Source of the DNA: Lepraria neglecta
Lineage: Eukaryota; Ascomycota; Lecanoromycetes; Lecanorales; Stereocaulaceae
Reading direction: 5' to 3'
Assembly (NCBI GenBank): GCA_033220425.1
Contig: CM065647.1
Location: 3,968,001 to 4,032,000, forward strand
DNA: 64,000 nt
The notes under the pieces were generated by a model. The model searched no databases. It worked only from the letters and a program-made list of their open reading frames with translations, and was not told the DNA's origin. Position 1 is the first letter of the stretch; each line of letters begins with the position of its first letter. Below are positions 1 through 64,000 of the stretch, one piece after another. The translations under genes and the position numbers were made by a program.

Positions 1-989
1 TATAAGCAGTTGCTACTAAGGTGATGAGGCTGGCGGTAAGGCCAATAGCATCCGCCATGGTAAAGGTCAGAAGTAGTAGCTCTTGGCGTCCGAATGATCA
101 GTTTTTAAATAATCCAGCAGGACAGATACAATGACGGATCAATTGACTTCGAATGGCGTGAAAAGCAAAAGATGGAAGTCCGCCGTTCGTGGCTGACTGC
201 TGTGCAATCCATTTCGCTTTGCCAGATTAGGTTCCACTAACATCAGCTTGACCCAAATTGGTTAGCTCGTACAGTACTTTAGCTTTTCCATGTCGAAGCA
301 CTTATTTCCCTTAAGGTTGTCCAAGTCATGGTGGGCGAGACGTGAACCTACAATATTTACCAGGCGTAAAGCGAACAGCATCAAGAATTCTTTCTGGGTT
401 CTTATCTTCTTTGGGTTGACTTGGAAGATTGTACATTCAAGGTTAAGGGAGAGCATAATCATGGCTATCTTCAAACAATTGCTCGCAAAGGAGCTCCATG
501 ATGAGAAGGAATTATTATGACAACCCCATGCGTGAAATGGCTGCTCTCCCTGATAAGAAACACGAGGAAAACCCTCCTAGAGATGTTCGGTGCGTGATAA
601 ATCCCCTCGATCATGACCGATGTGTGTACACTAACCCAGCAGCCGTAAGAATCATTGACTTACACCTGAGGGTCTGCAAGAGCCCTCACGATTTTCATTC
701 CCCCGACCTCACGGTATTTAGCCCCGGCTGTTCGCCAGGGCCATCTTCGGCCTTGCATCCAAGATCACTGCCAGCAAGTACGGAAGTTGACTCCTACAAA
801 GCAGGGCTAACGTAGTTTTTGACAGATCTGCAATATCAAAGAATCAAGAATTCTGCCAAAGTAAGATCTTTGCCTCCGAGACCGAGGTCCTGTTGTCATG
901 TGGAATATCTAGGGTAGGCGGCGAGTTGTTGAGAGTCTTTACCGAGCTCGGGAGTACTGGGTTTTGATGGACGACGTCTCATTTGCTTA
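1..989. other. Left-edge stretch without a supportable gene
   Basis: I see no open frame here with family motifs, and no tRNA-like box. A minus-strand frame at 262-474 reads somewhat like protein but has no recognisable motif or start context, so I do not call it. The 3' end of the alpha/beta hydrolase gene lies at the right border. Confidence 0.4.
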
Positions 990-2116
990 TCAAGAATCCG
1001 CTGGCAAGTCTAACAATGCTGTCAAATTGGATAGCTCCGTTCCCGTGAAAAATGAAGCAACACCAGATTCTGCAGCCAGGTTCGATGGCACGGCCACTGT
1101 CGAGAACAAAGCCAGACTCAACTCTGCAGCTGCTGTAGGTAACGAGGCCGGCTCCGAACTCTCGGCGGAACCCAAAGGTATCTCGGTCGTGTTCGAGATC
1201 GAAAGCATTTGATTTGGGTTCAAAGCACCACCCTGGAACTTTACTACCTCCGCCACAATATACGCAGCCAAACTGCCTGGTTGGCTGAGGAACGGACTAT
1301 GGCCCGTTGGAATGTTAGCTACATCCCATTTCACTCCACTATGCTGAATCATGAGCTGCTGTCCAATTGGGGGAACAGCTTGATCCTCGGTGCAAACCAC
1401 GTATGCGCGTCGACCGTTATAGAACGAGTCAGACCAAGCTGGCGGTCCACTAGGAGTTTCCAGCGCATTCTGTGATTGGTTTTTGAGCCGAATTATAGCC
1501 TGTGAGGCCAATTGTGGCGAAACGTCGTTGTAGAAGATGTTCTTGGCATTCCGAACGCCCAGCTGACCGTCTTCCTGAATAGCGCACGTATCAGTCATTG
1601 ATTCAATACCTTACAGTTTTGCAGTAATGGAAAGAAAATATTTACATAATCTACTACCCAAGGGTCGAATTTCTTCCCAGGCAAAGAGCTGATGAGGGAT
1701 TGACCTTCCTGTGCGACGAATGCACAGATGAAGATCAGACCAATGATGCCACCTTTCCTCGAGGCGGCTGGCATTTCAGCTTTGCTCAAGCCTTTCGCTG
1801 CCATGGCACCTGGGCACCCGCCATAGGAATGCATGACGAGTACGATATCCCTGCCGGCGTTGATCAGGGGAAACAAAAGGTTCTGACGAATGAATGCCGC
1901 ATCACCGGTGACCGATTGCGAATAGGGATCTGTGGAGCTGCAACTTGGACTACGAGCGGATGATGTTGGGTAACCGGCCTTTTCTATCTCGGCAAGGAGC
2001 AAGCTGTAGTGGATAGGTGAGTGCCAGGCGCCGGGAATGAGGACAACTGTGGGCGATTGAGGTGCAGCCCAGATGATGGGGATGAATTGGAGAACGAGAA
2101 AAATTTGGAAGAGCAT
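990..2116 (-). CDS. Secreted alpha/beta-hydrolase-fold protein
   Basis: Two exons (1646-2116 and 990-1574) joined across a 71-nt GT-AG intron give 351 residues. The first 18 or so residues form a signal peptide (hydrophobic run, then AAP). The alpha/beta hydrolase core follows: VVLIPGAWHSP near residue 24, the nucleophile elbow MHSYGG with Ser97, the acid in CTEDQAVP and the histidine in GHSPF. The family includes esterases, lactonases and C-C hydrolases; the substrate cannot be read from sequence. The last 75 or so residues are an Ser/Ala/Thr-rich tail not normal for the fold. ATG codons at 2182 and 2149 lie in frame; 2116 is chosen because it places the signal peptide at the N-terminus. It is related to the hydrolase at 6881-7730, which lacks both the signal peptide and the tail. 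Confidence 0.75.
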
Positions 2117-2852
2117 TTTTTGAGCTGCATGGAATGTGAAGAGTGGCATCGCGAATACCTCGTCAACCAAAAGAGTGTGCATTTCGAGTACATTGCAAAG
2201 GATTGCGTGGTGAACTTATATGTGCAAGTTGACCGCTGACTTATCCGTGTTGTCGAGGCCGTTTCATCGTCGTTCAGGGGCGCTTCCTCACCGATGCGAT
2301 ATGCGCCCCCAACACAATCCCATGTTTGAGTTATTGCGTCCATACAAGTTGAATCCCGATGCATTGCAAGGAAAAAACGTGCGACACCGTGTCTGAGGTT
2401 GGCTTGATGGCTAATTCTATGGCTGACAAGGCGGCCGGAAGAACGCCCTGATTAGGCCCTGACTTTTTATGTTAGTAAGATGAATTGATGACAGTTTGAG
2501 ACTTCAAGATTAAAGATAGTACAGATAAGCGGTCAACAACCCTACGAGCTATTCCTGACGGCTCTATACAGCACTCTGGCCAATGAAAGCCATAGCATAC
2601 ATGGCACCGAGGCCACAGAATTTGCATGACATACTTTGATCTCCCATTGAAATGAGTATATATAGTCAACGACCATACTCAGAGTTTTTGACCTAACGAT
2701 GAAGATCTGTTCTCTTCGAAAGAAGTCAGTGCTCCGCCGCCTATCTCATGGCTTTCGAAAATATAGAATCATTCAGCGAGCGCAAGCAAAATGCACTGTC
2801 AATCAAGAATACCTTCATCGAGATCAAGGCACCCTGTTCGAACAAACTTCAA
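2117..2852. other. Intergenic stretch
   Basis: This lies between the hydrolase start and the 3' end of the UMTA-type methyltransferase. Short frames on both strands carry no family motif. It should contain the hydrolase promoter (minus strand) and a terminator; no specific site stands out. Confidence 0.4.
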
Positions 2853-3698
2853 TTACACTACTGCAACTCCATTCTCCTCCAACCCCTTCCTCGCCGTGTA
2901 AACAACCTTAGGCGTACAAAGCACAACCCCCCACCTAGACTCCTCACACATCACCCTATTCTGCTCTAACAACATCTCCCTATCCAGACTTTTCTCAGCC
3001 ATCTCCTCGTCCTTAGCCAAATGATTATCAAAAAACGCCTTCGCCAAATCCTCCCTCTCTGGAGCCTCCCAAAGCTTACTCCCTTCAAATCCACACTCCT
3101 CCATACATTTCGCCAGCTCAGCTACCCACTTCCCCACTTTCTCCAAAAACTCAAGCTTCCCTTCCATCACTGGCGCCTCGATACCCTCCTCAGCGCGCAG
3201 AATAAAGGACTTTGACACATTCAACTCATCCCACTGTAGATACCCGCCGGGCCTAAGCAAGCGCTTTAGATTCCGTAGGATCGGTCGAGGATCGCTGTCA
3301 CGCACTACCACGAATAGAAGCCGTACGTGTACTACATCATAAGCACCCAGCGTCTCCTCGGACGGCTCATTAAATAGATCCCATTCCCTTAATCGCACAT
3401 TCTTTGGCAACCATTGAACAGGCGGGCACTGTGCGAGACTGATATCGTAGCCGTCGAGGTGGGCGTGCGGGAGCTGTTGGGCTACCCGGCGGAGCCAGAT
3501 GGCGGTGCCGCAGGCTATGTCTGCGATTTTGATTGAGGCTTGGTCGACAGATGAAGGCAGGGTGGCCAGTATCTCTGGATGTAAATCGTAGCCTATGGTC
3601 TCGTGCCAGAGATAGTGCTCGTAGTTTAGGCGGGAGGCGGATTTGAAGTCGCGGGCTAGGACGTAGGTGTCTTGCTTAGAGAGAGGTTGGGAGCCCAT
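2853..3698 (-). CDS. UMTA-type class I SAM-dependent methyltransferase
   Basis: A single exon of 281 residues. The Rossmann-fold methyltransferase signature is clear: motif I IADIACGTAIWL (about residues 58-69), the acidic loop DGYDISLAQCPP, WDLFNEP, and the post-motif YDVVHVRLL followed by LKRLLRPGGYLQWDEL. This arrangement is typical of the fungal UMTA family, common in secondary-metabolite clusters as N- or O-methyltransferases. The acceptor is unknown. It is co-directional with the SAT4 protein upstream and the secreted hydrolase downstream, so it may be an outer member of the cluster. On the coding strand the 5' half is C-rich and the 3' half G-rich. The start at 3698 is the first ATG and gives the usual family N-terminus. 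Confidence 0.8.
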   Translation of the reverse strand: MGSQPLSKQDTYVLARDFKSASRLNYEHYLWHETIGYDLHPEILATLPSSVDQASIKIADIACGTAIWLRRVAQQLPHAHLDGYDISLAQCPPVQWLPKNVRLREWDLFNEPSEETLGAYDVVHVRLLFVVVRDSDPRPILRNLKRLLRPGGYLQWDELNVSKSFILRAEEGIEAPVMEGKLEFLEKVGKWVAELAKCMEECGFEGSKLWEAPEREDLAKAFFDNHLAKDEEMAEKSLDREMLLEQNRVMCEESRWGVVLCTPKVVYTARKGLEENGVAVV

Positions 3699-4085
3699 CG
3701 TCTAAGGAATGAAATCTTTGGTGCTGGGATTAAAAAATGCATTTACAGCGAACCGGATGTCTAAAATGGTTGTATGCATGAAACACAAACGCGGGAGGAT
3801 GTACGGAAATAGTTTTAATTAAACAACCGTGCACCTCTATTAGCTATTCTGCATAGAACCCTAGACGGAGCCGTTGGGGTATTCTATATTTTAAAATTCT
3901 ATAGGTCATGTTTGAGGATCTCGAAATTTTGTTGTCTAAACTGAGAAGGACCAGACTGTTCAATCTACATCGTGGATACGTCTCCGGAGAAAATTATGAA
4001 CAGAAACCTATTAGGTCGACCCTATTTTACATAAACCACCTAAACACCTACAATTCACAGCTTGTGTCTAGACAACCCTTTAATT
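3699..4085. other. Intergenic stretch
   Basis: AT-rich spacer between the methyltransferase start and the end of the SAT4 gene. Nothing beyond the expected promoter and terminator functions is visible. Confidence 0.4.
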
Positions 4086-5533
4086 TCACCTCCCACCACC
4101 CGTCCACTTCACCGCAACATCACTCCTCACGTTAATCCCCCTCGGCGCATTAGGCAATCCCTGCATCTCAATATCACTAGCCGGCACCTGCCTCTCTCCC
4201 GCAACAACAGTCGAGTGTAAATTCTTAAGTCCCGAATACCCATCCGTCTCATCATCCAAAGGCACGAATTGATGCTGACTATCCGACTCGCTGATTTGGT
4301 CTGGCTGTGTTCGACTGCCCATTGAGATGTTTTGGCTTCTCTTTAATGATTTCCCTGAAGCGTAGCGGTTGCCTGTTGCGTAGGCGGAGGGGTTGGGAGA
4401 GCCTGTCATGGCTAGGGATAGGATCGGTCGGAGGGAGGGAAGGCATCCTGCAGATATTGTCAGTAGTTGAACATACCGGGCTTAGATATAAATTCCATCC
4501 GTACCTGATACAATTGCCATATTGCTCTCCGTGATCGTCCAGACTCCGACATAGGCGAAGTTCCAATCTAAGTCGGGCGACGTAATATTCACGCTTACGA
4601 GCGTAGCAAGTCGAACAATCGAGATGATGGTAACGCTGAGACCTGGTCAGCAGACAATTAGACTCAATTGGAATATAACACTCACAAACTACCAAGCATG
4701 AAAATAACAGCTAGTGCAATCTTTTGCGACTGAGACCTATGAAGCTTCCAGATATATGGCACAGGCAATGACATAAGCGCTGCATCGGTGAGAATGTTCG
4801 GCACGGCGATTCCAACGAAGAAGGCATAGTCATTGACAATGCAATTTCTTTTCGTAAAGTCTGGTTCAAAAAAATCGGAGACTGGCTTGCATTGGAAAAT
4901 GGTGACCAAGGTCTGAAGAGAACGTCGGTCAGCAAAGCCCGCGATACAAACTATGTGGCCTACTTACCACAGCGATTCCCCATGCAGTGGTGATACCTCC
5001 TAGAATATAGACGGGAAGGTGAATTGATTGAGTGAACAGCCTCCAATAGAATGCCAAGATGGAATATTTGACCAGAACGATGATAAGTGTGTAGAGAATC
5101 TCGCCGACGAAAAGGTTTTTGAAGAATTCGGTCACGAATGTCGGGCCGAGAACCCAGAGGTGCTTGCCATATCCTTGTGAGATCCCTAGATGGCGAGTTT
5201 GTTAGCATGCTCACAACCATCCTGCCCCGGAATTGAAAATGTAAGGAGCGACTTACAGACAAAACTGCTAGCGAACAGTCCAGTGGCTACCACCTGGGGA
5301 AATAGTCAGCATTTGCGAAACATGCCGGTTGTGCAACCTCGCAGCCTTACCAGTGCAGCGACCGCAATCCAGTCGTCCAACCAGTACCCAGCTTTCAGCA
5401 ACTTCCTCGCCCAGAATCGCAGCCCAACGGCTATCACGGCGAGGATGTAGGTCGTAAGCTGGGCTGCATAAAGCTCAGGCTGCCTGGTTGCGTAGATGTC
5501 AAGACCCGGAGGGGCAGGTGGTAATCCAGACAT
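4086..5533 (-). CDS. SAT4-family (fungal rhodopsin-like) integral membrane protein
   Basis: Six exons: 5351-5533, 5257-5293, 4968-5185, 4686-4912, 4505-4635 and 4086-4447. Introns are 49-71 nt and the product is 385 residues. About seven hydrophobic segments are seen in the first 280 residues. Family landmarks include the early GLRFWARKLLKAGYWLDDW region, the loop GYGKHLWVLGP, the EILYTL..VKYSILAFYWRLF helix, the CKP loop and PNILTDAALMSLPVPYIWKL, then GSFVTIISIVRL. A 110-residue polar cytoplasmic tail follows. Members are often found in or near fungal metabolite clusters, and some carry CFEM domains; this one has none. Its function is unknown. It shares direction with the two minus-strand genes to its left. 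Confidence 0.8.
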
Positions 5534-6880
5534 CGTGACGGAGAGCTGGAAAAGGAAAACTAGAGAACGATAATGCAAGTGACGGATTTCGAATCCTTCT
5601 ATCTCTTATTGATGGTGTGTGATTATAGGTAATAAATAAATTGAGGACCCGACGCAACGATCTTCAGCCACCCAAAGTATCTTTCGGGGTTGCCAGTTTC
5701 CTTCCTCGTGAGACCTGCATTATGTTAGGCTCAGGAGATGTGCATGACACCATTGAGTGTTGCATAGTTTGAAGGACCGGATATTTGGAGTACTGCGGCA
5801 TGTGCGTCATAGGCAAATACTGTTTCATATGGCTTGCATAGAGTTTGCGAACAGCGAAAAACCGATTTACGTTATCGCTCTTAGTGGACTTCAGTCCGGG
5901 GTCCATGGATGGATCTGAATCGTTTGTGCTAACCTATCTGCAAGGATCGGTCGTGCGCGCCAATCGGTCGTGCAGCGGACTTTGTTAATCTGTGAATTAG
6001 TGAGGTGACTGAGCATCACCTGTATGACACTATTGCGATAGTCCAGAAATTAATAAGCCCTCTTGACAGAAAGCTTGGGCCATTCCGGTAGTTTTTATAA
6101 CACACCCAATAGTATTCCCTCGACAGCATAGGTAGTCATTTTAATTTGAAGCCCACAGACGCGGGATGTCTCTCGAATTGTCGAAAAATCCGTTGATATT
6201 TCCGATGATTGAAGCGCAGAAGATATAGTGGGGCTTACTTGTCCCTGCCTTCGATCGACAAATAAGTCAGTATATAGTCCTTCCGTGCCGTTATCCCGTA
6301 ACCTAGCTCATCAGCGAGCAGCGCTTATGTGTAGATCGCAGGTAATATCGTCCACAATCCCGTCATCCTAGTCACCCCATTCTAAAGAAAGTCAATGAGG
6401 TCTCAGATGCCTTTCATGCAACATTGCGCCTTTCAGATTGTTTAGAAATGTCTTAAATTAGACTGCGGATACTTGGGATTGCCAGGGATAATGGCCGGCC
6501 TGCTGTTTCAAGATGTAGGAACTTACACTCTTGCGAAAAGCTTGACTGATCAGACCACGTTTTTCTGGACGTTGGGCTTGCAGTACCAAGACTGTAATCC
6601 CCACAGCTTCATTTCTCCTCTTACTCCGTATTTTGGATTCTTTGGTATTAGTGCACGGCTGCCAGCGGTCATTCAGGATTTTAGGCCCGCCATTAGGCCA
6701 GCCACTAGGCAGACCACTAGGCCCATCGAGCCCTGCAAGCCAAACTGCATCCCATTACTGCATTGTCGGGTTGTAATTGCTGGGGTTTCAGCAGCCTCCT
6801 CATCTTCCTGGTAGTGACTAAACATTCTCGATTGAATTTTGCTTAGTCTTGTTTGTCCAACACACCGCGGCTTGACCCAA
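5534..6880. other. 1.35-kb intergenic region between divergent genes
   Basis: This separates the SAT4 gene (leftward) and the alpha/beta hydrolase (rightward), so it should hold both promoters. Frames at 5664-5906 and 6473-6814 lack ATG context or motifs and look non-coding. A short tandem repeat lies at 6687-6722. Confidence 0.4.
6687..6722 (+). repeat. Three 12-bp tandem units
   Basis: Three adjacent 12-bp units share the pattern C-C-A-[CT]-T-A-G-G-C and lie about 160 bp upstream of the hydrolase start. They could be chance or a promoter element; no function is claimed. Confidence 0.5.
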
Positions 6881-7730
6881 ATGGCCCATTCGAAGGCAAC
6901 AATAGTCCTTGTGACTGGCGCCTGGCACCCCTCCAGCGCCTACAAGAGCCTCATATCTGACCTCGTAAATGCCGGATATCCTGTCCTCGTCACCAGCTTG
7001 CCCAGCCTCAACCCCAAAGACCCTTCAGTGTGCGATTGCAGCTCAGACGCTTCCTCTGTCCGCCAGCAGTTCCTTCCCGCGATCGAAGAAGAGGGCAAGG
7101 ATGTTATTCTTCTTTGCCACTCCTACGGCGGCATTCCTGGGGGAGGAGCCGCACATAGCTTGAGCAAGAGCGCGCGTATGCAGCAAGGGAAGAAGGGAGG
7201 CGTGGTGGGTTTGATATATATATCGGCGTTTGTTGTTCCTGAAGGAATGACTCTCGTGAATTACTTGGGCGGCAAGCACCCACCTTACCTTCTAGGTAAT
7301 AAGGTACGTATCAGTTTTGCCTTTACCACTTGCTCCCTGTTAGCAGAGACTTATGCTAATCTCCATCTAGCCCTCGGAAGGCCTATCTGAGGTTGGGACC
7401 GCCAAAAAGACTCTTTTCGGGGACGTACCTCCACCACATGACGAAGAGATAGAAAAATCTCTTCTCCCTCATGCTATGCTTGCGTTCGAATCGCCAGCTC
7501 CTCCCGCGGCGTGGGCACAGCCCGAGTATTCCGGCAAAATCGCCTTTTTGCGGTGCACCCAAGATGCTGCTTTGCCGACATTTTTGCAAGATCTGTTTGT
7601 GGACAAAAGCGAAGTGAAATGGATAGTGAAAGATATTGAGGCTTCGCATAGTCCTTTCGCGAGCAAGCCAGAAGAGGTTGTGCAGGCAGTGGAGAAGTTC
7701 GCTCAGGCGTTTGAGGGTGAGACGGCTTAG
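6881..7730 (+). CDS. Alpha/beta-hydrolase-fold protein, cytosolic
   Basis: Exons 6881-7303 and 7371-7730 (67-nt intron, GTACGT donor and CTAG acceptor) give 260 residues. The frame begins IVLVTGAWHPSSAY with no signal peptide. The nucleophile elbow is LLCHSYGG (Ser81), the acid lies in CTQDAALP and the histidine in ASHSPFASKP. Substrate specificity is unknown. It is a paralogue of the secreted hydrolase at 990-2116: the order of motifs and the loops around GKKGG(V/I)(V/I)GLI and (F/I)(V)(V/A)(P/Q)EG match. It lies next to the small O-methyltransferase, tail to tail, at the left side of the peptide cluster, so a role in that pathway (hydrolysis or cyclisation) is possible but only inferred from position. 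Confidence 0.78.
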
Positions 7731-7943
7731 GGGGTCGATTGCTTTCGGTCAGTGCTATTGAGACATGATGTTAGTGATGTGATGTACACTATACGTGTGT
7801 TTCCTCTAAAAGTGGGCGGCTTTAGACGGCATGAATACTTCTGAACAAAAGATAGATGGCATGCCACTGGAGCGGTAGATTTTCATCAGGTACATTAGGT
7901 ATATATCGACCTCCAAAATCACTTTATCATTAGAACCCGCATG

Positions 7944-9014
7944 CTATTGCTTCGCAGCTCCAGCTTCTTGTCGTTCTAGGTATCCTGCTCTCCACTTAAT
8001 CTGTGTCACTCCATCGAAAAGTGGCAAAATCAGGGTATCAATGCGTGGATCGTCCAAAAAGCTCTTGTTCAGTTTTCGCAGCGTCTCTCCGTTCGCCTCC
8101 CAAAATGGTCGTCTGATTTTCTCGATATAAGGATTAAACTCGTTGCCCATGGTTAGGCCACGCGCGAAGACTAGAGGCCACACAGAAGCCCACGGTCAGC
8201 CGCATGATGGTGAGGAAAAGGGTGCTCTTGTCATGGAGATGAGAAGAGTGTACCATTATCAACGAGAACGACACCATGAGGCGAGAGGAGTCTCCTTTCG
8301 AGAATACGATTCATGTATAATTGGTAGTTGTGCTTGTCTGCATCGAGGAAGATGAGGTCGAATTGGCCCTCCACATGCTCCAACCTAGATTCCCCGTCAT
8401 CAATGCTTGTATCCAGCCAGAATCCTGCGGTGGCCCCAGTTCTCCAACGTGGGAGCACACTCACATCGAAGCGGCTGGTCCCTCAATCACACGTATTCGA
8501 TCGTCCACACCAAGCTCCTTGAACATCTTCCTAGTGAAATTGAGCACCTCACCGCGTACGTCCAGAGTGATGATCTCGGCGTTCGTGGCGCGCGTGCCTT
8601 CGTACCACGCCAAAGCCGAGAAGCCAGTGAAGGTTCCAACTTCAAGGACTGCATTTACCTTCATCAACCTCTTGCTCGTAATTGCATGAGACGAATTAAG
8701 TATTGACAGGTTGACGTGACCGACCTCGCTTCGGGGCCATCCATTGGCTCATCCAGATCATCCACTGGCCTTGCAGCTTTGAGGACATCATCTCCGCGTC
8801 CATCCATGTTCGAACCGTCCACTCCCAGTGCTTATCTAGGCTTTCTGGAAGTTCTGTTACGCGTCAAAGAGACCGTTAGCTGAGATCATGCTGGGGATGA
8901 TAGGATTGGCCAGGGGTGGGCAGAGGGACCTTGCTTACCTTCTGAGTGCTTCTCGCAGTACTCCGACACCCTATCTGCCAGATCTGGAGAGAATGGAAGT
9001 ACACTACCTAGCAT
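7944..9014 (-). CDS. Caffeoyl-CoA-type (family 3) O-methyltransferase
   Basis: Five exons: 8939-9014, 8725-8853, 8465-8648, 8254-8384 and 7944-8170, giving 248 residues, the normal size for this family. The exon joins restore an unbroken family-3 pattern: PKRVLEVGTFTGFSALAW (SAM motif I, residues 66-83), VIEGPAA, FDLIFLDADKHNY (metal-binding acidic residues), then VVLVDN and a final DGVTQIKW. Such enzymes methylate vicinal catechol or phenol hydroxyls with a divalent cation. In this setting a plausible acceptor is an oxidised tyrosine of the cross-linked peptide, which is inference. The exon 3/4 acceptor at 8385 is the best of two phase-compatible choices. It is convergent with the hydrolase (213-bp gap). 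Confidence 0.8.
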
Positions 9015-9858
9015 GATTGCGATTGCAATTTCGGGATAAGTTACGTCTGTCTGTGTATGTGACGCGTTGAATTCATGACGAATGCTGCAGCCTCAACAAT
9101 GCCTAAGCGAGCGGAATAATCTGTGCAGACGCTTGTTCAATAAGGTAAGCCTGTTTGAGCTTGGCTGCTTTCGCGTGCATGTTTGCTTGCAAGGATCTAG
9201 AAGTCCTTCCGAAACTAGACGCCATAGCTTTGCCAGTGCTACCAAGCCAATCAATTCGTGAGCCGTGAGCGTGTGGACAAATCACCCAAGAGAGAGACAC
9301 CATTACTCTGTCCAGTGTGGTAGTTCTTGCGACAAGCTAATGCAGGCCATATCGAGTACCGGGCCCGCATTTGCACCTATGCTTTATTGGTACGGATGAA
9401 GTTGTGATGGTAATCGTCAGGAGTACTAGCGCAGCCTAAGTCCAGCGGCTAGAAGGACGGCATGGCAGAAAGTTAGATGACTTTATTTACACCGTCATAA
9501 ACTTTACAGCCTTTCCCTTTACCGTATAAGCTCCGGAAGCTTATCTCAGTAGCTTATCCGACCAAGTGCATGCACGCATGTAAGTAAATCCAATCGATGT
9601 TGACTAATCTTGAAACCTTTTGGAATGCAATCTCGGACAAGAGTATCCTGATCCACCCACACACCATTCAATTCACATTTATTAGTAGCAAGACACAAGA
9701 GAGGTGGGGAAGGGCAAGTCTCGTAGCTGCTTGGGCGCGTTCCAGTTCTAGCCGAGTCTGAACATATTCATGCGGTAAGTTTGCCTGGAATATAGCGCAG
9801 GAATCCTAGTGCGTATCTGCTGCGCTGCAGCCGACATTGGTCTTTTATGCGTTCGTTG
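9015..9858. other. Intergenic stretch
   Basis: This lies upstream of the small O-methyltransferase and downstream of the aminotransferase. A 66-codon minus-strand frame at 9103-9303 has no recognisable motif and is not called. Nothing else is seen. Confidence 0.4.
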
Positions 9859-11643
9859 TCAAAGATAAGCTTTCAACCTTCGAAGCCTACTCTTAGCAAG
9901 CTCCAGCTCAGCCTTCGTCTTACAGGCGACAAATCGCAGGTAATCCTCTGCAACGTGCGCATTGGCATTGCTGAAGGACGCTGTTCCGTACATGCGAGTC
10001 AGCCAAATGAAGACATCTCGTTTTGAATTTCGAAAGAAAAAGGTCCAACACTAACCACTTGCCGGGATCGTAGCGACACCCAATTCCTGGATCAAGAACC
10101 AGCAGAGTGCCCAGTCCCGCGATTTACCAACAATACTTGCGGGATACTTGTACCCCGCTGGAATCTTGATCCTACCGGCATTAACGAAAACGTAATGTGC
10201 GCCTGAAGGCTCCACGTACTGGAAAAGCGGTCAGATACGGTTTCGCGCGGATTTGCATTTCTCTACTGCAAGCTATGCGGTTGGTACTTACAGGCAATTC
10301 AAGCTCCCGGAAGACTTCGCAGAGACAGTCAATCTTGCTCTTCATGTCCTGGCGATTCTTCTCCCAGAACCCCTCTTCTTCTGCCTTTTCTAATCCGACT
10401 GCGGCTGCAATTTGTGAGGGACCAGCGGTACTGTAGCTCAAGATAATATGAGCATTCTGCACATGTTTGATCAAGTCTCTGTCACCGATGGCATAGCCGA
10501 TTCGCCAGCCCGTGGCGTTGAAAGCTTTGCCAATGGAGCCTATTGTCACAGTGTGCCTTGCAATTTCAGGACTTAGGGTTGCGATGCGATGAAAAATATT
10601 AGTGTAATGGAGGCGCTCATAAACCTCGTCAGAGAGGATGATGACTCTGTGTTTGACACATATCTTGCCGATGGAGAACAACTCATCGACAGTGAAAACT
10701 TTTCCAAGGGGATTGTGGCTTTTTAAATTAGCATATTCAAATGGCAGGTGATGCCCATGGGATACGTACGGATTATTCAGAACCAATATTCTGGTCTTTG
10801 GAGTCATTGCACTATCCAGATCCTGCAAGTCCAGAGTCCACTCATCCGCTCTGCTAACACTGGTTGCCGCATGGGTTGGTGGATGAAGTGGAACAGCTTT
10901 AAGGACTCCGCCAACGTATCTTGTGTGCAGTTCGTACCTGCCAGAGTCAACAAACACATGCGACGAAGGAATTTGACATGTTTACAAATCAAACGCCGGC
11001 TCTAACACAATCACTTCATCACCAGGTTCCACAAATGCAGTAATAGTACTCAGAATAGCTTCCGTGCCCCCGGAGTGGACTGAGATTTCCTTGTCCGGGT
11101 CGAGAATCCTTGCGTATAAGGGGGAGTAGACATCGGACAGTACTTCTCTAAAGCGTCGTAACCCCTGAAAACGCCAATCAGAAATGCCAAATTATTAAAT
11201 GTGGTAGTAGCCTGACATGTGTTGGACCATACTGGTTGCATTGAACTTGATCTAGGGCTTCTTTGTGAGCGTCGATCAGAAATTGGGGCGGATTATCTTG
11301 TCTATCTAGCTGTTAGCCGTAGATCATTTTTTTCTATGTTTTCTGACCCAAGGCCAAGACCGAGATTGGCAACAGGCTGGACGGGAGAGGCTTGTATGCT
11401 CAACGCAACCCACTCCCTTGGACTAATATTAGTGACACTCAATGTAAACAGCAAAATGTTATGTAGAGCTCACCAAACGCTATCAACCACAGCAGCTAGC
11501 TTCTTCGTGCCGCCTCTGGAGATCGACGATTGCCTTTGATCTTCTGCAGCAGGCTGAGTAGGAGATGATGTCCTCAGGCTCGACTCAAGCCGTTCCCTGG
11601 AGATCACATCAGTACTCGACCCCTGAGCTACGCATGTAATCAT
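9859..11643 (-). CDS. PLP-dependent class I/II aminotransferase, kynurenine-aminotransferase-like
   Basis: Eight exons: 11474-11643, 11348-11422, 11217-11301, 10986-11164, 10770-10937, 10292-10718, 10056-10218 and 9859-9980. Introns are 46-75 nt and the product is 462 residues. The first exon is a divergent N-terminus. Fold-type-I landmarks follow in order: NPPQF, CNQYGPTHGLRRF, ISVHSGGTEAIL, EPGDEVIVLEPAFD, NNPHNPLGK, DEVYERLHY (Asp256 and Tyr259 for PLP) and GSIGKAFNATGWRIGY with the Schiff-base Lys290. This order is that of kynurenine/glutamine transaminase K. All catalytic residues are present. A role in amino-group removal or exchange during peptide maturation, or in supplying an aromatic keto acid, is inferred only from its position beside the precursor gene. 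The start codon is the least certain part. Confidence 0.82.
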
Positions 11644-12134
11644 AACCGAAACTTTACCAGAGGTCGCTGATCAATGCAGCGAGCGGTTTTGTGATACTCC
11701 TAGAGGTAAAATGCTGACTCTGAGGCAATTCCATGTATGTTGAGTCGTCCACCTGTTGGGGTTTTGAAGTATACTACTATCAAGGCTGTCGAAAGGAGAT
11801 CTAACAAAGAATGGACTACTACTAGTGTTAGCCGAGGGCGGCCGGCCTCGCAACCGTGCTCTTGGGCTGTGCTATCTAATTCCATATCTGGGTTTTGGGG
11901 CATGGCGTGGCCCAATGAACATACAGCTGAAATTTGTTGCGGAACAATGACTTTACGAGTTCAAATAGATATCTAACGATTTAAAGCTACCTTCACAAGG
12001 TCTGCTCTCGGTCCCAACTCATCGCTATCCGGAAGCTCTGGAACTTCTAGCCCCCAAGGAGTTGGAAATTATACCACGCTTCTCCTGAACCTTGCCACGG
12101 CAAACTCGACTTTCACCTCAATCACCATACCCCT
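11644..12134. other. Intergenic stretch with a stray membrane-like frame
   Basis: This lies between the aminotransferase start and the precursor stop codon. A minus-strand frame at 11700-11915 contains one hydrophobic, membrane-like segment (LLDLLSTALIVVYF). It could be a remnant of a UstYa-type anchor, but no conserved UstYa motif follows, so it is not called as a gene. Confidence 0.35.
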
Positions 12135-12647
12135 CTAGTACGAGTCTGGGTAAGCAATGGCATCTTCGGAAGCGTCCCGCTTGTATGAGTCTGGGTATGC
12201 AATGGCATTATCCTCCTCCTTTGCCTCTCGTTTGTATGAATCGGGATATGCAATGGCGTCCTCAGACGCATCTCGTTTATATGAATCCGGGTACGCGATT
12301 GTATCCTCCTTAGCGTCTCGTTTGTACGAGTCTGGATACGCAATGGCATCTTCAGTCGCAGCAGCATCGCGCTTATATGAATCTGGGTACGCAATAGCGT
12401 CCTCCGCAGCATCTCTTTTGTAGGAGGGAGGATACGCAATAGTACTCTCGGTGGCACTCCGTTTGTAGGTGCTAGGATAGGAAATCACTTCTTCAGCTGC
12501 GTTCCATTTGGAGACTGCCAATGATTTAAGGTCTATCAATACTGTCAGTCAGGAATGATCTTGCTGAACAACCGCAAAGAACTTACCCAAAGGCGCAGCC
12601 AAGGCTCCCGCGCAGAGCGTGGCCGTAAGGAACACGGAGGAGTGCAT
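12135..12647 (-). CDS. Dikaritin-type RiPP precursor with eight Kex2-flanked core repeats
   Basis: Exons 12587-12647 and 12135-12532 (54-nt GTAAGT...ATAG intron) give 152 residues. The first exon encodes a signal peptide starting MHSSVFLT and ending ALAAP near residue 19. Residues 34-152 are eight units of 12-18 residues, each ending in a core and, except for the last, Lys-Arg. Cores 3-8 all read I-A-Y-P-D-S-Y; core 2 reads IAYPPSY and core 1 ISYPSTY. Spacers are acidic and usually begin D-A or E-A. This layout (signal peptide, acidic spacers, KR sites, short Tyr-containing core) is that of the ustiloxin and asperipin precursors. Two UstYa genes adjoin it, one divergent. The mature product is predicted to be a Tyr-containing cyclic peptide. 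The final copy runs directly into the stop codon without KR. The cleavage ends of the core are not known. Confidence 0.9.
12138..12494 (-). repeat. Coding tandem repeat of the precursor core (eight units of 36-54 nt)
   Basis: Units encode spacer, (V/I/T/A)-I-(A/S)-Y-P-x-(S/T)-Y and Lys-Arg. Codons differ between copies at many third positions (Tyr TAC or TAT; Pro CCA, CCC or CCG; Asp GAC or GAT; Ser TCA or TCG) while the core peptide stays fixed in copies 3-8. Confidence 0.9.
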
Positions 12648-13606
12648 GATTGACGAGTGCTGGTATCTTGGAGTTTCGCTCTCGGTCCAGTGGTCCTCGG
12701 GAATCGTGGTGGTGTTTTGGGTTTCCTATCGTCAGATTGATTTGTGTCTTGCCTATATGAAATAAACAACAGATAGCTGGATAAAGGGTTCAGTAGCCAG
12801 GCAACAGGGATCCAGGACCATGCGTCATTAAGGTGGTGATCCTCGGGTTGTTATTGTCAACAACCCATTTTCAAGACTCAGGCAGAGAATGCCCAGTCGT
12901 GCTGAAGAGGCTGTGTGGTGATTGCAGTACCCAAGGTGACCTTCCCCGATTTGTGTTCAATTACCGAACACGGGCGCTCTCGCGATGCACAAGGTCGATT
13001 TGCGATTGCCGCTCGCGCATGCGAGCCTACGCACACCGTTCTTCAGGTCTCACTTTTGTCATAGTAATTAAAGGAGAACGCCACATTGGAGTATTTATTG
13101 CTTGAGGGATTCTGTGGGCTTCGAGCTGAATTTGAGTTTTTAATTTGTGAGCTAGATGTTGCTTTGATAGGTCAAACACAGCTCATAGAAACAATGCCAG
13201 TGACACCGTGCGTAGACTAGGCGACCACAAAAGGCGAAAGTCGAGCGCTAGTGTTCAAACTTCAATGCCCAAGTCAACACGCATATCGAGTGTCGCATAT
13301 TCGGAGATAAAAAACTGCAGTCTGGGACCGCGGCGCAGGATCTTCTTTCCATACTAACCAATCAGGAGGCTCGCAACGAGGTGGATAATTTGCCGACGCA
13401 CGATTAACAAAACTTGCATACGACATGCATAATGTCTTTTATCTCCACAGAGTGAAAGTGCCTGTGGGAGATTGGAAGCTAATTGCAGCTGGGGGAATCA
13501 AGTTCGGCCTGCATTCGCGCTTCCGGATCCAACCCACGAGGCGAACTACTGACCCGGGAATCTTCTCAATGAGCATTGTTTATGGCAGAGGCCAAGTCTG
13601 GATAGG
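12648..13606. promoter_or_regulatory. Divergent promoter region between precursor and UstYa-1
   Basis: A gene-free 959-bp gap between the divergently transcribed precursor (minus) and first UstYa gene (plus). A TATA-like stretch sits at 12751-12760, about 105 bp before the precursor ATG on the minus strand. A CCGCGG palindrome lies at about 13328-13333. No regulator-binding site can be assigned. The shared gap suggests co-regulation of the two genes (inference). Confidence 0.45.
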
Positions 13607-14549
13607 ATGGTCCAAGAGCAAGAGGAGGAGCCTTTCCTCCCTTTAAAAGAATATGCTCAAGAGCCCAATACCGCACATCCATCCGTCGACTCGGTAAAGG
13701 GGCTTTCAAGATGGTGGGCGTGGAGATCACAGATCTTCATCCATGGCGCTCTCATAGCTCTCTACACAGTTCTCAGTGTCGCAGCTATTCGTACCCATAG
13801 CAACAGGCCCTTGGCCCCGAGGCGTAGGCTGCTCAATGACTCTTAGATAGATGACCCGTTTCTGACCTCGGTGATGTAGCTGCGATCGACAATTTGGACT
13901 CCAAATATACAAGGACCATCTTCCACAACCTCACTGGCAATCCGTACGCCGGACCACCATCCCCGGAAATCGACGCTGCATGGAGCGATCTTCTTGCACC
14001 AATGCACATTCGGGTCACGAAAGCGGAGCTCCAGCGCGACAATCAAGATTCGGTGCCGTTGACTGAGGGCGGTGGATATTTGGGCTGGATGGGAGTGTTC
14101 CACGAGCTCCATTGCGTTGTACGTGCTTACTGCAAGATATTTTCATAGTGATAGCCAGAGATTGTGTTGACATTGTATCCTCAGAACATGCTGCGGAAGT
14201 GGAATTATCGAGAATACTACCACAGTGATCTCAGCCCAGAGGAGGAGAAGCACTTGGGATCCCATATTGGTGAGTAGACTCTTTTTAGCCATCATAGAGC
14301 TTCCTGGTTTGCTTAATGGTAATCCCAGATCACTGCTTCGAGATGTTACGCCAGTCTGCCGTCTGCCACGCGGACGCCTCGTTGACCACCTTCAAGTGGC
14401 ATCCTGCAAAGACAAGGCCAATGTTCAACGCCAGCGAGTCCGTCCATAGTTGTGTAGACTGGGACATTCTCATGACATCTGTAGCTGATCGCGTTGTCCA
14501 AGAAGAGGAGATATCACGCTTAGATAATCCATTGATGAACGGAAAGTGA
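13607..14549 (+). CDS. UstYa/DUF3328-family oxidase-like protein (UstYa-1)
   Basis: Four exons: 13607-13823, 13880-14118, 14185-14269 and 14329-14549, giving 253 residues. A cytosolic N-terminus of about 45 residues is followed by one membrane anchor (residues 47-66) and a lumenal domain. That domain shows NPYAGPPSPEIDAAW and then both diagnostic HxxHC motifs: HELHC at residues 147-151 and HIDHC at 179-183, followed by FEMLRQ and VCHAD. The first join uses a weak GTAGGC donor, but it restores the frame and the family pattern. UstYa proteins oxidatively cyclise dikaritin precursors in the secretory pathway, probably using metal bound by these His/Cys residues. The gene is divergent from the precursor and convergent with UstYa-2. 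Confidence 0.88.
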
Positions 14550-14617
14550 AGGTTCTTCAAAAGATCCAAGAATGGCCAGTCTCGTTGATAGCCTGCGACT
14601 TAGGCACTTGTAAATGA

Positions 14618-15458
14618 TCATCGTTGATTTGTACCGCGATGCATGTGATGCTCATGGCGCGATGTGGCGTTCTCTGGCCGTGGATCCTGCTTGTATGCTT
14701 GCCACTTCGTAGTCCATTCAATCAGCTCGTTCCAATTTCGACATTTATGATCCGTGCCAAAACCAGTCACGCCACCGATCTCTTTGTCTTTCACCTCGAC
14801 GGTAGTGTCTGGTTGACACATCAGACTGTGCCGTAGCAAGTCTATGCAGTGTCGAATGTGCGGTGGGGAGGACATGAAAGGGAAATCCTCCTCTTCAACT
14901 TTTCGTCCTTCGACCGCAGCTGCGTAGACCTCCCAGTAGCCTTGACGAATACTGTCCTGCACGAAAGAGACGAGTCAGCGAGCAGATGACAGCGTAGAGA
15001 TGTACGTACCAGACAGTGAAGCTGATGGAAGACTGAGAATGCCGAGCGTTCAGGAGCCAAGGTAGGGTGCTTGAAGAAGCCACCTTGCTCAGGGAAGAGT
15101 CCGGCCCAAGCAGCATCGCTCATGTTGGAAGGTACGGAGCCGAAGGTTCTGTCATAGCGAAATACTTCGGATGTTGTGCTTACTGTCGAAACTAGTCAAC
15201 CTTCTCGTCACCATGGAACGTGCAGCTTGGGGTTTACCCACGCGGTATAGTGAGGAGAGATCGATCTATCACAGACAGCCTACCAGCAACAAAACTTGCA
15301 ACCACACCAAGTAGAGCCAAGAGCACGGCAATGACTGTGCGTGGAGGAATGTTGGAGAATAACGCCCTGCTGCTCGCCCTTGTTCTGCCATTCTCGAGTG
15401 ATGAGTAACGATAGCTTTCTTTAGAAAACAGTTTGAGCATGCTTGAATTCCAGAGCAA
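14618..15458 (-). CDS. UstYa/DUF3328-family oxidase-like protein (UstYa-2)
   Basis: Three exons: 15242-15458, 15010-15182 and 14618-14956, giving 242 residues (236 if the ATG at 15440 is used). A basic cytosolic N-terminus precedes a single membrane helix (about residues 39-60), then the lumenal domain with SAFSVFHQLHCL (HQLHC, residues 125-129) and PPHIRHCIDLLR (HIRHC, 163-167), followed by LMCQPD. Both HxxHC motifs are intact. The protein is clearly diverged from UstYa-1: only motif positions match. UstYb-like partners are common in dikaritin clusters and may act on a different bond or as a pair. The exon 1/2 join has two phase-compatible acceptors (15183 chosen). Only 68 bp separate its stop codon from that of UstYa-1. 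Confidence 0.86.
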
Positions 15459-15907
15459 TCTCTGGCGGAAGTCGATCAGCGAATTACAACACTCAGTGAA
15501 CGCGATCTCCTCGAGATACTGTCAAACAAAATCTTTAAACATTCTTGCACTTATTTTGGCTCGTAGCTAAAGTGAACGCAGGAAGATCCATGCATGAGGT
15601 GCATCCGTTAGCGCTCAGGCTAAGGTAAAATTACGTTATGTCCTGGATGCGCAATACACTGCTAGAATCAGCCTATCGGACATGGAAAACTTGCTTTCGG
15701 AGAAATGGGCTCCCTTAATGAGGCAGAAGTAGATCGTCCAAATTGGTTAGTGAGGTGAGTATTGGCACACCGCTTTGTCGGAACTCTCCTTTGCAATACA
15801 CCCTCATCATTCCTGTTATTTGATTTCTTAGCGTTGCACAGCAAGCTCTGTCCAGATACTGTTCTTTCGAGTCTTTCTCAATCCAAGTCTAATCTGACAT
15901 AGCGAAA
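15459..15907. promoter_or_regulatory. Divergent promoter region between UstYa-2 and the large O-methyltransferase
   Basis: A 449-bp gene-free gap with divergent genes on either side. No named element is recognisable. The arrangement again suggests paired expression of cluster genes. Confidence 0.4.
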
Positions 15908-17434
15908 ATGGCTGCAAGTCGTATGGCCGAGCTTGCTCTGCTCATTGCAACTAATACAGCCAACATCGATACCTATCTTGCATCAAAGGGACTTCCAACA
16001 CCTTCCTTTGATGCAAGTCAACCAGCTCACTTACTGAATGATAATAAACTTGCGGCGGCTCGCCGAGCAGTCCTCGAAGCAACCGACGAGCTTCATGCTC
16101 TCATGCTCGGGCCAATTGGAATATTGACATCTCCTTCCGTACGTGCATCCCGTCTGCATCTGCTGGAACTCGGAGCTAAGACTGATAGAAACAAATGGAG
16201 ACAGCACAATTTCATGATCAGCCTTCAAGCCATCTGTCGATTTGGTCTCGCCACTGGTTTCCCTACTGGCAAGGATCAAGCGACATTTGGAGAAATCGCT
16301 TCCTCGTCAGGTGTCTGTGAGTCTCAACTGCGTAGGATTTTGCGGCATGCTATGACATTTCGAATTTTCTGCGAACCTCGCAAAGGCGTTGTCGCACATA
16401 CCGCTGCCTCAAAAGTGCTAGCTGAGAACACTCTGATGCGTGAGTGGATCGGAATGGTATCTGACGAGATGTGGCCAGCCGCCTCCAGAGTAAGTCCTCT
16501 CTGCAGAATTTTGAATCGAAACAAGAGGCTAAGGATCCTGCCAACATAGACAGTCGAAGCTTTGGCCAGATGGCCTGGTTCAGAAGAGCCAAATCAGTCG
16601 GCAAGGAATCTCTCGGTCTGAGCTGCAACTCAGAGGTACTAAGATTCACCAGGGTTTCAATATCGCCCATGACACAGACAAGACCGTATTTGATGAACTT
16701 GCCAAGCATCCAGAGCGAGAAAAACGCTATGCAGCAGCTATGACCTGGTTTAGTACGGGACCAGGACTTGAACCCACCCATGTTGTTGGCGGCTTTGCCT
16801 GGGACAGCATTGGCAAAGGCACCATTGTAGATATCGGTGGTTCTCACGGCTCCGTTAGTATTGCACTCGCGCAGAGCTTCCCATCTGTCCATTGTATAGT
16901 CCAGGACCAGGCCGACGTCGTCAAAGTTGCACAGACAAACCTGTCTCTCGATCTAGCAACCCGAGTGGCCTTCATGGAGCATGACTTTTTCACAGAACAG
17001 CCCGTTAAAGGAGCAGATGTCTATCTCTTGCGCTGGATCTTGCATGATTGGTCCGACGCTTATGCCATCCGGATACTCAGAGCTTTGATTCCTGCACTGA
17101 AACAGGGGTCCAAGATCGTCGTCTGCGAGCATATATTGCCGGAGCCAGGGACGGTTTCAACATACCAAGAGAGAGCTTCACGGTAAGTAACAATCCCCTG
17201 GAGCAGCTGAGATCGGCCCACTGATCGGAACATTGCTCAAGATCATTTGACCTGGCAATGCTAGAATTCCACAACGCGAAGGAGCGCGACATTGACGACT
17301 GGACCAATCTGTTTGGAACAGCGGATCCGATGTTCAGGTTTCTAGGGTTTAAGCAGCCTCCAGGATCTAGGCTGGCAATCATAGAAGTCGATTGGCTGGG
17401 TGGCAATGCAAAAGTCAATAGTACATGCAACTAA
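15908..17434 (+). CDS. Fungal COMT-like SAM-dependent O-methyltransferase
   Basis: Five exons: 15908-16138, 16205-16489, 16550-16600, 16653-17182 and 17242-17434, giving 429 residues. An N-terminal dimerisation/winged-helix part is followed by TVEALARWPGSEEPNQS|GF, IVDIGGSHGSVSIAL (SAM motif I, residues 247-261), LLRWILHDWSD with the usual catalytic His320, and VCEHILPEPG. This is the family-2 O-methyltransferase pattern common in fungal metabolite clusters (phenol hydroxyl acceptor). Intron 3 (16601-16652) begins GC rather than GT; the only nearby GT would leave a 37-nt intron and break the PNQ-x-GF motif. It is divergent from UstYa-2 and upstream of the P450. A peptide tyrosine is a plausible acceptor (inference). 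Confidence 0.85.
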
Positions 17435-17906
17435 GGGTCAATTAGGAGCGAAAAGGAATGAGTTGGAATATGGGGAGACGCGTCTTGTTCCTGCTTCAGA
17501 TCACGCAGCAGGCTGGCTGAATACGTAGTAGTGGCCAGAGCATGCGGAAGAAGCCGTTGCCGAATGCATGCAGTCAGCACGACAGCGTTGGGGTGTATGG
17601 CAGGCACGTTGGAGAATGGAGATAGTTTTAGAAATTTGTTATTAGAGCTAGCGGCGAGACTAGACTTTAAACGGATAGTGCTGAGTCGCTTTAGCGGTGG
17701 CTCGCGCATATTTCCTTTCACCTCTGCGCTCCTGAGGCAAAGCGTTGTAGACTAGTGATCATCCAATCGCCGAGGTGCGCATAGCGGTCCCAGATTGCAC
17801 GTCACCGGCGGCGGAGCCCATCTCAGGGTCTGTCTATTTTGCTAACTTATCTATCGCCGAAGCAGTTCTATATGCTCTTTATGCTGCCTTCTAGGCTTTT
17901 CTCAAT
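17435..17906. other. Intergenic stretch
   Basis: Spacer between the O-methyltransferase and the P450, both on the plus strand. It holds the P450 promoter by position; no motif can be named. Confidence 0.4.
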
Positions 17907-19427
17907 ATGGCTGTCTCGAGTATCTTCATGGTTGCAATCTCCATTCTTTTCATCTTCCATGGCATCCCCATCGTTCAGCGGTTCCTATCGCGCCGCAAAG
18001 CCAGCCGCAGCCATGGGTGTTTGCCACCCCCCTCAATACCCCAGCGAGATCCCATATTCGGCCTTGACGTGATTTTACAACTTTTCAAGGCTGTACAAAA
18101 AGGTCAACGCAACATGTCAATGAGGCAATTATTTAAGGTATACGGCCACACCTTCCAGTCCAAGTCTTGGACTTCAGCCACAATATACACGATAGAGCCC
18201 AGAAATCTGCAAGCAATATTCGCTACAGATTTTACAAGCTGGGGTGTCCAGCCTATGCGCCTTTTCGCTTTCAAGCCATTTGTGGGCAAGGGCATTATGT
18301 GTGCTGATGGGACGTTTTGGGAGCAATCAAGAGCTTTGATCAAACCTACTTTTGCAAGAGCGCAGATTGCGGACCTTCATCTTGCTGCATATGCGGTTCA
18401 CGTGGAGAAGCTGTTTGATTTATTGCCTAGAGATGGCGCTACGGTCGATCTCCAGCCTCTGTTTTCTCGTCTGGCTCTTGACTCTTCAACCGAGTTCCTA
18501 TTTGGCGAATCTGTTGGCTCTCTGTCGCCAAACACAATATCCCTTGACGCTAAGTCTTTCCTTAAAGCCTACGACTATGGACAAATGGTCGTCGGCAGGA
18601 GACTCCACCTTCCGCAATGGAACTTCCTCACGCGTGACAAGAAATTCTGGGACTCCTGCAGAATTGCTCGTGAATTCGTGGACAGCTATATCGAAAAAGG
18701 TCAACACATTGTTGATCAGGCCAAAAAGGGCAATGAAGCGCCAAAACGATACATCTTAGCTCACGAATTGATCAAAGAGACCGGAGACCCAGACAATATT
18801 CGGAATCAATTACTCAATATATTCCTTCCCGCCCACGAAGCAGTGGGCGCAGCTCTAACCAACGTCTTTTTCAACCTCGCCCGTAGTCCTAACGTCTATA
18901 CGAAACTCCACCAAGAGATCGTAGCTGCAGCAAATGACCAAGCACCCTGGACATTCGAGCGCCTTAAGAGCCTCAGATATCTCCAATACGTCATCAATGA
19001 GACGTTCCGCCTCAACCCAGCTATCGGAACAGATACCCGCATGGCACTGCAGGATACCATCCTCCCCACAGGCGGTGGTCCGTCCGGCACATCTCCCATC
19101 TTCGTAAAGAGACGCGATATCGTGACAATGAGTTTCTACGCCTTGCATAGGCGTCAAGACCTATTCGGCGACGACGCGAACGTCTTTCGACCTGAGAGAT
19201 GGGAGACGCTGCGGCCTGTACATTGGAGCTACCTCACTTTTGGCGGTGGACCAAGGGTCTGTCCAGGTCAGCAGTTGGCGCTGACGGAGGTGGGGTATAC
19301 GATTGTGAAGATCATGGAGACGTTTAAGGGGATTGAGAATCGTGATCCGGTAAAGGGGTTCATTGAAGTTTACAAGATCACTACTACGAGTCAAAATGGG
19401 GCGAAAGTCGCGCTTTTGCCAGCCTAG
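17907..19427 (+). CDS. Cytochrome P450, CYP52/CYP539-like, altered I-helix
   Basis: A single exon of 506 residues, complete. An N-terminal membrane anchor (residues 2-20) precedes the proline-rich hinge LPPPSIPQRDP. Helix C has WEQSR, the K-helix ExxR is ETFR, the PERF-type motif is FRPERW, and the haem loop is FGGGPRVCPGQ with Cys452. Overall it resembles the alkane/fatty-acid hydroxylase clan. The I-helix, normally (A/G)GxDTT, reads PAHEAVGA: the acid is Glu and both threonines are replaced (Ala, Val). That threonine normally helps protonate the oxygen intermediate, so the chemistry may be unusual or the enzyme weak. It is intronless among intron-rich neighbours. It is the right-hand member of the cluster by position. 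Confidence 0.85.
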   Translation: MAVSSIFMVAISILFIFHGIPIVQRFLSRRKASRSHGCLPPPSIPQRDPIFGLDVILQLFKAVQKGQRNMSMRQLFKVYGHTFQSKSWTSATIYTIEPRNLQAIFATDFTSWGVQPMRLFAFKPFVGKGIMCADGTFWEQSRALIKPTFARAQIADLHLAAYAVHVEKLFDLLPRDGATVDLQPLFSRLALDSSTEFLFGESVGSLSPNTISLDAKSFLKAYDYGQMVVGRRLHLPQWNFLTRDKKFWDSCRIAREFVDSYIEKGQHIVDQAKKGNEAPKRYILAHELIKETGDPDNIRNQLLNIFLPAHEAVGAALTNVFFNLARSPNVYTKLHQEIVAAANDQAPWTFERLKSLRYLQYVINETFRLNPAIGTDTRMALQDTILPTGGGPSGTSPIFVKRRDIVTMSFYALHRRQDLFGDDANVFRPERWETLRPVHWSYLTFGGGPRVCPGQQLALTEVGYTIVKIMETFKGIENRDPVKGFIEVYKITTTSQNGAKVALLPA

Positions 19428-20779
19428 AAATTTTATCCCTACTCACTCAATCAAACCATTGACTCGTCTCGTTTCTCCTGAAATCCTTGAAATTCCATGT
19501 CTGGATGTTTGAAACGATCAAAAAGTCTTCCTGTCATTCTCCCCAATGCTGCAATTCCTCGACACTATTCGCATCCCAAATCAGTCTCATACCCCAATGC
19601 CCAAAAGTAGAGGAGCAAAGACTAATCTGAAGTATCGGCGACTGGACCATGCCCTCGCCCTGAATCTTGTCCCCTGGACCCAACATCGCTTGCTTTGGCA
19701 GCTATTGGATCGTTGGTCGTCGCGACTGTGTCAAGCTTGGTGCCTTTTGGTAGGATATGGTTTGGGTTCATTGTAGCGATGGCCGCGAGGACTGTCATGG
19801 AGACGTGGTAGTCCGGAAAGGTGTTCATGTTGTTAGCAAAATTGATGAAAAGTTAGAAATTTTTGATCTTGTGTTTGTGCCTTACAACGTATGGGTAGTG
19901 TGTTGGTATGTACCTTAGAGGTGGTGGTTACAGCAACATGGTAGTCTATGAATACTTGTCTAGTTCTCGAATGTTCTGATGTCCAGAGAGATAGAAGAGG
20001 CTTTGGTCCGCTTTATACCCATTTGACTTGCCAGAATACCTTACCTTGGCAGCTGTGGCCGTTGTCTTGGCTGCTATTGATTGCATCGCCTGATTTGAAA
20101 GGTGGAGAACGTAGCCAGAATAGCCTCCTCGAGGACAGCTTCATGGAGGCGCAGAGATCGACTCATCGAGACCCACGTTTATGAAATGGTTTCAATACAA
20201 TATCGGCCTGACCACGGGCTCTCCATGATGTCTCGTGTTTCATAGGCCTATGCTTTGCTGCAGGTTCAGATGGCACATCGCTTTGTCAACCAACAGCCAA
20301 TCAAATCGAAGTATCAGATGAGGCTCTGCCGCACTGAACATCGTCTCTAGAAGATCCTTATGGCTTGAATGTAGGATCAGCAACGTAGCATCCATGCCGA
20401 GATTTCCGTAATCAGGCTGTACGGCTCCATAATCCGGGGTGCTGCTATGCACATTCTGTCAGCGTTGCAAACGCACATTGCTCGTGTCGAGAGCCTTGAT
20501 CGTCGACACCTGTCACAGGATGATCTTGCCGATAAGCATAACGTATTTCCTGCATGATTTATCACATCAAGTAGGAATCTCGACTTTTCCAGCCTCATGG
20601 ACAATCAAGAGATATGATTAGAAAGCTCCCTCATCAACAGGCTTATCCTTATGGCCTTTCAAATGATCCGATATGTTAGTGGCCAGCTATATGGTGATTC
20701 GAAATTCAAATAGGCTACTGAGACCTCACTCGCTACTCTCGTCACTGTCAACCATTAAAGCAGCACACTTCTACAAGCT
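19428..20779. other. 1.35-kb stretch without a supportable gene
   Basis: Several short frames exist on both strands (for example 19622-19828 minus and 20240-20452 minus), but none shows a family motif or good intron joins. It probably marks the right border of the peptide cluster. Confidence 0.4.
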
Positions 20780-22430
20780 CTATCTAGTACCGTATTCCTG
20801 GAAGAACTCATTTGCTCTCGACCTAATCTCTGGCAGCTTATGCCAGCTGCTAAGATCGACGTCCCCCAACCCTTCAACGTTAAGTCTAAAGTATTTGACT
20901 CTCAGCTCTTCGTACTCCGGGTCTCCCATGACCTCACTATATTTTGCTTCCGTGTCGGTGGCAAGTCTTTTCAGAGTCTTGACTAGTCCGATCATTCCAG
21001 GACGATAAGTAGGATTTTTAGTCGTTCCAGTGCCAATACGCACAAGGCAACGCACGTGTGCATTGCCTAGTGGACCTCGAAGTTCCTTGAGAAGCTCTAA
21101 AATGGGGTTGTTGTTCTTCATGGCACCATCAAAAAATGTTGACGAGCCTACTTCTGCTGTAGGGAAATATGTAGGAGCGGCGGCAGTAGCTCGTGCGGCT
21201 TGAATGAATATGCATGTGCAAGGCGGTTCCCATTGCTGTCCAAGAATCTCGTAGGATCGAAATCTCACACAGTTGTGGGTATCAGTATCAACGGCACATA
21301 CGAATCTATTGACCTAATTAGAAATATAGCTTATTAGGGATTGACGAAAGACGTCAAACTTACACCTTACAACTACAATCTGAAGGGTCTTGAAGCTTGG
21401 CATCCTGTGCTCTCCCTCTCAAATTTTCCGCCTCTGAAATTGGAAGCCGATAATGTAAATTTTCACTGATGGCGTTCTCTAGGGTAATATCCATGCGCTG
21501 GATATAGTTCAGCATCTCGATACTTAGCGATTGAAATAATTGACTCGTAACGACTTACTAAACGACTAAGCATAATCGCGACCAAGCTGCTGGCAATAAC
21601 CCATGTTAGGCGGGTCTTAACCTGATCACAAGCTGATTGACATCGAAACATACCTTCCAGTACCAGTTCCGCAAATGAGGTCAAAATATTCACATGGTCT
21701 GGGAAGGTCCATAAGACGCCTTTTCCGTTGGATAGCATACATCAGACCCCTCAAGACCAGCAAGCTTGAGACAGCGGACGCCGCCACCGTTTGAAATATG
21801 ATGAGATAGGACTCAGGCATTGCCCATGGACGCTTACCAACACACAGTATTCTTAGGCCTCCTGTATCGTCACCGCGGACTGACGAATGGGGAGGCCAAT
21901 CTTCGTAAGACTGTAGCTGCTGGAGGCATTGGCGAATCGTCTTCTTCAAGAATGCCGACATTTCAGCATATCCATCTTCGTCTCTGAAGTCAAATGTTCC
22001 CAATTTAGCTTCTTCTACGTCGAGGGAGATAACCTCTGCACCTGCCAAAGCTGCCTGTTCCTAGGTGCTGGTTAGATAGTACTGGTAGAGATAGCTAGGC
22101 CTTTGTCCATGCATAACGCAGATGACTCACACGATCTTTCGCCTTTGATGCTATGTTGACTAAACCGCAAGCAACCCGATAGTTTGAGTTTATCAGCGTG
22201 AGATCCTCGAGCCATGTTGAAGACGCTCGTGGAGTATCGGGCGGTGTTAATATTTTGGAACGGTATGATCTGATACTTCCATTGCAATTGAAAATATCAA
22301 ATGCATAGTCTAGCGTTTTGAAGAAGTCCAATTTTTGCCTAGTCCGGAAAAAAATTACTCCGCTCGTGAACTTGTATACCTGCTGCTTCTCAGGCGTATG
22401 TGTGCTATGCCAGCAGTAGACTGTAGCCAT
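20780..22430 (-). pseudogene. Degenerate patatin-like phospholipase
   Basis: Patatin-domain pieces lie in order: an N-terminal region (22131-22430 and 21838-22060, good 70-nt intron), an oxyanion GGGVR segment, LLVLRGLM, FDLICGTGTG, LVAIMLSRL, and further on QAARATAAAPTYF and the DGAMKNNNP motif that holds the catalytic Asp. Three lesions are seen. The expected acceptor before the GGGVR segment (21791-21792) is AA, not AG. The GGGVR segment and LLVLRG are in different frames. The nucleophile position of GxSxG (codon at 21662-21664) is Gly instead of Ser. Patatin proteins hydrolyse lipids; this copy is probably inactive. The lesions are seen directly; calling it a pseudogene is inference, and a sequencing error could explain only the frame change. 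Confidence 0.6.
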
Positions 22431-23274
22431 TTTAACTAACTCTCAGAAATGCTGGAATGCAAACCCGCGTGATGATGTTGTTGCCGACTCCTCTGCCAAC
22501 GAAAATCAACGGACGATAGCGTTGCTGCATGTTGAGCTCGGATCAGCGTTTGGGCACCATGAGTATTAGTAATATGCCAACCCCAGTTTCATGTTTTCTT
22601 ATAGCGCAAATATCAGTAATCAAAGCATTGGAAATTTCTCTCTCGTAACGCAAAGTATGGTCACAGAACCGTATGCAAAAGTCGTGATCCTAGCATGAGG
22701 GATATCATGTTTGAGAGGTCACCCAGCCAGCATCTCCCTGATTCCTCGCGCCATGGATCAGCCGGGTCCGCTCCATGGACTGCCACTATATCTACGATAT
22801 CTTTACCAAAGTCTCCACTCTCCATTCCGCTATCTGGCTGGTAGAGGACGTGAATGCTATGCTAATCAGGCTGGCTTGAGGTATCCATGTTTGAATTGAG
22901 GATTGTAAGATCGGACGAGAAGAAACGAAGCTGTAGTATGTACATACTGATAGCCGCACAGTGTAAGCACACCGGAGTACAAACCAGGTCGTATTTTCAT
23001 GTAGAGTGAGACGATTTATTTCGAAGAGGGCGTGCGGTCCAACTGCCAGCGGCTTGGACTAACTTATTCCAGCCCTAGGGCTTACTCTCAGCTCGCCATT
23101 GGCTCCCTCATTGAGGCTCTGGTCGGGAGGCGTTTGGGCCTTAGCCGTCGGTTTGGAGCCTCATTGCAGGCAAGATCTTGGCAGACTGAGAGACTCTAGC
23201 TTCGAAAGCTACTAGACGAAACAGCAACGTAGACCACATGATTTCATATGGCGATCGCAATCTCACTGATATCT
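22431..23274. other. Intergenic stretch
   Basis: This lies between the patatin remnant start and the oxidosqualene cyclase stop codon. No coding pattern, RNA gene or marked repeat is visible. Confidence 0.4.
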
Positions 23275-25686
23275 TTACACGAGTTTAGGATTACCATACC
23301 TCTTGGCAAACATGCCTAGCGCTTTTATGGGAAAAGTGAACTTGTAGTTCGGATAGGAAATCATGCTATGCTCTCTGTCAGCTAGACCATCCCAGATCGC
23401 AATAAAGGACGAACGACGATCAGAAGATTGCACCTACACGCTCTTATTAAACACCCCCTCAATTCCCTCCTGCAACCATTCTCCATTCCTCTGCTGCCGT
23501 CCCATTATCAGCTTCACAGCTCTCTCGATAGGCTCTCGATCCGGGTATTCCGCAACCATTAACCCAATAATCGCCCAGCTAGTCATGACGACCTGGCTTT
23601 CGCGCTGTACATAGACGCCCATCTCGCAACTCTTATAGCTCTCTCCCCATCCGCCATCATCTCTCTGCTTGCCGATGAAGAACTCACATGCCTTAGCGAC
23701 ACGAGGACTATTGGTGTAGTTTTCACCCACGGAAGCGAAAGACTCAAGAGCGAACATGCCTGCGTAGGTGAAGCAAATGCCCCAGCTGCCATACCATGAT
23801 CCATCAGGGCGTTGGGCTTTGCGGATGTATTTGAGAGCGCCGTCAAGTGCTCTTGAGATGTCTGACTTCCGATAGCTAGGGTCGTGTTTCGAGAAGAGGC
23901 GGAGCGCTGTGACGACTGCTGTACTGCATTCAGGATAGTCGTACTCGACCATTATCCTGCCAAAGACCTCAGCTGCGTTGAGCACCTCTAAATATTCGGA
24001 GCCTCGTGTGGGCTCGTATGACGCAAATCCCCCGGATGCATTTTGCATTGTTAGCAGTGTATCGATCGCGTCTTGAATCCTCTCATCGGAGACCTGCTTA
24101 GGATATCCAGGCAGGCGCTGTAACATAAGCACAGCTTTCAGTGCTTCACTAGTGGTATCGCTGACAGTGTACCCCTGCGTTTTGGTGCTGAAAGCCCATG
24201 CACCCTTCCGCCGCTGCCGATAACAAACATCTTGCTCCATGCAGTTCTCCCTGATTTGCTGGTCTTCCAGAAATTCCAGCGCTTTAGTCAGCATCGGCTT
24301 CCATTTTGGATCCTCAGCCAGTCCAGCTTCCACAACCGCCTGGACTAGCCAAGACGTATCCCACGTCTGCACTCCATTGGTGCCATTGACAAGCATGCCT
24401 TCGTGCTTCATCCAAAGAAATTCAGGCAGGCGCTCTCGGTGACGCTTTACGGGGTAGCTGTCGGGCCCATCGTGGATGTAACAAGCGACCATGTTCATTG
24501 GCGAGCTGACGGGAGCCAGGTTAGCGAAATCGGTGTTTTCATCTTCCCGCTGGATCAAGTCAAATGTCCAGTCTTCAGCCCACTTTTTGATAGGGTCGGT
24601 CCGGAGGAATGGAATCCATATGTAGACGAGAATCCAATTGATGATGGTGAGTATTAATGATTTCGGGTGGTAATTATCTCGAGGTGAAATGCTGTTACGA
24701 TGCGATGCGAAATTGACGGACGAGTACGATTGGGTATAAATCTCTTCGCGAATTCGTCGAACCAAGGGGTTTGAGGGGAAAACGAACTTCGTAGAGTAAA
24801 TATATGACATCGGCAGAAAGACTTGGCGCATGTGTATCCACCACCGCCAAGGAGCGAACGGCACCCAATCTGGAACAAGCCTGTGTCCAGGTATCAGCGC
24901 TGCTACAATTACCCCCATGGATTTGTCCAATAGCATACCATAGCTCTGGAGGCACAGGATTGACAGCATCCCACTCCATCACGCCCAGAACAGCGAGCCA
25001 GAACTTCGCCCAATGTGGCCCATTGACCGCTCCCCCAAGTTTATGCAGCATGCCCCTCGCCTTGATCATCCTCTTGTCCTCTTCGTCCGCACCCAATAAC
25101 CTCAGCACAACATAGGTCATCGTAGTCCCATAAGCCGTGCTCTCCCCCTCAATATGTAGACCCCACCCTCCATCTTCGGGACTCTGTCTTGCGAAAAGAT
25201 ACCGCTTCATCTCGACAGCAATTGGCTTCGGTATTGGCGTATTCGTGACATACCACGCAAATACCATGCCGGGAAGGAGAAACATGGGGCCTCCATATTC
25301 GCAGGCCCAATTGCCTGGTGGTAGCTGTAGCTGTGAGAAGAAGGAGAGAGCGTTTTGGACGGAGTCTGTTGGTGTCTTGGGTGGAGGGAGGTCAGGCAGG
25401 TCCTAGAGCAGCTTCGTCAGTCATAGCATCCCTCGAGCTGGAAGTTGGGACTGACCAGTGGCAGTCCTAGGAAGTATTTGTCCGCAGTGCTTTGAGGCCA
25501 GGCTTTGACTTCCTCGTCACTTTCTAGATGATGCCATGTTTGGCAACCACGTTCGTCTAGGAGTCTCCATCGCTGGATGTCTGTCTTCTCCTCTTGCTCG
25601 GTGCTGGGGGTGATGGCAGAGCCATTGCGGTGCTTCTGGTCGGAGACGGCGTTATTATTCAAGCTGCTATGCTTGTTCTTGACCAT
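23275..25686 (-). CDS. Divergent oxidosqualene cyclase (lanosterol-synthase family)
   Basis: Four exons: 25456-25686, 24939-25402, 23438-24880 and 23275-23365, giving 742 residues, the usual length. Repeated QW motifs are present (QSPEDGGW, QNASGGF, QRPDGSW, QRDDGGW, QRNGEW). Conserved segments include PHWAKFWLA, NPVPPELW and FAPWRWWIHMRQVFLPMSY, and the C-terminal FNKSVMISYPNYKF resembles lanosterol synthases. The catalytic motif is SDTTSE: Asp473 is kept, but the next residue, Cys in nearly all such enzymes, is Thr. The segment normally FTYGT reads FTYAG. It therefore cyclises 2,3-oxidosqualene or a similar epoxide, with product uncertain. It may be a specialised paralogue and not the housekeeping ERG7; a second copy in the genome would settle that. 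It lies on the endoplasmic reticulum or lipid particles by family. Confidence 0.85.
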
Positions 25687-26050
25687 TTCTATTCATGTAT
25701 AGCTGCGTCAGCGGCTCCAACCTAGGTGTCCTCTCCACTGCCCCTTGTTTACGAAGTTGAAAAAGTGAAGGCTGAATGAGCTACCAGCGGAAAGAACTCC
25801 GCATTTGCTAGCGCCATTAGGCGTCATGGATGTATACAAAGTAATACAGCACGATGGTCACGGTGTCCGAGCTCTTAGAGAAGCATAATTGTAGTGGGTA
25901 TTCGCTGCTCTTCAGGCGTTGTGATCCTCCAAAATGTACAATGGCTTCCACATGCGTCCAACCCTTCCAGAAGGCCAATAAACGCTCCATTGTATCATAT
26001 GCTATAGCAATGCCGTTCCATCGAATGCAAAATGCCTTCCCCAAGGCCCC
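25687..26050. other. Intergenic stretch
   Basis: Promoter side of the cyclase gene and 3' side of the next gene, both minus strand. Nothing specific is recognised. Confidence 0.4.
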
Positions 26051-27184
26051 TCAATCGCTCAAATCAGGATTCGCAACGAACAGTCTCCCTCCTCCCATGT
26101 AACCCATAGTATTCGCTCTCTCATCCACACTCCCTCTCCTCCTCAACTCCTCGGACGTCCTCCTCTTCTTCTCCTCAGTCTTCGGCGCCTCCATCTGTCC
26201 CACATTCCCAAAGCTGTTCTCGAGCTCACCCGAGCTTCCACTGTTGTTGCGCTCGTTTGGCGGGAAATAATCTCCTCCATTCTGTTGGTGGTTCCCTGGC
26301 ACAGGCGTCTCTTCCAACTCCGGTATGTCTTCGTTCGGACTGCTTTCTTGGCCAGGTGAACTATTCTGACTATATCTCTTCTGGTGTCTTTGATCAACGC
26401 CCAGCCATCTATCCGAGCTCTTTCCGCTGCCCGTCCGTTGATAGCTTATCCGTCGTCCGCTATCGGTGTCATCGTAGGTATAGCCATCATCGCCCACTTC
26501 ATTTGCACTCAGTCTCAGAGGCACTCCTCCTCCAACCATATTCGCGGAGCTGTATCCCGTACCTTTTGGCAGACCATGATGCCTGATCTTACTCCTTACC
26601 CCCAGGCTGCCACTGCCCATACTGCCGCTTGTACTTGTCCTCCCCTCAGCTGTCTTGCCTGTAATCTCTCTTGCTGCCCGTATCTTAGCCGCTTTGTGTT
26701 GTGCCGCTATTCGCGGATCTTCATGCTGTGATCGGTCGCACCATACTGTAGCCTTCTGCTTTCGCATCAGCGCCACATAACTGCCGGGTGTAATCGACGC
26801 TCCAGATCGAGTGGAGGCATTTCGACTCAGTTGGGAGGAGACGTTGGAAGGCGTTCGAGAGGGAGTGTAGCCCGTAGAGGTCGTAGATTGTGAGGGCGTG
26901 CGTCGTGATGTGGCCATATGATTGGGGTATTGTTGTGATCCTGGCGAGGACGATAACGGCGGTGGTGGTCCTTTGCGTGTATAGATGGAGAAGGAGGAAG
27001 CATTCTGCGGCTGCTGTTTCGAAGCTGAGAAATCACTGTCGGGCACGATAGATTGTCTCAGCGGGCGGAGGTCATTGCGGGATGCGTTCCCGGCGGGCAG
27101 GGACTTCTTGTGGGGGTGCTGCTGCTGCTGATAAGAGGAGGATGGACCTCGAAAATCCACCGTAGTCATTGTTGTTGTCTGCAT
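26051..27184 (-). CDS. Conserved fungal protein of unknown function, largely disordered
   Basis: A single exon of 377 residues. Most of it is Ser/Pro/Gln-rich and low in hydrophobic residues. One compact block near residues 133-173 is likely the conserved part: SYVALMRKQKATVWCDRSQ, then HEDPR and AAKIRAAREI. The C-terminus has a basic-acidic stretch (KTEEKKRRTSEELRRRGS) and ends GGRLFVANPDLSD. No signal peptide or membrane segment is present. I do not recognise a function. It could be a cytoskeletal or RNA-related scaffold, but that is a guess. The start at 27184 is the first ATG; another Met lies five codons on. Confidence 0.7.
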   Translation of the reverse strand: MQTTTMTTVDFRGPSSSYQQQQHPHKKSLPAGNASRNDLRPLRQSIVPDSDFSASKQQPQNASSFSIYTRKGPPPPLSSSPGSQQYPNHMATSRRTPSQSTTSTGYTPSRTPSNVSSQLSRNASTRSGASITPGSYVALMRKQKATVWCDRSQHEDPRIAAQHKAAKIRAAREITGKTAEGRTSTSGSMGSGSLGVRSKIRHHGLPKGTGYSSANMVGGGVPLRLSANEVGDDGYTYDDTDSGRRISYQRTGSGKSSDRWLGVDQRHQKRYSQNSSPGQESSPNEDIPELEETPVPGNHQQNGGDYFPPNERNNSGSSGELENSFGNVGQMEAPKTEEKKRRTSEELRRRGSVDERANTMGYMGGGRLFVANPDLSD

Positions 27185-28261
27185 AGAAGGAGCCGAGAAG
27201 GCTTCGGATGATATGTGGAAGGTATGACATCAATTGATATGGAATCCTTGCTTTTGCTAGTGAACAAGGATGTGAATATTGCGTGCGGTGGGTGCTGGGT
27301 TGCTCCTGTCAACGCTGCAAGAGTGTGAAAGCTCGGACAGTGAAACTTCACGACGTTATGATATTTGCGATGGCGGTTGGCCTGATGTCAACGTCTCGTT
27401 TGTGTTGCAGGATTTCTTTTGCTCCACGTATATACACTTTCGTCACCAAACAATGCTCGAGCATCGGCAAATGCAGTCCGACCAGTATTCTAGTCGCCCA
27501 TGACTAACATGTATCTCATTTGCGGGCAGGCTGGAGCTGCGACAATGAAATCTGATTGGTTGCGTCTCTACAATAAGGTGAGTAGACTATGTCAATTGCA
27601 GATATGTTGACGCCGGCTGATGTCAGACACTGAGTCCGAACAATAGCGAAAATAGATGCTGCTGTCAGGGAGCAGCTCAGAGAACCGACCATCTTCTGTA
27701 AACGCCATGTACTTTGTACCAAGGGAATACGGTCTACCCAGTCATCCTGCTGGTCAAAGCGTAGCGCGTTCTAGGCTTGCGATTACTGCCTAAGGCTACT
27801 CTGATATCTGCGACTATTCATGCAGGTTCTTCTCGACTCTGCCAACCAAAAGCCACCATTTTCCACGAGCACCACCGAATGTGCTGGCTTGAATGATAGT
27901 GCAATGAGGCTCGCTCTACCGACATCCACCTTATCTCTACGCACTGCTCATGTGCGAAGGCAATCATTGTCTACATTAGACGTTTCTGGCGAACTCGTAA
28001 TCATGATGTAGCTTCTACAATCCGAGATCCGCCGTGGAAACGTGCTAGATGTTGTATCGATCACAAACATCTTTGGCCAGGAAGCCGGGGACAGCTCCGC
28101 CTTGAAAAGTAGTAATCCAAGCAAAGTTAGACTTCTAGCACGCATGATGCTTCTCTGCTTCAAGATGCCTATCTCCTCATCAACATCCCGAAAAAGGGTA
28201 TTCTAGCTGCATCCTCTGTATCAAGTTATGTGACATTGTGATTGGTTCATGAATAAGTCGG
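27185..28261. other. 1.1-kb intergenic region
   Basis: This separates two minus-strand genes. It contains the promoter of the disordered protein gene. Short frames at 27279-27722 and 27820-28163 have no motif support. Confidence 0.4.
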
Positions 28262-29266
28262 CTATGGCAGACTATAGCCACCGTCCACAATGATGTCTGT
28301 GCCCGTTGTGTAGCTCGATATGTCAGACGCCAGGTAAAGATATGCTCCTTTAAGCTCATGGGCTTCTCCCTCCCGTCCCATCGGGATCTTGTCCCTCCAT
28401 ATCGACTTCGTCTCTGGGGGTACGAAATCGGAGATCTCGGTTGCCATGTAGCCAGGCGAAATCGTATTGGCCCTTGCAAATCCGACCATTTCGACCGCTA
28501 TCGACTTCACGAAATGTATAATCGCCGCTTTTGCCCCATTATACGCTGCCTGTAGCTGCGGTATGTTGACAATGTGACCGCTCATACTGGCAGTAGCAAT
28601 GAAACTGCCAGAGTAAAAGTTTTCCAGCTTCTTGCCGTTCAAGTCTGTTCCTTCTTTCTTCTGTCGTCTCCAGTGCTGGCCAGCGGCGTACGCGCAGTAG
28701 TATACACTGTCCATATCTGTAGCCATAACCTTTCGGTAGTGATCGATTTCTCCGTCGAGGAAGTTCCCTTGTGTCCATGGTATTCCCGCATTAGCAACCA
28801 TAATATCCAAACGGCCATTAAATTCTTCAACAATCTGATCGACCACCTCTTTAACGTGCTTTTGGTCCGTTACGTCAACTTGGTACGCTCGACCTAGTAA
28901 CAAAACATTTATCAGCGAAGCTCCTTTTACAGCCAGTGCCACCGTTGTCACATTTGACTCCATATTCCTCTTCTATTTCTTTGGCACGGTCGAGAGCCTT
29001 CTTGTTTCCATGGTACCAAATAGCCACGTTCGCGCCTGTTTCAGCTAAAGCCTGGGCAACGGCCAGACCGATACCCGCACCCGCGCCTGTATGCCTCAGC
29101 AACCGTTCTTTGGGCTGCATGGCCAAGGTGAAGCACCTGTGACAATGGCCGTCTTGCCCTTATTGTTGAAGAGAGGGAACACCTTTTCTTCCTGAGGAGC
29201 GACAGTGTTGTAATGCTTGAAGCTACCACTCCCATCCTTCAAGGGGGTTGTAGTGTCCGCCATCAT
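28262..29266 (-). CDS. Short-chain dehydrogenase/reductase, sorbitol/xylulose-type
   Basis: Exons 29137-29266, 28952-29086 and 28262-28893 give 298 residues. The exon joins restore TAIVTGAGAGIGLAVAQAL (nucleotide-binding TGxxxGxG) and VKCRAYQVDVTD. The catalytic tetrad region is complete: NAGIPW, the serine in TASMSGHI, and YNGAK (Tyr and Lys). ISPGYMATEI and the C-terminal DIIVDGGYSLP follow. The pattern is that of fungal NADP-dependent polyol dehydrogenases (sorbitol utilisation or L-xylulose reductase type), about 35 residues longer at the N-terminus than usual. The frame stays open upstream to 29512 with a hydrophobic segment, so a membrane-anchored longer form starting at 29416 is possible. 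The first intron has a weak GTGCTT donor. Confidence 0.8.
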
Positions 29267-30396
29267 GGGTGAGGGGACTTGGTGGGTCGATATGGGTTCG
29301 GAGTGGGTTGCAGGAGACTTGTTCTGGTTCAGTCCAAGGTATATTGCAAGAGAGAGGGTGACTGACACGAAGAGAAAGGAGAGAAAACATAATGCAGGCG
29401 GACTCTTTAACTTCATAGGCTGTCGAGCGAACAGACTTAACTGGCAATGGCGAGCAGTCGATGTTTGGGAGAGAAAGGCTATGGAGACTCGCGATCTGTA
29501 AGCAGATCGCACATGAAGAAGCTCGGGCCGACCTGCCTATTCATGACTCAGCAGGTCTTCGAGTACCCGCTGGCCTTCGAAATAGAATCTTTGCTGTTAC
29601 ATATATTATTTGAACTTATAAAAAGCTCGAACAGTGGCTACTTTTCTTTGAGGCACTGGGGCATGCTTTGGCTGAACCGAGTTGTGTAGGAGGTTCCCGA
29701 AGTACAATCAATACACATGGGATTATTCACCTGTCCTTTTCTACCAGTCTAACCTGTTCTTTTTCGCGCGAGGTCCAATGTAAGAGCTCTTACAGCTGAA
29801 AGGGGTTCCGAAGCCGTCAGAGAAAGTATGGACCAGAGTACGGACCATGAATGTGCCTTCCTACTGTCAACAACGCCCTCCATCTCAGGCGCTCCTTCTC
29901 TCTCCAGCAGGATAAGCAGGTAATCTGGACTCTTCAAATCAATTGTTACAAACCCACTCGAATGTTGTTGCGGTGGTAGCAACAGCTTCCAGTCTCTGTC
30001 GGGGCAATGATTACTGTTCGACTCCTGTCCACGCTTTGTGATCTTGATCAGCGCCTTGAAAACGAAATCAAGTAGTAGGTAGATTGAACAGATTGAACAG
30101 ATTGCTGAGCGGAGTGCCATTCTTGTTGGATTGGCGTTTACAGACGCGTATTTCATTGTTGACATTCTGCATTCCAAGACCTCATCCCTTGCTTTGCTAT
30201 CGACTGTCGAAAATTTCCTGCTCTACATTTTCGTCGCTCACCATACCTTTAGCAGCTTGCGGGATGCTTTGTGACGTGTCTTCTCAGCTTCGTACATATT
30301 TGCATAGTACCATGCGATGACAGTACGCTTCTGGATCTTATGATAGTTCTTGGGGCTTCGCGGTCCCAAAGCCCCCTTTGACTGACGCCGACCACC
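29267..30396. other. 1.1-kb divergent intergenic region
   Basis: This lies between the dehydrogenase (minus) and the large membrane-anchored protein (plus). A frame at 29749-30177 minus has no motif. A short tandem repeat lies at 30081-30107. AT-rich, TATA-like sequence occurs near 29599-29625. Confidence 0.4.
30081..30107 (+). repeat. Nearly three copies of a 9-bp unit
   Basis: Two exact copies of agattgaac and a third partial one, 290 bp upstream of the start at 30397. No function is claimed. Confidence 0.5.
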
Positions 30397-32994
30397 ATGG
30401 CGTTTCAATTGAGTGTCCAGGCAATTGCTGGAATTGCCGCTGGCGGATTCGCGGTGTTGGTCACAGTGGGAATTAGCTTGGTGATGGTTATCACTCGAGC
30501 CAAGGATAGGCGTCTCCGTGCACGAATCAATGCAGTCGGAGGACGAAGGCATAGCAGGCATTCGGGTGGACTTATGAGCATTACGGATGAAGACGTTATG
30601 CGTATGCCCGGGACGAGAGCCGCTCTGCGCCGTTCTCTACAACTACAATCTACTCGCTCGCCATACACACCAATGTCATCACGCGACACCCTAGAAGCTC
30701 GTCGTACCTCGAGAAGGCCCTCGCAAACGAGAACAAGCCATCAAGTCGATCGTGAGCCGGTTCAGGTTTGGCCTTTGCCTCGCCGACTACAACGTTCCCA
30801 CGCAAGTTCAATCGGCAAGATCCAATCCACCTCAGCATCTCCAATAACTGGAAAGAGCAAGAAGCCCACTACAAGGGCTTCAGAGACGAACGACACGGTC
30901 AAAATGGTGGAATCCCCGGGACGGAATCACCAGAATGGTACGCGCCCAGCCGCGGATAAGGGACATGTTCAAGATACGGTTGCTGGCGCAGGAGCCTCGC
31001 CTAGGGCAGATCTTACCCCGAAACCATTGTTCCACGGGCAACAGCGCAGTATTTCCCCTGGCATGGTTACTAAATTGGCCGAGCCTGGTAGGACAGCCGC
31101 CTCCAGTGCCATTGAGTCTGAAGATCCTACACCGCGACCTTTGGACAGACCGCCTCTTCCAAGGTCGACTAGTATGTATGACCAGCCTGGTCTGGCTCCT
31201 ACGGATCTCCTTCCGCCCTTGCCATTCCAAATTCCAGCTAAAAGTCTCCAGAGGGTAAAGAGCCCAGCAGAATCTAGCACAAGACGGTTGTCGTGTGGGA
31301 CTGTCTTCAGCGACAACACTTCAATTCTGGACGACGATACTCCCAAAGCTTTTTCTCGGACCGAAACCGATCGTACTTCTATTGGCATCCTTTCTGCCCT
31401 CAATCTCGAGTCGGCGACGGAGTATCTCGACGACCAGAACTTTAGCCGGCCGCCATGGGATTCGACTGATCGCGAAGGGAGAATAAGCCCTCTAGGCGCT
31501 GTGAAACCATTAACGTTTCGGCATCCACTAACCTCACAGAAGTCTTTACGCGTCAGCATCCACGATAGCTTGCCAAGAAGCAAAAGTAGTGGGCTGTCCA
31601 TCAATATGTCTCTGCGCGGTCCATCGAGGACAGCATCAAGCACCGATTTGAGCAAGGACACATTCGCTATCGCGCAAACTCATCTTCCAACTCAAAACAA
31701 CATAGAAAAGGGGTGTCCCAGGCGAAAATCCTCGCCGTCATCTCGCCGGGGCCACAGTGATACATTCCTTATCTACGAAGACGCCAAGGGTAGCCAATCT
31801 TCCACTGCGCCTCCGCAAAGTATATCGGGCAAAGGAAGTAGCGTGGCATCAAGTCCAACAAAGACTAGAACGTCTTCAATTACCAACAGCCCTCAGCGAT
31901 GGGAGATGCTGGCATCGATGCATCAGAGAAATCCTTCCATGTTTAATGCGAGAGGAAGCTTTCACAAACCACAGAGTTCCATGCCTGTCTCGGACATGAC
32001 TATGATTCTGCCCTTAGCTCAACCGACCAACATCAAAGAACAAGCAGAACATACCAAAGAGAATCCAAGTCCTGACACAGTGGTGAGAAAACAGACCAGT
32101 CAAGAATCGAAATTTCAGCCGCCCTCGATACCAACATTCAGCCATCAAATCGCCCCTCCAGCCCACACTGACATTCCAATAAGGACGGAAAATCCATTCT
32201 CTCAGTCCCTCTCAATGACCACCGACTCGGATGAAGATGGCAACTCGGACTTGGAAGCCTACACACCAACAAGAAGACCCAGCAGACGCCATTCCAACCG
32301 CCTCAAAAGCATATTCGATACCTCAGGCATGACCTCCTGGCCACTCCCTAATACTCCAGATTCGCTCCAACTCAAAATGGTCGAACAGCAAAAACAGGAA
32401 CAAGCAGTCAAACAACGCGGCGTCTTCTCCATCAACTTTCCTAACTTCCCCGACCCACCGAAAAACCAACCACGCCGACGCAACTTCCCCAATTGGTGCG
32501 AGCCCAGAACACCCATCCGTGGTCCTCGAGCTCCACCATCTGGCTTCCAATTCTCCCCAACTCGGCGCTCCCCATCCCGAGGCGTGTCAAAAGCTCGCGG
32601 CAATAGCCCTAGCAAAGGTCTCAGTCCTAGCAAAATCCCTCGCAAGAATGTATTGGCGCTCGAGAATGCAGCAGCGTTGAGACGTCAGAATAGTGAAGCC
32701 AATAGCGAGGCTTTTACGAGGGGAAGTAAAGAACATAAGCGGTATTTAAGTATTGGGAGTAGAGAGAGCGATGTTTTTGAGGACCCGGATCAGCCGGTTG
32801 AGAGTGTGGAGGGGAAGGAGAATGTGAATGTGAGGGAAGAGGTAAGGGAGAAGGCGGTGGTGAAGGGGCCGAGGGCTATGTTTAGTAGGATTCCGAAGAA
32901 TCCGAAAAGTAATGTGCAGAGGAGGGGGTTTGCGAGGTGGAATACTGGTGAGGAGGTGGGGATGTATGATGCTAATGGGTTTCTTAGGGAGTAA
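30397..32994 (+). CDS. Large membrane-anchored, disordered fungal protein of unknown function
   Basis: A single exon of 865 residues; the ATG has a strong fungal context (ACCACCATGG). One transmembrane helix lies near residues 9-33 (AGIAAGGFAVLVTVGISLVMVI), followed by a basic stretch (RAKDRRLRARIN). The rest is a long Ser/Pro/Arg-rich disordered tail with many potential phosphorylation sites and several SPSKxxxPSK-like motifs near residues 730-750. The C-terminus is compact and conserved-looking (RRGFARWNTGEEVGMYDANGFLRE). This topology suggests a single-pass membrane scaffold. I do not recognise the family. Late in the gene the coding strand changes from C-rich to G-rich. Confidence 0.7.
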   Translation: MAFQLSVQAIAGIAAGGFAVLVTVGISLVMVITRAKDRRLRARINAVGGRRHSRHSGGLMSITDEDVMRMPGTRAALRRSLQLQSTRSPYTPMSSRDTLEARRTSRRPSQTRTSHQVDREPVQVWPLPRRLQRSHASSIGKIQSTSASPITGKSKKPTTRASETNDTVKMVESPGRNHQNGTRPAADKGHVQDTVAGAGASPRADLTPKPLFHGQQRSISPGMVTKLAEPGRTAASSAIESEDPTPRPLDRPPLPRSTSMYDQPGLAPTDLLPPLPFQIPAKSLQRVKSPAESSTRRLSCGTVFSDNTSILDDDTPKAFSRTETDRTSIGILSALNLESATEYLDDQNFSRPPWDSTDREGRISPLGAVKPLTFRHPLTSQKSLRVSIHDSLPRSKSSGLSINMSLRGPSRTASSTDLSKDTFAIAQTHLPTQNNIEKGCPRRKSSPSSRRGHSDTFLIYEDAKGSQSSTAPPQSISGKGSSVASSPTKTRTSSITNSPQRWEMLASMHQRNPSMFNARGSFHKPQSSMPVSDMTMILPLAQPTNIKEQAEHTKENPSPDTVVRKQTSQESKFQPPSIPTFSHQIAPPAHTDIPIRTENPFSQSLSMTTDSDEDGNSDLEAYTPTRRPSRRHSNRLKSIFDTSGMTSWPLPNTPDSLQLKMVEQQKQEQAVKQRGVFSINFPNFPDPPKNQPRRRNFPNWCEPRTPIRGPRAPPSGFQFSPTRRSPSRGVSKARGNSPSKGLSPSKIPRKNVLALENAAALRRQNSEANSEAFTRGSKEHKRYLSIGSRESDVFEDPDQPVESVEGKENVNVREEVREKAVVKGPRAMFSRIPKNPKSNVQRRGFARWNTGEEVGMYDANGFLRE

Positions 32995-33174
32995 AGACGG
33001 CAGCCCTTAACGATAGGGAACTCTGTGATTTTAAACTCTTTGGACCTATAATACATAGCTTTTTTTTCTATACTTATTCTAATACTTTTTTCTCGTGTCT
33101 CGTCTCATCATGCTTATGAAGTATAGCAATTGTGCTTTGCACAAGTATCTCGTCACATCAATCATTGATGCCGC

Positions 33175-34219
33175 CTATTCCGTCCGCCTCCACTTCGTCT
33201 CCTCCTCGACGCCATCTCCCTTATCTTCTTCACCCTCATCCTCCTCCCTAGTCCTCACACTCCCCGCCCCAGCACCCAAACCCGCCCCTGTTCCCTCACC
33301 ATCCACACCCTCCCTTCTCCCCCTCCAATTCCCCTCCTCATCAAAGAACTGCCCCACATTCTCCGCCGTGATCCATCCCCCACTTCCCGGCATAGGCGGC
33401 GGTAGTCCACTTCCTGCCCCTTCAGTGTTTAGCGGATATATACCACTTATATCTTGGTCTTGATCGCCTTCGAACATCACAGCTGGGGCCTGGTCGTCCA
33501 TATCTGCATCTGAACCAGATAGAGGGTCAGGGTGGAGGTTCGCACAGTCGGAGAGAGCGATGTAGAGAGCTTGAGCTTGTGACTGCGGTTGTGAGGCTGC
33601 GGTTTCTGTTTCTCGTTCCGTTTCTTCTACTGCAGAGGACGCAGGAGCTGTAGCTGCAGCTGGGATAATGGTCAAGGAGATCGTAGAATCAGGATCGTGG
33701 TCGTCGAATGTTAGGGCTTCGGTGAGGAGTTGCAGGAAGAGGGATGCGTGCGGTTGGCTTGGGGAAGCTGGCTGGATGGCGTGCAGCGAGATGGAAGGGT
33801 AGGGTATTGAGAGGCCGGTTTCTAGGGAGGGGGAGAAGAGTATGAAGCATCTTAAGACTCATTAGCTGTATATTATAAATATTGCAGGGGAAAAAGGCTG
33901 TATACTCAGAAGTCACCCAAACATCCACACCAGCTATCTCGATCTCCTCATCTTCCTCCTCCCCTGCCTCTCCCTCATGGCTATGCCCATTAACAGCCCC
34001 CGATATGCCATTGGCACTGCTACTTCTGTGCGCTCCGGCTGCTAGTCCTGAGAGTGTTGGCGCGGAATCGAGGTCGCTTTTGTGGAGGGAGAGGGTCGTG
34101 GAGGGGGAGTGGTGGTAGAGGACTGGGGGCCCGGAGAAGAAAGATTCGGGCGTTCGGGATTGGTGCGTTGATAGGGGGGTGAATGAGCCGTGGATAGGAG
34201 GGTTACGTATGACTTCCAT
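33175..34219 (-). CDS. LOT5: ICln/Lot5-family (Voldacs) protein
   Basis: Exons 33906-34219 and 33175-33850 (55-nt intron) give 329 residues. The join restores IAGVDVWVTSE|CFILFSPSLETGLSIPYPSISLHAI, the PH-like core strand pattern of the regulator-of-volume-decrease (pICln) domain. A late WITAENVGQFFDEEGNW segment and a highly acidic C-terminus are also typical of ICln. In animals ICln is a chaperone for Sm proteins in snRNP assembly; yeast Lot5 is a poorly studied homologue. Localisation is nuclear and cytosolic by family. The acidic insert EEEDEEIEIAG precedes the second strand. The symbol is given by family resemblance only. Confidence 0.75.
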
Positions 34220-34504
34220 TGTAAGTACTTCTGGCGCGATATGAGTGGTTGGTTTAAGTCAGTCAAATGCGAGGAAATTTAGAATGTCTCAAGTCTGATA
34301 TTCCTCGACGCTAATATGGAATTTCTACGAACTCGAGGAAGGAGCGCTCAAGATCGTCAACCGGTGATCATTCATGGAATAGGCTAATTCGAGTTCTTAG
34401 CTGTTCAATGCACTGGCTTACAATAGCCTCCACCCTTATGCCATTGGGGCCGAGTATAAAGAATCGACCCTGATTAAAACGTCCAGATACCCATGGAATG
34501 CCAT

Positions 34505-35351
34505 CTATCGTGCCTTAACACCACTCCTCGACGACTCCGGCCTCTTCGTCGACATAGTCGGATCCTTGATCCCAAGAGCACCACTTCTAATCAATCTCCT
34601 CTTCTTCAAGTACTCCTCAACCTCACCCTCCACACTACCGCGGTCATGCTTTGGTTTCCTATTTTCCGTTAGCCCATCATCTCACTTGCTCAAGACACGG
34701 CCCCAGCACAATGGGAGTGTAGACATACCGCATATAATACAACCTCGCCCTCCTAGCCCTCTTCTCCGCCCTCTTCACCACCTCAATAGCTGTAACATTG
34801 GGACTGTAAATTTTCACCCACATCTCCACTCCCGTCATCATGAGTCGGTTCCGTAACAATATCCCCGTATCTACCCCTCTCCTTCTAATGCTTAAACATA
34901 CTCCAGAGAAAGGGTCTCCGGTCTTGAATGTAACGAGCAGTATATCCCCAGGCTGGGGCGCATCTTTATTATCTTTGGCAAACAACCGTGTTCGCGAGCC
35001 GGTAGGATCGATATCTTTGAGATGTTGGGCTGTCCAATCGACAAGGGGCGTGGGGAATTTGTTGCGGGCTGAAGGGGGTGGGGGGTATGTTTTTATCTTC
35101 TTCGCGGCTGCAATTTCTTAGCTGGGCCCAATGCGGGATATAAACACAGATGCTAACGTACGTTCATGTCCTTTATGGGTCAATTTATAAGGAGAGGGGA
35201 AGCTTGATGGTAGCGGAGGCGGAGGTCGTAGCTTTTTAACAGGCGTTTGGGCGGTGGCCATGCATCGTATGCACATCTTTTGCTGGCGCGATTGGCGAAG
35301 CAAAGCTTTCCAGCAGCTCAATGGCCGTAATATGGGAGCGGAAGACGCCAT
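34505..35351 (-). CDS. Mitochondrial ribosomal protein bL19m
   Basis: Exons 35162-35351, 34729-35107 and 34505-34658 give 240 residues. An N-terminal basic, Cys/Arg-containing presequence of 30 or so residues suits mitochondrial import. The L19 domain follows: QPGDILLVTFKTGDPFSGVCLSIRRRGVDTGILLRNRL and then VEMWVKIYSPNVTAIEVVKR. The last exon adds the basic tail KPKHDRGSVEG and a lysine/arginine-rich end. L19 sits at the subunit interface of the large mitoribosomal subunit. The 3' exon has no counterpart in bacteria but is common in fungi. The gene is divergent from 35578-36681 over a 226-bp promoter. Confidence 0.78.
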
Positions 35352-35577
35352 GGCTGGCTATATGAGAGTTGTTTGCAGTGGTGGAGAAGCTGCTGCTGTC
35401 GGAGGGCGGAATTCAAGTTCCAAAAAGCGCGCTAAAACTTTTTGCTCGACTTCGAGCTTTCGACAACAATTTCACCAATGTCACAACTGCAAGTTGACCC
35501 TTGACCCGAACAGACCTTTTAGGTGTAATTGAAATTAGGACTGAGAACCAGGATTAGGCTTCCTTATATACACTACA
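35352..35577. promoter_or_regulatory. Short bidirectional promoter of two mitochondrial-protein genes
   Basis: Only 226 bp separate the start codons of bL19m (minus) and the predicted mitochondrial protein (plus). Both products have import-type presequences, so shared control is likely (inference). No specific site is named. Confidence 0.5.
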
Positions 35578-36681
35578 ATGGCAGCCCTTACCCTCGACAT
35601 CACGCACTGCTGCCGCCCCTGTGTCCACCGCCTCTACTCGCAAACACGCTTCTTCAGCTCAACCCCCACACGAAGAAAACACGGCCCCCTCCCAACCTTC
35701 ACCACCACCCCCTCAGAAGAACTAAACACCCTCCTCACCACCTTCCGAACCAACATCTTCCTCCCCTCCCACCTCATCTCCCTCCAACGCGACCTACTCT
35801 ACAAAAAGAAAAACCACCCCCTCCTCACCTCCGACGAACCCGCCACCGTGCGCCTCGGAAATGAAGTCCATCAACTCCACCCGCTCAACCATAAAAAAGA
35901 TGAACCCCCTACCCGCCCTTCGATTGCCAAGGTAGTGGATTTAATGACTGAGACGGGCGATTGGAAGAATTTGCCTGGGTTTCTTGAGGGGTTGAAGACA
36001 GCTAGGAGGAGTGTGAAGGGGTTTCAGTATGAGAAGATGGTTAGGAGGGCGAATGATTGTGGGAGGATGGGGGTTGTGGTTGATTGTTTGAGACGGGTGG
36101 AGGGGACGGGGATGGGGTTGTGGGATGTTAGGGTTGCGAGGTGCGTTATGTGGGGGGCGATGGCGAAGGCGATGCAGGCTGATTGGAGTGAGGAGGGGGT
36201 TGAGAAAGGGGTGAAGTTTGCGGAGGGGATTTGGGAATTGTGCTGTGATCCTAGGCATGCTGGGAAGATGGTGGGGTTGGAGGATCCGAAGAAGAGGCCT
36301 GAGGTTGTGGGGGTTCTGGTGCAGATGCATGCTGCCAAGGCGCACTTGTTTGGGGGTGGGAAGGATGAGGGAGGAGCGGTGGAGAAGTGGGTAGGGGTGA
36401 TGTTGAAGGTGTGGGGTAATACGGAGATGGAGGTTGCGGAGGGAGATTGGTACGACGCGAATGATAAGATGTTGATATGGGCGCCGGTTTGGCATGGTAT
36501 GGTCATGGCACAGAAGGTTCTGGAAGCTCAATCACCACTAGGGAAGGAACTTGGCACAAAACTGCAGGATTTGGAATCGGTTATTCAGCAAGCTCGGACT
36601 ATGCTAGCAGAGAACCCGCCTCAGGAGGGCGTCCGGCGCGGACTGAAATTGTATGAGAAGCTGACCCAGGTCTCGGTATAG
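35578..36681 (+). CDS. Predicted mitochondrial protein of unknown function
   Basis: A single exon of 367 residues. The N-terminus is basic and hydroxylated (RLYSQTRFFSSTPTRRK), a classic mitochondrial presequence with an F-F-S-S-T-P processing context. The body is helical with repeated Trp and Lys/Glu-rich stretches (VVDLMTETGDWKNLPGFLEGL, KGFQYEKMVRRANDCGRMG), somewhat like helical-repeat RNA-binding proteins of mitochondria, but I cannot assign the family. There is a sharp change in codon use near 35935: codons before it end mostly in C, after it mostly in G. The last 61 bp overlap the 3' end of the gene on the other strand. Confidence 0.7.
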   Translation: MAALTLDITHCCRPCVHRLYSQTRFFSSTPTRRKHGPLPTFTTTPSEELNTLLTTFRTNIFLPSHLISLQRDLLYKKKNHPLLTSDEPATVRLGNEVHQLHPLNHKKDEPPTRPSIAKVVDLMTETGDWKNLPGFLEGLKTARRSVKGFQYEKMVRRANDCGRMGVVVDCLRRVEGTGMGLWDVRVARCVMWGAMAKAMQADWSEEGVEKGVKFAEGIWELCCDPRHAGKMVGLEDPKKRPEVVGVLVQMHAAKAHLFGGGKDEGGAVEKWVGVMLKVWGNTEMEVAEGDWYDANDKMLIWAPVWHGMVMAQKVLEAQSPLGKELGTKLQDLESVIQQARTMLAENPPQEGVRRGLKLYEKLTQVSV

Positions 36682-37720
36682 AATTCTTTTACCCCTTCCA
36701 TTTGATAGCGTTCGCTGAAACGCTTGATTGTGTTGAAGCATGACCAGAATTCGGCCCCGTTTTTGTGGTTTAGGTTGCTTTTGAGTGACCAGTCATTTCC
36801 AAAGTGTTCCACCTATGGGGGCATGTTAGAATAATTTTGAATAAGGGTCTGGTAAGCTGCCAAAGTGTGTGCCAACCCTCAAGGGCTCAATTCCCTCCAA
36901 AGACTGGGTTTAGCCTCCAAAGTGAGCGTTAAGTCGTAAAACTGGCTGGCTTGAGACCCGCTTTTCTGCACAACACAAAACACACGAATGGCTCAAGATA
37001 CTAGAGGAAGTGGTTGCTTACCAGAGTATCAACCCACTCATCCAAATACCTTGGATGCGTATGCACATGCACTTGGGTATCCACCCCCCTCCCTCTCAGC
37101 ACAATAGCAGAATTCAATAACGGCCAGTAAAGTTCGGGATCTAATCGCCGTATGTCCTCGCCCCAGACAGGTTTCAGCTGGAGCTGTATTTTCAGCTCGT
37201 GCGGATCTTGGCCTAGGGGAGGTGTTAAGCAGTAGGTGAGTTCGCTGAGGTTGTAGCCGGTTTGCTCCCGTAGGCGTGAGTCGGATCGGCGGCCGTAGAC
37301 CTGCAGTAGTGGGTAATAAGTATGGACAGATTCCCCTCTCAGAGCATATCGTATAGGTTTAATGGGGCTACATACCGGCACGTCAAGAATCAGATTCCTC
37401 ATTCTTTTCAGCCTCCATCTCGGAAGATGGTAAAAGTTCTCCATCTGCTGGAGGATAGGAGCCCCGACAAAAAGACCCTCCAGAATCTGAAACGTACTTT
37501 CGTGGTAGAAGATCGCTGATGCTTCCTTGAAGACTTGCTTGTTGACCCGTAATAGTGCTGTGTCTCGCGGTGCGAATTGCACTTTGACGGCAAACGGTGA
37601 GGGAAGGACCAGCACAGCTCGGTAAATTTGGTTGCGGATTTCCCCTGGTAGAGCTAGAAATGGAGAGGGTGAGTTGAATAATGATAGTGATGATGGGCCG
37701 CTGGACAAAAGAGTGTTCAT
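36621..37720 (-). CDS. 2EXR/F-box-like fungal protein
   Basis: Exons 37022-37720 and 36621-36812 give 296 residues. The core FLALPGEIRNQIYRAVL is the typical start of the 2EXR domain found in many fungal proteins of unknown role; TALLRVNKQVFKEASAIFYHESTF follows, as expected. The second exon is supported by a GTAAGC donor at 37021 right after WVDTL and an ATAG acceptor, giving VEHFGNDW and about 55 further residues. Without splicing, the frame stops 7 residues later. The intron (209 nt) is long for this window. The frame is open upstream to 37873; the ATG at 37720 gives a normal N-terminus. The 3' end overlaps the plus-strand neighbour. Confidence 0.65.
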
Positions 37721-38185
37721 TTCTGCTTCTGGTGTACTGTCATTGGGGTCTTGACAGTAGGCCGCACCGCGTGAAAGTGGACACCTTTGGGGGGCTATCA
37801 GCCATAAACACAGTGAACTTGATGGATGAGTTGAAGAATAACTTACGGCATACCAAAGGCATGAAACCCGCACGGTCTGCGATTTGAGTTATTACAGAGC
37901 CCCATGATAATGTGTAAAAAGAATGAATGTTGTTGGATCATAAATTGGCGGGGTCCCAGCCTTGTCGCGGAGCTGTGATTCACTTTTTGTGCCAGGATAC
38001 TAGTACACTTAGTGCAGCTCTTTCCCTACCAGGTATCAATAAAGTCGGTGTCGAAGCCTAGAGTGAACACTGGTCCTGGGAAATAGCCAACGAAATTCGC
38101 TCATTCATTTCTTGACCACACTGATGATGCCAAGAGGCTGTGGTAAAAATATATGAATTTTGGTGCTGCCACCGAGGCCGAAGCT
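37721..38185. other. Intergenic stretch
   Basis: This lies upstream of the 2EXR gene. A possible 5'-UTR or upstream exon frame continues to 37873. No other feature is seen. Confidence 0.4.
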
Positions 38186-40241
38186 TCACCCTCTCAGCTC
38201 CTCTAGAGCTTCTTCGACTCTCTCTACAGCTTCTCTAGCTAATTTCCGCTCCTTTCTTCCCACCTCATCAATCTCGGGCATCCCACCTTCCCGCACCACC
38301 TCTCTAGCGTTCTCTTCCGCGTTCCTCAACACCCTTCTCCCGTCTTCCCTGGTCTGCGTTTCCCACTCAGTCCTTGCGGTTTCCCATCGTTTCTGCAAGC
38401 GGCGCAATGAGTAGACCAGGCCTACAGCAGCGATAGCGCCGGCTTCGTACGGCGACGTTGTAGAAACTGACACGTAGAGGAGCGCGGAAAGCGAGGATGC
38501 GAGCACATTGGTCGAAATCGTCTGAAGGAGAAGAGCCTGTGAGAGGGACTGGAGAGGTGCGATGGTTAGGCGAGAGAGGATCGAACGAGCGTGGGAGATA
38601 TGCTGAGGCCAGGGATGGAGGATAGGTGGTGGTTCCGTAAAGTCTGCCATCGAGGCCTTCGGAACAACATCCTCTACGGTGACTTCGCGTGGTGAGCTGC
38701 CCAGCGTGGCCTCTTCATCATCTGGATCAGGCACTGGTGTCGGTCTGAGCTTAGGCGGACCAAGCAGTCCGGATTGGTGTATGCGTCCGGAGATCCAGAT
38801 CATCTCTTTCTCTGCCTCGACCAGCCAAGCTCGCTGTAGGATGTCGGAGGCTATATAGCCCACATCGTCGACTCGCCAGAATAGCTTCCACCATTTCGTC
38901 TTCCTCCAGCTTTTGCTGTTGAAGGCTATATTGAGTCGGTCGCGTAGCTCTGTGTGTGCATTCTCTGCCCAAATAGAGATTCCTTGGTTTATGATATTCT
39001 TGGCTGAGACAGTGATTGTCTCGGCTTTCTCTTGAGCGAGTCTTGCCGTTTCCTCTCGTTGTACTGCTTGATTGGCAGTGTCGCAAATGGTTTGGATGAG
39101 TCGTCGGATCGTGGGCTTGATAGCACCTGGCTGGGCTTCGGTGCCTTCTGCTAGCCATCCTGATATACTTGGCATACCAGCATCAAACCAGAGATGCTCG
39201 TACTCCAGAGACTTGTCTAATGATTGCCGGAAGACATTATGGCCTGCCTCAGCCAGGGCGAGGTTGATAGGAGACATAGGTTGGTCTTTAGTAATTCCTT
39301 GCTGTGAGATGCTCCACGACCAATCAATCACCCCTTTGAACATCTGGCCATTGTGACTCTGGTCGACGTGTGCATCAATTGTAGCGAATGTTCGCAAGCT
39401 GTTCAGACCTTCCTCGTACATGAGAGTTTTGTGCACCGGATATGTAACTGTAGCCGGCCTTCCACTTGCTGAGTTGGCTATGTCCAGTCCTGGCACCAGG
39501 AAGCTCGCAGCGCCATCATTCGAAGGCTCAGTGGTAGCGCTGACTGTATGGACGAGTATCTCGAGCTTGTGGTTGTATAGTATGGGAGAAGGTATGGGTA
39601 GTGTCTTGAGAAGAGGATGTCGGTCATCGATGTCTGCTTGCTCGCCGTACCTCCAATCTCTGGTAAGCTAGGCTTACCAGTTTGGTAAAGATTGGATCTA
39701 CCGTAAAAGTAGAGCTCTCTCGTCCCCATCCGTTCCCGTAAGCTGCCTCTCCCATGGTGCCTCTGAGGCTAAAGGGTCAGCTAGCAGAGCTCTCGTAAGC
39801 CTACGTGCTCCGTGTTGCCCATTGAGTCCAAGCACTATCTCGCGCGTCAGCGTTCAAGTCCAATTGACAGCATTGCATGAAGCTCTGACCAGCTATACGC
39901 GTGACAGCATTCTCGGACTCTGTTCCCCGCAATGCCAATTGCAATTGACTTGTATTGACGTAGATCCCAGCATCAGTCTCCAAAGCCTTTAGGGAGGCAT
40001 TCAGTTTCTGGAATTCCGGAGGTATCTCTCTTTTCGCATTGACTGCTGTAACTGAAGCTGTGGTAGAAGCAGACCGGGATTGCAATAGCAGTCGACGCGC
40101 TTTGGCGTAATTCTTGGTCTGGCTTGGGTTTGCACTGGAAGAGAATTGCTGTCGGTGCCGGCAGGCGGAGCAGACAAAAGGCGACCGGGCAAGGGAGGCT
40201 ACGGCTCTGTCAATAAGACTTAGGGGGCGTTTGGGAGGCAT
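38186..40241 (-). CDS. Mmc1-like mitochondrial inner-membrane protein (tentative)
   Basis: Exons 39899-40241, 39702-39834 and 38186-39659 give 649 residues; the second intron is only 42 nt. The N-terminus is a basic import sequence with a twin-Cys VCSACRHRQQFSSSA. After the joins comes LGLNGQHGARRLTRALL, which looks like a remnant GTPase P-loop region, then DIDDRHPLLKTLPIPSPIL. The C-terminal half is helical with WWKLFWRVDDVGYIASDILQ, a hydrophobic pair near residues 545-585 that could span the membrane, and a charged coiled coil to the end (ARTEWETQTREDGRRVL onward). The layout fits the fungal Mmc1 family (dynamin-related, cristae organisation). That family assignment is from memory of its layout and moderately uncertain. 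Confidence 0.65.
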
Positions 40242-40632
40242 ATGGAGTTTGGATGTTGTATGCTTGTCGGCAAATTTGATATGGCGCGCTCAATTCCGCT
40301 AGCTGTGTATTGAATCATGTACGGGAGGAAAATGAAGGCATAGGTAGTTACGTCAATTGAGAGGTGCGAATTAAATGCACTTGGAGGAAACGTCCATGAC
40401 GAGAACGTTTGAAAGGGATCATGGGCATGATCCAGCTATCTACAAATTCAATCATCAAAGTCATTGCTCAAGACCCAGTCTCGAGTCCATTACTACCGCT
40501 TTCAACTATTTGTGCTGCGTTTATATGGCCCCCAACATAGGTTGGGAGATGATAGAAAGGCGGAAGATGATTAGAAGTACCAAAGCGTTGTCGTAACTGT
40601 CATTTGGTAATGCATAACGCGTCCACCACTTA
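40242..40632. other. Intergenic stretch
   Basis: This lies between the Mmc1-like gene start and the calcineurin stop codon. Nothing is recognised apart from the implied promoter. Confidence 0.4.
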
Positions 40633-42530
40633 TTAGCCAAGACGCCTGCCCTTCCCTGTGCCAGATGACCTGGAAAGAGAAGTCAGTACTTGATTTTGTT
40701 AAAGGCGAAGTTGTTAAAGGTGGTGTCCTGGACACTTACACGCTGATTCTCCGAGCCATTTGCGTTATGTTGGTATCATTATCGGCCTCATTGCTTGCTC
40801 GCTGAATTGCTTGCTTTCGATCTTCCATACTCTTCTTCGATACCTCATCATGACTAGGAGGCAGCCTCTCATTCTGCAGATCCACCTTCCTCGCATCTTC
40901 GAAGTTGTGGATGGCTTGTTTTATGCCCTCGGCGCCTAACATCAGTGTACCAGCAGGCAACTTCCCTCCGGAAGCAGTCTTGAGTTCTGTGATCCGCTCG
41001 GACTCCTCACGAAGGACCTGGAACACACGTGACAAGCGGCCAATGGCCAAAACCTTGTTCTTGATTGCTCTTCGCTTGGCCTCGGTGGACTCGGTATCCT
41101 TCTCCAGGGGCGGCGAAGGCAATTCGGAGCTTGGAGTACCAACGCCCGGTTCGAGCTCTTCTTTCGAACAGGTGTTCAGAATAGCGATCAACATATCTGT
41201 AATCTTCTCTCCAACGAAAGGTAAAGACCAGGTGAAGACGTCCATGAAGTTTGGTAGCCAGTAGGGATGGGGTGTGCAGTTGAATTGGCGAATATTCATT
41301 ACGTTGTTCTCATACTTCAAGACCGCAGCCTTGTTATTGTATACGTCGAGGTAGTTGGGTGCGCTGAAGATGGTCATCACACTAGGGAAGCCTGTCGTCC
41401 TTGTCTTTCGGTACATTCTGTAGCCAGCATCTTGAGCCTCGTGGGCTCGGATCACGGATAGGAGGTTGTTCTTCTCCAGGAAGGCACATGCAGCGGGGTA
41501 TGAAAAGAAATAGGAGCATCCTCGGACGTGGTTGTGGACGAAGAATTCGGATGTTTTCTCTTGGCCAAATTCTTCGAGAGGGTCCGCCCAGAGAATATCG
41601 CACATCAACCCATGTGTAGGTGGCTCACGGAAACGATCGATCTGTGTTTTATTAGCCACAAGCTTCTCGCTTCTCTCCGGCTTAGCCAGCGCAACTTACG
41701 CTCTTGAGGTCCTCTAGCGTATGTAGCTCAGGGCTCAGCCCACCATGTATACACAGAAACTGCTTATTCATGATCGCAGCGAGGGGCAATGCACAGAAAG
41801 AATCCACACATGCTTCGTAGATCCTCTCCGAGTATTTGTGTTTGCATTCCAGCTTGAAGGTGAAGTAGTCGGTTAAATGCCTGCACTCGTGGTTGCCGCG
41901 AAGCAGCCAGAGGGTATTTGGGTACCAAATTTTCAAAGACCAAAGATATAAAACGCACTTGCAACAATGTCAGCCAGGGTAACGTTGGGCGCGCCATAAC
42001 AACACTCACTTCGATACTGAAATAACCCCTGTCCACGTAATCGCCCAGGAAGAGATAACGTGTCTCGGCCGGGTCGCCGCCAACTTCAAACAGCTTCATC
42101 AAGTCGAAGTACTGGCCATGGACATCACCGCATACTGTGATGGGGGCATCCATCTCCAAGAGATTTGGCTCGCTCTTGAGCACCTCCGTGCCCCTTTCTA
42201 TAATCCACAATGCTTGCTCTTCAGTCAATCGACCTTCACGATAGAAATGCTGCTTCAGAAATTGAAGATTCGGCTTGTTGGGATCTTGAGGGGAGAGAAA
42301 TTGCTCCTGGCTGGGAGGGTGGAAGGCTGGCGCTTGGACATCTAGGTGCTCACATCATTAGTACTCGACATTTCCTGCGCTCATGGGCATGTCATACCTT
42401 TGCAGACCCGCTCCTGCGTGCTAACTTGGTTGCCATCTTCCATGGTATGTAGAGTGAAGTCTATCTCTGGGACAGGCTTCTTGTCGTGCACAGCTTGCGC
42501 TATGTGGTTGGTAACCCCGTCCATGTTCAT
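40633..42530 (-). CDS. cnaA: Calcineurin catalytic subunit A (PP2B phosphatase)
   Basis: Five exons: 42398-42530, 42010-42341, 41700-41957, 40740-41641 and 40633-40669, giving 553 residues. The metallophosphatase signatures are complete: [45 protein letters not shown], and [20 protein letters not shown]. They are followed by the [17 protein letters not shown] strand, the calcineurin-B-binding helix ([20 protein letters not shown]), the calmodulin-binding region ([21 protein letters not shown]) and an autoinhibitory segment ([17 protein letters not shown]). It dephosphorylates Crz1/NFAT-like targets in response to calcium. The 12-residue final exon ends KGRRLG. The start ATG at 42530 is followed by another Met two codons later. 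Confidence 0.93.
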
Positions 42531-43401
42531 GATGGCGACGTTTGTGGGAGATAATTTGAGGAGATATCTCGGGTAATTTCGAACCGTACAAATGCAGGTG
42601 GCCTTCAGCCTCTGCAAACGCTGCTTGACCGCCTTTATCTCGCAGGAATATCTCACGGACGAGGTGGCAAAAAAGGTGTAGGATCTAAAGCTTCCCTATT
42701 ATTCTCTTCCCAATGCTAGACCTTGGTATAAAGAGGCAGTCTTGTACGACTCGGCTCGCAGGTATGAAAGGTGGTCGGCAGTTGTTGGTGTTGGGGAGGC
42801 GAATCCGTGTATCTTGGAGCGCACGCGCCTGGGGAAGGCGGGGTTTCGTGGAGGCAAGGGAGCGAATTGAGGGTCGCTAGACAGACAAATTGTGCAGTAT
42901 TCAAGAACGTATGCTTCGTTTATTTCGCCAAGTGTCGAGTCGTCTGACTCCTGTGTATGAGGCTGAATCAGGAGGTGCAGGATTGCAGATTGTGCGAACG
43001 AGGCGAAGGATCAGGAAGATCGCTTTCGGTGGTTGGCGCTTGCGTTCGCCTGCGCGGGGCACGCTGTAGCCTAAGGCAGCCTAGATTCCATCCCGGCAAG
43101 CCCTATAAGGAACGGATGACTTGGCCCAAGCTGCGACCTCGACAGAAGTCTCCGATTCCTCGAAGCGACTTGATTCGCTCCGAAGTTCGAATCAGTACAT
43201 ATGTCACGGGGTGCACTTTCTACTGAGCTCTGGCAGGGTGCTAGATTTGACCAATAGCTGTCTGCCAGAAAAGCGTACAGGACTTTGGGTCACACAGGTT
43301 AGATCCTGTTACAGCACCCATCCTTAGGTACTGGAATTTCCTTGACTGGACGTCCTCGGCACTCCAGAGCTTTTACCGTTCTAGGAAGCATCTCGCCTAC
43401 C
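42531..43401. other. 0.87-kb divergent intergenic region
   Basis: This contains the calcineurin promoter (minus) and that of the small plus-strand gene. Frames at 42716-42904 and 42957-43327 have no motif. The calcineurin frame continues open upstream to 42656 without a plausible extension. Confidence 0.4.
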
Positions 43402-44000
43402 ATGTACAACAGCAGTAAGCAAGCCCAAACCCCCCACGCTGACACTCATCCTCACGCTGACACCCCTCAGGATCCCACCCTCTCCTCGCCCAAATTCCCC
43501 TAACAGTCTCGCCATTCATTTCCCTGCCCACAGCCACTACTCTTCCCTACACATACCGACCCCTCCCTTCCACGTTGCCGCCGTCCTCAACAGCCGACCC
43601 CAGCAATGGCACTGAACGAGAGAAATACGTCGTCTCTCGCTCCGGCCATGCCGCATCTCCAGAAGAAATTATAGCATCGTGCCAGGCTTTGCAAGCACAT
43701 ATACAGAAGATGCAAGAAGATGCTGAGGAGAAGGTCGGAGAGTGGGCGAGAAGTTTGAAAGAGCAAGAGTTGGCGGAGAAGAGGAGGGTTGCACCAGGGT
43801 GGTTGGATAGACATGAAAAGATCCTTCAACCAAATAGGACGAGCCTCGCAGGAATGCCTAGTGCTCAAGGGCAGAATCATAACATTATGGATCAACAGGA
43901 AGGGCCACGGCAGCAGAGAAATGATGCACGGGTGCGGCAGGATCCTGCAGGTGATGAGCTCGATCGAGCATTTGGAGGCATGGGCCTTCAGAATCGATGA
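43402..44000 (+). CDS. Small conserved fungal protein of unknown function
   Basis: A 13-nt first exon (43402-43414) is followed by a 56-nt GTAAGC...CAG intron and exon 43471-44000, giving 180 residues. The tiny exon is needed because no ATG opens the main frame. The N-terminal 45 residues are Pro/Leu-rich. A central helix with coiled-coil character follows: SPEEIIASCQALQAHIQKMQ, then EEKVGEWARSL and KEQELAEKRRVAPGWLD. The C-terminus is disordered and ends DELDRAFGGMGLQNR. The central block looks conserved, but I cannot name a function. Confidence 0.65.
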
Positions 44001-44591
44001 TACGGCGTCAAAAGAGGACGTGATACCAAATTCGACCGCCAGGCGTTTACGCCCAAATACCGAATAAAACTCTAAGACGCCGCAGAAATGGAGGCCCTCC
44101 GAGCAACTGGAGTGGTGTGGCAAAAGTCACTAGACATGAGCCCGGAAGAGGTATGGGCAATGCGAGGCCTCGGATCCCATAAAACCACCTGCTCTAGAAG
44201 ACAGGCCTATTACCGGCCCATCAGCCGACGGGGATGCCTTGCTCCGGGTTATAAGCTTCGTTATCGGGCAAGGAAGCTTCGTAGTAATATCCAATATAGT
44301 ATTGCCTGTCGAGGCGATGCTTGTTGAATTTTTGTTTTCGCGGGCATATCATCTAAACAATGCTTTTCGCTCAATACCGTTTTTCGGACTTCGCTCATTT
44401 CCCTTTTTACTTATACAAATTTAATGATTCAAAAAGCACACGTTTTGGAAAGGCGCAACAGCCACCTGAAACATGACACCATTGGTATGATATAGGCGAC
44501 AGACTTGGAATCTAAAGCAGAATTTTGCGCTCGACTTGACGAGGACGAGTATTCAGGAAAGGGAGTTCATACTTGTTATGACGTCGGAAGC
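44001..44591. other. Intergenic stretch
   Basis: Frames at 44088-44424 lack motifs. It holds the terminator of the preceding gene and the promoter of the small secreted-type frame. Confidence 0.4.
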
Positions 44592-45318
44592 ATGGAGTTC
44601 AAACAGGTCTTTAGCATTGCTGTTTCCCTCCATTACTATAACTTCTATACTCTTGCAGCCCCGCCTCCTACTTCGCCATCCACACTTTTATACAGCTACG
44701 CGACCCCTAACCTCACTCTTCCACTCCCTTAAGCAACCAATCTCAATACTACCACAAAGTACCTCCCACCTTCCCCTTCAAAACACAATACACTCACCTC
44801 AATCCCCACAGCGCAGCAGTACCCGACCCCTACTACTTCCGCCGCCTCAACTCCGAAATCCTAATCAAAGTCCACAACTACGGCGACTATCTCGTTGGCA
44901 TGGGCTACTTCGACTGCTTCAAAGCCATCCGCGACGATATCATCCAGTATAACCCTAGCCCGTATGCGCTTATGGGAACCCAAATGAGGGATTATGTGAG
45001 CAAGGATGGTGTTACGCTTGTTTTTATTACGCCGCCGATGAAGATGACGTGGCGTTTGTGGGATGATGACGTTCAGGGCATTTGGGAATTTATTATGAAT
45101 GTGCCGGGGGCCGCCGTAAGTTTTACTTTATGGCGATTTATTTTTGCTAGTCATACATGTTCCTATGCTCATGGGTTCGTCTGGAAAGCAGAGTGCTGAC
45201 TCTGAATTATTGTAGTGGCTCGGGGAGGCAGATGGAGAGGGTTATGCAATTTGATTTGAATGAGCATAGGATTGGGTTTTTGAGGATGGGCAATTTAAGT
45301 TTTGTTGAACGGACGTGA
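44592..45318 (+). pseudogene. Small secreted-type protein, probably frameshifted
   Basis: The frame from the ATG at 44592 starts MEFKQVFSIAVSL (signal-like) and reads to a TAA near 44730. A different frame then carries TPLSNQSQYYH and continues through YFRRLNSEILIKVHNYGDYLVGMGYFD and MTWRLWDDDVQGIWEF to 45115. After a GTAAGT...GGCAG intron, exon 45232-45318 ends VQ-free: MQFDLNEHRIGFLRMGNLSFVERT. The downstream part is clearly coding. The break between signal and body near 44700-44740 has no visible intron that repairs it, so the gene is either frameshifted or uses an intron I cannot find. The family is unknown to me. Confidence 0.4.
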
Positions 45319-45615
45319 CAGGGGTGCTGGAGGTGATGACTGGTGCAAGTATACCGCATTGAGATACTAAGTAGTTCAATGTAGAAAGGAAGTGGAGGCA
45401 GGTGCAGCGGAGATATCAGAGCTGCAGGACACATGGAGAGACGACCATCAGGCCCGAAGAGGCTTGGGAGTTCTTGTTGAAAAGTGTTCAGTCAGTGTAA
45501 CTATGCAAAGCTGTGAAGCTGGGTATCATCGCTATGTATCTATCCATCATGAAACATTCGTCACGTCACTTCATATGCAAACAACGCTATGCATGCAACT
45601 CACGCATCATCAACA

Positions 45616-47613
45616 TCATCCCCAAATAGCATCCTTGCTCCTACCTCCACCAGACACAGCCGGCGGAGTCATGAGCACATAATCCCAGCTCTCCACTCCA
45701 TCAACAAAGAGCCTGAATCTCAGCAGACCCTGCTCGCCCCCTTTTACCTCTTCCAGCTCTATGGCTCCAAACTTGCTGTTGCCGTCTGGTGCATACTTGA
45801 TGCATACTTCCTCGACGTCGTCTTCACCTGGTACTTCCCAGTAACTTCGTAATGGAAGATAGAACATGCTTAGTGGACTTGTGCTGAATTCGTGGACTGT
45901 CGCGCTTAGTGGCCATTTGCTGTTCTTCGGTGGTGGAAATGCGGTTGCCGCAAATTCATGCCTGTCTCCGCTCAGGACAACGACACCAATGCCATCACCG
46001 CGCAGACCCACGTCCCACATTGCCTCGAGGATGATTCGCCGTTCATGGAGGTAGTTGGACCATGTGTCTTTAGCATTCATGCGCCAATTACGCGTGAAAG
46101 GGATCGATGAGATGACGAACTTCCACTTGACACCCGCTGGCTCGTCACGCTTGAGGTAATTGAGAAGAGACGAGAGCTGAGTTTGGCCGAGCATAGACTT
46201 ACCGTGCGAGTGAGCGGAAGCTGGTAACTCTGGATCGCGATGACGCCGCGTGTCCATCATAAAGAACGAGGCGGGCCCTTGTGTGAATTGGAAGTACGAA
46301 GCGTTAGGGAGCGCGGGTGGCGGGTTTAGCGAGGTGTGGTAGATGTCAAAAGGGTCTATCGCGGCTTGATAAGGATCTCGTGTTTGCTTATCCCAGTCAT
46401 TGGCGATCTCATGGTCATCGATTACATGAAGCCATGGCAGGTTCGCGGTGGCACCTGGCCAGTCGGGCGACGAGTAGACTTGGCGGTATTCCCTTCGGTA
46501 TGTCTCGGCGTCTGTTCCGAATCTATGAGGGACGTCGATGTAGATAAAGTCGCCCAGGAAGAGCATGAATGATGCGTGAAGCTCTGGTACCCATTTGGCT
46601 AGGTGCTTCAGCCCGGGGATAGAGAGGGGATGCTGGAATGGATTGTAGGGGAACCGTGGCTTTATGCAACTGCTGGTCAAGAAAGTGAACTTCTTACTGC
46701 CAGGTGGCATCTGGCCAGCGCGAGGAGTAGTCTTGAAAAAGCCGGCATGGTTTTTCGATGCTGCGTATTCGTAATGGGTCGAGGGTCGAAGCCCCGAAAT
46801 AGTGAAGGTGGCCGTGTAATCCGTGCCATTTGATAGCGAATAAACCGTTCCGACGGACTTCCAAGCATCGCCAAGTCCTGAACTAGGAGCCCCTCGGTAT
46901 GAAACGTAGACAGGCGTCTGACTATTGTCCGGCTCTCTTACAAGGATCTTTGCATTGGTATCCGACACGTAGCCCACTCTGCTAAATGAAAGCTCGTGAC
47001 TCTGATAGAGCATTGGCCCTCGATAAACCACGTCAAGCACACCAAGCACCAAAATGATATTGATAGCAACCGTAGCCATGCCCCATAGAGCGTTTGTGGG
47101 ACTCGGGAATCCCAACAACATCGAACGTAAGGCATCTGGGACGACATTGAATGTGTTATTCTGAGAAGATAACTCGAAGGTGGTATCCGAATCAGGATCT
47201 TGTACGAGAGTTGGCGTCTCGGGTGTATCATCGGGTCCCCCGCAGACGATCTCGAAGCCCAGTCCCTCAAGATGCTCGACGGTGTTCTTCTTGCGAATGT
47301 ATACGTCCTCACTTGGGATGCCATTCGTTTGAGGCACCCGTTGCTTCCGTCTCCTTGAATTATGTTTGGCTGGCTGTAAAGTGAGTAGAGGGGTGAAGAG
47401 GTAGGATGAGAGGTAGATGAGGAGGGCAGAGTAGATTATGGGAGGGAGCTGGTGGCCTGGAATCTGGAGATTACGCGTCAGTATTTGTTCAAGTGAGGAG
47501 TGAAGATTCAGAGCTACCCATCGGAAGAAAATGTAAGCAAGAACGCGTAACGTGGCAGAGCTCAGGGCCGTGACGTATGCTGTAGGAAATGCCATTGGCA
47601 TTGTGCTGAGCAA
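45616..47613 (-). CDS. PhoD-type metallophosphatase with membrane-spanning N-terminus
   Basis: A single exon of 665 residues. The first 200 residues contain three to four hydrophobic helices (near residues 9-30, 52-75 and 177-195). A beta-sandwich follows (residues 205-300), then the PhoD-like catalytic domain: FLTSSCIKPRFPYNPF, FMLFLGDFIYIDVPHRFG, HVIDDHEIANDWDKQT, FFMMDTRRHRD and VVVLSGDRHEFAATAF. These carry the metal-binding Asp, Asn and His residues. It is likely a membrane phosphatase facing the lumen or outside, hydrolysing phosphodiesters or phosphomonoesters; the substrate is unknown. An alternative ATG lies four codons downstream (47601). It is complete with no introns. Confidence 0.85.
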   Translation of the reverse strand: MLSTMPMAFPTAYVTALSSATLRVLAYIFFRWVALNLHSSLEQILTRNLQIPGHQLPPIIYSALLIYLSSYLFTPLLTLQPAKHNSRRRKQRVPQTNGIPSEDVYIRKKNTVEHLEGLGFEIVCGGPDDTPETPTLVQDPDSDTTFELSSQNNTFNVVPDALRSMLLGFPSPTNALWGMATVAINIILVLGVLDVVYRGPMLYQSHELSFSRVGYVSDTNAKILVREPDNSQTPVYVSYRGAPSSGLGDAWKSVGTVYSLSNGTDYTATFTISGLRPSTHYEYAASKNHAGFFKTTPRAGQMPPGSKKFTFLTSSCIKPRFPYNPFQHPLSIPGLKHLAKWVPELHASFMLFLGDFIYIDVPHRFGTDAETYRREYRQVYSSPDWPGATANLPWLHVIDDHEIANDWDKQTRDPYQAAIDPFDIYHTSLNPPPALPNASYFQFTQGPASFFMMDTRRHRDPELPASAHSHGKSMLGQTQLSSLLNYLKRDEPAGVKWKFVISSIPFTRNWRMNAKDTWSNYLHERRIILEAMWDVGLRGDGIGVVVLSGDRHEFAATAFPPPKNSKWPLSATVHEFSTSPLSMFYLPLRSYWEVPGEDDVEEVCIKYAPDGNSKFGAIELEEVKGGEQGLLRFRLFVDGVESWDYVLMTPPAVSGGGRSKDAIWG

Positions 47614-48098
47614 ATCGTGCTACGATGGCGACTTTGGAAAATTAGTATCATAGTTCGAAGGCGGTGGTGAATGGAGGTGTTATGTCGAAAGTCGGAATAT
47701 CAATAATTGTCTTGGCTCCTAAAAAGCGAAGCGATTCATGTCGATGGAAATCTCGTTTAAATGCCTCGAAATGGTTTAACAGCACTACGGGAACTAGCCA
47801 GGGGGCAGCCCGCCGTGTCCAGACCCTGTAGGTGAGGGTGTGATACAGCACACCAAGGTTCTAGCACCTATGGCACAGGTGGATTCTAGACTAGTACCTA
47901 GTACGGAGAAGATCGGGGCTCCCGAGCAACAGCGAGTAAGTCCGATTCAAAAACAAAACCTTTTGCCAATGCTGCCTTCGTGTTCGTGCATGCTCTCACC
48001 CTACCCCCTCTTGCCCCTCTTACCACTCTCTCTGCAACGCAAATCTCCTCTTCTACGAAACCTCGATTACCTAGATCGATTTGGCAGCAGACATAGCG
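47614..48098. other. Divergent intergenic region
   Basis: This lies between the phosphatase (minus) and the P450 (plus). It contains both promoters; nothing specific is identified. Confidence 0.4.
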
Positions 48099-49541
48099 AT
48101 GACTACGCCAATCCCACAGCCACCAGGTATTCCCTTGTTGGGAAACATTTTCAACGTAGATCCGAGCAACACATGGACGTCATTGCAGAAGCTGTGGGAA
48201 AAGTATGGTTAGTAGTGTGTCCTTGCTCGATTTTCCATTTCCATCAACTGATATCCATCAACTGATATCGTTATGTCAGGCGAGATCTTCAAGATAACTG
48301 TCTTGGGCCAACAGATTGTCTTCGTGGGGAATGTTGCACTGTGTGAAGAACTTTGCGATGAGAAGCGATTTCGCAAATTCGTCGGTGGCCCTATAGTAGA
48401 GATCCGATATGCAGTCCATGCTTCTCTTTTCACCGCATTTGACAACGAGGCGAGCTGGGGCGTTCATCATCGAATTCTGGCTCCCTTGCTCACTCCAGCA
48501 GCTGTTGCTGAGTCTTTCATCGAAGTGCGTGATTGTGGGTCCGAACTGATTGCCAAATGGCGGGGCTTGAGCAGTGATTCTCCTGTTTCAGCAATTGGTG
48601 AATTGAATCGACTAGACTTGGAAACGACCACCCTCTGCTTCTACGGCAAGAAGCTCAACGGCCTGACTGGACCAGAATCACCAATGATCAAGGCGATGGA
48701 CGAAGCCACGTCAGAGGCGATCAAACGACCGACTCGACCCAGATTTGTGAACTGGCTTTTTTATCAATCTAAATTCGAGAAATACTCCAAAGCCATGCGC
48801 CAATATGCTGCAGAATGTCTCGAATATCGAAAGGCTAATCCAACTGACCGAAAAGACATGCTATATGCCATGATGAACGCCAAAGATCCCGAAACCGGTA
48901 AATCCCTTGATGAACAGCAGATTATTGACGAGATTGTGACGATGCCCATCGGATCCAGCACGGCGCCCTGCGTTATCTCAAGTGCAATTTATTATCTGCT
49001 CAAGAACCCTGAGAGTGTGACAAAAGCCCGTGAAGAGATCGATTCGGTCATCGGTGATGGCGAGTTCACACACGATCATCTGGAGAAATTGTCCTATTGC
49101 GCCGGAATCGTACGGGAATCCCTGCGCCTGTCTGCGGCGGCACCTGGGTTCAACATTGAGCCCTTGCCAGACACACAAGGACCTGTTCTGCTAGGTGGAG
49201 GCAAATATCAAGTCCCAGCCAAGCAGACTATGATCGTTGTGCTGCATGGCGTGAATCGCGACCCAGCCGTCTTTGAAGAGCCCGAAACTTTCAAGCCAGA
49301 AAGGATGGTGGGCGAGGCGTTTGAAAAGCTACCTGAAGGTGCCAAGAAATGGTTTGGAAACGGCAAACGCGTATGTGTTGGTAGGCATTATGCATGGATG
49401 TGGAACATGACTACAATTGTCACGCTATTGAAAGAGGTGGATATCGAAATGGCCGACCCGAGCTATCAGCTAAAACAGGATGGCTGGTTTAATCTGAGAC
49501 CTGTTGATTTCTACATCAAAGTTAAGCCAAGGGCCAAGTAA
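48099..49541 (+). CDS. Cytochrome P450, CYP505/BM3-like haem domain without reductase
   Basis: Exons 48099-48207 and 48280-49541 give 456 residues. The start MTTPIPQPPGIPLLGNIFNVD matches the BM3/CYP505 N-terminus (no membrane anchor). K-helix ESLR, the FKPERM motif and haem loop FGNGKRVCVGRHYAW (Cys402) are intact. Fused CYP505 enzymes continue into a flavin reductase; here the stop follows directly after KVKPRAK, so it needs a separate partner. The I-helix reads IGSSTAPC instead of AGxETT: a Thr is present but the acid before it is Ser. Fatty-acid-type hydroxylation is likely by family. The small intron contains an exact 14-bp tandem duplication. Confidence 0.82.
48241..48268 (+). repeat. 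Exact 14-bp tandem duplication inside a P450 intron
   Basis: The unit ccatcaactgatat occurs twice without spacer. It lies near the 3' end of the 72-nt intron and duplicates the likely branch-point region (CTGAT). Confidence 0.7.
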
Positions 49542-50532
49542 AAAATTAGTTGAAGAAATGTAACAGTCCACTATCAACCATTTAGTAATAGCATCTAAAA
49601 TATAGTTTGATGTAAAAAAGACTTGAGCTAGAATCCTTTTCATTGTCGTACTACCAAGAGTCAACCCGTCCGTGGTCCAAATACCTTCAAGCACCCGATG
49701 ACATGGCATCTACGGACAGCCAAGACACAGCAAATGCTGCGACGGGTAGTAGAACAAGTCTGTGCGACCAGGACGCAGATGTTCCGTCTAAGAAAATTCG
49801 TGATGAGATTTCAGCTGCGAACATCTGGAAGCCTTTGGAAACAGATGTTTATGTACCATGAAGACTGTATCGAATAGCTTACTTCTTAAGTCTCGAACAG
49901 AAGATTGATCGACGGTGTGGAGCTCAGGACGTAGATTTTCAACTTCCTGGTTGGCAAATCGTCATCTTGCATGGGGTCCATAGCCTTATCCCCTGCTATC
50001 AAATTTAGAACTACACAAACGTAGTAGGCGTAAGTCATGGGCGGAGAGAAAATGATAGAAAAACAGCCATTGATTCGACGAAGGCTGGTTCAATCGTCTT
50101 CCTGTAAGCCTAGATCTCATATTGCTTTGAGCACGCCAATACTTGGGCATGTACCACTTAGGGATTCATGGAACGACATTTCCTTCCGGGAGAGTGCTCC
50201 TAATACTTTCACAGAATCAGGCAAGAGACTATGTACTCAAATTACATTCACCTATGAGAAAATCCGCCCAGTATTCTTGTTTTCTGCACCTGGGTTCTTA
50301 TTGTAAACGTGCTAGTGGTCAATTTCCGTCTGAGAAGAACCTGGTCCTAGGTAGCAGGCCATACTATCTACTCTTCCTCGCTCGGAGACCACATAGGCTT
50401 GGTACACGAATGCACCAAACAGCTCCTAGAATCATTTTCCCCCAGGGAAAGTAGCCTTAAAAAAGAACAGATGGGTAGCCTTCCAGCCAATGATTTCTCC
50501 GTCTATACTAAGGTAATCAATCAACCAACACT
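49542..50532. other. 1-kb stretch between convergent genes
   Basis: This lies between the P450 and the cysteinyl-tRNA synthetase 3' ends. A plus-strand frame at 49700-49861 encodes about 52 polar residues with no motif. Nothing else can be supported. Confidence 0.4.
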
Positions 50533-53261
50533 CTACTTCCCCTTCGCCAAAAACGCCTCATGCGCCTTCTTCTGCCTCTCCCAATCCTTCACCAGCTTCT
50601 TCCGCCTGCTCTTCGTCAGCTCCTCCCCATCCTTATCCTTGGTCGGAATGCCATCAGCATCCCAAGCACTGTACTCCTCCGTTTGGAACATAGTCATGTG
50701 ATTTTGCTCTCCTTTGTCCGGTTTCGCAGCCTCCTCTTTCTTCGCCTGCTCCTTTTTCTGCTTCGCTCTCTCCTTTTCATGGGCTCTCTTTTCCTTTTCC
50801 TGCCTTGCAGCTCGTAGTTCCTTCGTCACTGGTCTTATGAGAGCGGGCTCGCCATCATCCCGATCTTCTAGGTACACGTCTTTGTCCCAAAGATCTGTAT
50901 CCCGCAGACGGTCTGTGAGTTGAAGCACGTCTTTCGCAAGGGCTTGCGAAGCCTCCAGGCTATGTAGGCTATGGTTGAAATTCTCCAGCACTTGCTTGAA
51001 TGGCGCTTCGTTTGTCTTCTGGGATTCTGTCATACTTCGCTCTGGATATGCGACTGGCACCAGGTCCTCCTTGGCGATTTCTTTCGACCTTGCTTTCCGC
51101 CGAAGACTATCACGCTTTCGTGAGAGGCTGGTGAGTATTGGCTTCGCGTCTTCTGGAACATCTATGCCCGACCAGCCGATTGTGGGATCGTCAGGGGTTG
51201 CAGTGCCGTTGAGGCCGAAAGTGTTCACAATCGAAGTCGCCCATCTAGCGATGCTTAACGTCATAGAAGGCGTAGGTGGCGGCTTTTCCGTGCTGTTGTA
51301 TGCGATGTTGAAATCCGAGATGAGTTCTGATATTCTCTTCATCGCTGTGGGAGTATCGAAAGAATTGCAAAGGGCTGCGAAAGTGTCGCTCTTAGCTTTG
51401 TCAAATGAGCTGAGGAGGTCCTGATCGTCTTTTCTGCCTTTTTGGTTCTCTTCTGAGACATCTTTGGCTTTGATGAAGAAATTGTTGACTCTATCTTCCC
51501 AAGCTGATCCTTCCTTGACCATGGCGTCGGTGATCTCGATCCCTTCTCTCCAACCTCCTAGGAGGAAGACAATCCTCAACCCTCGCGGAGTCCAGGTTCC
51601 TCGATCGAGAGCTTCCCTTATCGTTGTAACTTGGTGCTGATTTAGCATTAATTTTCAAGGGGGATCGATCCAAGAGAGCACTCACAGTTCTTCAATGACT
51701 TGCTCATTTTGGAACCTGCAATGGACAAGTGCCCCACTGAAAGACTGTTAGTAAAGGATTAGAACCAAAGAATACATAGAAGGGAAGGTGAAAGAATCAT
51801 TAGTACTCACTATGTAAGAAGTAATTAACCCACTGATGTTGGTGGTCGTGTTCATTGTTCCAGTATGCCTCACTCTGGGCCAGCTCGTTGTCATGATGCG
51901 GAAATGCTAAATCTATTCCTCCCGAATGGATGTCAAACTGTTTGCCTAGCTTTTTCGATGCCATTGCTGAGCACTCAATATGCCATCCAGGCCTTCCATC
52001 GCCCCATGGACTTGTCCAGCTCGGCTCACCGGCCTTGGAAGCTTTCCATAGTGCAAAGTCTGCCGCCGATCGTTTCCCGGTGGCATCCTTTGACAAAGCG
52101 CCTTCGCCTTCTGCCAGCAGCTCGGCGTCATTTCGATTCCAAGGCTCCAAGCGGGCGTAGCTATTATTCGCGGCTTCGAAGGCTTTGATGTCAAAGTAAA
52201 CAGATTCTAAAAAACTCCTTAGCGCAATTTAAAATTAGCTGATGGAATGGTAATCACGGTTTGAACTATTCTTATCTCTGATAGTGTACGCAAACTTGTT
52301 TTGCTCGATCTTCTCTACGAACTCCACAATTTGTGGGCCGTACTCGGTCACTCGGGTAATTTCATCAGGATCCAAGACATTCAAGGCTCGCATGTCTTCG
52401 GTGTAGCGCTTCTCATATTCTACAGTGAGCCTGGTAAAGATGGAATGGTCGGATGCGTCGATGGTGTTCTTGAGCTTCTCATCTAGAAAAGGCATTAATA
52501 CGTCTTCGAGGCTGACCAGATCCTCTAGCGATGGTTCGACTTTTACTTCGATGTCATGCATTACACGTGATGCTGCCAAGACGGTTCTAATGTGCATTTT
52601 GATCTTGGCCTCCTTGTCCCCGGCTACAGTTCCGTTTACGAGTGGTTGGCCTTTCAGCACAGCCTCATACTCTTTTGCCAATAACCCGTCGATGATTGCC
52701 GAAGGTGTTGTATCCTCCGGTATCTTTGGCAAGTTTTTCCTGAGGTATGCTCGTAATGCTAAGGTCCGTGTGCCGGTGAGATCTTGTGAGAGTTCGCCTA
52801 ATTTACCATGATTGAACTCATCAATTAGATATTTCTGCCGGCCTCGGAGTATTATCTGTTACAAGAGCGGTTTATCACTATGTTAAGAGTCCAATAGACG
52901 GGTAAGAACCCCAAGGTGTAACTCACTTTGTCGTCAACATCGGTAACGTTTTGGACATATCGGACCTTGAACTTGAAGTAGTCTCGCAGAATTCTTCGGA
53001 TGATGTCCGTTGAAACATAGTTTCTCGCGTGGCCAAGATGTGCATCGCTGAGAAATATCAGAGTAAGTAAACCACGAATTAGAGTCGAGCTTACTCGTAG
53101 ACTGTCGGCCCACACGCATACCAGGTGACCTGTTCCGGGTTGATTGGGTAGAATGAAGTCTTAGTCCGAGTTAGGGAGTTGAAGATTTTTATGGGGGGTA
53201 AGCTGTGATCTGCAGGTTTGTCGGGTTGCTGCCATTTGGGTTGGCGTGTAGTGGTGGCCAT
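50533..53261 (-). CDS. CRS1: Cysteinyl-tRNA synthetase
   Basis: Six exons: 53095-53261, 52927-53047, 52258-52855, 51811-52206, 51686-51736 and 50533-51629, giving 809 residues. Class I landmarks are all present: YACGPTVYD (zinc-binding Cys), HLGH signature in [25 protein letters not shown] and [14 protein letters not shown] (zinc site), and [17 protein letters not shown] (KMSKS loop, residues 437-441). A 51-nt exon carries the whole KMSKS loop. The C-terminal 350 residues are the eukaryotic extension, lysine/glutamate-rich near residues 720-760. It charges cytosolic tRNA-Cys. The frame stays open 135 nt upstream, with two ATGs (53396 and 53363) and an import-like sequence. Confidence 0.92.
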
Positions 53262-53511
53262 AGTCCGCTGAATATATTTGAGATGTGAAGATGAGATTCT
53301 AGAGTAGCGGGGCTGAAGGGCAACTGTGCAGAGTTTTACAACAGAAAAAGGGCGAATAGACATATGAAAAAGATACGTGATAATAAACTGAGTCACTGTA
53401 GGACTCGGAGCTTATGTTAGATGATCGACAATTCGCATATCGGCTAGCGGCTAGTCCCGCTCCCGCATTCGTCAACACTCAGCCCTATCAGCATCTCGAA
53501 TTACCAAAGCG

Positions 53512-55116
53512 ATGGTAGATTTCCTTATTGTTTTCATGGCTATCTCTAACCCCATTCAGACCTCACCTTTCTTCCAATGTGGGCCGACCGCTGAAGCTGA
53601 CTCACTAGCGATCCTCCACCTCAGGCGCGACCTCCTAATTCCAGCAGTCCTCCGATCGCAAGACGATTTGAATGAGGGCTATGACGAAGGGAAGGTTACA
53701 AACACACGCTTCGGCTCATTTCCCCACAGTACCTTGATTGGCACGCCTTGGGGCTCTCAAGTTCGCGCTTCGGCTGTTGATACTGGATCGAGAGGCCGAA
53801 AGGGATGGGAGGGGAAAGGGAAGAAAGGGCAGAAGAGGAAGAGAGACGGACAGGGCCAGGAGGAGATCGGAGCTGAGAAGAAAGCCAAGACTGAAGACCT
53901 AAATCGGGAAGAAAACAACAGGAGTGCTGAGATAGCGGAGCAAGATACAGGGGTGGGACCGAAAGCTGCCGTGGAGGCGGCCAGCGGCTTCGTTCACCTA
54001 CTACCTCCTACACCAGAGATCTGGACAGCTTCACTACCTCATCGAACGCAAGTTGTCTACACGCCAGACTACAGCTACATCTTGCACCGATTACGAGCAC
54101 GACCAGGCACAGTCCTAATTGAAGCAGGGGCAGGCAGTGGATCCTTCACACATGCAGCAGCAAGAGCAGTCTACAGCGGGACTCCAAGCGCAGAGAAAGT
54201 GGGATCAGAAAGCACAGGATTGCCTTCGAAAGGCCACGGCAAAGTCTACAGCTTCGAATTCCACGAACAGCGAGCGCAAAAGCTGAAAGAAGAGCTCAGC
54301 GAGCACGGTCTAGACGGCCTCGTTGAACTCACATACCGAGACGTTTGTCAAGACGGCTTCCTCCCATCCTCCACACCGCCCTCTTCCATCACAGCAAACG
54401 CCATCTTCCTCGATCTCCCAGCCCCTTGGCTCGCCCTCAAACACCTAACCCGCTCCCACCCTTCCTCGCCCCTCGACTCCACAACCTCAATACATCTCTG
54501 CACCTTCTCGCCTTGCATCGAACAAGTTCAACGCACAATTAACACCCTCCGACAACTCGGCTGGCTAGAGATAGAAATGGTGGAGATAGCTGCTAAGCGA
54601 ATCGAAGTGCGGCGGGAGAGGGTTGGGTTGCAAGAAGAAGGGCTAAGAGGTGTTAATGATTCTCCTGCTTCTGTTGATGAGGCTTTGACGAGGCTGCGGG
54701 AGGTGGAAGGGCGATCGAAGGTCTTTCATGAGGAGAGTGCGCTGGATGAGAAGGGAGAGGAAATAACGGGGAGTCCTGCGACGGGAGAAGCACAGGTGTC
54801 GAAGCAGCAAAGGCTGGAGAATATTAAGAATGCGTTGGAGGGGAGGAAGCTGTATAAAGAGGGGAGATTGTTGCATAAGCCCGAGCCGGAGTTGAAGACA
54901 CATACTTCGTACCTGGTCTTTGCTATCTTGCCGAGGGAATGGGCAGAGGAGGATGAGATCACAGCTCAGCAGCAGTGGCCTGCCAAAGTGGAGTTGAACG
55001 AGCAGAATACTGGACTTATGAGCAAACGGCAGAGAAAGAAAGAGGCCAAGGCTAAAGCGGGTGGCAATAAGGCTTCTGAGATAGCAGAGGAACGTAGCAA
55101 GCCAGATCCGACTTGA
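53512..55116 (+). CDS. TRM61: tRNA (adenine-58-N1)-methyltransferase catalytic subunit
   Basis: A single exon of 534 residues. The start is SPFFQCGPTAEADSLAILHL and the second conserved block is FGSFPHSTLIGTPWGSQV. The TRM61/GCD14 hallmark TPEIWTASLPHRTQVVYTPDYSYI is followed by SAM motif I VLIEAGAGSGSFTHAAARAV, YSFEFHEQRAQKL and FLDLPAPWLAL. The Gly-Lys-rich segment at residues 95-125 and the Glu/Lys-rich tail are fungal insertions. With TRM6 it makes m1A58 in tRNA, including initiator tRNA. The ATG at 53512 opens with a hydrophobic MVDFLIVFMA; the internal Met at 53536 may be the real start. It is divergent from the synthetase gene over 250 bp, pairing two tRNA-related genes. Confidence 0.9.
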   Translation: MVDFLIVFMAISNPIQTSPFFQCGPTAEADSLAILHLRRDLLIPAVLRSQDDLNEGYDEGKVTNTRFGSFPHSTLIGTPWGSQVRASAVDTGSRGRKGWEGKGKKGQKRKRDGQGQEEIGAEKKAKTEDLNREENNRSAEIAEQDTGVGPKAAVEAASGFVHLLPPTPEIWTASLPHRTQVVYTPDYSYILHRLRARPGTVLIEAGAGSGSFTHAAARAVYSGTPSAEKVGSESTGLPSKGHGKVYSFEFHEQRAQKLKEELSEHGLDGLVELTYRDVCQDGFLPSSTPPSSITANAIFLDLPAPWLALKHLTRSHPSSPLDSTTSIHLCTFSPCIEQVQRTINTLRQLGWLEIEMVEIAAKRIEVRRERVGLQEEGLRGVNDSPASVDEALTRLREVEGRSKVFHEESALDEKGEEITGSPATGEAQVSKQQRLENIKNALEGRKLYKEGRLLHKPEPELKTHTSYLVFAILPREWAEEDEITAQQQWPAKVELNEQNTGLMSKRQRKKEAKAKAGGNKASEIAEERSKPDPT

Positions 55117-55146
55117 ATCCAAATTAAACCTAATCATTCAACTACA

Positions 55147-56833
55147 TCAATTCAGCAACTCCGCAAAAGCAAAGCCCCACTGATCACCCTTGCATCCATC
55201 TCTTTCTGTAATTTTCACCTTCACGTCTTCTTTGGGCGGACAGATTGAGCTAGCAACCCTTGTCGTATCAGTCTCCGGCACCTTCCACCTCTTGCCGTCC
55301 GCAGGCTCCATATCAAATCTCAACACCACCATCGCAACCGCACTCACGATCTCTGTCGTGGCAAAGAAGCGCCCAGGACAAAGCGTCTGCCCGCCTCCCC
55401 ATGCTCGATACGCACCAGGCTTGGTGTTAGTATCCTTCTTTAGGAAGCGGCGAGGATTGTACTCTGTGGCGTTGGCGCCCCAAACAGGGTCTGCATGGAT
55501 CAGAGCGCCGGGGATTAAGAGGATGGAATCCTTCTTGAGAAGGTATTGGTTGTTTAGGAGAGTGTCTTCCATGACCCAGCGATGGCTGGATGAGAGGGTG
55601 CGCAGGCGAAGGACCTCGCGGTAGGCGGAGACGATAAGAGGACAGGTCTCTTCGAGGGTGGTGATGTCTATGGTATGTCTACGACGGCCGTCCTTTGATA
55701 TCTGAACTTTCAAAACTCCAGAAGCGGAGATCTCATCCCGGATGTCTCCAAGCAGCGCAGAGTCAGAGTAGATGTGAAGTAAAGTCCAGAAGAACGTCGG
55801 CTGTGCATTGACGAGCACGCCGAGTAGATCGCCAATCTCGAATAGAGCAATGTCTGAAGTAGTGGCCCCGTACTTCCTTGCAACATCATGGCGCACTCTG
55901 ATAACTCCGAGCCCGTTCTTGTGATCTCCACGTCCAAAGTACCTGATCATGGCTTGCTGGATCTTGCGGCGCCCAGCGTAGCCCTTGCGTGCGAGTATTC
56001 GTGGTGCTACGCCTAGAATCATCATTGTGAGATCTTGATCGAAGTCCCTTTTGCGTGTTTGTTAGCTCTGGGAACTAAATATACTGACATGTTTGACACG
56101 GAGACGAGACCATTATGCTTACCAGAATGCACTTTCCAAGCCTGGCTCAACTTTGAACGGATTCCCTGGGCCATAGATTGCTTGAGTACTGGCGATTGTG
56201 AACCTAGGACGGATCCATGCGAAGAGATCTACATCGATTCCACCCTCACTTGCAAGCTCGTCGAAATAAGTGGCCATGATGCTAAGCATACTTCGATTCA
56301 TGTGGTCGAGATTAGATCCAGGTGCCATCTCGCTGTGCATGCCCTTGGATGTTTCATTTACGAGCCCCCAATTTCCATCTTTGCCGTCGATATTGTGCTT
56401 CACTATCTCCATGGCGCCGCCTTTGGTGGGAATTCCAAATATCCTTGGGGTCATGGCTGAGATGAATGGGAAGAATGAGAGTGTTTTCTGGTTGCGTTCG
56501 CAAGCCGTGACTAGGTCGGCGGACGCGACTACGTACGTCCTTTTGCTAGCGGTTTGGAGGGTGAAAATGGGGAGTGACTTGTTCTCGGCGCTGCAGCGAA
56601 GTTGTCAATGATAGTCATCTCTGTTGGCAGAGGGCAACGAACCTTGAGATGCTGAAGTAGCGCCCACCGTATCTGATCAGCCCCAGTATATGCCCAACAT
56701 ATGGAATCATGTGAGGAATGACTGGTGGCTCCCGTGCATCGTATTCTGGGCTGAAGAGGTAGACACTTGAAATGTAGATAACAATGACCGCAATAAAGAT
56801 AAACACAATAGTTGATGCCCACTCCAAAGCCAT
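55147..56833 (-). CDS. Cytochrome P450, CYP7/CYP8-like
   Basis: Exons 56643-56833, 56123-56590 and 55147-56047 give 519 residues. The first 25 residues are a membrane anchor (TIVFIFIAVIVIYISSVYLF), followed by the Pro hinge PPVIPHMIPYVGHILGL. The I-helix region is VLVNAQPTFFWTLLHIY, as in the oxysterol 7-alpha-hydroxylase and prostacyclin-synthase clan, where AxPT replaces the usual AGxDTT. EVLR (ExxR), YNPRRFL and the haem loop WGGGQTLCPGRFFA (Cys443) are intact. Fungal members act on sterols, fatty acids or cluster metabolites; the substrate here is unknown. The first join (AG|GTTCGT donor) is weaker than the second. It ends 30 bp past the TRM61 stop, tail to tail. Confidence 0.82.
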
Positions 56834-57830
56834 GGTGTCGACAAGCTACTGCTGTTTTTTCTGCAGAAAATGGTCTTATCGATGCGGATAGAATCGTCCG
56901 AAAGACCCTTGCCCGATTAAGCGGCGGCGCTCCGCCCACCAGCAGTCCACGCTGTTGCGATTAATGAAACAGACTGAAAATCCGAAAAGCACCAAGACGC
57001 AGAGCCAGAAAGGATACACATAGACGACTAGACCGTACTGTGCGTGTCGACACGCGGAGTTGCAATGTCCCCAAACGCGTCTATCAGGCGTCTCACCAGC
57101 GGCTGTGCCGCACCTAGTTGCTGACATTTTGTTAGCTTGCTGGCGAAGTCTGCCAATCATTTGATCCATTTGACGTGCTCCTTGAGCTGAACCCATCGGG
57201 CTTCGCCGGTGGAATAGATGAAAAGCCAGGTTCGGAATTGTGCATAAACGAAACGTCCTCTGAGTTTGAGTTTGGAGAGACGCCGAGCCGGGAAATGGAA
57301 AGATTTGCCGAGTGTATTCTTGCTTGAGAAGCCTTCTATTCCAGTTGTATTTACATTGTAGCCGCTAAAGCTTTGGCGATGATAGTTCGATCACACTTAA
57401 GTATATACAAGAAGTGGCCTAGAGTTTCGCGTTCTCTGTGGAACCACTCCTGGCCCACGACAAGCTGGTCGACATCATTCCGGCACCCATTGTCGACAGA
57501 CAAGACGAACGCCTAGCCAGTACTACGCGTTCGGGATTCAAAGCCTGTTAGACTGGCCGTTGCTCATCCAGCTTCGTTTTTAGAATAGCCACCTCGACTG
57601 AATAGCTATCCAAGATATCTGGAAATGCTGAGGATCATCGCCACGCAGGCATTCCCCAAACGGCACGTCTCAGCATATCAGAGCAAGCCTGGGTCTTCTG
57701 GCTGCCTCTCCTCAAGACCTGTGGGCATCCAAGGATTCTACGAGTATTAATTGTTTCCCAACCACCATCTTGGTCAATGCCTGAGATCACCGGAGCTCTC
57801 GATTGGTCGCGAGCAGCGAAACCCTTCATC
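56834..57830. other. 1-kb stretch, possible small membrane protein
   Basis: A minus-strand frame at 56876-57196 (106 codons, ATG start) has one clear hydrophobic segment (YPFWLCVLVLFGFSVCFI). It ends 42 bp before the P450 start, so it may be a small gene or just the 5' leader. No family is recognised. The remainder shows nothing. Confidence 0.3.
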
Positions 57831-60149
57831 CTAAGGTCGATGCTCCAAAGACGATAGACACCCCAAGTATCCCAAAAGCCATTTTCGGCTCGGTATTGTA
57901 AGTTTGGCCTGCACTCCCTCGAACGAAATTGGGTTAAGACCGGCTTCAGTTGGCAAAGCAAAGGTGCTCGCATCAATGATCAAGCTACCACCAGGCTCCA
58001 AGCTGATGGGTGTACCAGAGATAGTCACCCCCAGACCACCAGCCGAAATGGTCGTGCCGTCGATAGAGAACGCCATTGGATTCGCAGTGAACACTTGCCC
58101 GTCCACTGTCATGATATCCGCAGGAGTGATAGCAGCTGTTCCCAACGCCTTAGTGTTTGTGCCTATGACCGCTGCTGTGCCTGCTTCATCGTAGGATATT
58201 GGTGTGCCCGCAATAGTGATGACGCCACCTTTCGCGAGTGTTTGACCACTGATGATGAAGTCGTTTGAGGCATCTGCTGTGAAGGTGGAGCCGTCGAAAG
58301 TCAGCACAGGTACGTCTGTGATGATTGCAGAAGCGCTTCCGAGAGATTGAGTGCTGGTGCCGATCACTGCAACGGTGCCTCCCGAAGCCAGGGAGATGGG
58401 TGTACCGGAGACTGTGATCTCTGCGCCTGGTGCTACTGTCTGGCCGGCAATGATGAATTGAGAGGCTACGTTTGCAGTATAGGTAGAGGCCCCGAGGGTT
58501 AATAAAGTTGGTGCATGGGCTGCTGGGGCTTGATTGGATACCGTGCCGGCGATCAAATTGCCGGAAGGCGACAGAGAATAGAATGTTCCAGCTGTTTCTA
58601 GAGCAGGGCCGCCTACTTATAGCGTAGAGCCAGCGACCGCAATGGCAGATGGATTGATGGTGGTTGCTGCTTGGCTGCCTAAGAGTGTGAGAACATCGCC
58701 TGGCCTGGCTTGTTTTCCGCTTACACTCTCATAGTTTATACCCTGGCCTGTCCCGGGAGGAGGTTGTCCTTGTCCGGGGGGAGCTTGTCCACCGCCGAGG
58801 GCACTATACACTACGCTTCCCATTCCTAGACTTTGTTGGCCTCCCGCTACGCTGATAGTTGTTTGTGGGATTATTTGAGGTTCTGCTCCTCCATATCCGT
58901 GAGCTGCGTTCGGAGCAGCAGCTGCTGGGTCTTGACCTGTGCTTGGATCTTCTGGTGCGTCGTTGGTGTTTGCCGATATTTCGGCGGGATCAGACGTATC
59001 TCCCGCACTGCCTGAATCAGTTGATCGTGCTCCATCATTAGCAGCAGGCTGATTCGGAGGATCTCCGTTCAGAGATGGCGACGTCGTGGTCTGCGGTAGC
59101 TTTGGAGAGCCAGCACTTTCTGGTTAAGCCTGAGGCGACGGTGTTGGACTGTCGTCTGGCTCTGCTGTTGGGGCTGGTGTGATGACTGGACCCATTGCAC
59201 TCGCTGTGTGCAAGGCTCGTGGGGGATCGTAGATCCCGCATGGCAAGACAAAGGGGCCGTTAGATGGGACATTGGTGCAGTGTGCCCAAGTAGGATCAAT
59301 GGCAAGAATTTCCGTAGGTACTAGGATAACTGGATTAGAGGGTTCCCTATAAGTGGCTGTAAGGTAGACAGCCCCATCACAGGTGGTGTAAAATGGGTTA
59401 GATACACCCCATGTAGGACATGCGATGTCAGAGATGTCCAAAGTATCAATCTCAGCGTTGACGTAAGAGCCTTGGGGTCTGCATGTTGAAGGCCAGTTGG
59501 CATAGGAAGCAGTGGCGATTGCCGTGACCGCTACTGGTGTTGGGTTTGTGTGAGTCGCGCCCAGAACTCCGCATGAGTCGTACACCGAGAGGGCGCCTAG
59601 CACAGACACATACAAAGATGGATAGGTGCTATTATCGTGGTAAGCAACAAAGACGTTCTCAGTCAGCAATAACGTACTATGTGAATCCGTCTATGATGTC
59701 GGCGGTTATTTGCCCTGCAGGCGCTCCAAGAGTCTTTGTGGCATTGGATCCATAGGAGAGGCTGTCTGTAGGGAGACTGGCGGATGAGGCACGTGCGCAG
59801 TCACTCTTGACTGATGCTGTAGGCCAATAGAAAACTTGGACTTGCTGCGCGGCGACTGAGCGTCCACAGTTTGTTGAACTTGTGGCATTGGGCTTGACTG
59901 AGACAAGCTGGTGGGCTTAGTGCTTGAGGATTGCGCTAGTGCTGTGGATGAGACATTGTGCGTAGTGGATGGTATTGTAGTCAGGGCGTTGAAAGTCTTG
60001 GCACTACTAATTGTGCGATGTGCGGGGCTGGAGGTTGTGTGAGAGGTTGAGCGCGTGGAGTGGAGGGTATGTGCTGTGATCTGTGATGTGGTCGATAGGT
60101 CGGGACGGACATAACTCGCGACGGTATACTGTGCGATGGATGAATACAT
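57831..60149 (-). pseudogene. Broken repeat-containing secreted/surface protein gene
   Basis: One reading frame runs from about 59669 to 57831 but is cut by two in-frame TAA codons (59124-59126 and 58617-58619), with coding-quality sequence on both sides. The C-terminal part holds three or more repeats of about 57 residues around the motif (S/A)GTPIS(L/Y) and VIGT(S/N)T(Q/K)(S/A)LG, a pattern common in fungal cell-surface proteins. The middle is Pro/Ser/Asp-rich. Upstream, the frame carrying VQVFYWPTASVKSDC and GQITADIIDGFT is shifted relative to LLTENVFVAYHD, and the Ser/Thr-rich N-terminus (to about 60149) lies in yet another frame. At least two stops and one or two frame changes make an intact product unlikely. 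Confidence 0.6.
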
Positions 60150-61630
60150 GGTAGTGGCTCGCAATATTGACTTGAAGCCAATTGGGCAAAAGGAATATAT
60201 AGAATACAAGTGCGTTGGATGATTAGCCCAGACTTGACAGTGCCAAGGAAGCCTCCCCAAAGAGATTCTTTGCAGCTAGCCATGGGCAAACGACCACAGA
60301 GTTCATGAACAAAGGATTTGACGTTCCCCGGGATGGTCTTGGCTGATATACCTCAAGACGGAATCATTTCGAACAATCCCAAAAGCCAGAACCTGTTTCA
60401 ACATGGTCAGCATTCGCATTGTCACAGTCTATCACGATCTCAGAGGCACTACATTAGTTCACGAGAGCACATTCTTCCCAAGCGAACTACATCATTCGCA
60501 GATGGGGCGGAAACAACCTAGATAGTCTAGGAAGAAGACGGGAGGGAAATGAAGAGAAGCCATAGATCGATACCAAAAGCGGCCTCGAAGCTTGTCAAAA
60601 GTCTTCTTCTAATATCGTTTGTAGTCATTGTGCGAGGGTGATAAGCTTTTCGAGGTAAGGAGATGTTTGCTGTGCCACATGAAGGAAATGAAATCTGCAT
60701 GATTCAATCTTAGTACGGCGATTCTAGAGGTGCGGCTCACGTCGACGCATCCTTTGAGATCCGCGCCACCGAGTCACAGGTAAGATTAGAGCTCAAGAAA
60801 AGGACTTTGGATAAGCTCGAAGCTGCAGCATAATCGTGTCTCAGTGCCACAGCTTGTGAGAAGATGATTGAGACGAGATATTAAAGAGGCAGAAGACACA
60901 GGATAATAGGAGTTGGACGGGAGAGCCGAGCCTGCTAACCACGTTGGGACTGGTGCGTGTCCGCAACAATAGGCCTTTCTTTGCATGCTCCTCTACGACT
61001 CCGGAAAGCCATCATCAACGGACACAAGTGCATCGACCTGCTTTAGTTAGGCTCTTAGCTCACCCAAAATGCTGCCAATCTGGGGTTAAGTACAGGAGAA
61101 GGGCCAGAGTAATGGCTTGGTGGGGGATTCATTCGAGTGGGGAATAGTGGACCGAATGATGATTGTAGGATTGAGCTCATCCATACACTGGATTAGATGT
61201 CGTTTGGACGAAGACACAGACCCGCGAAAGCCTCAGCCCATCGTCAGTTGTGCTACATTGGAAATTTGCGGTCCGCAATCCCGGGCATAGTATGGTCTTG
61301 TACTTCCTGATGAGGAGAGTCATCTTCAAATTTGTGAAACAATGAATTGTCGTTTCACAAACTCATCATTACACCATCATTGAACAATGATGGTACGTTG
61401 ATTACGTTTAATTCCCTTTCGCGCTTTCATCAACACCCCCCAATCCCGTTGTGACAGTGTTTACACGCGATGAGATGCGATGAGATGCGATGAGATGCGA
61501 ACCCAGACCTTGATTTTGTCACTATCAGCACATCACTCTTGGACAAAAGCATCACCTCGTACCTTACCACTTGATCTCCGCACCACAACGAGCCAAAGAC
61601 AGTGCAGTCGGACGCCGCGACCTGCCCAAG
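60150..61630. other. 1.5-kb divergent intergenic region
   Basis: This lies between the broken surface gene and the small membrane protein. Frames at 60318-60521 and 60944-61147 have no motif. It includes a tandem decamer just upstream of the plus-strand gene. Confidence 0.4.
61466..61500 (+). repeat. Tandem decamer, 3.5 copies
   Basis: Three exact copies of tgagatgcga (61471-61500), preceded by a partial copy. It lies 131 bp before the ATG at 61631, inside the presumed promoter or leader. Confidence 0.8.
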
Positions 61631-62200
61631 ATGCCTGAAATGGTCACCAAAATCTCACCCACTGAACCAACACCCTCTTTCGCGCCACTTGACCTCATGA
61701 ACCCACCCATCGAGCTGTCAACATCACGACCGATCAGTCTACTCAGACTCATGATTTTAGCATTATGCATGACCTTCCTCCTCATCCTTGTCGTCTACCT
61801 CGCCGCCATCAGTCTGTCTGCTGCCTACGATTCCAAATACGGTGTTCCAGCCATCAACAGTGGTAGAAAGCCAAGAAAGGGCAAGCCTCCACCTCTTGAT
61901 CTGGGTAGAGATCTTGAAGCTCAACCTCGTCCCGTGCGCCCCCACATGACACTCGGGCACAGTGATACCCCTACGTCATCGTTGGGATCGTGGGGGTCTC
62001 ACATGCCCAACGCAGCGGCCAGTGGTTTCGATATGGAGAATTTGACATCGCCTATGCTGTTGCGGCAACTAGCGCCTAGAGGTGGCAATAGGACAAGTGA
62101 GGAGGCGAGCCCTTTGGGTCTCAGCCGGTACTTCTTTGATGGCGGGGTGGGGATCAAGCGGTATGAAAGTCAGGGTGAGATGAGTTGGAAAGATGCGTAG
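61631..62200 (+). CDS. Small single-pass membrane protein, unknown
   Basis: A single exon of 189 residues from the ATG at 61631 (the frame is open further upstream but only with non-ATG codons). A Pro-rich N-terminus of about 38 residues precedes one strong membrane helix (LMILALCMTFLLILVVYLAAISL, about residues 41-63). A short polar region with GRKPRKGKPPP and a Ser/Gly-rich tail ending GEMSWKDA follow. No signal peptide is needed and the topology is probably N-in. I do not recognise a family. Confidence 0.55.
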   Translation: MPEMVTKISPTEPTPSFAPLDLMNPPIELSTSRPISLLRLMILALCMTFLLILVVYLAAISLSAAYDSKYGVPAINSGRKPRKGKPPPLDLGRDLEAQPRPVRPHMTLGHSDTPTSSLGSWGSHMPNAAASGFDMENLTSPMLLRQLAPRGGNRTSEEASPLGLSRYFFDGGVGIKRYESQGEMSWKDA

Positions 62201-62681
62201 AGACAGAAGGGTCGGTGAGGAAGGACATGTGCTTGTGTGCAATCTTTCGGAAAAATGATCTTGCCGTTGAATTAAAAAGCCTGGTGTTCTGGGCGGGGAA
62301 CGTTGTCTGCAGTCTAAAACCCTGCCACATTGAGCCAATCAAGCTTAGAATGGCAATCTTTCGCAGTCACATCCCTAGTGTTTCTATTTCTTCATGAAGT
62401 CCCTTGTCCCTTGTCCTTTGAAACGTCTGAGCTTTTATAAGGCATTGTTAGAATTGAAAATCGGCTTTGTGTGGCATCGTTGGGCGAGTCTTTGTACTAC
62501 AAGGAGCTCATTGATCGACATCAAACTCATTGTTCGCAGACATGCACAATCATGATTGCGCTGTATTAAAGATGATGGTCAGTCATTCTTTTACTCTTCA
62601 CGAACCTCTGAGTCCCATACTTCAAGTCGCTCTTCATTCAACTGGACTAACTACAACTCAAAAACCACCAACTCAGCAACC
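62201..62681. other. Intergenic stretch
   Basis: Short frames on both strands without motifs; nothing supported. Confidence 0.4.
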
Positions 62682-62957
62682 ATGTGCCTCCTCAAAATGT
62701 ACCTCCACTCTCGGTGCCGCCACATCCTCCACAAAAAGTGCTTATTGCAATGCCAGAATTTCGACGCACAGATGTCTTCGTGCCAGGACAAACCTCACCG
62801 AATCATCCAAAAGGTTCTAGTAGTCAACCGCCCCTTATTTCCATCCTGCCACAATGAGGAAAAAGCTGCAATAATGATGGCATACCATGCACGAGAGAAT
62901 TCTATGGTTAGAAATACTAAGCGGTGGAACTGGGAACCGAAGAAGATTTTGAGATGA
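62682..62957 (+). CDS. Small Cys/His-rich protein, uncertain
   Basis: The ATG at 62682 opens 91 codons beginning MCLLKMYLHSRCRH, with C-x(3)-C and a further Cys pair in the first 40 residues, a pattern of small fungal zinc-knuckle-like hypothetical proteins. After its stop, another frame (to 63133) is rich in Glu/Lys/Arg and looks coding. A frameshift or an unseen intron may therefore join the two. Treat as a candidate only. Confidence 0.3.
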   Translation: MCLLKMYLHSRCRHILHKKCLLQCQNFDAQMSSCQDKPHRIIQKVLVVNRPLFPSCHNEEKAAIMMAYHARENSMVRNTKRWNWEPKKILR

Positions 62958-63605
62958 GGGTGAAGATGGGAGAGGCTATGGAGACGGAGTTGAAGAGGCT
63001 GAAGGCGAAGTGTTATGGTGATGAGGGCGAGAGTGCTGTGGAGAGAGATTGTCAGCGTCCGGTGCGAGGACTTTCTACCGGTGAAGAGAGACTTGACAAG
63101 GTTGAAGGAGAGGAATTTCGGATATACGGATGAAACTTCTGCAAAGCCAGATATTAGGCCCAGTGCTCGGCTAGAAAGCTGTCCGAGAGTGCATTGTTTG
63201 ACGTTTCTTACCTGCCTCGTTCTCGCATGCAATACAATATGAAGAAGCTTTCTAAAACTCGAATCATCATTTGGCGCCTTTCCCGACTTTTTATATGCTG
63301 GGTTGGATTATTTGTTATATTAATCCTCTGACCAATTGTCTTCATGTCGACCTGCTTGACAGTTGGTCCAAAAGGATGTATTCGGCGGTGCTCATCACCG
63401 AGATCGTTCCTTATGGATTGTTTGAGCCCGATAGACCTGTTCGATTGCTGTCAATCTGTTTGCCAAAAAGGCCCTTCAAATATTTCTCTTATCTCAATTG
63501 TACATCAGGGTAGGTTACCCTCGGCTCGTACCACATTGCCGATAACTGCCAAAGTCTTTGCAGAAGAACAAGAATAATTATGTCAGAATATTGCTGCTAG
63601 TCGAC
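62958..63605. other. Stretch with possible 3' coding remnant
   Basis: The first 175 bp contain a charged frame (ELGTEEDFEMRVKMGEAMETE) that may belong to the preceding small gene. The rest, to 63605, shows no gene; frames at 63271-63577 have no motif. Confidence 0.3.
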
Positions 63606-64000
63606 ATGGACCCTGAAAAAGTGAGATTCTCTCAAGATCCTGTCTCACTATACTGATTGCTCCGCCAGGATGAAGAAACCATTTCGGAACATTCGCAAAG
63701 CTCTGATGATGCTCGCCTTGAAATACATCAGCCAGCCGGCAAGGCTCTGACGGCCCTCACCTTCCCAGCAAGCGGGTCTCCACCGATGCTGGTCCTGCTG
63801 AGGACGAAAGCCGTAGACGGTTCGAATAGCCATGAGCCAGACTCCGATGATTTCTGGGCCAAGGCAGAGGAAACCGAATACAATAGGCAGCAATTTACAT
63901 TAGTCAACCAAGTCCCGCCAAAATTTAATGGGCTGTGGTGTCTCTTTTGGAATTCGGACGAAGAAAATGGGCCTGCAAACTCACGCTTAATCGGTGCATA
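63606..64000 (+). CDS. Partial gene running off the right edge, unknown
   Basis: The ATG at 63606 opens a five-codon exon (63606-63620) followed by a 48-nt intron (GTGAGA...CCAG). The second exon starts at 63669 and stays open to the window end (110 codons, no stop). It encodes an acidic start (DEETISEHSQSSDDARLE), a hydrophobic strand (PPMLVLLRTKAV) and DDFWAKAEETEYNRQQFTLV. Codon use is protein-like. The family cannot be assigned from this fragment. Confidence 0.5.

Follow-up and report, generated by a model that had tools for sequence, protein, structure and literature searches.

Precursor and UstYa genes

The window analysed here, a 64,000-nucleotide stretch of the genome of the lichen-forming fungus Lepraria neglecta, contains a short gene on the minus strand (12135..12647) that encodes a candidate RiPP precursor. 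Two exons (12587-12647 and 12135-12532) are separated by a single intron of 54 nt (12586-12533, GTAAGT..GATAG), and the splicing that we chose gives a protein of 152 residues. A simple gene finder picked a different acceptor (146 residues); the alternative acceptor sites, which are also open, affect the protein only upstream of the first repeat or inside it. The N-terminus is hydrophobic and, judged by eye, signal-like. The eight core repeats (12138..12485, minus strand) comprise one ISYPSTY, one IAYPPSY and six IAYPDSY, two of the eight departing from the consensus. The preliminary description had counted eight KR-flanked copies: all eight repeats are present, but the count of flanking KR pairs is one too many because the final repeat runs into the stop codon, leaving KR behind seven.

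In the 15 pairwise comparisons of the six identical copies, synonymous differences total 58 (0.83 per synonymous site) and nonsynonymous differences 0 over 245 sites. Because of this contrast, and because the precursor has 16 relatives, we regard the repeats as more than chance; on the codon pattern, the core heptapeptide is under selection. A search of the fungus's own genome returned no second precursor copy. A crude scan for KR repeats (42 sources, 3367 ORFs), which also took in 10 kb at each of the UstYa regions on C1, C7 and C6 and the short loci L001-L007, returned this precursor, which the overlapping L009 and L010 contain as well, and otherwise only an unrelated protein in L017.

UstYa-1 (13607..14549, plus strand) is divergent from the precursor, with which it has a common promoter of 959 bp. 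It has four exons and encodes 253 aa with the motifs HELHC and HIDHC; the protein is 100% identical to L. neglecta OEA41_003745, and its structure model has a mean pLDDT of 86.4. UstYa-2 (14618..15440, minus strand) has three exons, encodes 239 (or 236) aa with HQLHC and HIRHC, and has homologues of up to 70% identity; its 5′ splicing is our manual reading, with no outside annotation behind it, and the gene finder model is shorter (150 aa from 15123). At 151.7 and 86.7 bits against the Pfam UstYa model (cut-off 25), both were correctly recognised as UstYa/DUF3328 genes, and the earlier observation of a repeat precursor adjoining them holds as well. Each protein carries both HxxHC motifs; for CctR, another DUF3328 enzyme, HxxHC(x)nHxxHC is described as the binuclear copper site (PMC12435403). 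The two represent distinct lineages that co-occur on eight other contigs, as judged by adjacent locus tags in three cases and by equal contig size in five. Lecanora helva has such a UstYa pair (ACLMJK_000353/000354). Neither a sequence search at E up to 1 nor a Foldseek search at E up to 0.001 found a solved relative of UstYa; at E up to 10, Foldseek gave 252 weaker ones.

Neighbouring genes

Five further genes flank this group, and the bounds proposed earlier, 6881-19427, run from the ATG of a hydrolase model to the stop codon of a cytochrome P450. Pfam confirms every family assigned to them, namely P450, aminotransferase, alpha/beta hydrolase and O-methyltransferase, the last with two genes from different families. 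Their membership in the cluster, which had also been proposed, holds to very different degrees.

The case is best for the P450 (17907..19427, plus strand), a single-exon gene that encodes 506 aa when started at the ATG at 17907 and scores 181.7 bits against Pfam p450; the gene finder placed its start at 18255. In Rusavskia elegans, the annotation fuses the precursor to a relative of this P450. Within the Lepraria genome, 6 of the 14 closest P450 paralogue loci lie within 10 kb of a UstYa gene, as do 2 of the 19 more distant ones (33 merged loci of at least 40 bits from 85 matches, with weaker matches and the window's own omitted). Because secondary-metabolite genes cluster, P values for such proximity that assume uniform placement are too strong. 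A search against PDB sequences at 1e-30 returned no match for the P450. The best NCBIfam match was the RiPP P450 ApyO, but its 80 bits fall short of the cut-off (525) and do not place our protein in that family.

OMT-B (15908..17434, plus strand; Methyltransf_2, 104.9 bits) is likely a member, with a weaker tie of the same kind: 2 of its 9 close paralogue loci are within 10 kb of UstYa genes (16 loci of at least 40 bits from 26 matches, with the same omissions). For OMT-A (7944..9014, minus strand; Methyltransf_3, 105.9 bits), which has no paralogue in the genome, and for the class I/II aminotransferase (9748..11643, minus strand), the argument is mainly positional, and both are possible members. 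The exon model of the aminotransferase is imperfect, its ends and some exons being uncertain; the ORF at 10181-10981 scores 98.3 bits against Pfam, and the nearest solved relative is yeast BNA3 (3b46, E 1.2e-46). Membership of the alpha/beta hydrolase (6881..7730, plus strand; Abhydrolase_6, 75 bits) is unsupported, as 0 of its 11 paralogue loci lie within 10 kb of a UstYa gene. No promoter motif common to the cluster genes emerged: one 9-mer occurred in 3 of 6 promoters, a level reached by 39% of 300 resampled sets. The supported core of the cluster is the precursor, both UstYa genes and the P450.

Relatives of the precursor in other fungi

The 16 relatives of the precursor include proteins from lichen fungi and Pleosporales, and their consensus is [IV]AYP[DE][SA]Y-KR. 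Tyrosine occupies both -5 and -1 in 64 of the 75 KR sites of the family, and the two tyrosines are the best kept residues of the core. We take this conservation from the KR-site count because the regular expression behind our list of 76 repeats itself demanded tyrosine (Tyr at position 3, Tyr or Asn at 7).

It is very unlikely that the cluster has decayed or fallen silent in Lepraria. The drift in two of the eight repeats might suggest so, but the precursor, both UstYa genes and the P450 are all open with their motifs intact, selection has acted on the six exact cores, and a precursor piece from another record (P0131; 33% of the query) is 96% identical.

A second alternative, which we also consider unlikely but less remote, is that the precursor yields a linear, Kex2-processed peptide, pheromone- or signal-like and secreted unmodified, while the UstYa enzymes and the P450 act on another substrate. 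The acidic X-Ala spacers of the precursor have counterparts in yeast mating-factor precursors, a likeness that we count for this alternative. Moreover, most of the 7878 Kex2 repeat proteins in the survey PMC7329392 (78%) have no DUF3328 gene next to them. Linkage outside Lepraria is also lacking in the matches available: the precursor matches and the 120 of 143 UstYa matches that were listed have no contig in common when compared by size, so precursor-UstYa linkage is seen only in the Lepraria genome. Bimuria is the only named precursor species among those listed UstYa matches, and its two contigs differ (1,069,214 versus 21,433 bp). Against a linear peptide stands the position of the precursor next to two UstYa genes, when 1.1% of the genome lies within 10 kb of a UstYa match. 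The same survey describes mating-factor precursors as almost never lying beside DUF3328 genes, and gives tyrosine in 65.6% of repeats beside such genes versus 38.2% of those without; the Lepraria core has two.

Proposed pathway and comparison with known systems

We consider it probable (roughly 0.8) that the locus is a RiPP cluster of the UstYa-dependent kind, broadly dikaritin-type but tyrosinase-less. Points that count against this reading are precursor-UstYa linkage in one genome only among the matches listed, the missing tyrosinase and S41 peptidase, the lack of a common promoter motif above chance and the two deviant repeats. A small modified peptide cut from the repeated precursor is very probably the product of this compact cluster. 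The precursor would enter the secretory pathway, Kex2 would cut behind each KR, and a carboxypeptidase would then remove the KR; trimming of the acidic X-Ala spacer would leave about (I)AYPDSY. The two UstYa enzymes, presumably membrane-anchored and copper-dependent, would oxidise this peptide, and the P450 with one or both methyltransferases, perhaps also the aminotransferase, would tailor it. By analogy with known members, a Tyr-linked macrocycle is a plausible product: our leading guess is that bonds from tyrosine phenols to side-chain carbons close one or two rings (-2H or -4H). The calculated [M+H]+ values are 828.377 for linear IAYPDSY, 826.362 for its -2H form, 824.346 for -4H and 838.362 for -4H +CH2; the corresponding linear, -2H and -4H values would be 715.293, 713.278 and 711.262 for AYPDSY and 644.256, 642.241 and 640.225 for YPDSY.

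The UstYa pair and the P450 could instead modify the core by hydroxylation, dehydrogenation or P450 Tyr-Tyr coupling, a possibility we rate as less likely than not, though above a linear peptide. Besides macrocyclisation, hydroxylation and halogenation have been linked to DUF3328 enzymes (PMC12435403), and the Rusavskia elegans fusion annotation ties the P450 lineage to the precursor. However, the three characterised Tyr-containing products described in PMC7329392 and PMC6514808, namely ustiloxins, phomopsins and asperipin-2a, have ether bonds at tyrosine, and both tyrosines are the best conserved core residues. Such non-ether chemistry is a sub-case of the UstYa-dependent RiPP reading that differs in the chemistry.

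The five-gene definition of dikaritins (Ding et al., as quoted in PMC12048977) comprises a precursor, multiple DUF3328 proteins, a methyltransferase, a tyrosinase and a transporter or peptidase. Lepraria has a precursor with N-terminal leader and repeated core and recognition motifs, two UstYa proteins and two Pfam O-methyltransferases whose action on the peptide is putative. The tyrosinase is missing: the genome has 16 tyrosinase matches, all of them outside the window, and the sole one on the same contig is about 1.4 Mb off (C2:5409707). A six-frame, intron-blind search of the genome gave no S41 peptidase, and the subset of window ORFs run against Pfam included no transporter. Of the original dikaritin assignment, a paired-Tyr precursor of RiPP type associated with UstYa genes is supported. 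The five-gene definition asks for a tyrosinase as well, but functional clusters without one or more of the five genes are described in the same paper. All three hallmarks of ustiloxin-type RiPPs as given in PMC7329392 (signal peptide, here by eye, Kex2 repeats and DUF3328 nearby) occur together at this one locus.

The core had also been called undescribed. In PMC full text, the matches listed for its letters are unrelated to fungi by title and abstract, mostly EphA2-targeting peptides, so the claim stands as far as those matches go, supplementary tables and subscription papers being outside its scope. Our best reading is that this UstYa-dependent RiPP family has a core not found in print among the PMC full-text matches listed. 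More tentatively, and with considerable doubt, we suggest a widespread family that unites a nearly invariant [IV]AYP[DE][SA]Y core, a dedicated UstYa pair and the P450 lineage in lichen fungi of more than one class and some Pleosporales. It might make a tyrosine-bridged, probably bicyclic peptide serving symbiosis or its defence, with a precursor that lichen genome surveys missed.

Among known systems, asperipin-2a of Aspergillus flavus likewise has a multi-Tyr core, a UstYa-type oxidase and no tyrosinase among its four genes as described in PMC6514808. Its core is FYYTGY rather than IAYPDSY, and its cluster is described as combining a single UstYa homologue with a reductase and a transporter, whereas Lepraria has two UstYa genes, a P450 and methyltransferases. 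The ustiloxin and phomopsin clusters, as described, have in common with ours a signal peptide and Kex2 repeats, two or more UstYa genes and a methyltransferase, and ustiloxin also a P450 and a PLP-dependent enzyme. Unlike ours, both are reported to need a tyrosinase, their cores are of the Y-x-I-x type, and UstD, the PLP enzyme of ustiloxin, is reported to decarboxylate aspartate, whereas the Lepraria enzyme resembles kynurenine aminotransferase. The epichloecyclins (GigA, Epichloe; PMC6514808) also come from a KR-repeat precursor in a mutualistic fungus and have an oxidative ring at tyrosine, but differ in their reported lysine methylation, grass endophyte producer and core.

Also from lichen fungi are the RiPP clans R1 and R2 of Parmeliaceae (PMC12048977), which contain UstYa homologues. 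As described there, R1 likewise has two UstYa genes and an O-methyltransferase, but it includes a tyrosinase and lacks both P450 and PLP genes, whereas Lepraria has a P450 and an aminotransferase and no tyrosinase in the window. The same lichen-wide survey describes many UstYa genes and no conserved repeated core in either clan; in Lepraria, a repeated core is visible, is conserved across genera and gives exact masses to look for. Its paired tyrosines, its two separate lineages of UstYa and the lack of a tyrosinase nearby make this cluster a clean system for working out the role of each copper-dependent UstYa.

The repeat precursor and its relatives

The precursor gene lies on the reverse strand, and in our own splice reading has two exons (12647-12587 and 12532-12135) separated by a 54-nt intron. 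A simple gene finder chose a different acceptor, and alternative acceptors are also open, with an effect limited to residues upstream of or inside the first repeat. The 152-residue product has a hydrophobic N-terminus that looks signal-like by eye, followed by eight repeats: ISYPSTY, IAYPPSY and six copies of IAYPDSY. KR comes directly after seven of them, and the eighth forms the C-terminus of the protein. The six identical heptapeptides use 2 or 3 codons at each of seven codon columns, and their 15 pairs differ by 58 synonymous changes (0.83 per synonymous site) and 0 nonsynonymous changes over 245 sites, a count distinct from a formal rate test and made on array copies that can exchange sequence. 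The repeats are under selection. Searching the Lepraria genome with the precursor found no further copy.

Two database searches, one of which scored only the 7997 candidates with most words in common, returned 16 different related proteins (weakest E 2.8e-3), several of them fragments or misannotated and some near-duplicates of one another or of the window's precursor. They include proteins from Seirophora villosa, S. scorigena, Rusavskia elegans, Haloplaca sp., Endocarpon pusillum, Byssothecium circinans and Bimuria novae-zelandiae; the species belong to Lecanoromycetes, Eurotiomycetes and Dothideomycetes. Tyrosines occupy both -5 and -1 at 64 of the 75 KR sites with ten preceding residues (the window counted in); of the other 11, one is a repeat with His replacing the first Tyr and ten were judged to lie outside an intact repeat. 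Of the 76 repeats in a pattern-based list, 74 have Pro at core position 4, 59 have Asp and 12 Glu at position 5, and 58 have Ser and 13 Ala at position 6; in 61, Ala directly precedes the core. The core is unusually well kept. Lepraria neglecta, of the Stereocaulaceae in the Lecanorales, forms lichens; B. circinans and B. novae-zelandiae, which are non-lichen Pleosporales, have the same precursor type (protein matches P0132 and P0133), mostly with Glu replacing Asp (VAYPESY), and the family is therefore not restricted to lichens.

A pair of UstYa oxidases

UstYa-1 (13607-14549, forward strand) and UstYa-2 (14618-15440, reverse strand) match the Pfam UstYa family at 151.7 and 86.7 bits (cut-off 25), and each carries two HxxHC motifs. 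As we spliced it, UstYa-1 is 100% identical over 253 amino acids to Lepraria neglecta OEA41_003745; the 5' splicing of UstYa-2 is our own reading and differs from the simple gene finder's model. The DUF3328 enzyme CctR is reported to be membrane-associated, with a double HxxHC that binds two copper ions (PMC12435403). Across 48 homologues, hand-picked as mostly full-length from 120 listed, the second motif keeps its His, His and Cys without exception and the first almost without exception; both motifs occur in 86 of the 120, many of the others being short. In the predicted model of UstYa-1 (mean pLDDT 86.4), residues 32-65 form a long helix at the N-terminal end, and the motifs sit on helices 144-159 and 170-193. 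Searches by sequence and by fold turned up no solved relative.

With both queries, 143 proteins scored at E 1e-10 or better, and the 120 listed split cleanly into 51 UstYa-1 and 69 UstYa-2 proteins, scoring at least 125 bits with their own side and at most 63.5 with the other. Lecanora helva, Xylographa opegraphella and Agyrium rufum each have a UstYa-1 and a UstYa-2 protein whose locus tags are adjacent, and five further pairs of matches (P0014/P0029, P0015/P0027, P0018/P0022, P0034/P0105 and P0097/P0121; one from Viridothelium virens, Dothideomycetes) lie on contigs of equal size, our proxy for the same contig. The two genes form a conserved pair. By the same proxy, the 16 precursor matches share no contig with the 120 listed UstYa matches, and in Bimuria, the sole named species in both sets, precursor and UstYa are on different contigs; this absence of co-location among listed matches, with the Bimuria split, counts against reading the genes as one cluster.

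Neighbouring genes and related loci

In R. elegans, Q9199_004503 (P0128) is annotated as a single protein that combines precursor repeats with a P450 part, the latter 43% identical over 277 columns to the window's P450 (17907-19427, forward strand; its start is our own reading, and the simple gene finder gave another model). This looks like a gene model in which the repeats and a piece of the next gene, a P450, have been fused, and the two genes therefore adjoin there. The 42 UstYa matches in the Lepraria genome fall into 21 regions that cover 1.1% of it once 10 kb is added at either end. Of the P450 paralogue loci, window excluded, the closest 14 include 6 inside these regions (uniform-placement P 5e-9), and the 19 that are more distant include 2 (Fisher P 0.042); because two of the six share one place and secondary-metabolite genes cluster regardless, the latter comparison is the fairer. 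For OMT-B, a Methyltransf_2-type gene (15908-17434, forward strand), 2 of 9 close paralogue loci are inside (P 0.004), as is 1 of 3 for the class I/II aminotransferase (9748-11643, reverse strand; exons our own reading), in a match that crosses stop codons, maybe introns (P 0.03). None of the 11 paralogue loci of the Abhydrolase_6 gene (6881-7730, forward strand) is inside, the Methyltransf_3-type OMT-A (7944-9014, reverse strand) has no paralogue in this genome. No promoter motif was shared above chance, a further point against a common cluster. Because of the R. elegans fusion and these paralogue counts, we regard membership as supported for the precursor, both UstYa genes and the P450, likely for OMT-B, possible for OMT-A and the aminotransferase, and unsupported for the hydrolase.

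Elsewhere in this genome, at C1:6118766-6136442, a second UstYa pair is accompanied by a tyrosinase, two relatives of the window's P450 and an OMT-B paralogue, an ustiloxin-like gene set; no KR-repeat precursor was seen in the 10 kb read there. At C7:2046544-2054820, C6:1018436-1025182, C5:520450-530536 (again with an OMT-B paralogue) and C1:2472707-2479495, too, UstYa genes lie within about 5 kb of P450s related to the one in the window; UstYa-P450 is a recurrent module. Within the window, the hydrolase at 6881-7730 is related to an alpha/beta hydrolase at 990-2182 (reverse strand; 41% identity in one exon), with a methyltransferase and a rhodopsin-like membrane protein between them. Adjoining the cluster is a squalene/oxidosqualene cyclase-type gene (23434-25686, reverse strand), possibly for sterol housekeeping. 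Two additional P450 genes (48099-49541, forward; 55147-56833, reverse) lie among genes that appear housekeeping, e.g. a GCD14 tRNA methyltransferase subunit.

Proposed product and known systems

We infer a scheme in which the precursor would be cut after KR, the KR removed and the acidic X-Ala spacer trimmed, leaving (I)AYPDSY, which the UstYa enzymes would then oxidise. Ustiloxins, phomopsins and asperipin-2a have ether bonds at Tyr, according to PMC7329392 and PMC6514808, and by analogy a Tyr-linked ring is our leading guess for the product; two tyrosines and two UstYa lineages suggest two rings. The P450 may instead couple Tyr to Tyr, or the chemistry may be plain hydroxylation, in place of a Tyr-linked ring made by UstYa.

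A literature search for the core letters gave no fungal paper among the matches listed; the core may stand unnamed in the supplementary tables of PMC7329392, a survey of 1461 strains. Relative to the five-gene dikaritin definition, the window is missing a tyrosinase, as is the four-gene asperipin-2a cluster (PMC6514808). Under the broader definition, which asks for a signal, Kex2 repeats and DUF3328, the Lepraria cluster qualifies. It differs from the lichen clans R1 and R2, for which the consulted portion of PMC12048977 gave no repeated core.
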